Below are positions 1 through 40,578 of a stretch of DNA of 40,578 nt, piece after piece (positions within the stretch are counted from its first letter, which is position 1; each line of letters opens with the position of its first letter). The notes beneath the pieces were generated by a model. It had not been told where the DNA came from. It worked only from the letters and a program-made list of their open reading frames with translations, and did not search any database. Where the stretch lies: assembly GCA_022821965.1 (NCBI GenBank), contig JAJECN010000037.1, positions 209,656 through 250,233 of the forward strand, written 5' to 3'. The stretch is from Candidatus Poribacteria bacterium (lineage in GTDB: Bacteria; Poribacteria; WGA-4E; WGA-3G). A program made the position numbers and the translations under genes.

Positions 1-41
1 AACAGTACCCTGACAACGGAAGGGCAGCTCAGGTTTAATAG

Positions 42-2183
42 TTAAACGCGGTTAGCAAAGAACATCTCCGTTACTGCCAAAGCAAAAACTGCTAACATGA
101 TATATATCCATACGTCTTGACTCTTTTCAACATCCTCACGGTATTGCGCCACCAGTTCCGCCGCGGGCTTATCCTCAACCGGCTCGTCTGCAGTACCTTT
201 CAGCATACTCGAAAGTTCTTCTACATCGCGCGCCGCAAGGTTGGACTCAGTCGCATCAGCGTTGACGACAAAGTAATAAGGCTCTGCACCGGATGTATGA
301 ACCGAGTAGATCCCCGGTATTGACGTGTCCGCATAAAAGAGGCTGCCTTGTCCGACCTCCCCTGTTGTGTTCCCTTCGCTGCGCTGCAAACGCGTCTCAA
401 CGTTATTCGGATTGAAGACAGCGACCTCTCTGTCACCGGCTCTGCTCTCATCTTCAGTTTCAAAAGCCTTCAGTTCCACAGTGTCCCCGACGCGGTAATC
501 GGGGGTAGTCTCTATGTCCTTGAGCGCGAGATACTTAATAGACTCATGCAGGAAAGGAAGATAGACGGCTCGAATCGGTAGATCGTTCCATTCCCTATCT
601 ATCGTTGAGGTAAAGCAGAGCACACGCCCTAACTGTCCATAAGGCTTCTCAAAGAGCGCGGGGCTGCCATCATCGTAAGCCGCAATGACGGTAGCATCTT
701 TTGTTGGCACCGCCTGAAAAAGTCTATAGAACCGCGCCTTACCGAAATCCCCGTGATTCGGCTCTTTGAATGGAGCGAAAATAGGATGTTCATACTTCAC
801 CGTAGCAAGTACACGAAACTGCTGTCGATCAAACGCATCCCCAACGGGTTGAACAAATTTACAAGGCATCACCCCTACCTCGCCACCAAGATTTTGTTCA
901 TAGGCATTAATATCTATGTTATCACCCACCGTTACAATCAAACCGCCACCAGCAGCAACGTAAGCTGCCACACGTCCCGCCTCGTTGGCAGAGAGTTGCG
1001 CGACATTGGCAAGCACCAGAACATCGACGTGAGTAAGTGTCGCCGTGTCTGGTACCGAACTCGATTCGGTGAAATTAATCGGCACAGCATCACTACCTAC
1101 TTCAAGTGCCATTTTCATGAAAAACGTTTCTGCTGTTTGATAACCGCTTTGCGTCCGAGGTCTATCCCGGACCGCATGGACTTTGATTGACTGTAAACTC
1201 TGTAAAGTGAAATAGCGTTTGTTGTCAGCACCGAGTGCGTCTTCTGGCAGTTCAACCCAACCCGTATGCGTCGCTTCGTCCTGAAAGTCAACTTTGAAGA
1301 CAGCATCTCCGAGGTCATCCGGTTCAATGTCAAGTTGGACAGTGTGTATCACATTTCCATCAATGAAAAGACGAACCGGTAGATTCTCAACGGCTTCATC
1401 GCTGAAATTACGGACACGAGCAACGAGATATGACGCTTTCTGTTCTTTCAGTACAACGGGCGGCACACTGAGGTCTGTTATCGCAAGATTGCGCGGTTGT
1501 TCAGCACGCACATCAGCAAACTGGATTTGGACATCGGGGTTGAGTTTATCCGTTTCAATGAAGTTTTCCCATCCCCGCTTTTGCATATCAGCGATTAGAT
1601 AAACCTGTTTCTCACCGATAGGAATAGGCTCAAGTATTTCATTTGCAGTCTGTAGTGCATCTAAGTAATCCGTAGGTTTATAAGTAACTTCAGCATTGCT
1701 CAAAGCAGTCCTAATGTGTCCGAATTCTGAACCGAGCGGTGCAACGACACGGGCACTATCGGACGAAAGAATGAGACAAGCGGCATCGGCTGTATCCAAT
1801 CCATCGAGAATCTTGAGTCCTTCTTTTTTAACGTCCTCGAATACCTTCTCATAGCGCATACTATAGGAGGTATCCAGAATAATAACAGCGTTCCGTTTGC
1901 CCCCTGTTTTCTGCGCAATGACAAAATTCTGGGCAAAGAACGGACGCGCAAATGCGAAACCGAGCAGTGCCAACATCAGAATACGCATTAGCAGAAGCAG
2001 TAGTCGTTTCAACTTATGTCGTCGCACATTTGTCTGATGCGACATCTGTATGAAACGGATAGTGCCGAATACCAGTTGTCTTGCGCGTTCTCGGTTCAGC
2101 AGATGCAAGATAAGTGGAATCGAAGCACCGACAGCACCAGCAACTGCGAATAAAGGTGCTAAAATATCCAATCCAAAAAACAT
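42..2183 (-). CDS. BatA/VWA-domain membrane protein
   Basis: The 713-residue product starts with the BatA-type N-terminal membrane segment (about residues 1-25), then a basic HKLKRLLLLLMRILMLALLG second membrane helix. A von Willebrand A domain follows, with the metal-site motif DTSYSM near residue 107. A long periplasmic part and a C-terminal helix (IYIMLAVFALAVTEM) anchor the end. BatA proteins belong to the MoxR/DUF58/Bat set associated with envelope stress, aerotolerance or metal insertion in complexes; the exact role here is unknown. I chose the ATG at 2183 because it follows the DUF58 stop by 19 bases, sits behind GGAG, and begins the conserved N-terminus; the frame is open up to a TTG at 2252, which would overlap the DUF58 gene. 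It is probably co-transcribed with that gene. Confidence 0.85.
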   Translation of the reverse strand: MFFGLDILAPLFAVAGAVGASIPLILHLLNRERARQLVFGTIRFIQMSHQTNVRRHKLKRLLLLLMRILMLALLGFAFARPFFAQNFVIAQKTGGKRNAVIILDTSYSMRYEKVFEDVKKEGLKILDGLDTADAACLILSSDSARVVAPLGSEFGHIRTALSNAEVTYKPTDYLDALQTANEILEPIPIGEKQVYLIADMQKRGWENFIETDKLNPDVQIQFADVRAEQPRNLAITDLSVPPVVLKEQKASYLVARVRNFSDEAVENLPVRLFIDGNVIHTVQLDIEPDDLGDAVFKVDFQDEATHTGWVELPEDALGADNKRYFTLQSLQSIKVHAVRDRPRTQSGYQTAETFFMKMALEVGSDAVPINFTESSSVPDTATLTHVDVLVLANVAQLSANEAGRVAAYVAAGGGLIVTVGDNIDINAYEQNLGGEVGVMPCKFVQPVGDAFDRQQFRVLATVKYEHPIFAPFKEPNHGDFGKARFYRLFQAVPTKDATVIAAYDDGSPALFEKPYGQLGRVLCFTSTIDREWNDLPIRAVYLPFLHESIKYLALKDIETTPDYRVGDTVELKAFETEDESRAGDREVAVFNPNNVETRLQRSEGNTTGEVGQGSLFYADTSIPGIYSVHTSGAEPYYFVVNADATESNLAARDVEELSSMLKGTADEPVEDKPAAELVAQYREDVEKSQDVWIYIMLAVFALAVTEMFFANRV

Positions 2184-2202
2184 ACTTAAATATGAACTCC
2201 GC

Positions 2203-3180
2203 TTAGAAAGCCCCTTGCCGCTTCGCGAGATAGGACGCGAGGGCAAAATCAATCGGTGTCGCCGTCGTTATAATGTTATAATCAATATCTGCTCGCCGCA
2301 ACGCGAGTCTATAGGTATCAAGAAACTCGTTGAAATTACTCAAGTAGCTTTCCTGGATCGCTTGCGGTGTTGTGATAATCTCAGCGTCACTTTCCGAATC
2401 AATAAAACGGATAAGTGCTTCTGCGCTTCGTCCTGCCTCAAAGTTAATAAACTCAAGTTCCTGTTGCGCGAGGACATGAAAAACAATAACCTCGTGTCCC
2501 TCATAACGCAGATGTTCCAAGCCACCGATAACCTCTTCATGATTTTCATCGTAGAGATCCGAAACGAAAAGGACTAAGCCGCGCTTGGTTAAACGCTCAG
2601 CGATTTGATGCAACGGTGTTCCCATTCGTGTGCTTTTCGTGGTTTGCAGGGTCTCCAACGTGAGCAAAATCGAGTGCAGATGTGATGTACTACTTCGGGC
2701 AGGGAGGTATTGGTGAAGTGCATCATCAAAGTACGCAAATCCAATAGCGTCCCGCTGTTTCGCCATAAAATAGGCGAGTGATGCGATGAGAAAACTTGAA
2801 TACTGCAGCTTTGTCAGTCTTTGTCCTGTTCCAACATCGTCTGTATCTGGATCATCCCCCTGAGCATCGTCCAGCGGATGCAGCATAGACTCGCTCGTAT
2901 CTAAGAGGAGGTAGCAATTGAGATTCGTTTCCTCTTCAAATTGCTTGATATAGTACCGATCAGTTCGGGCGTAGGCTTTCCAATCTATATGCTTGGTATC
3001 ATCTCCGGGCATATATTGCCGGTATTGCGAGAACTCAACACTGAATCCGTGATATGGACTTTTGTGAAGTCCTGAGATGAAACCTTCAACCACGAATTTC
3101 GCAATCAACTCAAGGTTCCCGATTCGTGCGAGGATTTCTGGATTTAAAAATGTGCGCCCTACCCCTGGACTCTGTTGCAT
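2203..3180 (-). CDS. DUF58 domain-containing protein
   Basis: The 325-residue soluble product carries the DUF58 signature: FSQYRQYMPGDD followed by IDWKAYARTDRYYIKQFEEE, then a VWA-like core starting LLLDTSESM and ending near FVSDLYDE. DUF58 proteins are partners of MoxR AAA+ ATPases and BatA proteins. The ATG at 3180 lies six bases after GAGAGG, so it is preferred over the ATGs or alternative starts further upstream, which overlap or precede that site. The BatA gene follows 19 bases downstream, which implies an operon. A repeat-rich 190-bp spacer separates it from the phosphatase gene upstream. No MoxR gene is present in the window. Confidence 0.9.
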   Translation of the reverse strand: MQQSPGVGRTFLNPEILARIGNLELIAKFVVEGFISGLHKSPYHGFSVEFSQYRQYMPGDDTKHIDWKAYARTDRYYIKQFEEETNLNCYLLLDTSESMLHPLDDAQGDDPDTDDVGTGQRLTKLQYSSFLIASLAYFMAKQRDAIGFAYFDDALHQYLPARSSTSHLHSILLTLETLQTTKSTRMGTPLHQIAERLTKRGLVLFVSDLYDENHEEVIGGLEHLRYEGHEVIVFHVLAQQELEFINFEAGRSAEALIRFIDSESDAEIITTPQAIQESYLSNFNEFLDTYRLALRRADIDYNIITTATPIDFALASYLAKRQGAF

Positions 3181-3205
3181 GTACATCCTCTCAAGATAGC
3201 GATGA

Positions 3206-3366
3206 GCAATCAGCAATCAAATAGTTTTCAGTTTTCAGTCCGGTTTTTCTGCGAAAAACCTTTCAGTTTTCAGAAAGAGACTTTGGAACTATCCAAAACC
3301 TCTTTTAACTGACAATCAATAACTGACAACTGACAACTATTCCTCTGAAAGCCAAAGGCTGATTGC
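3206..3366. repeat. Heptamer-repeat intergenic element (copy 1) with hairpin
   Basis: GCAATCAGC (3206-3214) and GCTGATTGC (3358-3366) bound the element. Inside are AGTTTTCAGTTTTCAGTC, the hairpin GGTTTTTC-TGC-GAAAAACC (3242-3260) and AACTGACAACTGACAACT. It fills the gap between the phosphatase and DUF58 genes. Confidence 0.6.
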
Positions 3367-3371
3367 CATTC

Positions 3372-5303
3372 TTACTGCTTCCTCAAAATCAGCAAAGTAA
3401 GATCGTCAAACTGATCTGCTTCTCCCTGAAATCCCATGACCGAGTCGTGAAGATATTTTCGGATAGCCTCAGCACCTGAATCCTTGCATGCTTTGGATGC
3501 CTCTACGAGCCGATCTTCTTCATAATACTCGTCTTCGATATTCACGGTTTCTGTGACACCATCTGTATAATATACAACAACGTCGCCGCTGGCGAGTTGG
3601 ACATGTTCCGCTTCATAGTCAGCAATGTTGGCAACCATATCGTTCGGAAACATCCCTAATGGGATCCCTCCAACTTCCTCGCCTAACCATTTATAGGTGC
3701 CATCCGCTCTGACAAGCAGTGGGGGGTTATGTCCCGCGTTGAGGGTCGTCAGTATATCCGTTTCCGGGTTGAGATGGCTATAAAAAAAGGTGGCGTATTT
3801 CTCTTCTGTACCACTGGCGTAAAGGAGCGAATTGAGTGTCAACGCCATCTCAGCAAGTTCGGTGTACAAGACAGCTGGATCAGGCGTATCTTGTTCCCCG
3901 TTTTCCACTACGGTGGTGTCCCCGCGGGACAACTCAGAGATAAGCCCAGCGCGCAGGGTCGCCATGAGGAGGGCAGCTTGCATCCCCTTTCCAGAAACAT
4001 CTGCAATCGCAAGTCCCCAATATCCAGTAGACAAGGCGATACAATCATAATAATCGCCACCGACTGGGCCCCGCGGTTCATAATGTCCAGCGATTTCGTA
4101 TCCCGGAATGTCAGGCAGCATGTCTGGAATAAGGTTCACCTGAATCTTGCGTGCCTCTTCCATTTCCGCCTGTAACTGACGTGCTTCAAGTGCTTCCTGA
4201 TGCAGGTGTGCGTTCTCAATTGCAACTCCTGCCTGTTTGGCAAAGGAGTCGAGCAGAATTTCATCCTCATCAGTAAAGGGGGCAATACTACCGCCGCGCT
4301 CCTCTTTGTCTCCAACAACCAAGACCCCAAGGACATCTCCATCACGTCCCGGAATCGGAACTGCCATTAAATTCTTACCGCCGAAGAGGGTGTCGGATTT
4401 TGGTGGGCAGTGACCTGGAATGCCCTCATTTACAACAGATTTCAACACATCAGCTGATGTTGCTTCTGGAGGCACAGAGACCTCTTCACCGTAAGGAATA
4501 ACAAGTCCGTTATGCTCCTCGATATCCTCAACCAGCGTTTCTGGAAAGGTAAAGTGCATTTCAAGCTGCTGTTGTTCTGGGCGCGTGAGCATAAGTGCCC
4601 CAGCATTTGCGTCCAGAAGTGAAACGGCTTGATGCACGACCTGCTCCGCGGCTGCCTCAGGTTGCAAGAGTTGGCAGATTTGTGGGGCACTTTCCGCGAG
4701 CATGAACAATCGGAACTTTTCGCTCTGGATACCCTCCACCATCTGTGAATAAGCGATGGCAATTGAAATTTGGTGGGCAAGGGTTGTTAGCAATTCCTTC
4801 TCCCATGCTTCTAACGCTTCCCTGCCCAAAAATTTACCCAAACCAATCAACCCAAGAAATTCATCTTGAATTTTCAGAGGGACCCAAAGATGTACATCAA
4901 TAGTCTCAATAAGCTTGGCACTTCGAGTGAAGAACTGTTCAAGACTTTCTGGGATGGCAGCGCGCTCAATGAACGGATGCTGTAGCAAATTGGCTACTTC
5001 GTCCGGCTCAACAGCAAGTGGGGAAAAGACTGCATCAGGTGCTGACGCAACAACCTCAAGATTTTGCCGCGTCGGATGGTAACGTAGTATTGTACCGCGT
5101 GTGACTTGCAAAGTACCGAGCGTGATACGGAGATAGGTTTTACTTGAATGATTAAAATTGCTGTGTCCAGAGATTACCGTTTGACCTAAATGCTCCAACT
5201 CAGACAAACTGAAGATGAGCCGCTCCATAGTCTGCTCTGCGGTGTTTTGTGTCTTATCGGCTTGCAAACTGTCTTCGGAAGTCGGCTTGCTCGGATCTTT
5301 CAT
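3372..5303 (-). CDS. GAF-GAF-PP2C (SpoIIE/RsbU-type) serine phosphatase
   Basis: The product is about 643 residues with two GAF sensory domains (about 45-190 and 210-365), a short helical linker (EALEARQLQAEMEEARKIQ) and a C-terminal SpoIIE-type PP2C phosphatase. Metal and catalytic motifs are all present: GGDYYDC, DVSGKGM, GHNPPLL, GGIPLGM, YTDGVTE and DDLTLL. Proteins of this type dephosphorylate a STAS antagonist, releasing it to bind an RsbW-like kinase. The next two genes upstream encode exactly such a STAS protein and kinase, so this is the likely input of a partner-switching circuit. The start is uncertain: ATGs at 5303 and 5333 and a TTG at 5393 are in frame, and none has a strong Shine-Dalgarno; 5303 is a compromise. 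Confidence 0.9.
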   Translation of the reverse strand: MKDPSKPTSEDSLQADKTQNTAEQTMERLIFSLSELEHLGQTVISGHSNFNHSSKTYLRITLGTLQVTRGTILRYHPTRQNLEVVASAPDAVFSPLAVEPDEVANLLQHPFIERAAIPESLEQFFTRSAKLIETIDVHLWVPLKIQDEFLGLIGLGKFLGREALEAWEKELLTTLAHQISIAIAYSQMVEGIQSEKFRLFMLAESAPQICQLLQPEAAAEQVVHQAVSLLDANAGALMLTRPEQQQLEMHFTFPETLVEDIEEHNGLVIPYGEEVSVPPEATSADVLKSVVNEGIPGHCPPKSDTLFGGKNLMAVPIPGRDGDVLGVLVVGDKEERGGSIAPFTDEDEILLDSFAKQAGVAIENAHLHQEALEARQLQAEMEEARKIQVNLIPDMLPDIPGYEIAGHYEPRGPVGGDYYDCIALSTGYWGLAIADVSGKGMQAALLMATLRAGLISELSRGDTTVVENGEQDTPDPAVLYTELAEMALTLNSLLYASGTEEKYATFFYSHLNPETDILTTLNAGHNPPLLVRADGTYKWLGEEVGGIPLGMFPNDMVANIADYEAEHVQLASGDVVVYYTDGVTETVNIEDEYYEEDRLVEASKACKDSGAEAIRKYLHDSVMGFQGEADQFDDLTLLILRKQ

Positions 5304-5467
5304 AATATTGCATCCAGATCTTGTTGGCTCCATTTTTTGTTTTATCTGTCGCGACCAGCATACACCTAAGACAATGACGGACGATCTTTTCAAAAAAGCA
5401 TCCGTAAATGTAAAAGGAAAGTAAATTCCGATCTCTTATCAAACAGAGATTCGCGCTTGATAAAAGG

Positions 5468-5812
5468 CTATAGGTTGGCAACAGCGGACTCCTCATCTGG
5501 AAAGATACCCGCGTATTTGGCAATTGCCATCATGCGAAATGTGCGCTCTTGTGTAGAGGATAGTCCACAGAAATTCAGGGCACCTTCGCGCTCCGTAAGC
5601 ACTTCTATGATCTCAATAAGTATAGATATACCAATGCTGTTAATGAGTGATGTTTTTTCAAGATTGATTACCAACTGCGTATAACCATTCTGAATGAGTT
5701 CATGCGCTTTCTCAGCAAGTTGCTCGCCGAGAGCATCATTCAGGTAACCCTCTGTTTCAATTACCGCGTGTTCTTTCTCTTCGCGGATTTGAATATCGAA
5801 TTTGTCCAACAA
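5468..5812 (-). CDS. STAS-domain anti-sigma factor antagonist
   Basis: A 114-residue single STAS domain, the usual length for RsbV/SpoIIAA-like antagonists. The switch segment reads KTSLINSIGIS, in which Ser59 aligns with the phosphorylated serine; the usual Asp before it is Asn. I start at TTG 5812 because a near-perfect AAGGAGGT lies seven to eight bases upstream and the STAS fold begins directly after it. The frame is open further upstream to 5944, but that extension is low-complexity and lies before the ribosome site. It sits between the RsbW-like kinase gene and the PP2C phosphatase gene. Together the three would toggle a sigma factor or another target that is not encoded here. Confidence 0.85.
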   Translation of the reverse strand: MLDKFDIQIREEKEHAVIETEGYLNDALGEQLAEKAHELIQNGYTQLVINLEKTSLINSIGISILIEIIEVLTEREGALNFCGLSSTQERTFRMMAIAKYAGIFPDEESAVANL

Positions 5813-5968
5813 GTCGCTTACCTCCTTAAATTCCCAAAATGGACTTGCAAGCTGCCTTAAGATAGAAAAGTAATATATCAGAAAAAGGTATCGTTTAACA
5901 ACAGATTTGAACAAAAATTTGTGGATCACCCACAACAGATTCAAAATTGTGTTGCCGACCTATTGTCC

Positions 5969-5990
5969 TGCAAGCCTCTATAGGCTTGCA
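5969..5990. repeat. 9-bp perfect hairpin downstream of the kinase gene
   Basis: TGCAAGCCT and AGGCTTGCA flank the loop CTAT, with ATTG/CAAT pairing outside after a small bulge. It lies 18 bases past the stop of the RsbW-like gene. There is no T-tract on either strand, so an attenuator, an RNA-stability element or a REP-like palindrome is as likely as a terminator. Confidence 0.5.
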
Positions 5991-6008
5991 CAATAACGAC
6001 CCAGAAAC

Positions 6009-6440
6009 CTATTCTGCCGTCTTCTTCTTTGTGAAACTAACAGTTGTACCGTCAGGGCTGCTCTCTATAACCACTTCATCCATTAGTGCTTTAATAATTT
6101 GCAAGCCCCTTCCGCGCTTACGTAGATCAGGGAACACCCCTGGGCGACCGAGCAAGCGACTGCCGTCCAATGTATCCGCAGTTATACCAACCCCTCGGTC
6201 GGTGATTTTGACCTGCAACTCATCGTCCGTAACTAAGAATTGAATATGTACTTCTTTATCATCGCTTTGACTGTGTTCAGAAGCGTTGATACAAGTTTCG
6301 ATGATCGCGAGTTGAATCTCTTCAATCGCTTCCTCATTGAAATCTTTCAATTCAGCAAGGACAGAGCCAGTTTTCGCTGCGGCAAGTTCCATATCAGGAT
6401 ACATCGGTATAGTGAGGAGTACTTTGTGTTCAGATGACAC
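6009..6440 (-). CDS. RsbW-like anti-sigma factor serine/threonine kinase
   Basis: A 143-residue GHKL ATPase domain with the N-box (EIQLAIIETCINASEHS, E48 and N52), G1 box DRGVG (81-85) and G2 box RGRGL (109-113). This is the architecture of RsbW/SpoIIAB kinases, which bind a sigma factor or another partner and phosphorylate the STAS antagonist. The start is GTG 6440, ten bases after AAGGAGG. The 283-bp gap upstream is AT-rich, has no gene, and probably holds the promoter; the best candidate there is a weak TTTACA and TAAACG pair 17 bases apart on the minus strand. The STAS and PP2C genes follow on the same strand with 160-200 bp gaps. Confidence 0.88.
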   Translation of the reverse strand: MSSEHKVLLTIPMYPDMELAAAKTGSVLAELKDFNEEAIEEIQLAIIETCINASEHSQSDDKEVHIQFLVTDDELQVKITDRGVGITADTLDGSRLLGRPGVFPDLRKRGRGLQIIKALMDEVVIESSPDGTTVSFTKKKTAE

Positions 6441-6723
6441 GCTCTTTTTCCCTCCTTGCTATGGCTCATATTTATATTAGGAAGCCTATAAAATTCGTTT
6501 ATCTAAGTTGGCACTTTCTGTAAATTAAAGGTTCACGAAAAACCTGATTAAACATAATACTATATTTTTTCAAATTATGTCAAGCATTTTATCCGATTGG
6601 TTTCTCAGGGTATCTTATAGTATCACAACCCAAGTTGCTTTAAAAATTGTAGATATTCAAACGTAATTTGTATCGAAAAATGACGCAAGCAACATCGGTG
6701 CCAATCGTAGTGCGAAAGCCGGT

Positions 6724-7278
6724 CTACAGGATAGAAGGCTTTGTTTCATCGACAATCCAACGCGCGTCTGCAACCCGTGCAGATGCTTCCGTAAGTTCCG
6801 GCTGATAGGTTGCAAACTTCACCTTATCACAATTGGCGAGCAACTGCTGGACCCGTTCCACATAGGGCGCATCTATCTGCGCTCTCAGCATTGCGCGAAG
6901 CAGGGCAGTCGTTGTCAACTCCAATGCGGGAATTCTATAGCGCGCTCGGATATATTCCCGGAGCACATAAGCGACTTGGGTATGATATGTATCCATATCA
7001 CCACGCGAGAGCCAATCCGCTGCCTCAATCGCTGCCAATTTTTGGTATGCTACCTCATGCGCCAACGGGGCATCATCCACTTCTGTTACAGGAACTAACT
7101 GAACCTGACGGTGCTTTCGGATGTAGTACCACGTCAAGATAACCACAAAGCCGAGTATTACCACACCACCGATGAAATAAGGTAGTAGACTTTGCGACAC
7201 CTCCACTGGTGGTTTAATATCGCGCAGGCTTTGTCCATCTACAGCACCCTGTATCAGAATTTGTGTAAGTACAGACAT
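6724..7278 (-). CDS. DUF4381/BatD-like single-pass membrane protein
   Basis: A 184-residue product with one membrane helix near residues 33-53 (LLPYFIGGVVILGFVVILTW). A cytoplasmic domain follows, with YVLREYIRARYRIPALELTT and CDKVKFATYQPE, the pattern of DUF4381 and BatD C-terminal regions (ReYL..R..ipa.e.TT and D..KFA). These usually sit between DUF58 and BatA genes; here it is about 3.5 kb upstream of them, with the partner-switching genes in between. It may sit beside MoxR-type machinery. The start is uncertain: ATG 7278 has only GAGAA upstream, and GTG 7320 is also in frame. Confidence 0.7.
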   Translation of the reverse strand: MSVLTQILIQGAVDGQSLRDIKPPVEVSQSLLPYFIGGVVILGFVVILTWYYIRKHRQVQLVPVTEVDDAPLAHEVAYQKLAAIEAADWLSRGDMDTYHTQVAYVLREYIRARYRIPALELTTTALLRAMLRAQIDAPYVERVQQLLANCDKVKFATYQPELTEASARVADARWIVDETKPSIL

Positions 7279-7341
7279 ATTTCTCGCGGAAAGGTGCGAA
7301 ACAAAATCAGAGAGATACACCCAAAATCTACGAGCACCATC

Positions 7342-7932
7342 TTAGACCCTGTAGGGTTCAACGACGATCGATTTTGGTGAAGTTGGGCAGGCGTATTGGC
7401 AGACCCCACATCCTGTGCATCCAGGGTCAAGAACCTCTATAAAACCATCTGGCGTGAGACGAATCGCGTCATCACCTATAGGACATGTGTCAACACAGTA
7501 AGTGCAATCCACCTCTTTTGTCCGAAGGCAGGTTTCGGCACTGAAAACCGCCAACCCCATCCGAATGTCTTCGGCATAAACGGTTTGCAAGGCACCGCTT
7601 GGACAGACGTACATGCACGCCAGCGAATCACAGATAACGCACGGTTGCTCATCAGGATCGATATAAGGTGTATTAGCGATGTCGGATTGCGTGCTCTGTA
7701 AAGGGAGAATTGCGTTCGCAGGGCAGTTCTTGACGCAGTTACCACACCGATGACACGTCTCCAAGAATTCCGCTTCGGGCAATGCTCCGGGCGGACGCAA
7801 AAGCGCGCGTTTGTCCGGCTCATCAACAGGAAGATGGTCACTTATCCTGTCATCCAGAAATTCGGCAACAGGTTGAATGAGTTGGTTCAAGGCTTCCTTG
7901 AAAAAGCCGCGTCTCCCTGTTTCATCAGACAT
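7342..7932 (-). CDS. Four-cluster 4Fe-4S ferredoxin (NapG/MauM-like)
   Basis: A 196-residue protein with four cysteine clusters: C60/63/66/70, C98/101/106/110, C135/143/146/150 and C172/175/178/182, each ending in CP. This is the arrangement of NapG/MauM-type ferredoxins that pass electrons between a quinol oxidase and a periplasmic acceptor. The N-terminus reads GRRGFFKEAL, which resembles a Tat twin-arginine motif, but no hydrophobic stretch follows, so export is doubtful. ATG 7932 follows AAGGGTGA at good spacing. The iron-sulfur-type regulator gene lies 57 bp upstream on the same strand, suggesting a shared transcript. The redox partner is not in the window. Confidence 0.85.
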   Translation of the reverse strand: MSDETGRRGFFKEALNQLIQPVAEFLDDRISDHLPVDEPDKRALLRPPGALPEAEFLETCHRCGNCVKNCPANAILPLQSTQSDIANTPYIDPDEQPCVICDSLACMYVCPSGALQTVYAEDIRMGLAVFSAETCLRTKEVDCTYCVDTCPIGDDAIRLTPDGFIEVLDPGCTGCGVCQYACPTSPKSIVVEPYRV

Positions 7933-7989
7933 TCTTATGTTCACCCTTGAGAATTGACTGCCCTGCAGCCCCGCGCAAGGTGTGAAACC

Positions 7990-8622
7990 TTACTCTTCGT
8001 CGGCTTTAGGAATACGGTAGCAACATTTATGGCTGCCCTGCATCAGATGTTCCACTCGAACGACTTTCGCACCCAAGGACTGCCGGAAGAGTGCCGTCTC
8101 AATTTCGCAGACGTGCGGGTATTCTTGCGCAATCAAAGCGATAGGACAGTTATGTTCGGTTAAGACGTAGTCGTTCTCATTCTCGTCAAAACGTGCCATG
8201 TATCCCTCTTCATCACGGATACGAGCAAGCTCCTTGACACGTTCGGACAACGTCTTGCCTTTAAGCCGTAGTTGGTAAGTTTCCAACTGCGAGGTCATGC
8301 GTCCACGGAAGACCTTGTTGATGAAATCGGGTCCGTTAAACTTTGCGACCTCATGCATCAGACCAACAGCAAAGTTAGCGTATGTTGTGGGGAAAAGGCT
8401 GTTCGCTTCGTCGGTTAATTGATACACGTGAGGCGGTCGACCACGTCCCTGCTTTTCTTGGTAGTGTTCAACCAATCCCTCTGTTTCAAGGATCGCGAGG
8501 TGTTGTCGGACCCCCATCTGGCTGATATGCAAAGCATCTGTCAGTTGACCGACCGTCATACCGGCACGCATTTTCAGCAGCTGCAGAATTCGCATTCGGG
8601 TTTCGCTCATTTCGCAATTCAC
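7990..8622 (-). CDS. SufR-like winged-helix regulator with C-terminal cysteines
   Basis: A 210-residue protein. Residues 8-70 form a winged helix (MRILQLLKMRAGMTVGQLTD, then ISQMGVRQHLAILETEGLVE and GRGRPPHVYQLT). The C-terminal part has HNCP (C159), HVCE (C172) and KCC (C200/201). This layout matches the COG2345/SufR group, in which such cysteines bind an iron-sulfur cluster; the third cysteine of the classical set seems absent, so cluster binding is inference. The start is GTG 8622, six to seven bases after GAGGA. The ferredoxin gene follows directly, an attractive target for an iron-sulfur sensor. AACG-N8-CGTT at 8662-8677 is a possible, weak operator upstream. Confidence 0.75.
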   Translation of the reverse strand: MNCEMSETRMRILQLLKMRAGMTVGQLTDALHISQMGVRQHLAILETEGLVEHYQEKQGRGRPPHVYQLTDEANSLFPTTYANFAVGLMHEVAKFNGPDFINKVFRGRMTSQLETYQLRLKGKTLSERVKELARIRDEEGYMARFDENENDYVLTEHNCPIALIAQEYPHVCEIETALFRQSLGAKVVRVEHLMQGSHKCCYRIPKADEE

Positions 8623-8746
8623 GGGATTTCCTCGTAATATAGGTAAATTATAGAGGCTAACAACGATGTTTTACGTTCTTTTACAACTTTATGAAACATT
8701 ATATCACAATAGTATATTACAATTCAAGATTTAAAATGAATTTAAC

Positions 8747-8868
8747 CCAGAGGCATTCAATTTTCCCATAATTTCGATTTCTGACGAAAGTCTCTTCATT
8801 ATAGGAGCAAGTTCCACTCTCGATGCCTTCGCGAAATGCCCAAAAAACCGACAATTGAATGTCTCTGA
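8747..8868. mobile_element. MITE-like element with 17-bp inverted ends and 9-bp target duplication
   Basis: The left end CAGAGGCATTCAATTTT (8748-8764) and the complement of the right end (8851-8867, CAGAGACATTCAATTGT) match at 15 of 17 positions. The sequence GAATTTAAC occurs directly on both sides (8738-8746 and 8869-8877), as expected for a 9-bp target-site duplication. The 120-bp body has no coding capacity. A second element with the same ends is at 27829-27960, so this is a non-autonomous family presumably moved by a transposase elsewhere. Confidence 0.75.
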
Positions 8869-8905
8869 GAATTTAACAAGGGTCAATCGCTACGCTATTT
8901 TTCTT

Positions 8906-8934
8906 TTGTCTATTTATCACTTATGTGATACACT
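8906..8934 (+). promoter_or_regulatory. Extended -10 promoter with overlapping palindrome
   Basis: TTGTCT (8906-8911) and TACACT (8929-8934) are 17 bases apart, and TGTGA precedes the -10. The inverted repeat TATCAC-TTAT-GTGATA (8915-8930) overlaps the -10 and looks like an operator. The dioxygenase gene begins 55 bases downstream. Confidence 0.55.
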
Positions 8935-8989
8935 TTTTAGAGGCTTACCTCAAGTTGAGAATAAAAGGGCTGAAAGGAGAAGGTAGAGA

Positions 8990-9796
8990 ATGCAGCACGA
9001 ACTCACTGAATCACAAATTAATTTTTATCAAGAAAACGGATTTCTTGTCATTGAAAACTTTTTGGATGCTGACGAATTGGCAGAGTGGCAACGATGCACC
9101 GATGAATCCGTTGAGGAACGACTCGGAAACTCAGTCGAATTTATGACGAACCAGATGGATGCGAAGCAGTTTTACGCGCGCGTTTTCACGCAATGCCTCC
9201 GTTTGTCAGACACACACACCGGGATGCGGAAACTGGTACACGATCCAAGGCTCGGCAAGATGGCAACACAATTAGCAGGGACTAATGGAATGCGAATTTG
9301 GCACGACCAAGCATTGATTAAACCCCCGCACGGCAACCCTACCGCATGGCACCTTGATGTTCCGTACTGGTCCTTTGACTCACGCGATGCTGTCTCGTTC
9401 TGGGTTGCGCTGGACGACGCTACACTCGCGAACGGATGTATGTGGTACCTCCCCGGCACCCACAAAACCGCTCGTTTTGATAACGTCGGCATTGGAATAA
9501 ATATCGGTGAACTGTTTAACGTATACCCAGAATGGAAGCAGATTGAACCACAATCCGCCCCCTGTCCTGCCGGTTCTATCGCATGGCATAACGGTCTCGT
9601 TGCGCACGGTGCCGGTGCAAACATGACAATCCAGCATCGAAGAGCGATGACTTGCGGTTTTATGCCCGATGGATGCACTTTCAATGGAAAGCGAAATATC
9701 TTACCTGAGGACTATTTTGAGTCTCTTGAAATCGGGGATGTGCTTAACAACGATGTCCAGAATACGCTCATTTGGCACAAAGACTGGGACGATTAA
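8990..9796 (+). CDS. Phytanoyl-CoA dioxygenase (PhyH) family protein
   Basis: A 268-residue Fe(II)/2-oxoglutarate oxygenase. The facial triad is H121-x-D123 (AWHLDVPYW) and H206 (LVAHGAG); R217 or R218 (QHRRAM) is the likely 2-oxoglutarate contact. The double-stranded beta-helix strands around SFWVALDDATLANGCMWYLP are typical of the family. PhyH homologues are greatly expanded in poribacteria, and their substrates are mostly unknown. AAAGGAGAAGG precedes the ATG. The next gene, a sulfatase-fold enzyme, is 134 bp downstream behind a repeat element, so the pair may be functionally linked. Confidence 0.9.
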   Translation: MQHELTESQINFYQENGFLVIENFLDADELAEWQRCTDESVEERLGNSVEFMTNQMDAKQFYARVFTQCLRLSDTHTGMRKLVHDPRLGKMATQLAGTNGMRIWHDQALIKPPHGNPTAWHLDVPYWSFDSRDAVSFWVALDDATLANGCMWYLPGTHKTARFDNVGIGINIGELFNVYPEWKQIEPQSAPCPAGSIAWHNGLVAHGAGANMTIQHRRAMTCGFMPDGCTFNGKRNILPEDYFESLEIGDVLNNDVQNTLIWHKDWDD

Positions 9797-9915
9797 AGGA
9801 GTTATCGGAAAGAGGTATTGATTTACTCAAAGATGCTTTGTAACCCAAGTCCCTCTTAACCGATAACTGATAACCGATAACTGATAACCATTAAAGATAA
9901 CTGATAACCATTAAA
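9797..9915. repeat. Heptamer-repeat intergenic element (copy 2)
   Basis: The left part is GGAGTTATCGGAAAGAGG. The right part is CCTCTTAACCGATAACTG followed by repeated GATAACTGATAACC units, including an exact 20-bp tandem duplication at 9876-9895 and 9896-9915. Its end supplies ATTAAAAAGGAG, the ribosome binding site of the following gene. Related elements are at 3206-3366, 11330-11400, 21720-21805 and 32061-32168. Confidence 0.7.
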
Positions 9916-9930
9916 AAGGAGAATTGGGAT

Positions 9931-11325
9931 ATGGCAAAACAGCCAAATATTGTATTGATGGGAATTGATTCCCTTCTCGCAACACACATGAGTTGTTACG
10001 GGTATCACCGGCTGACGACACCGCATATCGACAGGTTCGCAGAGGGTGCCACCCTCTTTGAAAAAACCTATAGCGCGCACATTCCAACAACGAGTGCTTA
10101 TGCTTCTATGCTTACTGGCTTGGACACTTTCAGCACACAAGTTGTCGCTTTGCGGCATCAAGGACCGCTCCGTGAAGAGGTCAAAACGTTGCCAGAAATC
10201 CTTCGAGACGCGGGCTACGACACCACCTGTGTCGGGTTCGGTGGTCCAAGTGCACGCGGCTTTGATACCTATCTTGATTATTCTGGATGGGGTCCCGATG
10301 ACACTGGACGTAGTCCGAAAGCGGAAAATCTAAACAAAACGACCCTCCCCGAACTGAACCGACTGATTAATCAGAGCGACGAGAAACCGTTCTTTCTATT
10401 CCTACGCCACATGGATCCGCATTCCCCTTATCTACCGCCTGCCCCTTATGAACGCACATTCTATCACGGCGATGAGTGCGATCCGAGCAATAAATCCATG
10501 GAACCGGTAATGGCGTTCAAGCCTTTCTGTGATTACTTCGCCTCGTGGATGCCGCAAGGAATTACCGACAAGGATTACGTCATCGCGCAATACGACGGTG
10601 CAATCGCTTATATGGACGCGTGTATTCAGACGCTCTTTAACGCGCTCGAAACGCGCGGCGTGATGGACGAAACTATCGTTGTTATCAACGGCGATCACGG
10701 CGAAACTCTCTATGACCACGAGTGCTGGTTCGATCACCATGGACTCTACGATGTCACCTTGCACGTCCCACTTATTATCCGGTATCCAGAGCGTGTGCCC
10801 GCTGGAAAACGGGTCGCTGGATACAATCAGCACAAAGACCTCGTGCCGACGCTCCTCGAATTAGCGGATATTCAAATGGACATCGCATTTGATGGAAAGA
10901 GTCTCACCTCTTTAGTGAGCGGCGAAATCACTTCCTATGAGAGTGAGTTCTATATCACAGAATGCACCTGGATGCGCAAGCACGGTTGGCGGACCCCCGA
11001 ATGGAAACTCATCGTCGCACTTGAACCGGACTTCCACTTCAAGCCTCCTGTCGAACTTTATAACCTTATTCAGGACCCAGATGAAAACAATAATCTCGCT
11101 GAGGCACACCCCGACATCGTGAACGTCCTCGAAAGACGAATGAAAAGCTGGATTCGTCAGCGAGAACAGGAAACAGGCTTGACGAACCCAATCATGACGC
11201 AAGGCGATTGGCACGGGCACAAAGGCGTCGGTCCATTCAAGTCATCCGAGCAGGCATACAATACAATGCACATCGGGAATCCAGGTGAAGCCGCACGTTT
11301 ACAGGCGAAATCAAGAGATGAATAG
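9931..11325 (+). CDS. Sulfatase-fold (alkaline phosphatase superfamily) hydrolase lacking the formylglycine Cys
   Basis: A 464-residue protein with the sulfatase layout: NIVLMGIDSLLATHMSCYGY (D13 as a metal ligand), TTPHIDRFAEGA, DPHSPY (H164), and INGDHGETLYDH (D255 and H256). The active-site segment reads AHIPTTSAYASMLTG, whereas true sulfatases have CxPSRxxLLTG. By alignment the modified Cys/Ser becomes Thr53, the Pro becomes Ser and the Arg becomes Tyr. A formylglycine sulfatase is therefore unlikely. A Thr-nucleophile phosphoesterase or another hydrolase of the superfamily is possible, but this is inference. There is a good Shine-Dalgarno, AAAAAGGAG, contributed by the upstream repeat. 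Confidence 0.8.
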   Translation: MAKQPNIVLMGIDSLLATHMSCYGYHRLTTPHIDRFAEGATLFEKTYSAHIPTTSAYASMLTGLDTFSTQVVALRHQGPLREEVKTLPEILRDAGYDTTCVGFGGPSARGFDTYLDYSGWGPDDTGRSPKAENLNKTTLPELNRLINQSDEKPFFLFLRHMDPHSPYLPPAPYERTFYHGDECDPSNKSMEPVMAFKPFCDYFASWMPQGITDKDYVIAQYDGAIAYMDACIQTLFNALETRGVMDETIVVINGDHGETLYDHECWFDHHGLYDVTLHVPLIIRYPERVPAGKRVAGYNQHKDLVPTLLELADIQMDIAFDGKSLTSLVSGEITSYESEFYITECTWMRKHGWRTPEWKLIVALEPDFHFKPPVELYNLIQDPDENNNLAEAHPDIVNVLERRMKSWIRQREQETGLTNPIMTQGDWHGHKGVGPFKSSEQAYNTMHIGNPGEAARLQAKSRDE

Positions 11326-11329
11326 TCAT

Positions 11330-11400
11330 TAGTTATCGGTTGTCAGTTATCAGTTATCAGTGAAGAGGTCTCTGATTATAGTAAAACCAACAATTAATCA
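11330..11400. repeat. Heptamer-repeat intergenic element (copy 3, half)
   Basis: AGTTATCGGTTGTCAGTTAT is followed by further AGTTATC units, then GAAGAGGT. It matches the left half of the family; no clear right half is present. It lies directly after the sulfatase-fold gene. Confidence 0.6.
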
Positions 11401-11515
11401 GACACTTTTCCTTTAACAGAAGACTGTTCGTAGGGGGTTTTTGCTGGGGTGTTTCTTCTAAGGTCCCCTCTCCCGTCTTTCAAAGTGTGTCTCATTATTT
11501 TTAGAAGCCACTATA
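11377..11515. repeat. Possible MITE-like element with imperfect inverted ends
   Basis: TATAGTAAAACCAACAATTA...CAGACAC (from 11377) pairs imperfectly with the complement of 11484-11514 (ends CCACTATA). TATAGTAAAACC also occurs near 21804. The rest of the 304-bp gap between the two genes shows no gene. Confidence 0.4.
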
Positions 11516-11629
11516 AATCCGATCTTCATAGCCTCAAAAACGCAGCTCGTAATGAAATGGAGAGCGGATTCAAGAAAGGCATGTCAAAGTTCAAACCCAC
11601 GTTATTTAACCGCAAGGAAAGTTAAAATT

Positions 11630-12451
11630 ATGCCAGATTATAGACGAGATGAAGTTTTAGGACGACTGAGAACAGAACTGGATAGCGGCAAACATTTGCT
11701 TGCTGTAGGTGCTGGAACAGGTATCACAGCGAAATTCGCTGAACAGGGTGGAGCAGACCTGATTGTAATTTACAACTCCGGTCGCTACCGGATGTCAGGG
11801 TTCGGGTCCTGCGCCGGACTGTTGGCTTATGGCGATGCAAACGCTATCGTCATGGAAATGGGTGAACGCGAGGTTTTGCCTGTCGTCAAAGAGACTCCTG
11901 TTATCGCTGGTGTCAACGGCACAGATCCGACGCGCCGGATGAGCAACTTCCTCAAGCAGGTCCGCGATGTCGGCTTTGATGGCGTGAATAACTTTCCCAC
12001 CGTAGGCGTGATTGACGGCACTTTTCGCGTAACGCTTGAAGAAACCGGAATGGGCTTCTACAAAGAGGTTGAAACCATCGGTATCGCACATGAGATGGAC
12101 CTGTTCACCATCGTCTATGTCTTCAATCCTGAAGAGTCTGAGAGTATGGCAAAGGTCGGTGCTGATGTTATTATCGCGCACATGAACACAACTATTGGTG
12201 GCACTATCGGGGCAGAAACCGCTTTCACACTTGAAGATGCAGCTGTACGTGTACAGGAAATATGTGACGCAGCAAAGGCACAGAATCCTGATGTGATCTG
12301 CTTGTCACACGGTGGTCCCATCGCAAAGGCACCGGACGCAGCATATATCAATGAGCATACTGATACTGTTGGGTTTGTCGGTGCCTCCAGTATTGAACGG
12401 TTCGCTTGTGAGGAGAGTATTCCACGGATTACTGCTTCGTTTAAGGAATGA
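11630..12451 (+). CDS. PEP hydrolase-like TIM-barrel protein
   Basis: A 273-residue protein matching the phosphoenolpyruvate hydrolase-like/TIM-barrel signal transduction family (COG5564-like). It has a barrel strand with AVGAGTGITAKFAEQGGADL, then YNSGRYRMSGFGSCAGLLAY, VIAGVNGTDPTRR, GVNNFPTVGVIDG and VGFVGASSIER. The PEP-mutase/isocitrate-lyase-like barrel suggests a C-C or P-C bond enzyme, or a regulatory role; the substrate is unknown. ATG 11630 follows AAGGAAAG and begins the conserved part. An in-frame ATG at 11552 would add 26 residues without family resemblance. Confidence 0.8.
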   Translation: MPDYRRDEVLGRLRTELDSGKHLLAVGAGTGITAKFAEQGGADLIVIYNSGRYRMSGFGSCAGLLAYGDANAIVMEMGEREVLPVVKETPVIAGVNGTDPTRRMSNFLKQVRDVGFDGVNNFPTVGVIDGTFRVTLEETGMGFYKEVETIGIAHEMDLFTIVYVFNPEESESMAKVGADVIIAHMNTTIGGTIGAETAFTLEDAAVRVQEICDAAKAQNPDVICLSHGGPIAKAPDAAYINEHTDTVGFVGASSIERFACEESIPRITASFKE

Positions 12452-12499
12452 AGATCAGATGATTCAAACAAACCAATAACCTGTAAATCGCTGCATGCT

Positions 12500-12572
12500 A
12501 AGCCCCTGCGGGGCGAAATGTTTATAGAAAACAATAACCTAACCACTGCCAAGCCTCAGCGGGGCGAAATGT
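12500..12572. repeat. Two REP-like copies with GGGGCGAAATGT core
   Basis: AAGCCCCTGCGGGGCGAAAT (from 12500) contains the perfect palindrome GCCCC-TGC-GGGGC. A second, diverged copy starts at 12551 (AAGCCTCAGCGGGGCGAAAT). Both are preceded by CAATAACCT. They lie after the TIM-barrel gene, in the 328-bp gap before the first WD40 gene. Confidence 0.6.
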
Positions 12573-12606
12573 GTATGTTATCTTAATAGCGGAAAGCACA
12601 GAGACC

Positions 12607-12744
12607 ATCTGAATCACAGATTACACACAGAACACAGAAAAAGAAGTTTTTTAAACCACACGTTTATATGTGAAATCCAATATAGGAGACACAAGTGCAT
12701 TTTCCGCGTTTTCCGTGTTCTCCGCTATAATCCGCGATTCAGAC
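12607..12744. repeat. Fold-back element upstream of the WD40 gene
   Basis: The left arm (12607-12643, ATCTGAATCACAGATTACAC...) and the complement of the right arm (12707-12744, GTCTGAATCGCGGATTATAG...) match over about 35 bases with a few mismatches. The loop is about 63 bases. It has no coding potential and ends 35 bp before the start codon of the next gene. Confidence 0.6.
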
Positions 12745-12779
12745 AACAAAAACATCAAAATTAAAGGAGAGATTTTTCT

Positions 12780-15299
12780 ATGAAAACCAAGCAATTTTAT
12801 GTTTTTATATTGCTTCTAATTTTAACGATTTATTTACCTGACACTTCTGCCCAAGATCTTTCATACACCGTCTTTGAAGGGCATACGGATAATATCTATA
12901 GCGTAGCGTTTAGCCCGGATGGGCAGATAATCGCCAGTGCGAGTCGGGACAACACCATCCGTTTGTGGAATGCTTCAACAGGCGACACCATCCGCACGCT
13001 CAGAGGGCATAGGAATGGTGTCAACAGCGTAGCGTTTAGTCCGGATGGACAAACACTCGCAAGTGGGAGTTGGGACGATACCATCCGTTTGTGGAATGCT
13101 TCAACAGGCGACACCATCCGCACGCTCAGAGAGCATAGGGATAGTGTCTATAGCGTAGTGTTCAGCCCGGATGGGCAGATAATCGCAAGTGGGAGTCGGG
13201 ACGATACCATCTGTTTGTGGAATGCTTCAACAGGCGACACCATCCGCACGCTCAGAGGGCATTGGGATAGTGTCTATAACGTAGTGTTCAGCCCGGATGG
13301 ACAAACACTCGCAAGTGCGAGTTGGGACGACACCATCCGCTTGTGGGATGCTTCAACAGGCGACACCATCCGCACGCTCAGAGAGCATAGGAATAGTGTC
13401 TATAGCGTAGCGTTCAGCCCGGATGGACAAATACTCGCAAGTGCAAGTGCTGACGACACCATCCGTTTGTGGAATGCTTCAACAGGCGACACCATAAATA
13501 CCTTCACAGGGCATACGGGTAATGTCTATAGCGTAGCGTTCAGCCCGGGTGAACAGACACTCGCAAGTGGGAGTGAAGACGATACCATCCACTTGTGGAA
13601 GTTACCGGCTAAAGTCAGCATTACGCCATCCCAAATGGAGTCACCGGCTATAGGGGAACAGTTTTCTATCAACGTCAGCATCGCTGGAGGGAAAAACATA
13701 GGTGGGTATCAACTCACTTTAGGATTTAATACTACCGCACTTCGCTATGTTGAGGCAGCAAATGGAGACTACATGTCGGATGGAGCGTTCTTTGTACCAC
13801 CAGTTGTATCAAGGAACAAAGTAACCCTTGGTGCAACATCCTTAAATGGTGTAAGCAGTGGGGATGGCACCCTTGCAACCGTCACGTTTGAAGTGGTTGA
13901 TGTCAAAGAATCAAACCTTACGCTACCTGATGTAATCCTTACGGACAGTGCTGGTGAACATTTGGCTAACTCCGTTAAAAAAGGGCGCGTAGTTGAACCC
14001 GCAGCAATCCCTTCATCTGCGGTTGTTAGCATTACGCCTTCTCCGGTGCGGGCTCCTACTATTGGTGGACAACTCACTTTTAACTTTGGCATTACGGGGG
14101 CACAAAATATTGCAGACTATCATTTTACCTGGGAGTTTGATAGCACAGCACTTGAGTATATCTCAAGCAGTGAAGTCTATAACCTTGTGGACGGGGTTAG
14201 CAGCGGTAACGGCACGCTCGGCACAAGAACGTTTAAAGTTCTCGATGTCAAACCCTCAACTGTTAGCCTCTCTGGATACTTCATTGGCTCAGATGGACTA
14301 CGTTATATTCCAACCTTTAAAAGGGCAGTAGTGGGTGTCCGGATTTCATCTGCGGTTGTTAGCATTACGCCTTCTTCAGTCCTGTCTCCTGCTATTGGTG
14401 AACAGATCACTTTCAACCTTGATATTACTGGCGGGCAAAACATCGCTGGCTATCACCTAAATTGGAATTATGATGGAACAGCATTTCAGCCTGTTTCAAG
14501 TGCTGTGATCCTCCCAAAAGCTGACTCTGCAGGGAACAGGACCCCTGGTGGTAGAAGAACCTATAGAGTTCTCAATGTCAAACCCTCAACCTTAAGCGTC
14601 TCTGGATACCTAATTGGTGACGATGGAAATGCCTATATTCCGACTTTTGAAAGTGCGGAGATACTCGAACCGATTTTTGGGGATGTAAACAGAGATGGTG
14701 TTGTTGATATATCCGACTTGGTGTTGATCGGTTCAAGTTTCGGACAGCAAGTTCCGGAAGGGAGTGGAAATCCGGCAGATGTCAATGAGAATGATATTGT
14801 TAACATCGTGGACCTCGTCAAGGTTGCAGGAGCGATAAGCGCAGGGGCAGCTGCACCAACAATATTGAGTCGTGATCTGGAGGGTGCTCCTACAAAAGCG
14901 AACGTGCAAGAGTGGCTAATACAAGCACAGCGGCTAAACCTAACAGATGCAACATCGCAACAAGGCATCCACTTCCTCAAACAACTCTTAGCAGCATTAA
15001 CCCCCCAAAAAACGTCCCTATTGCCAAATTACCCGAATCCGTTCAATCCGGAGACATGGATACCGTATCAATTGGCAAAACCTGCGGATGTTACGGTGAC
15101 TATCTATGCGGTAGATGGGAAGTTGGTACGTAAGTTGGAATTAGGGCATCAACCTATCGGTATTTATCAGCATCGGAGTCGTGCAGCGTACTGGGATGGG
15201 AAAAACGATGTCGGTGAATCTGTCGCGAGTGGTGTCTACTTCTACACACTCACAGCAGGGCAGTTCACAGCCACACGAAAAATGCTGATAAAGAAATAA
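12780..15299 (+). CDS. Secreted WD40 / cohesin-like / dockerin protein with NPFNP C-terminal module
   Basis: An 839-residue protein. A signal peptide (about 1-25, ending DTSAQ) is followed by six 42-residue WD40 repeats (about 31-282), each with SPDGQ, DDTIRLW and STGDT. Three cohesin-like domains follow, beginning VSITPS, near 284, 410 and 525. A dockerin-type pair of calcium loops follows ([12 protein letters not shown] and [12 protein letters not shown], about 634-690). The last 93 residues start [17 protein letters not shown] and end [10 protein letters not shown], like FlgD-Ig or type IX-style sorting tails. The protein is probably exported and may be surface-attached. Carrying both cohesin-like and dockerin modules suggests assembly with sister proteins. 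The 126-bp WD repeats are nearly identical in DNA. AAAGGAG precedes the ATG. Confidence 0.88.
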
Positions 15300-15463
15300 G
15301 GTCTCTGTCAAGCAATGGGGCTACAAAGCACAGAAACTGCCTTATGCTCGGTAACATATCAATCTTTCCAAAACTTGAATTTTCATAATTCTTATGGTTA
15401 CTTAAAGCAAGGAAGGCAAAAACACCCTAAATCTAAAATATAAATTCAAAAGGAAATCTCACT

Positions 15464-17935
15464 ATGAAAACATTTTTGATCTTACTTATTCTTTTAACCC
15501 TGTTTTCCCTGAATACCTTTGCTCAAGATGTGCCCAATGCCGTCCTTAGTGAACATACGGGTGATGTCCACAACGTCGTCTTCAGTCCTGACGGGACAAC
15601 GCTCGCCAGTAGAAGTGCTGACAACACAATCCGCTTATGGGATGTTGCCACGGGCACACCTAAGTATACCCTCATCTCATGGGTTACGGTTAGAAGAACA
15701 GACCGGTGGGGTAACCTGGTGGAGACGGCGGCATCTATCCATAGCATCGCTTTTAGTCCTGATGGGCAGACACTCGTAGGTGTAGCTGGCAGAACAATCC
15801 GTTTGTGGAATGTCGCCACGGGCACCACAAAATATACCCTCATAGAGCATACTGCGGATGTCAATAGTGTTGTCTTCAGTCCTGATGGGACAACGCTCGC
15901 CAGTGGAAGTGCCGACGGGACAATCCGTTTGTGGGATGCTGCCACTGGCAAACGCAAGGCAAAGATCACAGTAATTGGGTCTAATATTTATGGTGTTGTC
16001 TTTAGTCCTGATGGGACAACGCTCGCAAGTAGAAGTGACGACAACACAATCCGGCTGTGGGATATTGCCACGGGCGCACTCAAGCACCTCCTTACAGCGC
16101 ATACAGATAACGTCTATACGATTGCGTTTCATCCGGATGGAAACACAATCGCAAGTGGAGGTAGGGACAATACTGTCCATTTGTGGGATGTCGCCACTGG
16201 CACAGTCAATCACACGCTCACAGCGCATACTGCGGATGTCAATAGTGTTGTCTTCAGTCCTGATGGACAAACGCTCGCAAGTAGAAGTGAGGATGAAACA
16301 ATCCGTATATGGGATGTTGCCACAGGTACAGTCCAGCACACCCTCAGAGAACATAGGCGTTATATCAGTAGTATAGCGTTCAGTCCTAATGGGCAGACAC
16401 TCGCAAGTGCAAGTGAAGACGATACCATCCGTTTATGGGATGTTGCCACTGGCAAACATTTGGGAACACTCACAGAGCATTGGGATAATGTCAATACCCT
16501 TGCGTTTAGCCCTGATGGAAAGACACTCGCAAGTGGGAGTGACGACAACACAATCCGGCTATGGAGGTTTACTACCACCCATATTGGCATCACACCCAAT
16601 CCCGTAGTATCACCAATTATTGGCGAAGAGTTTTCCATCAACGTAAGCATTACTGAAGCGGAAACAGTAGGTGGATACCAACTCACTTTGGGGTTTGAAC
16701 CGACTGCGCTCAGTTATGTTTCAAGTGCCAACGGCAACTATCTAACAGAAGGCTCATATTTCGTGCAACCAATTGTAGAGAATAATAGTGTAACGCTTGG
16801 GGCGACTAATTATGCTAAAGTCAGTAACGGTGCCGGCATTCTCGCGACGATTACATTTGAAGTGGTTGACGTCAAAGAATCAACCCTCAATCTTTCTGGC
16901 GTTATCCTAACGGACAGCGATGGCAACCGTTTGAGTCATTTGGTTGGTGGAGGCAAGATAGTTGAACCTCCACCGGTTCCTTCAACCTCGGTTGTTAGTG
17001 TTACACCATCTGCAGTGCTGTCGCCAGCTCGGCACCAACAATTCACCTTGAACATTGACATTGTTGGTGGTCAAAACGTCGCTGCCCATCGCCTATTTTG
17101 GGAATTTGATGATGGACCCCTTGAACTTTTATCGGGAAAACCAGGGGATTACCTTGCAGATCGAATCGGGAACGGGGATGGTACACTGTTCACCGGAATT
17201 TTTAAAGTTCGCTCCGTCAAGACATCAACTGTAAGCGTCTCTGGACATCTGATTGGCACAGATGGGTTGCGTTATATTCCGACCTTTGAAAGCACAACAG
17301 TAGTTGAACCGATTTTTGGGGATGTGAACCGAGATGGTGTTGTAGATATTAGGGATTTGGTGCTGGTCGCATCAAGCTTCAATCAAGAAGTACCGGAAGA
17401 AGGTAATCCAGCGGATGTTACGGAGAATGACTTAGTTAACATTATAGACCTTGTAAAAGTTGCTGGTGTGATAGGTGGCGGAGCTGCTGCGCCATCGGTA
17501 TTGAGTAATGCCCTAAATGCTGCTCCTACGAGATCAGAAGTGCAAAAATGGCTATCCCAAGCACAGCAGCTAAATTTGACAGAGGCAACCTCACAGCGCG
17601 GGATTCTCTTTTTACAACAACTTTTGGCAGCATTAACCCCGAAAGAAACTGCATTATTGCCAAATTATCCAAATCCATTCAATCCAGAGACATGGATACC
17701 GTATCAGTTATCACACCCAGCAGAAGTGAGTATCTCTATCTATGCTGCGGATGGAAAGTTAGTTCAAATTTTGTCGTTAGGGCAGCAATCCATTGGGACC
17801 TACCAAGACAAAAGTCGTGCCGCGTACTGGGATGGTAGAAACGTGCAGGGTGAATCTGTGGCAAGCGGTGTCTATTTCTATATGCTCAAAGCAGGTGATT
17901 TCACCGCCACGCGGAAGATGTTAATACGCAAATAA
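15464..17935 (+). CDS. Secreted WD40 / cohesin-like / dockerin protein, paralogue
   Basis: An 823-residue paralogue of the preceding gene. It has a signal peptide ending TFAQ, eight WD40 repeats (about 27-375), two cohesin-like domains (starting near 376 and 497), a dockerin pair ([12 protein letters not shown] and DVTENDLVNIID) and a 93-residue tail ([17 protein letters not shown] to RKMLIRK). The second WD repeat carries an insertion (WVTVRRTDRWGNLVETAAS) that breaks the regular spacing. The repeats are more diverged than in the first copy, so the two expanded independently. AAAAGGAAATCTC precedes the ATG. The 164-bp spacer between the paralogues has no evident gene. Function beyond secreted binding is unknown. 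Confidence 0.88.
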   Translation: MKTFLILLILLTLFSLNTFAQDVPNAVLSEHTGDVHNVVFSPDGTTLASRSADNTIRLWDVATGTPKYTLISWVTVRRTDRWGNLVETAASIHSIAFSPDGQTLVGVAGRTIRLWNVATGTTKYTLIEHTADVNSVVFSPDGTTLASGSADGTIRLWDAATGKRKAKITVIGSNIYGVVFSPDGTTLASRSDDNTIRLWDIATGALKHLLTAHTDNVYTIAFHPDGNTIASGGRDNTVHLWDVATGTVNHTLTAHTADVNSVVFSPDGQTLASRSEDETIRIWDVATGTVQHTLREHRRYISSIAFSPNGQTLASASEDDTIRLWDVATGKHLGTLTEHWDNVNTLAFSPDGKTLASGSDDNTIRLWRFTTTHIGITPNPVVSPIIGEEFSINVSITEAETVGGYQLTLGFEPTALSYVSSANGNYLTEGSYFVQPIVENNSVTLGATNYAKVSNGAGILATITFEVVDVKESTLNLSGVILTDSDGNRLSHLVGGGKIVEPPPVPSTSVVSVTPSAVLSPARHQQFTLNIDIVGGQNVAAHRLFWEFDDGPLELLSGKPGDYLADRIGNGDGTLFTGIFKVRSVKTSTVSVSGHLIGTDGLRYIPTFESTTVVEPIFGDVNRDGVVDIRDLVLVASSFNQEVPEEGNPADVTENDLVNIIDLVKVAGVIGGGAAAPSVLSNALNAAPTRSEVQKWLSQAQQLNLTEATSQRGILFLQQLLAALTPKETALLPNYPNPFNPETWIPYQLSHPAEVSISIYAADGKLVQILSLGQQSIGTYQDKSRAAYWDGRNVQGESVASGVYFYMLKAGDFTATRKMLIRK

Positions 17936-18002
17936 CCCTAACACATTGAGAGCGTAACGGAAAGTGAAAGCGAAATACATTAGGGTAGAATGGAAAAAAA
18001 TA

Positions 18003-20399
18003 ATGTCTAACAAGGTAAATGAATTTGAGATTTTAAACGCGGACGACGCTGAATTGATGCGTATCAGTCGAGAGGGAACATTGTCGCTGAATCTGGACGA
18101 GATGAAGGCGATTCAGACGCATTTCGGAACGTTAGGACGCAACCCAACCGATGTAGAAATAGAGACCATCGCCCAAACGTGGTCTGAGCATTGCGTTCAC
18201 AAAACGTTTAAAAGCATCATCCTCTACTCTGAAGGGGAGGAAGAGCCGGAACAGATTGATGGTCTGTTTCCCACCTATATCCAACAGGCAACCGAAGAGA
18301 TCGCAAAACCGTGGTGTGTCTCCGTCTTCTCAGATAACGCTGGCATCATCGAATTCGATGAGACATTCAACCTCGTCTTCAAAGTAGAGACGCACAACCA
18401 CCCATCAGCGATTGAACCCTACGGTGGCGCAGGAACCGGTATTGGCGGCGTGATTCGTGACTCCCTCGGCACCGGACTGGGGGCAAAACCGATCCTGAAT
18501 ACAGATGTTTTCTGTTTTGGAATGCCGGATACGCCTTACGCGCAGCTGCCGAAAGGCACCCTTCACCCGAAACGTGTCTTTAAAGGGGTCGTCGCCGGTG
18601 TGCGCGACTACGGCAACCGGATGGGCATTCCGACAGCCAACGGTGCGATCCTCTTCGATACCCGCTATACCGCAAACCCACTTGTTTTCTGTGGAAATGT
18701 CGGTTTAATACCGAGAAACAGATGCGACAAATCCGTTGAACCTGGTGATCTCGTCGTCGCAATCGGTGGGCAAACAGGCCGCGACGGAATTCACGGTGCA
18801 ACCTTCTCCTCTGCAGAACTCGACGATACCTCTGAAAACCTCGGCAGCGTTGTTCAGATCGGCAATCCCATTATGGAAAAGAAGATTGTGGACGCTCTGC
18901 TACAAGCCCGCGATCACAACCTATATCGCTCAATAACGGATTGCGGTGCCGGAGGGTTCTCGTCTGCTGTGGGTGAGATGGGAGAACACGTAGGCGCGGA
19001 GGTGCATCTGGAACGTGTTTCCCTGAAATATGAAGGACTCGCGCCGTGGGAAATCTGGCTATCCGAAGCACAAGAACGTATGGTCATCGCTGTCCCCCCT
19101 GAAAATATAGATGAACTTATGGAGATATGCGAAGCGGAAGTCGTTGAAGCCACGGTTCTCGGAACTTTCACAGACACGCATCGGTTACAGGTTTTCTATG
19201 AAGGGGCAATAGTCGCCGATTTAGAGATGGAGTTTCTGCACAACGGTTTACCGAAGCCCATCAAACAGGCAGTTTGGACCCCACCACAGCATCCGGACAT
19301 GGCATCACGAGACAAAGAAACGCAAAATTACACTGAAGACCTTAAACAACTTCTCGCAAGTCCAAACATTGCAAGTAAGGAATCCGTCATCCGGCAATAC
19401 GACCACGGTGTCCAAGGCGGTGTAGTTATCAATCCGCTTGTCGGTGCAAAAAACGACGGACCCAGTGATGCCTGTGTCGTCACCCCTGTTATCGGAAGTC
19501 GGAAGGGCGTAATCGTAGCGAACGGTATCAACCCGAAATATAGCGACGTAGATCCGTATCTCAGTGCAGCGGCAGCGATTGACGAGGCATTGCGAAACAT
19601 AGTTGCTGTTGGCGGAACGTTAGAAAAGACAGCGTTGCTGGATAATTTCTGTTGGGGAAACCCGGACAAACCCGACCGACTTGGCGAGTTAGTCCGTGCG
19701 GCGAAAGCGTGCTATGACATCGCAACGGCTTATGGGACTCCCTTTATCTCTGGTAAAGACAGCCTCTACAACGAATACAGCGACACCACTACCGGTGAAC
19801 AACGCGCAATTCCATCGACACTGCTTATCTCCGCTATCTGCGTTATGCCTGACATTCAGCGCGCTGTCACAATGGATGTAAAAACGCCCGGTAATTTCAT
19901 CTATGTCGTCGGCAACACTTACGCCGAATTGGGAGGGTCGCACTACTTCGGTATTCACGGATTCATCGGAAACAAAGCACCTGCCATTCGTGCCGATGAA
20001 GGTAAATTAACGATGGAACGCCTCAGCAGTGCTATCAACACCGGATTGGTGCGTTCTTGCCATGACTGTTCCGAAGGTGGTATCGGTGTCGCAGCAGCGG
20101 AGATGGCATTCGCAGGCGGATACGGGATGTCTCTAAATCTCAATGACATTCCCACAGGCGATGAGATTACCGCTGACGACTACCTCCTGTTTTCCGAATC
20201 AAACAGCCGTTTCCTTGTAGAGATTGAACCACAACACCAACGGGCTTACGAAAATCACATGTCAAGTGTCCCAATAGGCTATCTCGGCACTGTCATAGAT
20301 ACGTCAGAATTCGTCATCAAAGGGACAGCAGGACACCTAATCGTTGAAACCTCAATTGATGTACTCAAATCCGCATGGCAAACACCATTGCATTCGTAA
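18003..20399 (+). CDS. purL: Phosphoribosylformylglycinamidine synthase subunit PurL
   Basis: A 798-residue ATP-dependent FGAM synthase subunit, the fourth step of purine synthesis. It has WSEHCVHK (60-67), ETHNHPSAIEPYGGAGTG, GGQTGRDGIHGATFSS, ITDCGAGGFSS, QYDHGVQGG, ISGKDSLYNEY and CHDCSEGG, the hallmarks of the small PurL type that works with PurQ and PurS. ATG 18003 is preferred; the frame is open from GTG 17964, but that extension is unlike the family. The upstream ribosome site is weak (GGAAAAAAATA). PurQ follows 40 bases downstream. No PurS is fused or adjacent. Confidence 0.95.
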   Translation: MSNKVNEFEILNADDAELMRISREGTLSLNLDEMKAIQTHFGTLGRNPTDVEIETIAQTWSEHCVHKTFKSIILYSEGEEEPEQIDGLFPTYIQQATEEIAKPWCVSVFSDNAGIIEFDETFNLVFKVETHNHPSAIEPYGGAGTGIGGVIRDSLGTGLGAKPILNTDVFCFGMPDTPYAQLPKGTLHPKRVFKGVVAGVRDYGNRMGIPTANGAILFDTRYTANPLVFCGNVGLIPRNRCDKSVEPGDLVVAIGGQTGRDGIHGATFSSAELDDTSENLGSVVQIGNPIMEKKIVDALLQARDHNLYRSITDCGAGGFSSAVGEMGEHVGAEVHLERVSLKYEGLAPWEIWLSEAQERMVIAVPPENIDELMEICEAEVVEATVLGTFTDTHRLQVFYEGAIVADLEMEFLHNGLPKPIKQAVWTPPQHPDMASRDKETQNYTEDLKQLLASPNIASKESVIRQYDHGVQGGVVINPLVGAKNDGPSDACVVTPVIGSRKGVIVANGINPKYSDVDPYLSAAAAIDEALRNIVAVGGTLEKTALLDNFCWGNPDKPDRLGELVRAAKACYDIATAYGTPFISGKDSLYNEYSDTTTGEQRAIPSTLLISAICVMPDIQRAVTMDVKTPGNFIYVVGNTYAELGGSHYFGIHGFIGNKAPAIRADEGKLTMERLSSAINTGLVRSCHDCSEGGIGVAAAEMAFAGGYGMSLNLNDIPTGDEITADDYLLFSESNSRFLVEIEPQHQRAYENHMSSVPIGYLGTVIDTSEFVIKGTAGHLIVETSIDVLKSAWQTPLHS

Positions 20400-20414
20400 C
20401 TTTTAAGCAAGACG

Positions 20415-20425
20415 TGTGTTATACT
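20415..20425 (+). promoter_or_regulatory. Extended -10 motif upstream of purQ
   Basis: TGTGT-TATACT fits the motif seen at other promoters in this window. There is no good -35, and the expected start point would leave only a few bases before the purQ ribosome site, so use is doubtful. Confidence 0.3.
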
Positions 20426-20439
20426 TACAAAGGATAAAA

Positions 20440-21225
20440 ATGACGCAACCTAAAGTACTCATCTTACGAACTGCGGGGACTAATTGCGATGCCGAAACAA
20501 ATAGGGCGTTCCAACTCGCTGGTGCGGGGACAGCATTAGTTCACATCCAAAATCTTATATCCGGCAAAGTCAACCTATCCGATTATCAGATCCTCGCTAT
20601 TCCGGGTGGTTTCTCTTACGGTGATGATATTGCAGCTGGTATTTTGCTGGCGATTGAGATGAGACATAAACTGACAAGTGCACTCAATCAATTTGTCGCA
20701 GATGGCAAACTGATCCTCGGTATATGTAATGGATTCCAAGTCCTCGTCCGGACAGGCTTGTTGCCCGGCAGTAATACCTCGGAAATGACGCAGCGCGCGA
20801 CACTCGCGATGAACACCTCAGCAAAATTCGAGTGTCGGTGGGTGGATTTGGAAACGCAGGAAAGTCCATGCGTCTTTACAAAAGGTATCAAAGCCCATGT
20901 TTATCTCCCTGTCGCGCATGCTGAAGGGCGGTTTACTGCCCCCGAAGATGTACTGTCAGAAGTAGAAACAAACAATCAAATTGTGTTTCGATATGCCGAA
21001 AGCAGATATCCGGACAATCCGAACGGCTCCGATGGCAATATTGCTGGCATCTGCGATACGACAGGCAGAATCTTCGGTTTGATGCCTCATCCAGAGCGGT
21101 TCCTGACGAAATGGAATCACCCGCGCTGGACCCGGCTTTCAGAAACACAAGACTCCGTTTCTGAAGAGGGGGACGGGCTGGTCATCTTCAAAAACGCTGT
21201 TAGTTACGTCAAAGCAAATCTTTGA
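20440..21225 (+). CDS. purQ: Phosphoribosylformylglycinamidine synthase glutaminase subunit PurQ
   Basis: A 261-residue class I glutamine amidotransferase that supplies ammonia to PurL. The nucleophile is C96 in LGICNGFQ; H217 and E219 in MPHPERF complete the triad. The oxyanion region PGGFSYGDD is intact. The ATG at 20440 lies behind AAAGGA. It is 40 bases downstream of purL and probably co-transcribed, which matches the universal coupling of these two subunits. Confidence 0.95.
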   Translation: MTQPKVLILRTAGTNCDAETNRAFQLAGAGTALVHIQNLISGKVNLSDYQILAIPGGFSYGDDIAAGILLAIEMRHKLTSALNQFVADGKLILGICNGFQVLVRTGLLPGSNTSEMTQRATLAMNTSAKFECRWVDLETQESPCVFTKGIKAHVYLPVAHAEGRFTAPEDVLSEVETNNQIVFRYAESRYPDNPNGSDGNIAGICDTTGRIFGLMPHPERFLTKWNHPRWTRLSETQDSVSEEGDGLVIFKNAVSYVKANL

Positions 21226-21250
21226 CATGGTAGACTCCGTATATTATAAA
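21222..21250 (+). promoter_or_regulatory. Sigma-70 promoter TTGACA-N17-TATAAA
   Basis: A consensus TTGACA (21222-21227) overlaps the purQ stop codon, and TATAAA (21245-21250) follows after 17 bases. It would drive the small membrane protein gene at 21281. Confidence 0.7.
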
Positions 21251-21280
21251 GGCACTGTGTTCCAAAACGCTCATAAATAA

Positions 21281-21715
21281 ATGCAGGATAAGTTAACACG
21301 TCGCCTCCTTCCATTCTATATGAAATTGCCTGTTTTTTGGGCGTTTATAGTGGTTTCAGTGCTGGGGCAGCTGCTCTGGGTGGTAGCCCTTTCCCACGAC
21401 GTGCGCATCGATCTCCGCTGGTCAAGTTTCGGCTACGGCTTAGGCATCGCTTTAGGATTTATGCAAGGGAAGTGGACATCCCGGTTATGGCAGCAGTCCT
21501 ATTTAAAGGTTTTGAAACGGCAGATAATCTTCTGGGAAGCGAAAGGTGCGAAACTTCTCACCTTTTATACCTGTTTTGCGCTCGGTTTACCGATTCTCTG
21601 CCCATTCCTCACCCGCTCACTTGATACATTAGCAGGTATCCAATCTTATGTCTTCGGTTTTATCGGCGCGATGAACGTAGCACTGCTGTTATGGGTGCGA
21701 CGGATGCCGAAGTAA
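21281..21715 (+). CDS. Small multi-pass membrane protein, unknown
   Basis: A 144-residue protein that I do not recognise. It has hydrophobic segments near 16-37 (LPVFWAFIVVSVLGQLLWVV), 93-111 (LLTFYTCFALGLPILCPFL) and 119-138, plus a weaker one near 48-61, separated by basic loops. The ATG lacks a clear Shine-Dalgarno, but a strong promoter lies just upstream, so it is probably real and transcribed separately from purQ. No catalytic motif is visible. Confidence 0.6.
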   Translation: MQDKLTRRLLPFYMKLPVFWAFIVVSVLGQLLWVVALSHDVRIDLRWSSFGYGLGIALGFMQGKWTSRLWQQSYLKVLKRQIIFWEAKGAKLLTFYTCFALGLPILCPFLTRSLDTLAGIQSYVFGFIGAMNVALLLWVRRMPK

Positions 21716-21719
21716 ATAT

Positions 21720-21805
21720 AGTTGTCGGTTATCAGTTATCAGTTGTCAGTAAGAGGATTCTGATACACGTCAAAACATACATTTAACTGAACACTGACAA
21801 CTATA
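21720..21805. repeat. Heptamer-repeat intergenic element (copy 4)
   Basis: AGTTGTCGGTTATCAGTTAT and further heptamers, then GTAAGAGG, a short middle part, and TTTAACTGAACACTGACAAC at the right end. It has the same build as the other family members. Confidence 0.65.
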
Positions 21806-21864
21806 GTAAAACCCGAAAATAAAAGGGCGCTTTAGAAAACACAAAACACCTCAAGGTTTCCGCT

Positions 21865-21885
21865 GGCGAGGTTTGTAACCTCGCC
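21865..21885. repeat. REP-like palindrome
   Basis: GGCGAGGTT-TGT-AACCTCGCC is a perfect 9-bp stem with a 3-base loop. No T-tract follows. Confidence 0.6.
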
Positions 21886-21936
21886 CTTCTACTGTACTGC
21901 CATCGGCAATTTAGACCACTCTCTAAACCAAGATTG

Positions 21937-21966
21937 TGGTATAATGACGATCTAAATGAAAGGAGA
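21937..21966 (+). promoter_or_regulatory. Extended -10 promoter and Shine-Dalgarno without a usual start codon
   Basis: TGTGG-TATAAT (the TATAAT at 21940-21945) is followed by AAAGGAG (from 21959). No ATG, GTG or TTG lies at the right distance. An open frame of 66 codons runs from ATT 21972 to the TAA at 22170-22172. Confidence 0.5.
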
Positions 21967-22105
21967 ATCCGATTTATCACATAGGTGTATCACCAGAAAC
22001 GCCCGTATTCGGCGTTAGGGTATCTAACACTTGTCGAATTTTAGCAACAAAACTTGTCTTAACTTTGCGAAATTGTGGTCTAAATAAGCGTATGCACTAC
22101 AAAAA

Positions 22106-22960
22106 TCAGTCTAAAACAATTGCTGCTGAGATAAATTTTCTGTCTGAAACTGTGCTATCAGTAACGCTGTAAATGAAAAGTTTAAAATCGTAAGTGTCAT
22201 CTCCCTGATATTGCGCAAGCTCTGCTGGCGGATACCGTTCATTGTTCACAAAAAATAACACTTTTTCATTGTTTGTAATGAGCGAGATAGTTTCGTAGTC
22301 ATCATCTTCATCAAAGAAAACTTGTGTATCTGCATCCACAGTCGCTCTGATTGAAACTATCTGTTCTAAATAAGTGGTGCCGCCCGCAGCGACATCCGCG
22401 ACAATCGCATCCATTGTTGTTGAAACAGATTCTGTCGACAAGTATGACCAAATATCGTATTCAGGGCTAAAAGGTTCTGGTGGGTCCACATCCACAATAA
22501 AAACCTTGAATGTATAAGATTGTCCTTTTTCGTAGCCTTGTAATTTTTCGGGAGCGTTACGACTTAGCACGAAAAACCAGACATCATCGTTATTTGTTTG
22601 CAGTGTTATAGTATCATTTCTGCGAAAATTAGATGTATCTTCCTCAACTGAAGCGGTTACAGAAACAGTTTTCCCGACATAGGTTCTACTGCCTGCGGCA
22701 ACATCGGCAACAACGTCCGCGAACGTAACGGTTGATGTAGGTTCAGGTTCAACAGAGGTTGGCATCGTCCCCGCAAGTGTCGCAAAGATAACAGAATCGT
22801 CAATATCGACTTCGCTAAACGCCTGTCCGTCCTCCAGTTCGGAGCGAGGGAAAATCTCTCCGACAGCGCAGAAATTCGTTGTGCAGACAGGGTTTTCAGC
22901 ATTGCAACCGAGTTTGAAAACAACAGCAATTACAAGTAGTAAAAAAGGAAATCGTTTCAT
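22106..22960 (-). CDS. Lipoprotein with two tandem beta-rich repeats
   Basis: A 284-residue protein with a lipoprotein signal (lipobox FKLGC, C19). After a linker it carries two related domains of about 100 residues. Each begins with DVVADVAAG or DAIVADVAAG, then TYVGKTVSVTASVEEDT or TYLEQIVSIRATVDADT, and ends in a strand around FKVFIVDV or FKLFIYSV. I infer a duplicated OB-like or other beta fold; function is unknown. A minus-strand extended -10 (TGT-TATACT, 22997-22989) lies upstream, and AGGGGCACT precedes the ATG. It is the first gene of the accessory island. Confidence 0.8.
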   Translation of the reverse strand: MKRFPFLLLVIAVVFKLGCNAENPVCTTNFCAVGEIFPRSELEDGQAFSEVDIDDSVIFATLAGTMPTSVEPEPTSTVTFADVVADVAAGSRTYVGKTVSVTASVEEDTSNFRRNDTITLQTNNDDVWFFVLSRNAPEKLQGYEKGQSYTFKVFIVDVDPPEPFSPEYDIWSYLSTESVSTTMDAIVADVAAGGTTYLEQIVSIRATVDADTQVFFDEDDDYETISLITNNEKVLFFVNNERYPPAELAQYQGDDTYDFKLFIYSVTDSTVSDRKFISAAIVLD

Positions 22961-22988
22961 AAGTGCCCCTAAAAATTATTTTTCAGAG

Positions 22989-22997
22989 AGTATAACA
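22989..22997 (-). promoter_or_regulatory. Extended -10 promoter for the lipoprotein gene
   Basis: Read on minus, TGT-TATACT lies about 30 bases before the start codon. No convincing -35 is seen. Confidence 0.45.
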
Positions 22998-23248
22998 GAA
23001 ATCGAAAAGTTTTAGGATAGTTTTCGCGGTCATGGTGTCTTGTGCTGACACACTCAAAACACAGTACACATCCGCTTTCGCTCTTTTCAGATCTACCATA
23101 GGAGCATCTTTTCGAGGAGGCTTGTAGGGCGTTCCAGTAAGGTTTTTTGATTAACTTTTGGTACGCTACTGACTTTAGGGACGAAATCGCAAATGTGGGC
23201 GGTTTAGGCTTGTCTGAAATGTTGGCACCTGGTACGATGTCTTAAAAC

Positions 23249-23276
23249 AATGTTAGCGCGTGAACGTGCTAACGTT
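23249..23276. promoter_or_regulatory. Hairpin just upstream of a start codon
   Basis: AATGTTAGCGCG and CGTGCTAACGTT pair over 12 positions (two G-T pairs) around the loop TGAA. It ends 23 bases before the ATG at 23300, so it would lie in the mRNA leader. The remaining 300 or so bases between the lipoprotein gene and this point show no gene. Confidence 0.45.
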
Positions 23277-23299
23277 GCAAGTCAAAAAAGGAGTGTATT

Positions 23300-23976
23300 A
23301 TGATCTCAAGAAATTTCAACGTATTTACTTTGAAGCAGTTTATAGTTTTGCTTGTGGTTCTATATGTCGGGTTATGCGTTTTTAATTATACCAACGCCCA
23401 AAAAAGTGAGGAACATCTAATACAAGCGATTCATTAGAGGAAAATCTTGACTTATTTGACATAGATTCAACTCCCAAGAATTACCTGAAAAATGGTGATT
23501 TCTATTCACAAGAAAAGCTTCGTAGATTAGTCATAGACACAAGTTTTATTGATAAGGTAGACACTGCTCTGTGGTGGTATAACAAAGTAATCAACGAATA
23601 CCCCGGAACTCAAGAAGCCAATGAGGCTTTAAGGGCTAAGATAAGAACGATCATAGGCTGGACAGAAGGATATGGGAAGGATAAAAAATCTTTTGGACTG
23701 CATGATCGTGGGCTGGGTAGCAAATACTTTCCAATTATTGAAAGCACATTTAAGAAATTAGAAGCCGGGTATCCAGATGATAAGTATCTGGAAGCTTTTG
23801 CCTTCCAGATAGCACAGCGATACTTTATTTATGTCTTGGGATACCGTCAGTACAAATACAAAGAGAATTGCCTACATTGGTTTGAGAAAACCATTGAACT
23901 TGCAAAAGGCAAAGATACTTTTTATAGCCATCTTGCGAGAAGACGTATTAAGTCGGTTGAAGGGATAAAAAATTAG
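23300..23976 (+). pseudogene. Frameshifted exported helical-repeat protein
   Basis: ATG 23300 follows AAAAAAGGAG and encodes a signal peptide (FIVLLVVLYVGLCVFNYTNA), but this frame stops at 23435-23437. From 23410 to the TAG at 23974 another frame is open for about 187 codons, with no start codon of its own. It is rich in Tyr, Trp and charged helices (DTALWWYNKVINEYPGTQE, then FKKLEAGYPDDKYLEAFAFQ), like TPR-type tetratricopeptide proteins. One lost base between 23410 and 23435 would join both parts into about 225 residues. It may be a real mutation or a sequencing error. Confidence 0.7.
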
Positions 23977-24024
23977 CATACCGTTATTGAGGGTCTTGTA
24001 GGCGATCCTCGTAAGGATTTTCTT

Positions 24025-24441
24025 ATGAAAAGAATTGTGCTATTGATACTTTTGTTGTTTAGTTTTTCAATGTTCTCTTTCGCAGATAACGCTCGATTAG
24101 ATGCGCGGAGAGATGCTAAGCGAGAGGTCAACGATACTGTATGGGCTTTAGCGGGGTTTTCGGCTCCATTACTGATTGGTGGCTTGTATATGTCTGGTGG
24201 TACGACAGGCAGTACGATCACATATAGTGTGTTTGCTCCTGGTGTGGTGGTTGGAGCGAGTCAGTATTATCCGATTTCGGCTCAATCTGACCGATTTTTA
24301 GGCAAATCACCGGCGTATGTCTCGGCGTATGTAAACGCTTATGAATCCGAAGTCAAGAATCTTCGGCGGCGGTCTCTACTTTGGGGCTTCGGCGCGGGCG
24401 TTGGCTTGTTGATTGTTTTAAATACGATGGACATTCTATGA
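24025..24441 (+). CDS. Small exported/membrane protein, unknown
   Basis: A 138-residue protein with an N-terminal signal (MKRIVLLILLLFSFSMFSFA), two hydrophobic stretches (about 44-57 and 117-135) and a basic segment KNLRRRSLLWGFGAG between them. I do not recognise the family. AAGGATTTTCTT precedes the ATG. The leader GTAGGCGATCCTCGTAAGG resembles GTAGGGCGTTCCAGTAAGG at 23127, so the two leaders may be related. Confidence 0.6.
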   Translation: MKRIVLLILLLFSFSMFSFADNARLDARRDAKREVNDTVWALAGFSAPLLIGGLYMSGGTTGSTITYSVFAPGVVVGASQYYPISAQSDRFLGKSPAYVSAYVNAYESEVKNLRRRSLLWGFGAGVGLLIVLNTMDIL

Positions 24442-24561
24442 TCGGTTTGAAAAAGTTTTTCTTCAAATCACGCCTTGCTCTGTAAGCCTTACGATAAGTT
24501 CTGCTTGTGTCCCGTCTTGTGCTTGTGGAACAATTCCGTATAGATTTTGATTCAAAAGTGC

Positions 24562-25143
24562 CTACATCCTTGAGGGTAAATTAGGATCTGCAAAATTGAG
24601 ATGAAAATCTTCACAATGTTTCTTCCCTTTTGAATCTTCCCAAGTCCCTGTAATCGTAACCTGAAATTTATTTAGATCACTGGGGGGAAATCCAGGAAGA
24701 TTGTTATCTGATCTTAGTTCCTCCGCCGGAAGAAGGCGGTCAACACCATCCTCAAGAAAATAAACGCGCTTCAGTAGCGGTTCCTTTGTTTTATCCGGCA
24801 TAGGATTAAAAGAACGATGCCCTTCAAACTTAACATTACGGGCAACTCCTGGACCTATATTTTTTGCAATGAGGATCAGTATACGGTGTTTCCGCTTTTC
24901 CGCGCCGTCTTCATAGACGTGTGCTTTGCCAGTAGGTAATAGACGAACGATAACTTCAGGCTTGTAGGAGTTTTCTAACATCTCCTGTGTCAGTTGGACG
25001 TTTTCTTGCGTTAGTTGGACGTAAGTTTTCATTAGGCGTACGTACCGCCAAGTGATATATGCAAGAAGAGCGGTGGCGAGTGCTGTGATTATGCCGTTGT
25101 TTTCATTCAGAAATTTGATTGTAGAGTCTAACCATAATGGCAA
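24562..25143 (-). CDS. Single-pass membrane protein, unknown
   Basis: A 193-residue protein with one N-terminal helix (about 17-35, IITALATALLAYITWRYV), then a possible short coiled coil (YVQLTQENVQLTQEMLENS), then a soluble domain with beta strands (PEVIVRLLP, HRILILIAKNIG, VTITGTWEDSKG). The start is TTG 25143, nine bases after AAAGGAG. Downstream of the TAG stop the same frame stays open for about 29 codons, ending at 24473. The family is not recognised; it resembles small membrane proteins of accessory regions. Confidence 0.6.
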   Translation of the reverse strand: MPLWLDSTIKFLNENNGIITALATALLAYITWRYVRLMKTYVQLTQENVQLTQEMLENSYKPEVIVRLLPTGKAHVYEDGAEKRKHRILILIAKNIGPGVARNVKFEGHRSFNPMPDKTKEPLLKRVYFLEDGVDRLLPAEELRSDNNLPGFPPSDLNKFQVTITGTWEDSKGKKHCEDFHLNFADPNLPSRM

Positions 25144-25310
25144 TGTGGAAATCTCCTTTAGGCTACCGTCTCGTCAGTCTCTTAAACCAGTTCCGTTTTT
25201 CTCCGGTGCCGGAGGCAACATGAGAGCCTCGTTCTGTTTCTGGAGTCGGTGGTATGCCCAGTTGAACTTGTGGGGTTATCCGATCTTTACGATCTCGGCA
25301 GTTTCGGTGT

Positions 25311-25484
25311 TTATTCGTTTGAATTTTGATCCAGCCAAGATTTGAAAATCTTTATTTTCTTTTTTATCTTCAGAAATTTAAAGATCGTTCTCAACACAGT
25401 TCTTGTGAGGCGGAAAACCACAAGTATTAAGGCTATACATGCAATCAGAAAAAACAGATAAATTATGATAATCTCCATAAGCAT
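25311..25484 (-). CDS. Small 57-residue membrane protein
   Basis: A short frame beginning with ATG 25484 (or ATG 25478) after ACAGG. It encodes a strong N-terminal helix (IIIIYLFFLIACIALILVVF) and then a lysine-rich tail (FKFLKIKKKIKIFKSW). The start overlaps the end of an upstream frame that reads TAEIVKTG-stop. It could encode a real small membrane protein. Confidence 0.4.
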   Translation of the reverse strand: MLMEIIIIYLFFLIACIALILVVFRLTRTVLRTIFKFLKIKKKIKIFKSWLDQNSNE

Positions 25485-25542
25485 CAACCTGTCTTTACGA
25501 TTTCCGCAGTCGTCTCCCCTACGCGGCTGATAAGTCTTTCGT

Positions 25543-25890
25543 CTAACCTGAACCGGTAAGGAAGTAGGTCAGTACAGCCCCAATCCCACCAGCAACAAAA
25601 TAACCGAGCCATTGAAACACACTTTCTAAAAGTTGCTGTTCACGAATAAATTGTTCACATTCCTCCTTGCTTCCCCGACAGACGAGAATGCAAGTTTGGT
25701 CAAGTTGCGTGTTTCCCATTGTTTTTATATCAAAGCTCGACATAGTTGCGTCTAAATAGGCATAAGCATAATGAACGTATTCATCCATTATCTCGTCAAA
25801 TAGACCAGGTTCAAGAACTTCTTTTATGGCAAAATGTGTTATATGCTTCATACTTACCCAAGCATCATCATCTAAAGACTTTATCCACAT
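25543..25890 (-). CDS. Hypothetical protein with C-terminal membrane helix
   Basis: A 115-residue product from ATG 25890, which follows AAAGGTAAGG; the frame continues upstream to 25974 but overlaps the recombinase fragment there. It begins MWIKSLDDDAWVSMKH and ends with a helix (about 93-112, VFQWLGYFVAGGIGAVLTYF). The acidic soluble part has a CILVCRGSKEECEQF segment. I do not recognise the family. It lies in a run of small minus-strand genes and remnants. Confidence 0.5.
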   Translation of the reverse strand: MWIKSLDDDAWVSMKHITHFAIKEVLEPGLFDEIMDEYVHYAYAYLDATMSSFDIKTMGNTQLDQTCILVCRGSKEECEQFIREQQLLESVFQWLGYFVAGGIGAVLTYFLTGSG

Positions 25891-25906
25891 AAATTCTGCC
25901 TTACCT

Positions 25907-26209
25907 TTATTTCTCAGCCGAACTTGACAATCTCCGCAGTCGCTCGGTATCCTCTCGGAGTTTAGAGAGGTCATACCCGCGGAGTGCGATCTCCAAAAAG
26001 AGTGTTTCGCCAGCGGTTTGTTTGAGTTCTCTACCTAAAAATCGGAATGAACTCGACAAAAGATACCTTAGACTGAGCAACTCACTGATACGTCCCCCAG
26101 TACTCACATCGAGCATGAGAAACCCGCGATTGCGGACTTCAAACGTGCCGGCGAAACATCCCGATATCCGGCGGATCTCGTCGTTGTCAAACGGGCGTGT
26201 GCCTTTCAT
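25907..26209 (-). pseudogene. Tyrosine recombinase N-terminal fragment
   Basis: A 100-residue frame starting MKGTRPFDNDEIRRIS. It reaches FLMLDVSTGGRISELLSLR, the first conserved box of phage-type integrases with the catalytic Arg in GRISELL. After that the sequence departs from the family and ends without the HxxR or the Tyr. It is therefore a truncated or chimeric recombinase. The first 35 bases are nearly repeated at 27224-27258. Its start overlaps the end of the HNH gene by 23 bases. Confidence 0.7.
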
Positions 26210-27137
26210 TGTGTTTCCCCGACAAGACAAGAGGTTGGAATACTGCGTGTAACTTTACAAGTCTATCGTGTAGCCATGGAAACTCTTGATCTGTGTCAGC
26301 TTTGTTCACATCTCCCATAGTATCATCAAGGAATCCAATCCGCTTTTTAGAATCCTCCCATTTTAACTCGCCAAGGGTGTCCTCAAATTGTCCCTTAATA
26401 GTATCTTTGTGTTCTTTCAAGCGGTTGTAATGTGTGAAAGATTGCATACAGAGGGTGGCTTGTAGTGTCTTACGATCTCTATATGCTATAAGCCAAAAGG
26501 CACCGCCTTTATATCTGTCCGCAGATTTACGGGTTTTTCGATCAATCTGGATACCGTAAATCGAAGGTAAATCGGGTTCAGGGAAAAACCGTAACTGATT
26601 CCCATTTTCTGTTACGTAAGTTTTGAATTTATCCCAATACTCTTTTCCTCTGGTTCCCCAATACTTTACTCTCCTGGTATTATTTCCCCTATTAGCATCT
26701 TCCAATCGAGAAACGCCTGTATGGCAATCATTACATAAACCTGACAAGTCCGTTAGGATATCCTCATTACCAATATTATCATAAGTCCTGTGATGCACTT
26801 GCGTAGCCTGTTCACCGCAAATACATAGCCGCCCCACCTGTGCAAAGAATCTCTGACGGGTTTCAGACCATGCTTGTGAGTGAAGATAATTGTTGTAATC
26901 ATTCGGTGGATTCTCGGTAAGAATCGCATGCCATATTTCGCTTCTGAGATTGCGGGCTTCTTGAAAATCAGGGTACAGGTTCAGTGCTTCATCAAGTAAA
27001 TCAATGGCACAGTATCCAGTGTGTATTCGTTCAAATTCATTTACACGACTTTCTCTAAAAATTGGAAATTCCGTGCCATTCCAGCAGTATTGGAACGCTA
27101 AAACAAAATTATGTCTCGCTTGAGTTATACTATCCAT
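26187..27137 (-). CDS. HNH nuclease with DUF4268 C-terminal domain
   Basis: A 316-residue protein. A helical N-terminal part is followed by an HNH zinc-type nuclease motif (C105-x-C107, H115-H116, C135-x2-C138-H139; CICGEQATQVHHRTY then LCNDCH). Residues about 185-303 match DUF4268, with FWLIAYRDRKTLQATLCMQS, RIGFLDD and a C-terminal WLHDRLVKLHAVFQPL. DUF4268 occurs with restriction and defence genes; the combined activity is unknown. AAAGGAG lies 14 bases before ATG 27137. The gene is bracketed by direct repeats of a recombinase 5' end, and its last residues come from reading the downstream copy in another frame. Confidence 0.8.
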   Translation of the reverse strand: MDSITQARHNFVLAFQYCWNGTEFPIFRESRVNEFERIHTGYCAIDLLDEALNLYPDFQEARNLRSEIWHAILTENPPNDYNNYLHSQAWSETRQRFFAQVGRLCICGEQATQVHHRTYDNIGNEDILTDLSGLCNDCHTGVSRLEDANRGNNTRRVKYWGTRGKEYWDKFKTYVTENGNQLRFFPEPDLPSIYGIQIDRKTRKSADRYKGGAFWLIAYRDRKTLQATLCMQSFTHYNRLKEHKDTIKGQFEDTLGELKWEDSKKRIGFLDDTMGDVNKADTDQEFPWLHDRLVKLHAVFQPLVLSGKHNERHTPV

Positions 27138-27156
27138 CGCCTGTACCGTTGCTCCT

Positions 27157-27258
27157 TTATTTTTCAACGGCTTCTACGCCGTCCATTGTGATTTGCCATT
27201 CAAAACGCTCCACAACGAGCTGTATCTCGTCGTTGTCTAAAGGGCGGGTGCCTTTCAT
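27157..27258 (-). pseudogene. 33-residue tyrosine recombinase start remnant
   Basis: It encodes MKGTRPLDNDEIQLVVERFE and 13 more residues, then TAA. The first 12 residues equal the start of the recombinase fragment at 26209 apart from one. It lies directly upstream of the HNH gene, whose Shine-Dalgarno overlaps its stop codon. The 35-bp DNA match (27224-27258 to 26175-26209) has three differences. Confidence 0.6.
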
Positions 27259-27269
27259 TGTAGAATACC

Positions 27270-27662
27270 TTACAATGCTTGGGGTATTGAAAGCGGTCGG
27301 ATATTGATGCCATGATTTCTTAAATACTGGCAGATGTGTTCAAGTTGGGGGGTAAAGAAGGGAACAACAATAAAAAGTCGTAAGTTTTCAGAATGACCGG
27401 TATGAGGATATTCGGCGGCATAGTGGATGAGTTGCCCGACGGATTTATGAATTGCGTCATGTCTGCGCGTAGAATCATCATCCAAGTTCGTTTGGACTTC
27501 AACAATAACCGTTCTGCCCTGTGCATCGGTTTCCATCAGATCGGGGGCTAACGCGTCCCAAGTGCCTTTTATGGCACCTGAATTTAAATAGATTTCTTCT
27601 CCGAAAACAGTAAGCGTGTTTTCCCTGATATAATCTACCATTTTGTCATGTGTTATATTCAT
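27270..27662 (-). CDS. PD-(D/E)XK-like nuclease-fold protein
   Basis: A 130-residue protein with an APDLMETDAQGRTVIVEVQT segment, in which D41, E55 and Q57 fit a PD-(D/E)XK core whose Lys is replaced by Gln. HKSVGQLIHYAAEYPH follows, like the helix after the core in NucS or restriction-like nucleases. This is fold-level recognition only; activity is uncertain because of the Gln. ATG 27662 follows AAAGGGAT. A minus-strand extended -10 (TGG-TACAAT, 27763-27755) lies about 95 bases upstream. Confidence 0.65.
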   Translation of the reverse strand: MNITHDKMVDYIRENTLTVFGEEIYLNSGAIKGTWDALAPDLMETDAQGRTVIVEVQTNLDDDSTRRHDAIHKSVGQLIHYAAEYPHTGHSENLRLFIVVPFFTPQLEHICQYLRNHGINIRPLSIPQAL

Positions 27663-27754
27663 CAAAAAAATCCCTTTGGATTACCAGTCCCAGTCCATTT
27701 ATCCCCCAACTACGGTAGGAGGGTGGCAGAAAAAGATGTAGGATCCGTTTCGTA

Positions 27755-27763
27755 ATTGTACCA
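27755..27763 (-). promoter_or_regulatory. Extended -10 promoter
   Basis: TGG-TACAAT on the minus strand, about 93 bases before the start of the nuclease-fold gene. No -35 is obvious. Confidence 0.4.
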
Positions 27764-27828
27764 TCCAAACTGGCAATAAGAGTATACTACATTTAGGAGA
27801 GGAATGCAAGGCTATTTCCTACCAAAGG

Positions 27829-27960
27829 CAGGGTCATTCAATTGTCAATTTTTCGATCAAATTTTCACCCCCCAGGCCCGGTAGGTTCGGTTTCCTAACC
27901 GAACCGGATCCTTGAAAAAAGACGTGAAACCCAATAATTTCTTAAAATTGAATGCCCCTG
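27829..27960. mobile_element. Second MITE-like element with the same ends
   Basis: The left end CAGGGTCATTCAATTGT (27829-27845) and the complement of the right end CAGGGGCATTCAATTTT (27944-27960) match each other and the ends of the element at 8747-8868. Inside is a strong hairpin GGTTCGGTT-TCCT-AACCGAACC. A target duplication is not visible. The right end abuts the promoter of the antitoxin gene. The 352-bp gap between genes holds this element, a promoter on each strand and nothing else. Confidence 0.65.
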
Positions 27961-27968
27961 ATTTAAAT

Positions 27969-27997
27969 TTGACGTGCCGTGCAAATTGTGGTATTCT
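27969..27997 (+). promoter_or_regulatory. Promoter TTGACG-N17-TATTCT
   Basis: TTGACG (27969-27974) and TATTCT (27992-27997) are 17 bases apart, with TGTGG before the -10. It lies 17 bases before the antitoxin ATG, so the leader is very short. Confidence 0.65.
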
Positions 27998-28014
27998 TAA
28001 ATAAGGAGACGATT

Positions 28015-28284
28015 ATGTCCTATAAAGAATGCTTAATTTTTATAGCGTATGTCAAATATCTCAGAACTTCAAGCGTGCTACGCGGCACTGAAGACAAGCA
28101 AGTAAACACTTCAGCGGTTCCATCGGCTGCTACAGATATGACCAGTAAACCGCATCGCACGCCACCACCTCCACGCCTCCGAAAACCCAAATTTACGCTT
28201 GAAGAACTTTTAACTCAGATGCCAGACGATGGTGGACAAGGTGAAGTAGACACGGGACCATCAGTAGGCAACGAAGTATGGTAG
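28015..28284 (+). CDS. MazE-like antitoxin (C-terminal toxin-binding part)
   Basis: An 89-residue protein ending in KFTLEELLTQMPDD followed by GEVDTGPSVGNEVW, the typical MazE C-terminal segment that binds MazF. The N-terminus, MSYKECLIFIAYVKYL, does not look like the usual AbrB/SpoVT DNA-binding domain, so the gene is either chimeric or an atypical antitoxin. AAGGAGACG precedes the ATG. It overlaps the MazF stub by 7 bases, the usual arrangement of this module. Confidence 0.75.
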   Translation: MSYKECLIFIAYVKYLRTSSVLRGTEDKQVNTSAVPSAATDMTSKPHRTPPPPRLRKPKFTLEELLTQMPDDGGQGEVDTGPSVGNEVW

Positions 28285-28349
28285 ATTCAACAGGGTACGT
28301 TCCAGTACCCGGCGATGTTGTTTGGATTAACTTCAACCCGCAAACATGA
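28278..28349 (+). pseudogene. Truncated MazF/PemK toxin start
   Basis: It encodes MVDSTGYVPVPGDVVWINFN and PQT, then TGA, matching the first strand of MazF (VPxxGDVVWLNFxPQ) and nothing else. The other 85 or more residues are missing; the helicase gene begins in the stop codon (ATGA). The stub shows loss of the toxin next to its antitoxin. Confidence 0.75.
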
Positions 28350-30067
28350 ACCTTGATAGAAACCAAGAAAAAGCCGCTAACCACGTTACGGGACCCGCAA
28401 TCGTCATCGCAGGACCGGGCAGTGGCAAAACAACAGTCGTAACGGCACGAATCCTAAACCTCATCCAAACCCACAACATTCCGCCCTCACAGATCCTCGC
28501 CATTGCCTTCAATAGAAAAGCTGTCGAAGAGATGGAAACACGCATCAGACACGGACTCACTCCTGACAACACCAAAACGTCCCAAAGACCCGTAATTCGC
28601 ACACTCCACGCCTTTGGTAAAGACATCATCACCGAAAACTATAAACGCGCTGGATTCAACCAAATCCCCGAAATTTGGTCAGGACAGATTGATCAAATCA
28701 TCGCAGACGAGCAGAAACAGATTGAACGCGAAGCCTCTACTACCACGGTTGCCATTTACAAAATAGAGAGCAAAAAGACTGGCAAATGCTATATCGGTCA
28801 GACGACAAATCCAGACCGACGCAAAAAAGAACACTTCGACCACTCATCAAACGATAGACTCCGACAAGCAATCCGATCAGAAGGAGAAACACAATTCCGT
28901 TTTGAGGTGCTTGAAAGAGTTCCGGGACGAGAGGCGAACCGTCGCGAAGCACACTGGATTGCGTTCTATAGAGACCAAGCCGGTGTGTTCAACCGTGCCG
29001 ATCCTTTGCGGATGCGGTACAGCAACCAAATCATTCTTGAAATGTTCTGCCAGCATTTTGGCATCATTTATGAGGAACATCTTGACAGGCATCCAGACTT
29101 CGAGAATCTTCGCGAACGTTTCAACGGCATAGAAGAGATCGTTATGCGTGCGAAACGGCAGGTTACCACAGGTGTGTTCGACCCAACCACGCTTGACGAC
29201 GCTGTGGCAAAGGCATTTGCCGTAAAATATGAGACACTCAAAACTGAAGCAAATGCCATTGATTTCGAGGATATGATTATCCACGCAGCGAACCTACTTG
29301 AAACCTGCCCGGATCTTCGCCAAACCTACCGCGACAAATACCCCTATTTGCTTGTTGACGAATTCCAAGACATCTCTCCTGCCGACTTTCGACTGATTTC
29401 GCTCTTATCAGAAAATCTTTTCGCTGTCGGTGATGATGATCAAGCAATCTACAGTTTTCGTGGTGGCAACTCCGAGATTATGCAGGCATTTACCGAGCAG
29501 CGGGATGTGAAAAAGTATGAAATAACGCGCAATTACCGTTCTACGTCAACGATTGTTGAACACGCACGGGCTTTGATTGAGCGAAACGAGCCGCGAATCC
29601 GTAAAAATCTCCGCGCCCATAACCCGATGCAGCAGCGCATAAAAATCGTAGAGACAACCCCAAAAACCGTAGAAACCACCTTATTACGCGAGTTGGAATC
29701 CCCGAAAGAAATCGCCATTTTAGCACGGACCAACGATGAAATTGAGCGGATTCAGGAGATGCTTATCAACCTTCCCACCTCACCTGAAGTAACGACGATC
29801 CACAAAGCGAAGGGCAGAGAATGGGAAAAGGTCATCCTCGTCCACAATACATTGGAGCGTCGCTTTCCGCGTCGTGATAGTATACTTACAGAGGAGCGGC
29901 GTGTCTTCTATGTTGCAATGACGCGTGCCAAAGTAGAACTCGTTGTGCTTGGTGGGCAGTGTCCATTCGTGCCGGAGTTTGAGGAAATCCGTAAAAATAT
30001 CGGTTACTATCTCCGGCAGTTTGGATATTGGCGAGCGAGAAGGAGAATAAAAAACAAGAAGATATAA
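28346..30067 (+). CDS. UvrD/Rep-type helicase with embedded GIY-YIG nuclease domain
   Basis: A 573-residue superfamily 1 helicase: Q motif near 3-13, Walker A AGPGSGKTT (22-30), Ia IAFNRKAVEEME, TLHAFG, Walker B LLVDEFQD (335-342), VGDDDQAIYSFRGG, NYRST, TTIHKAKGREW and EERRVFYVAMTRAK. Between motif Ia and Walker B (about 134-219) lies a GIY-YIG domain: VAIYKIESKKTGKCYIGQTT, R158/R159 and REAHW with E201. Domain 2B is shortened, making it smaller than UvrD (about 720). The insertion couples strand unwinding to cutting. The start overlaps the MazF stub stop (ATGA), suggesting translational coupling; no Shine-Dalgarno is seen. Its location suggests a defence or repair role, which is inference. 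Confidence 0.88.
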   Translation: MNLDRNQEKAANHVTGPAIVIAGPGSGKTTVVTARILNLIQTHNIPPSQILAIAFNRKAVEEMETRIRHGLTPDNTKTSQRPVIRTLHAFGKDIITENYKRAGFNQIPEIWSGQIDQIIADEQKQIEREASTTTVAIYKIESKKTGKCYIGQTTNPDRRKKEHFDHSSNDRLRQAIRSEGETQFRFEVLERVPGREANRREAHWIAFYRDQAGVFNRADPLRMRYSNQIILEMFCQHFGIIYEEHLDRHPDFENLRERFNGIEEIVMRAKRQVTTGVFDPTTLDDAVAKAFAVKYETLKTEANAIDFEDMIIHAANLLETCPDLRQTYRDKYPYLLVDEFQDISPADFRLISLLSENLFAVGDDDQAIYSFRGGNSEIMQAFTEQRDVKKYEITRNYRSTSTIVEHARALIERNEPRIRKNLRAHNPMQQRIKIVETTPKTVETTLLRELESPKEIAILARTNDEIERIQEMLINLPTSPEVTTIHKAKGREWEKVILVHNTLERRFPRRDSILTEERRVFYVAMTRAKVELVVLGGQCPFVPEFEEIRKNIGYYLRQFGYWRARRRIKNKKI

Positions 30068-30078
30068 AATAGGAATTG

Positions 30079-30087
30079 TGCTACAAT
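30079..30087 (+). promoter_or_regulatory. Extended -10 promoter
   Basis: TGC-TACAAT (TTGTG before C) lies about 50 bases before the DUF6785-like gene. The -35 is poor. Confidence 0.45.
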
Positions 30088-30134
30088 CGTTGATGATAAA
30101 CTGCTCCACAACAAACCCATAGCCCAATTTCTAT

Positions 30135-32060
30135 ATGGTAACCGCAACTTTGAAAAAGCAAAACTTCCATCCCGGCGTAACCTTTCGTGCCATTATACTC
30201 GGTTTGCTACTGATTCCGGTGAATACCTACTTTATCATGGCAAATCACCTCAAGTTTTGGAGCACCCTCCCGACTACGATGTCACTCATCTATAACGTGA
30301 TTATCACGTTGATGGTGCTTATCCCTTTTAATCTTCTGTTGAATCGGTTTCTGCCGCGGTTCGCGCTTAGACAGGGTGAATTGCTGACGGTTTTCGTGAT
30401 GCTGTCGCTCTCCTCCGCGATCGCGGGACATGATATGATGCAGACGGTTATCCCGACGATATCCGATGGATACTGGTTCGCAACCCCTGAAAACGAATGG
30501 AAACAACTCTTCTGGCGATACCTCCCGCCATGGCTCACATCCAACGATGAAGCAAGTCTACAGGCATTCTATGACGGGGAGAGCACTATCTACACAAAAG
30601 TGCACCTTCTCGGTTGGCTACGACCTATTCTCTGGTGGACAATTTTTCTGACTGTTCTTATCTGGGTGATGATTTGTATAGATGTTTTCCTCCGACGACA
30701 GTGGATCGAGCGGGAACGGTTGACGTATCCTATTGTGCAATTGCCGTTGGAAATGACGAGGCTTGATGGACGACTTTTCAAGTCAAAGATGATGTGGCTG
30801 GGATTTGCGATCGCAGGGGGTATCAATCTTGTCAACGGCTTTCACGTCCTTTTCCCAGAGATTCCAGAAATCCCAGTACGGCACGCCGAAATCGGGCAAT
30901 ACTTCACCCAAAAACCGTGGAGATCAATGGGCTGGACACCGGTTTATGTCCGCTCGTTCGCCGTCGGACTCGCTTTCCTCATGCCGTTGGAGATGTCGTT
31001 TTCAATCTGGTTCTTCTACTGGTTCTGGAAAGCACAACGGATATTGGGCAGTGCCCTCGGACTCGATGTGATGCCGGGGTTCCCATACGACTGGCAACAG
31101 GTGATGGGAGGTTATCTCGTGCTCGCCTGCTTTGCGCTGTGGGGTGGACGACGCTATTTTTTTGCGGTCTTCAAGTACGTCTTCCGAATCCGCAAGTCGC
31201 CGGGCACCATCGACGACAGCACGGAACCGATGCGCTATCGCTGGGCAGCGATTGGACTCGTTTGTGGCTTGTTTTTCTTATTCGCCTTTTCACGACAAGG
31301 TGGGATGGAATTCTGGACAATTGGACTCTATTTTTTAATCTATTACCTGTTAGCAATGAGTTTGACGCGTATCCGTGCCGAGGTTGGACCACCGACAATT
31401 CGGACGTATGCAACGCCGCACGATATCCTCACCGATATTTTCGGTACCCGATTGATTTCGCGCGGCAGTTTAACAATGATGCGTCTCTATCTAACCTTCA
31501 ATCGAGGCTCGCGTGCCCACCCGATGCCCCATACGCTTGAAGGATTCAAACTTGCCGAAGAAACAGGCATGCACTCCGGCAGACTCATTGTCGCGATGAT
31601 GTTCGCAGCGGTGATTGGTATCCTCGCATCGTTTTGGGCATACTTTGTTGTTAGCTACGACATCGGTGTTGTCAGCGACCTTGGCACCGGAGGCTATAAC
31701 CTACTACAAAGTTGGCTCCAGCACCCGGCTGACACTGATGTTCCTGCCGTGATTTTTATAGGTGTCGGTGCGCTCTTGACCGGCTTCTTTTGGTGGCTAC
31801 GAACCTTATTCCCGTTCTGGCCCCTTCACCCTGCTGGCTACATGGTCGCTGGTGAAAAATCGACGATCGGTAGGTTATGGTTTTCGATATTCATCAGTTG
31901 GGGCATCAAAACAATTCTACTAAAAGTGGGCGGGATTCGCCTCTATCGCAAAGCATATCCACTTTTTTTAGGACTGATTCTCGGTGAATTCATGGTAGGT
32001 GGTGTATGGGTACTGATTCGACTCTTTACTGGGATACAGATGTATTCATTTTACAGGTAA
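30135..32060 (+). CDS. Multi-pass membrane protein, DUF6785/DUF6784-like
   Basis: A 641-residue, highly hydrophobic protein with roughly a dozen predicted helices. The first is AIILGLLLIPVNTYFIMANH; others include IYNVIITLMVLIPFNLLL and ILWWTIFLTVLIWVMICIDV. Soluble loops carry ERERLTYPIVQLPLEM and RIRAEVGPPTIRTY, the pattern of the DUF6785/DUF6784 family common in planctomycete-type genomes, which resembles oligopeptide-type transporters. Function is unknown. No Shine-Dalgarno is visible; the ATG is the first possible start. It precedes an oxidoreductase and a lactonase, so a transport role in sugar-acid use is possible. Confidence 0.7.
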   Translation: MVTATLKKQNFHPGVTFRAIILGLLLIPVNTYFIMANHLKFWSTLPTTMSLIYNVIITLMVLIPFNLLLNRFLPRFALRQGELLTVFVMLSLSSAIAGHDMMQTVIPTISDGYWFATPENEWKQLFWRYLPPWLTSNDEASLQAFYDGESTIYTKVHLLGWLRPILWWTIFLTVLIWVMICIDVFLRRQWIERERLTYPIVQLPLEMTRLDGRLFKSKMMWLGFAIAGGINLVNGFHVLFPEIPEIPVRHAEIGQYFTQKPWRSMGWTPVYVRSFAVGLAFLMPLEMSFSIWFFYWFWKAQRILGSALGLDVMPGFPYDWQQVMGGYLVLACFALWGGRRYFFAVFKYVFRIRKSPGTIDDSTEPMRYRWAAIGLVCGLFFLFAFSRQGGMEFWTIGLYFLIYYLLAMSLTRIRAEVGPPTIRTYATPHDILTDIFGTRLISRGSLTMMRLYLTFNRGSRAHPMPHTLEGFKLAEETGMHSGRLIVAMMFAAVIGILASFWAYFVVSYDIGVVSDLGTGGYNLLQSWLQHPADTDVPAVIFIGVGALLTGFFWWLRTLFPFWPLHPAGYMVAGEKSTIGRLWFSIFISWGIKTILLKVGGIRLYRKAYPLFLGLILGEFMVGGVWVLIRLFTGIQMYSFYR

Positions 32061-32168
32061 TAGTTGTCAGTTATCAACAAATAGATGTGTTTCGCTTAAG
32101 TGTTTCCCCAGAAGTAGCGCACCCCTCTTGTGACTGACAACTGATAACCGATAACCGAAAACTATTAA
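32061..32168. repeat. Heptamer-repeat intergenic element (copy 5)
   Basis: The left end AGTTGTCAGTTATCAAC and the right end CCTCTTGTGACTGACAACTG plus further units form an inverted pair. It finishes ATTAAAAAAGGAG, the ribosome binding site of the following oxidoreductase gene. Confidence 0.7.
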
Positions 32169-32183
32169 AAAAGGAGATAAAAC

Positions 32184-33200
32184 ATGAAAGTAGTCGTTCT
32201 TTCTTATAGTCATCACGGACGAAGTATGGCGCGCACTGCGCATGAACTCGGACACGAGATTATTGGGGTGATGGATGCTGAGGTGGATCCCCGACAACAG
32301 TTGGCAGACGATTTTCAATGTCCCGGATTCGATACAGCAGCGGCATGTCTCGATGCAAGTAAGCCGGACGCTGCACTCGTCGCGGGAAAACATATTGAGA
32401 TGGGGGATCATGTACAGGCATGTGTAGACCGGCGTATTCCTTACCTCTTGGACAAACCGTTTGCGGACTGTGCCGATCGGCTACGTCCTGCCGCTGAGGC
32501 ATCCGAAAAGCACGGTGTATTCAGCGCGCTTGTGCTACCAAACCGTGCGAGCCGAATCGTGAGTGTCGTCAAAGAGATGGTCGCTGATGGAAGTTTAGGC
32601 AAACTTACCCTATACAACAGCAGGTTAAATAACGGTCCTCCGTCCCGTTACGATCCGACACCGTCTTATTGGCACAACACTCCGAGTATATCCGGTGGTG
32701 GATGCTGGGCGGTTGAAGCGGCACACGGCATTGACACATTCCTTCAATTCGTCGGCGATCAGCAAATCACAGTCGTCGGCGCAGTCATGTCCAATGCAAT
32801 GCACGCCCGCGGTGTAGAGGACAGCGGCATCGGTGTGTTACGGACGGAAGATGGTATCACGGGTATTATTGAATCCGGTTATACATATCCATCTGGTAAG
32901 CGCGGCGGCGATCATTTCTTCCGATTTATCGGAACGAAGGCATCGGTATTTGAGCAGTACGGTCGCAACGGTGAACCTCTGATCGAAGTCCATACAACCG
33001 AAGGCGTTCAATTCAGCGAGGATATATCTCACGGAGCACGAATACAAGGCGTAATGGGTGCTGCGTTTGATGCCATTCGGGACGGTGGAACCTTTGAACC
33101 GACGGTTGTTGACGCGGTGCGAATCCTTGAGATTCAGGATGCCGTCTACGCGCATGCCCGGCAAGGTGTAATAACCCACGGTCCGCACCCAATGGGTTGA
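32184..33200 (+). CDS. Gfo/Idh/MocA-family oxidoreductase
   Basis: A 338-residue NAD(P)-type oxidoreductase. The N-terminal Rossmann strand reads VVVLSYSHHGRSMARTA, without the usual GxGxxG. The EKP motif appears as LLDKPFA (about 89-95). GGGCWAVEAAHGIDTF and later strands fit the C-terminal dimer domain. The altered nucleotide loop suggests unusual cofactor binding. AAAAAGGAG precedes the ATG. The following lactonase gene has its own promoter, whose -35 box covers this gene's stop codon. Confidence 0.82.
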   Translation: MKVVVLSYSHHGRSMARTAHELGHEIIGVMDAEVDPRQQLADDFQCPGFDTAAACLDASKPDAALVAGKHIEMGDHVQACVDRRIPYLLDKPFADCADRLRPAAEASEKHGVFSALVLPNRASRIVSVVKEMVADGSLGKLTLYNSRLNNGPPSRYDPTPSYWHNTPSISGGGCWAVEAAHGIDTFLQFVGDQQITVVGAVMSNAMHARGVEDSGIGVLRTEDGITGIIESGYTYPSGKRGGDHFFRFIGTKASVFEQYGRNGEPLIEVHTTEGVQFSEDISHGARIQGVMGAAFDAIRDGGTFEPTVVDAVRILEIQDAVYAHARQGVITHGPHPMG

Positions 33201-33225
33201 CAGCTTGTACGATGTGTGCTAAAAT
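33197..33225 (+). promoter_or_regulatory. Promoter TTGACA-N17-TAAAAT
   Basis: TTGACA (33197-33202) overlaps the stop codon of the preceding gene; TAAAAT (33220-33225) follows after 17 bases, with TGTGC before it. It drives the SMP-30 gene. Confidence 0.75.
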
Positions 33226-33262
33226 CATCGCATTCAAGAAACGGAATTGGAAGGAGTGAAGT

Positions 33263-34291
33263 ATGTCGAATTTAAATGTGTCACAAACCCTTATATGTGC
33301 CGTTACAGCAGGTTTCGCGTTAGCCCCCGCGTTGATTGGGAATACTGCTGGCAGCGACGCTATCTTTGCGCCAGATGCCGAACTCAAAGAGCTATTCAAC
33401 GGTGCGCATTTCACGGAAGGTGTCTCCGTTGCGCCAGACGGAACCGTCTATTTCAGCGACATCACCTTCACAGATCAGACGGATATGCAGGCAGGAAATA
33501 TCTGGAAACACAACCCAGAGACTGGAGAAACGACCATTTTTCGTTCTCCCAGTGGGATGTCCAACGGTACAAAGTTTGATGCGCACGGGCGTTTGGTTGT
33601 TGCAGAGGGTGCGGATTTCGGGGGGCGCAGGATTACTCGAACGGACATGACGACGGGTAAAAGCGAAATTATTGCCGGTCTATATAACGGCAAACCCTTT
33701 AATTCACCGAACGATCTGTCGATTGATGAGCAGGGACGCATCTATTTTACGGATCCACGATATGCTGGACAGGAACCCGTTGAACAACCCATCTTTGGGG
33801 TCTATCGGATTGATCCTGATGGCTCTATTCATCTCGTTGTTACGGACGCTGGCAAACCAAACGGTGTAGCCGTTTCCCCAGACCAACAAACCCTTTATGT
33901 TATCAGTCATGACAACGGTGCGATGGGTAGTTTTCCTGAGGATATACCGCTGCGTAACGGAAATATGGCATTACTCGCCTACGATCTTTCACCGGATGGC
34001 ACAGCAACTTTCCGAACAGTGCTTGTTGACTACGCCCCACAAGACGGTCCGGACGGTATGGTGGTTGATGCTGAAGGAAATCTTTTCGTGGCAGTGCGCG
34101 ACGAGACACGACCCGGAGTCCGCGTGTACACACCTGAAGGGAAGGAATTGGCGTACGTCAAGACACCGGATAAACCGACCAACGTCGCATTCGGACGTGG
34201 CAAAACAAGCAAGACACTCTACATCACGGCAGAAAATTGTCTCTACAGCATCCAAACGATGAAAGAAGGGTATCACCTACCACAGAAATAG
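33263..34291 (+). CDS. SMP-30/gluconolactonase-family protein, exported
   Basis: A 342-residue six-bladed propeller of the SMP-30/gluconolactonase/LRE type. A signal-like segment (QTLICAVTAGFALAPALIG) is followed by FTEGVSVAPDGTVYFSD, NSPNDLSIDEQGRIYFTDPRY, GKPNGVAVSPDQQTLYV and PDGMVVDAEGNLFVA, including the E, N and D residues that bind metal in lactonases. It probably opens a sugar lactone in the periplasm. AAGGAG precedes the ATG. The neighbouring oxidoreductase could make or use the lactone. Confidence 0.85.
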   Translation: MSNLNVSQTLICAVTAGFALAPALIGNTAGSDAIFAPDAELKELFNGAHFTEGVSVAPDGTVYFSDITFTDQTDMQAGNIWKHNPETGETTIFRSPSGMSNGTKFDAHGRLVVAEGADFGGRRITRTDMTTGKSEIIAGLYNGKPFNSPNDLSIDEQGRIYFTDPRYAGQEPVEQPIFGVYRIDPDGSIHLVVTDAGKPNGVAVSPDQQTLYVISHDNGAMGSFPEDIPLRNGNMALLAYDLSPDGTATFRTVLVDYAPQDGPDGMVVDAEGNLFVAVRDETRPGVRVYTPEGKELAYVKTPDKPTNVAFGRGKTSKTLYITAENCLYSIQTMKEGYHLPQK

Positions 34292-34364
34292 CACTGCTCC
34301 CTTACCCCCCTGATAAGGGGGATCAAGGGGGGTTACGTATTACCTACCACAGAAATAGCACTGC
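34271..34364. repeat. 67-bp direct duplication around a CCCCCC/GGGGGG hairpin
   Basis: The 27 bases at 34271-34297 recur with one mismatch at 34338-34364; between them is a CCCCCTGATAAGGGGG hairpin followed by GATCAAGGGGGG. The first copy contains the end and stop codon of the SMP-30 gene. The hairpin could act as a terminator, although it has no T-tract. Confidence 0.6.
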
Positions 34365-34372
34365 GACCCCGT

Positions 34373-35773
34373 TCAAACATCGGGATGGAGATTGTGCCAC
34401 GGCGTAGCACTTTCGTAAGCATGTCCGACTTGACACAACAACGGCTCTGTCAAATGTTTCCCGACAAACTGAATGCTCAACGGTAGCCCTTCGCTATTCA
34501 TGCCGCACGGCACGGATAGCGTCGGCGCGCCGTTGTAATCAAACGGCACGGTAAACCGTTGGAACTTCGTTGGTCGATCCTCCTTCGGTCCATATAATAG
34601 CTCTGGCGTAACAATGTGCGGTGGAGCGGACATTGACGGACATACAAGGACATCTATTCCTTCAAATACCCTTCTGAGATGTCCTGTGCAGGCGGCTCTT
34701 AAATTGTCTGCTCTCGCATAGTCAGCCCCAGTTACCCTTGCCCCCATATCAAGCCATCCTCGGAACCAAGGACCGTAAGCGTCTCGTTGGGATGGATAGG
34801 TCGCTGCGTGTGCTGCCACCGCGCCTGCTGAGCACAGCGTGGGCCATGCGGAGACGTACTCGTCTACATCCGGCAATTGCACTTCAATGATTTCAGCACC
34901 TTGATCGGCGAGAATTCCCACACCAGCGCGGACGGCTCCGGCGAGTTCAGTGTCAATATCGTTCGTCGCATAGTGCTCATCGAATCCGACGCGGATACCT
35001 TGTAGATCCCGCCCTATTCCCTCAAGCATATTCGGCACGGGGTCAGGCAAAGATGTCGGGTCGTTTGGGTCAGCCCCAGCAATCACCTCCAGCATAATCG
35101 CCGCATCAGCAACACTTCGCGTCATTGGACCAACATGATCCATTGATTCAGCAAGGGCAAGCACACCGTAACGACTGACTCTGCCCCATGTCGGCTTTAT
35201 GCCGACAACGCCACACGCTGCCGAAGGAAATCGGATTGAACCCCCTGTATCGCTGCCAAGTGAACCGATACATAATCCCGCCGCCGTTGCAACGCCGGAA
35301 CCGCTTGATGACGACCCCGTCCACCGGTTAGGATTCCACGGATTTTTGGGGATGTCGAATTCAGGGTTGTAGCCTCCCATTGCACCTTCGGTCAGATTGA
35401 GCTTACCGAGCAGTATCGAACCCGCTGCTTTAAGCTTTGTGATGACTGTGCTATCGAATTCAGGCACATGATCTTCAAGCACTTTCGCGGCACCCATCGT
35501 TCGGACACCCTTGGTAAAACAGAGGTCTTTCACAGCGATAGGGATACCGTGAAGTGGACCCCGATATGTTCCCGTGTTAATCTCTCGTTCCGCCTCCTGT
35601 GCGGCAGCCATCGCCTGTTCCGCTATCACTGTGGCGTAGCTTTTCAATCGCCCGTCGAGTTCTTCAATACGCTCCAGCATTGCAGACGTAACGTCCACAG
35701 GCGATAACTGCTTGGAAGCAATCTCTTCCGAAATTTCGGTAATAGTTTTGAAATGAAGTGGTGTTTCATGCAT
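34373..35773 (-). CDS. Amidase signature (AS) family hydrolase
   Basis: A 466-residue AS enzyme. The Ser-cisSer-Lys triad is visible: K82 (IAVKDLC), the cis-Ser in GSSSSGSG (S156 or S157) and the nucleophile S179 (GSDTGGSIRFPS). The general layout, PLHGIPIAVKD, KLNLTEGAMGGYNP and VGIKPTWGRVSRYGV, is typical of amidases and GatA-like enzymes. GatB and GatC are absent, so a free amidase is more likely than tRNA amidation. AAGGAAAAAG precedes the ATG and overlaps the stop of the upstream Asp-box gene, 11 bases away, which implies translational coupling. Confidence 0.9.
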   Translation of the reverse strand: MHETPLHFKTITEISEEIASKQLSPVDVTSAMLERIEELDGRLKSYATVIAEQAMAAAQEAEREINTGTYRGPLHGIPIAVKDLCFTKGVRTMGAAKVLEDHVPEFDSTVITKLKAAGSILLGKLNLTEGAMGGYNPEFDIPKNPWNPNRWTGSSSSGSGVATAAGLCIGSLGSDTGGSIRFPSAACGVVGIKPTWGRVSRYGVLALAESMDHVGPMTRSVADAAIMLEVIAGADPNDPTSLPDPVPNMLEGIGRDLQGIRVGFDEHYATNDIDTELAGAVRAGVGILADQGAEIIEVQLPDVDEYVSAWPTLCSAGAVAAHAATYPSQRDAYGPWFRGWLDMGARVTGADYARADNLRAACTGHLRRVFEGIDVLVCPSMSAPPHIVTPELLYGPKEDRPTKFQRFTVPFDYNGAPTLSVPCGMNSEGLPLSIQFVGKHLTEPLLCQVGHAYESATPWHNLHPDV

Positions 35774-35784
35774 GTTCTTTTTCC

Positions 35785-37743
35785 TTATTTCTCAATCGGA
35801 ATTTTAAGTACACCGCCTTCGGTTGTACCAGCGTAGAGAAAACCGTCAAATACCGCTAACGAATCAACCCGGCGACGCAGCGAACCAACGGGTTTCCACC
35901 ACTTTCTATCCTCTATCCACTGGAAAACGCCCTTATAATACGTGCCTACGTAGGACTCCGTGCCAGCTGTTTCCATGGTCAGAACCGATGATGAATCACC
36001 CAGTCCGTAGTGTAGTGAGGTCCAAGAATTACCGTCGTTAGTGGAACGAAAGATTCCCTTACCCCAAGTTGTTGCGTAGAGTGTCGATTCAACCCACCTT
36101 AAATCCGACATAAAACTGTTCAACATATCTGAACTGATAAATTCCCATCGCTCTCCTGCATTCTTTGAACGAAAAATCTCGCCGCGCGGAGTTCCAGCAT
36201 AGATCTCCTTGCCATTCACTAACAAAGCCGTGATGAAGTGCCCTTCCAAGCCAAGATTCGTCCATGAATCTAAGCCTGGTGTCCAACGGAAAACGCCGCT
36301 GCCCTGGGTGCCGACATAAAAGGTTAACCCCACAATTTCCATGCATTCGATCGCGTACAATTCCCTGTTGGTGCTAAGTTCAATCAACGAGTTGCGCTCC
36401 TCATCCACTTGGAAAATCCCGCCCACTACATCGCCAGGGGCAAATCTGGTAGCTGCGACATAAAGTTTTCCGCCGACCTCGGATAAATCCGCAAAATGAT
36501 ATGAAATAGGTGGCGGAGGAATCTGGACAGGCTGCCACAATCCTCCACCGTCATTTGAATAAACAAGCCTATGCCCTATGCCAGCGTAAATCTTGTCTCC
36601 AACAACCTCTAATTCACTGACGGATGTACCCATCAATCCTGTGTTGGCTTCCACCCAAGAATTACCACCGTCCGTCGTACTAAAGACACCACCATCCAAC
36701 GTTCCAACGAAGACAGTGTCCTCGCTCACCGCCAGCAATGCTGAAACCGTCTGATCTGTCAAGCCATTATTGACTGTTGTCCAAGAATCACCACTATCTT
36801 CCGAGCGGAAAACCCCACCACCAAACGTACTCGCGTAGAGCGTTGTCCCAAATGCTGTCAATCCCTCAACGGTATGTGTCATTTCTTCGGTAGTGATGCG
36901 CGTCCATGTATCCCCTTCGTCATCTGAACGGAAAACCCCACTGTCTCCACTGTTTCCACCGATAAGTATGCCTATGTAAAGCAAGTTTCCCATGGCAGTA
37001 AAAGAATCAACCCGTAATCCAGACGGGAAAAGTCCGATTGGTACCGGATCTAATCCTGATGCAACCCGCGCGCTGTTGATCGGCTCCATATTTATCGGTT
37101 GCTCGACAAAACCGGCATTGATGGATGTCCACACGTCTTCATCCGCTTTTTTGCGAAAAGCCCCATTCTCTGTGCCAGCGACAAGGGTTGTCCCGATTCT
37201 TGAGAATTCACGAATTGACATGTTTGCCAACCCATCGTTCATCGGGATCCACGAATCGCCATCGTCATCTGAGTGCCAAACACCGTCCTCCAAGGTGCTA
37301 ATATATATGCGGTTCCCAATAATCACAACACCACTGACCGACACATACGTTTGGAGAGTCGGAATGTGGTGCCATGTATCACCATCATCAGTTGACGCGT
37401 ATAAACCATCAGTTGTGCCAACGTAAAGCATATTCCTCTTTTGAGCGAAAGCTGCGGCAGATAAACCCTCCCCCGGTTCAAAGGGTAGTCCAACATTGGC
37501 AGAAATCCAAGAATCACCGAGATCTATTGAACGGAAGATACCTGCGCCCCGCACGCCTGCGAAAAGTACGCCTTCAGGAGTCGCATAGAGCGTGTCAATA
37601 TGCCCGCCATAGGGACCGTTGGTTGGCACCCAATCGTTCTCGTTAGACGCAGCGTTCACATCTACCACAATCAGCGGTACGAAACCGATCAATAGCATCA
37701 TTACAGCAATCCAAAGGGCAGATAACATTCTTTGTTGTATCAT
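35785..37743 (-). CDS. Secreted Asp-box (BNR) repeat protein
   Basis: A 652-residue protein with a signal peptide (MIQQRMLSALWIAVMMLLIG, cleavage near VNAAS). At least ten repeats of about 45 residues follow, most with SxDxGDSW or a close variant, as in sortilin/sialidase-type propellers (SIDLGDSWIS, STDDGDTWHH, SEDSGDSWTT, STNDGNSWTS). It probably forms one or two large propellers outside the cytoplasm. AAAAAAGGAGTG precedes the ATG. The amidase follows in the same transcript. Function is unknown; catalytic sialidase residues were not recognised. Confidence 0.82.
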   Translation of the reverse strand: MIQQRMLSALWIAVMMLLIGFVPLIVVDVNAASNENDWVPTNGPYGGHIDTLYATPEGVLFAGVRGAGIFRSIDLGDSWISANVGLPFEPGEGLSAAAFAQKRNMLYVGTTDGLYASTDDGDTWHHIPTLQTYVSVSGVVIIGNRIYISTLEDGVWHSDDDGDSWIPMNDGLANMSIREFSRIGTTLVAGTENGAFRKKADEDVWTSINAGFVEQPINMEPINSARVASGLDPVPIGLFPSGLRVDSFTAMGNLLYIGILIGGNSGDSGVFRSDDEGDTWTRITTEEMTHTVEGLTAFGTTLYASTFGGGVFRSEDSGDSWTTVNNGLTDQTVSALLAVSEDTVFVGTLDGGVFSTTDGGNSWVEANTGLMGTSVSELEVVGDKIYAGIGHRLVYSNDGGGLWQPVQIPPPPISYHFADLSEVGGKLYVAATRFAPGDVVGGIFQVDEERNSLIELSTNRELYAIECMEIVGLTFYVGTQGSGVFRWTPGLDSWTNLGLEGHFITALLVNGKEIYAGTPRGEIFRSKNAGERWEFISSDMLNSFMSDLRWVESTLYATTWGKGIFRSTNDGNSWTSLHYGLGDSSSVLTMETAGTESYVGTYYKGVFQWIEDRKWWKPVGSLRRRVDSLAVFDGFLYAGTTEGGVLKIPIEK

Positions 37744-37912
37744 CTGTTCACTCCTTTTTTATGACGGTTGTTTGAGTAACAAAAGCCACTTCACCTGACA
37801 ACTTAAACAATCAACGCCCCAAAGAAGTTTACAGGCAAACAATATACGCCCCAAGAACGCTGTTCGGGGAACCAAATCACACAGCCTATATCACAGTGGA
37901 ATTTTCATCTGT

Positions 37913-38779
37913 TTAGGCGATTAATTCACTCACACGAGGCCGCCCCAAAAGCTTCATCAACCGATCGTCCGCATTTTCCAGAACCTCTTCAGGCACAGGT
38001 ACACCGTTGCAAAGACTGAATCGCCAATATGCCCAGTACGCTGCATATTGCGATTGTATAATATAACGCGTTTTATTGGAAAGGTTCGGTGCGCCGCGGT
38101 GCCAACACTGTGGATCCTGCAGGTAGATGTCGCCCGCCTTACAGAAAATAGACTCCGGTTTATTTCCTTCAAATTCAGGGTTCTCCTGATCGTTCGGATG
38201 TCTGCCAGAGTAATGGCTGCCGCGCACGTATTGCGTCGGTCCCTCCTCAATTGTATCAATATCGCTCAACGCCATCTGGACGGTGAACCACATCACAGGC
38301 ATCCGCAGACGCGGATCATGGCGCGGCATCTCTTCGGTAATGGGGAAGTGCACTGAGCCATCAACATGCCACGTGTCGATCGAAAGACCGGGGAGATTCC
38401 GAAGCACATTTTGCCCACAAAACTTGCAGTTCTCACCGACGATCGCCTCTGCCAAACTCAGAATTGGTTCACGGAGAAGCATATCCCGGAAGATTGGATC
38501 GAGTTCAATCGTGTTCCGTAAAATGAAGGGTAGCGTTTCCTTGGATTCAGCATGCGCACTCATTTGGATATACCTGACATCCGCCAATTCTGGATTCGTT
38601 GTCTCTGCAAGTTCCGAATCCGCGAAAAGTTCGTCAGACTTATCCCGTAGCGCGGCAACCTCTCCATCGGTCAGCACCCCCGGAATATAAACAAATCCAT
38701 CACGGAAGAATTGTTCAGCAATTTCCTTTGTCTTTTCTTCGCTAAAACGCTCGCCCTTAAGTATTGGACTGTTCGCCAT
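37913..38779 (-). CDS. Phytanoyl-CoA dioxygenase (PhyH) family protein
   Basis: A 288-residue Fe(II)/2-oxoglutarate oxygenase. The metal triad is H138-x-D140 (DTWHVDGS) and H227 (CWHRGAPN), with R238 (NKTRYII) for 2-oxoglutarate. It begins KTKEIAEQFFRDGFVYIPGV, the usual PhyH start. It is distant from the copy at 8990. AGAGGGGG precedes the ATG. The 169-bp gap before the downstream Asp-box gene has no gene, only a weak hairpin near 37850-37871. Confidence 0.9.
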   Translation of the reverse strand: MANSPILKGERFSEEKTKEIAEQFFRDGFVYIPGVLTDGEVAALRDKSDELFADSELAETTNPELADVRYIQMSAHAESKETLPFILRNTIELDPIFRDMLLREPILSLAEAIVGENCKFCGQNVLRNLPGLSIDTWHVDGSVHFPITEEMPRHDPRLRMPVMWFTVQMALSDIDTIEEGPTQYVRGSHYSGRHPNDQENPEFEGNKPESIFCKAGDIYLQDPQCWHRGAPNLSNKTRYIIQSQYAAYWAYWRFSLCNGVPVPEEVLENADDRLMKLLGRPRVSELIA

Positions 38780-38811
38780 GTTGTCCCCCTCTTACGTGTA
38801 AAGGTTGGCAA

Positions 38812-38916
38812 TCAATAAATATCACCACGATTGTCAATTTGCACAATTCGGATTAGACGCTTGTTTCTGTCAACTCGGTAAATGAAACGGATAAATCCTA
38901 TTCGATATAATCCATT
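38812..38916 (-). pseudogene. RelE/ParE-like toxin C-terminal remnant
   Basis: A frame decodes as NGLYRIGFIRFIYRVDRN and then KRLIRIVQIDNRGDIY before TGA, very like the end of RelE-type toxins (YRIRVGxxRVIYRVD...HRGDVY). There is no start; the upstream part is inside the sulfatase gene in another frame. It is a 34-residue relic. Confidence 0.6.
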
Positions 38917-40355
38917 TCTGGTAGCAGATTCCAACGGTATTGATCTGCTGGTTGTGTATTTCGTCCCCAATGACCGAGAATTTGTGTGTCCGCGCGCTTT
39001 GCTTCAATTTGCGCTGCGACCCAATCTGGGTCCCAACCGTCCAAAACCTTTTCCGTCAATTGTGCTAAAATGTCTCGGAACGCAGGGTCGTCTGCGCGGT
39101 CGTGTAATTCGTTGGGATCCTCTTTTAAGTTGAAAAGCTGCGGCGGTTGCGTGTGGTAGTAGTTCAACTTCCAATCTCCCTCCCGAACCATTCGGTGATA
39201 GCAACCGTCATCGGTACAATATTCAGAGAAGGCGATGTCCTCCCAATCTGTATCCTCACCACGGAGAAGCGGTAAAGTGCTTCGTCCGCGGGAATGCGGT
39301 AAAGGAGGTGCCTCAAGTGCATCAAGCATCGTCGCATTCAAATCAAGCGAACTGACAATGCGATCGCATCGCACGCCTTCCGGTAAAGTGCCGCGCCACG
39401 ACAAAATTGCGGGGACCTTCACCGAATGCTCATAAAATGTCTGTTTCCACCAAAGCCCATGTTCGCCGACCTGCTCGCCGTGGTCCGAACTATAGAGGAT
39501 GAGGGTGTTCTCATCTAATCCGTTTTCCCAGAGTGCAGTCAAAATCTGCCCAATCATCACGTCCATTCGCGTTACCAACGCCCAATACGCCGTGCGTGCG
39601 CGGATAATCTCTGCATCGGAAACCTCAACAATCCCACACTTTTCGCGCCACCCCTGAAAGTAGGGATGCAACGCCTCTGAAAAGGGTTCAGGACTTTGGG
39701 GCATCGTCATCCGCCCTTCATAAAGTTGATAATCCTCCTGCCGCGCAACGAAAGGTTGATGCGGAAGCATAAACCCGACAGAAATTGAAAAGGGTGTATC
39801 TAAAAGTCCTGCTCGTTTTTGGACCCCGAGTCGATTGAGATAATCGACTGTTGCGGCAGTCACGTCCTCATCGTGAACCTGATAGGCACTCTGACCTGCC
39901 CCCGATTTCTCAAGGCTTACGCGGGCAGGTCCGGCAGTTCCAGACAGTTCGCCGTGGTCAACCCCTTGTCCACCGTGATAATTCGGTCCGTGGTCCCCAA
40001 CGAGGCGGTCAGTGTACCCGTGTAGTTGATCCGGTCCCAGTGCGTGCATCCGTCCGATAAGTACAGGTTGATAACCCACGGCACCCATCGCATGTGCAAA
40101 GGTGGGAATCCCGGAATCGAGGATATGGCTGTTCGTCCACACAGCGTTCTCGTAAGGGTAGCGTCCGCTCAGCATCGACATCCGGGACGGCACACAGATA
40201 GGAGACGGGCAATAAACGTTTTCAAATACGACCCCTTTGGCAGCGAGATTATCAAGATGCGGTGTCTGGACCAACCGATCACCATAACAACCGGTCACAT
40301 AAGGGTTGTGCTGGTCGGAATGGATATAGAGCAGATTGGGACCTGGTGTGCGCAT
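38898..40355 (-). CDS. Sulfatase (formylglycine-dependent)
   Basis: A 485-residue type I sulfatase. The activation motif is C54-V-P-S-R58 in SPICVPSRMSMLSG; other metal-site segments are NLLYIHSDQHNPY (D14) and SSDHGEQVGEHGLW. The product is probably cytoplasmic or exported by another route, since no signal peptide is seen; the substrate may be a sulfated glycan or similar ester. ATG 40355 is chosen because GAAGGAG lies six bases upstream and a strong promoter lies about 35 bases further up; the frame is open to 40436, but that would begin before the promoter. A RelE-like remnant overlaps its 3' end. Confidence 0.9.
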   Translation of the reverse strand: MRTPGPNLLYIHSDQHNPYVTGCYGDRLVQTPHLDNLAAKGVVFENVYCPSPICVPSRMSMLSGRYPYENAVWTNSHILDSGIPTFAHAMGAVGYQPVLIGRMHALGPDQLHGYTDRLVGDHGPNYHGGQGVDHGELSGTAGPARVSLEKSGAGQSAYQVHDEDVTAATVDYLNRLGVQKRAGLLDTPFSISVGFMLPHQPFVARQEDYQLYEGRMTMPQSPEPFSEALHPYFQGWREKCGIVEVSDAEIIRARTAYWALVTRMDVMIGQILTALWENGLDENTLILYSSDHGEQVGEHGLWWKQTFYEHSVKVPAILSWRGTLPEGVRCDRIVSSLDLNATMLDALEAPPLPHSRGRSTLPLLRGEDTDWEDIAFSEYCTDDGCYHRMVREGDWKLNYYHTQPPQLFNLKEDPNELHDRADDPAFRDILAQLTEKVLDGWDPDWVAAQIEAKRADTQILGHWGRNTQPADQYRWNLLPEMDYIE

Positions 40356-40392
40356 CGCAACTCCTTCGGGACATTTCAGCGGATTTCCTTTC

Positions 40393-40420
40393 ATTATAAA
40401 CAGATATCGGTTTTTGTCAA
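40393..40420 (-). promoter_or_regulatory. Consensus promoter TTGACA-N16-TATAAT
   Basis: Read on minus, TTGACA (40420-40415) and TATAAT (40398-40393) are 16 bases apart, and TGT precedes the -10. Both boxes equal the consensus. It serves the sulfatase gene and rules out starts upstream of it. Confidence 0.85.
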
Positions 40421-40503
40421 GAGCGGACATCTCCACTGCAGGGCTATTTAGTTTTCAATATTTTTTGTTCTATTTTTCACAGTTGTTAATATTTTGAGAT
40501 AAA

Positions 40504-40535
40504 CAGATGCAGCGTGACTTTTCACGCTGCATCTG
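40504..40535. repeat. 14-bp perfect hairpin near the window end
   Basis: CAGATGCAGCGTGA and TCACGCTGCATCTG flank the loop CTTT. There is no T-tract after it on either strand. It may end a gene to the right of the window or be a REP-like palindrome. Nothing else is seen between 40437 and 40578. Confidence 0.6.
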
Positions 40536-40578
40536 CTATACTTCACCGTAAAAAATACCGCTATTTTTGAGGTGAATC

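Follow-up and report, generated by a model that had tools for sequence, protein, structure and literature searches.

The gene at the centre of this analysis, here called HEL, lies in a stretch of 40,578 nucleotides (the window) from the genome of a member of the Poribacteria, which are sponge-associated bacteria. HEL is an uninterrupted open reading frame of 573 codons with an ATG start, preceded by purL, purQ and a gene for a small membrane protein for which no Pfam family was matched, and followed by a gene for a DUF6785/DUF6784 membrane protein (Table 1). Beside purL, window positions 12780-17935 encode two large WD40 beta-propeller proteins of 839 and 823 aa in adjacent genes. In the HEL protein, Pfam assigned residues 4-385 to UvrD-helicase (1.7e-60) and residues 481-534 to UvrD_C (7.5e-20), and a GIY-YIG match at residues 137-209 (E 1.2e-9; 38.8 bits against a cut-off of 22.6) is nested within the N-terminal UvrD match. 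The nuclease insertion follows the motif Ia-Ic block (H88 in TLHAFGK) and precedes motif II, in which D338, E339 and D342 are invariant in our alignment even in distant UvrDs. An earlier description made from the DNA alone (the sequence-only reading) had reported a full set of SF1 helicase motifs with a GIY-YIG domain placed within domain 1B, and had suggested a Pfam search, which indeed detected both the UvrD and the GIY-YIG domains. Motifs I to VI and the N- and C-terminal UvrD domains are all present, and the nested Pfam match together with the flanking 1B helices of the structure model confirms the placement of the nuclease.

Table 1. HEL, its functional elements and its neighbours in the window, with the evidence for each
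Feature	Position	Strand	Basis
purL, upstream neighbour	17964-20399		Synteny
purQ (GATase_5), conserved upstream neighbour	20416..21225	+	Pfam, synteny
Small conserved membrane protein between purQ and HEL	21281..21715	+	Synteny in relatives
HEL, GIY-YIG/UvrD helicase-nuclease gene, 573 aa	28346..30067	+	ORF list, Pfam, orthologues
Walker A / motif I, GPGSGKT, residues 23-29	28412..28432	+	Sequence; columns invariant (alignment)
1B helix, residues ~114-132, runs into first nuclease strand	28685..28741	+	AlphaFold2 model
GIY-YIG nuclease domain nested in subdomain 1B, residues 134-217	28745..28996	+	PF01541, fold, I-TevI profile match
Catalytic Arg R159, aligned with I-TevI R27	28820..28822	+	Invariance in 38 orthologues; 1mk0/1ln0 alignment
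Catalytic metal-binding Glu E201, aligned with I-TevI E75	28946..28948	+	Invariance in 38 orthologues; 1mk0/1ln0 alignment
Walker B / motif II, DEFQD, residues 338-342	29357..29371	+	Sequence
Motif IV-to-V junction, residues 461-484, 24 aa, site of missing 2B	29726..29797	+	Alignment
Domain 2A motifs V and VI, residues 481-534	29786..29947	+	Pfam UvrD_C
DUF6785/DUF6784 membrane protein, usual downstream neighbour in genus	30135..32060	+	Pfam, synteny

For the structure of HEL we used the better of two AlphaFold2 runs, which was based on a 40-row alignment and yielded a mean pLDDT of 87.6 and a pTM of 0.81; the run with a shallow alignment gave a pLDDT of 72 for domain 2A. In the model used, residues 134-209 form the succession beta(134-142)-beta(148-153)-alpha-alpha-beta(184-193)-alpha(194-209) with pLDDT values of about 85-96, which is the order of elements of the GIY-YIG fold, and the nuclease domain is flanked by the 1B helices 114-132 and 227-238. 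The fold is thus present where the sequence-only reading had expected it, and structure prediction was a test by which that reading itself had proposed to stand or fall. It is near certain that HEL is a helicase with a GIY-YIG domain inside 1B. The insert had been delimited as residues 134-219, of which the start is correct, but the domain stops near residue 217, with the conserved N216. Similarly, R158 and R159 had both been considered for the catalytic arginine; R159 is invariant in 38 HEL orthologues, as are Y138, C148, Y149, G151, H163, E201, N216 and many nearby residues, whereas R158 reaches 89% only.

The nuclease domain comprises 84 residues in every aligned HEL orthologue. When a profile of this part was compared with the PDB, I-TevI (1mk0, 1ln0; E about 1e-4) was the sole convincing relative, and no UvrC structures were among the matches. 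The two I-TevI entries differ at precisely two columns, both catalytic (E75 and R27), which are aligned with E201 and R159 of HEL. Profile comparison also linked the domain to the PHROG homing endonucleases phrog_314, phrog_7168 and phrog_5123. HEL possesses the GIY..YIG strands, the central Arg, the C-terminal Glu and the Asn that characterize the GIY-YIG superfamily, and metal-dependent endonuclease activity is predicted. In the alignment, the nuclease zone contains zero residues in a PcrA-like (L003) and a RecB-like protein (L002) and in two further UvrD fusion proteins (L072, L073). The sequence-only reading envisaged the cutter beside the DNA-entry face, and the location of 1B in UvrD/PcrA makes this position plausible.

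The 1A/1B/2A fold of the motor is supported by the same model and by Foldseek, in which the whole HEL model matched UvrD/PcrA/Rep DNA complexes, the best being Deinococcus UvrD-DNA complexes (E down to 3.8e-28). Scores against the NCBIfam equivalog models were 211.2 for pcrA (cut-off 911.2), 196.5 for rep (951.5) and 171.6 for uvrD (1144.5); judged by its sequence, HEL is a UvrD-type SF1A helicase and no equivalog of PcrA, Rep or UvrD. The motif IV-to-V junction of 24 aa corresponds, in one and the same alignment, to 167-211 aa in 2B-bearing UvrD relatives. According to this alignment, subdomain 2B is gone from HEL, which the sequence-only reading had overlooked. The 1B region comprises 210 aa, 84 of them nuclease, compared with 105 aa in the PcrA-like L003 (741 aa) from the same genome. 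Subdomain 2B is autoinhibitory, and its deletion activates Rep monomers (2026 review, PMC13238157); because HEL is devoid of 2B, it is predicted, by analogy, to be a constitutively active monomer. Since its genome also encodes a 741-aa protein of PcrA/UvrD size and a 618-aa GIY-YIG ORF of UvrC size, HEL is an extra.

Other 2B-less motors were encountered in different contexts. On a viral contig (L104:3-11351 (+)), an open frame of 3783 aa combines trypsin-like, amidoligase and 2B-less UvrD domains; this giant phage protein is the closest viral relative of the HEL motor among the matches listed. Two proteins from the same Poribacteria genus as HEL (L072:2782-6234 (-) and L073:5651-9724 (+)) combine a 2B-less UvrD with a RuvC domain and TPR repeats, in L072 additionally with an FGE-sulfatase domain, and represent, going by their domain content, a second helicase-nuclease-type fusion. 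They share the 2B-less motor with HEL, but GIY-YIG is absent from them and their RuvC domain follows the motor; the helicase tree places them with PcrA and not with HEL.

Using HEL residues 95-262 as query, we found orthologues with the same insertion in 54 of the 59 genomes of the Poribacteria family to which the window belongs, in four genera and in several chromosome-level assemblies. Homologues of this kind, which the sequence-only reading had proposed to look for, are thus abundant, and the possibility of an assembly chimera was rejected. An intein or intron origin of the insert was rejected as well, HEL being a single continuous ORF in which Pfam detected no extra modules. The search of 26 further genomes from the phylum yielded no HEL-type fusion, only short GIY-YIG matches in unrelated ORFs, and the architecture was not found in samples of about 300 genomes of other phyla and 398 genomes of another phylum (about nine candidates scored per genome in each). 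Neither the 80 best viral UvrD relatives nor the 80 best viral GIY-YIG relatives included such a fusion. Viral UvrDs and homing-type GIY-YIG genes do exist, and two viral contigs carry a short UvrD and a GIY-YIG as separate genes, but they were never fused, and a viral source already having the HEL architecture was therefore rejected. A GIY-YIG domain inside 1B of a UvrD-type helicase was not found in the open literature searched either, where the only related cases were Tlr8p, an SF1 helicase with the domain at its C-terminus, and one HsdR with an inserted copy. Within what was searched, the internal GIY-YIG in a UvrD-type helicase is indeed unusual.

The HEL orthologues occupy one site, in the order purL, purQ, membrane protein and HEL; the DUF6785 gene comes next in most genus-1 loci, and in L030, L032 and L033, which are more distant loci, only about 55-60 bp separate the membrane protein gene from HEL. 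No repair gene was detected as a conserved neighbour in the loci examined. Near-universal presence and a fixed site beside purQ are typical of a vertically inherited core gene, a family-wide status that had escaped the sequence-only reading, as had the tandem paralogues with a doubled GIY-YIG domain described below. HEL can be lost, because the chromosome-level genome G021 has kept purQ and the membrane protein without it. Other families of the order possess purQ, and mostly also the membrane-protein gene, with no adjoining HEL. The simplest history is a single gain of HEL in the stem of the Poribacteria family: a phage-type GIY-YIG domain would have been inserted into a 2B-less UvrD once, in the family ancestor, and the gene would later have been duplicated and elaborated.

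For the nuclease domain, the median of the pairwise dN/dS values is 0.098; the motor blocks of HEL have 0.05-0.11, and the 38-residue 1B stretch directly before the insert reaches 0.21. Purifying selection acts on the nuclease domain. The GC content of the insert (0.476) does not differ from that of the gene or the window (0.473). A recent foreign insert was rejected on these grounds, as the GC content equals that of the window and the insert is old, family-wide and under purifying selection.

In at least 12 genomes a second, longer gene is present, mostly directly downstream of HEL, several of these genes being cut by contig ends. The complete tandem paralogues comprise 809-1698 aa and combine a HEL-type helicase with GIY-YIG, to which several add a GrpE-like domain and three to four S1 domains. 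A single GIY-YIG is found in L010 and L022, while most others have two in series; the double arrangement was detected by HMM in seven ORFs, two of which are the same gene, and further second copies were revealed by profile search. The catalytic Arg is retained in the first copy but usually missing from the second, in which the His and the Glu are often lost as well. This decay of the extra copy next to a retained first copy argues that the conserved copy is used. Paralogues with GrpE-like and/or repeated S1 RNA-binding domains are located at L284:1111-6204 (-), L070:6543-10430 (-), L067:6430-10170 (-) and L068:6893-10837 (-); several of them also have a second GIY-YIG, and this odd mix of domains suggests no obvious function.

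HEL is preceded by a swap zone. In the window, 6.6 kb (21716-28345) lie between the membrane protein gene and HEL, a stretch that is missing in syntenic relatives (gaps of 9-1602 bp) and holds unknown ORFs, one of them HNH-like (26187-27167 (-)) with a weak DUF4268 and PDC-S11 match. Directly upstream of HEL (27979-28349), a remnant of a mazE-mazF toxin-antitoxin system retains the C-terminus of a MazE-like protein and 23 aa of the MazF N-terminus (MVDSTGYVPVPGDVVWINFNPQT*), and the stop of this MazF fragment overlaps the HEL start codon; intact mazF is found at the same place in L015 and L017. Of the 27 loci examined, 12 have a gene pair that ends about 95 bp upstream of HEL and encodes an RHH-type protein of about 172-184 aa together with an HNH nuclease of about 136 aa, the HNH being incomplete in one locus (L008:6971-7907; also L010, L014, L016, L018, L019, L021, L022, L024 and L027; partial in L035). 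An N6/N4 DNA methylase fused to an Mrr-like restriction domain is encoded between HEL and a double-GIY paralogue (L030:9743-11515 (+)), and in L031 an AAA_15 ATPase gene lies downstream near HEL, with NsnB and PDC-M55A as best PADLOC matches and only a weak match to GajA. The flanking genes are compatible with a core gene surrounded by a defence hotspot, or with HEL itself being weakly linked to defence.

With the UvrD/PcrA/Rep SF1A helicases (PF00580 plus PF13361) HEL has every motor motif in common, but it is devoid of their 2B and contains an 84-aa nuclease inside 1B. Likewise, the Tyr, Arg, His, Glu and Asn of the catalytic core of I-TevI and other GIY-YIG homing endonucleases (PF01541) match HEL; those enzymes, however, are associated with introns or inteins or are free-standing, and are mobile and patchily distributed, whereas HEL is a continuous host ORF at a fixed site and vertically inherited, in which Pfam detected neither NUMODs nor other modules for DNA recognition. 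RecB, AddA and AdnAB unite a UvrD-type motor with a nuclease in one polypeptide; their nuclease is a C-terminal PD-(D/E)XK domain of the RecB family, partner subunits are needed and 2B is present. Pfam found no C-terminal PD-(D/E)XK domain in HEL, which ends shortly after motif VI. In the eukaryotic Tetrahymena Tlr elements, the SF1 helicase Tlr8p bears GIY-YIG at its C-terminus, and a single case of GIY-YIG inserted into a Type I restriction subunit is described for Methylococcus HsdR (PMC1564403). With a terminal nuclease in Tlr8p and an insert in a Type I subunit in HsdR, neither resembles HEL in having the domain in 1B of a UvrD-type helicase.

The single HEL chain, as seen in sequence and structure prediction, contains complete motor and nuclease active sites that are conserved together, and 2B is absent. 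One HEL protein probably both unwinds and nicks DNA. The motor would translocate 3'-to-5' on single-stranded DNA and might unwind the duplex as a monomer, because removal of 2B frees Rep-type monomers. The I-TevI-type nuclease, which has no DNA-binding modules of its own, would receive its substrate from the motor and nick it near the single-/double-strand junction handled by 1B; since recognition modules are lacking, cutting would be guided by the motor and not by sequence. Family-wide, fixed-site and vertical inheritance suggests a role in DNA maintenance, and HEL may act on the chromosome by processing forks, flaps or recombination intermediates, working like the RecB/AddA and Hef/XPF helicase-nuclease machines but built independently. 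With a probability of about one half, we thus regard HEL as a genome-maintenance enzyme, passed on vertically, whose helicase unwinds and whose nuclease nicks DNA junctions. More tentatively, HEL could stand for a lineage-specific class in which 2B was dispensed with and a homing-endonuclease core in 1B turned the helicase into a motor-guided nickase, and whose paralogues doubled the nuclease into an active-plus-decayed pair and added GrpE and S1 domains.

The main rival to genome maintenance is defence. By analogy with GajB and the translocases of Type I/III restriction, HEL might be an anti-phage or restriction enzyme whose motor translocates on invading DNA, which is then cut by the GIY-YIG domain. 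GajB of Gabija is a UvrD-type helicase like HEL and its best PADLOC match (218 bits), but the score for PcrA is nearly equal (211 bits), so that these values do not discriminate and the match reflects the UvrD motor alone. GajB also differs from HEL in having neither the GIY-YIG insertion nor the spread of a core gene, and GajA (AAA plus TOPRIM) was not seen by Pfam or PADLOC among the window neighbours tested. The swap zone with its RHH and HNH pairs, mazEF, methylase-Mrr and AAA_15 genes would suit a defence function, as would paralogues that diverge and gain domains. Yet these accessory genes vary between genomes, and HEL is found at a fixed chromosomal site in nearly all genomes of the family, whereas defence genes are usually patchy. 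Overall, we consider a defence role unlikely, if the most serious of the alternatives.

The nuclease domain might also serve as a wedge that binds the DNA junction in place of 2B, with cutting unimportant or tightly switched off. An additional DNA-binding module in 1B could substitute for the absent 2B, and paralogues retain second GIY-YIG copies without the Arg; all catalytic residues of HEL, however, are invariant, beyond those required for the fold, which makes a mere wedge rather improbable. Very improbable is a passive insertion, in which a mobile homing-type GIY-YIG landed in the helicase and has no function, as suggested for Methylococcus HsdR. GIY-YIG domains are mobile, the HsdR insertion is apparently recent and possibly non-functional (PMC1564403), and phage homing endonucleases are the nearest relatives of the HEL nuclease, but a functionless insert is at odds with catalytic residues that do not vary among 38 orthologues from across the family, a dN/dS of about 0.10, a constant length in aligned orthologues and the contrast in the paralogues between a decaying second copy and a first copy that keeps its Arg. 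Just as little speaks for a repair shortcut joining UvrC-like incision and UvrD-like oligonucleotide displacement for excision repair: both late activities of that pathway would reside in one HEL chain, but the nuclease matches I-TevI and homing endonucleases and not UvrC among the PDB entries, the genome has its separate UvrC-size GIY-YIG ORF, and Pfam did not find a UvrB-binding domain in HEL.

As a helicase-nuclease of probable dual activity, HEL would provide a compact natural model for the coupling of unwinding to cutting, and as a natural 2B-less relative of UvrD it would allow testing the idea that 2B is a mere regulatory brake. The paralogues, in which active and decayed nuclease copies are adjacent, offer a direct test of the use of the second copy. 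In this family of Poribacteria, a UvrD-type motor and a probable phage-type nickase have become one protein by internal fusion, and almost every genome has retained the resulting gene.
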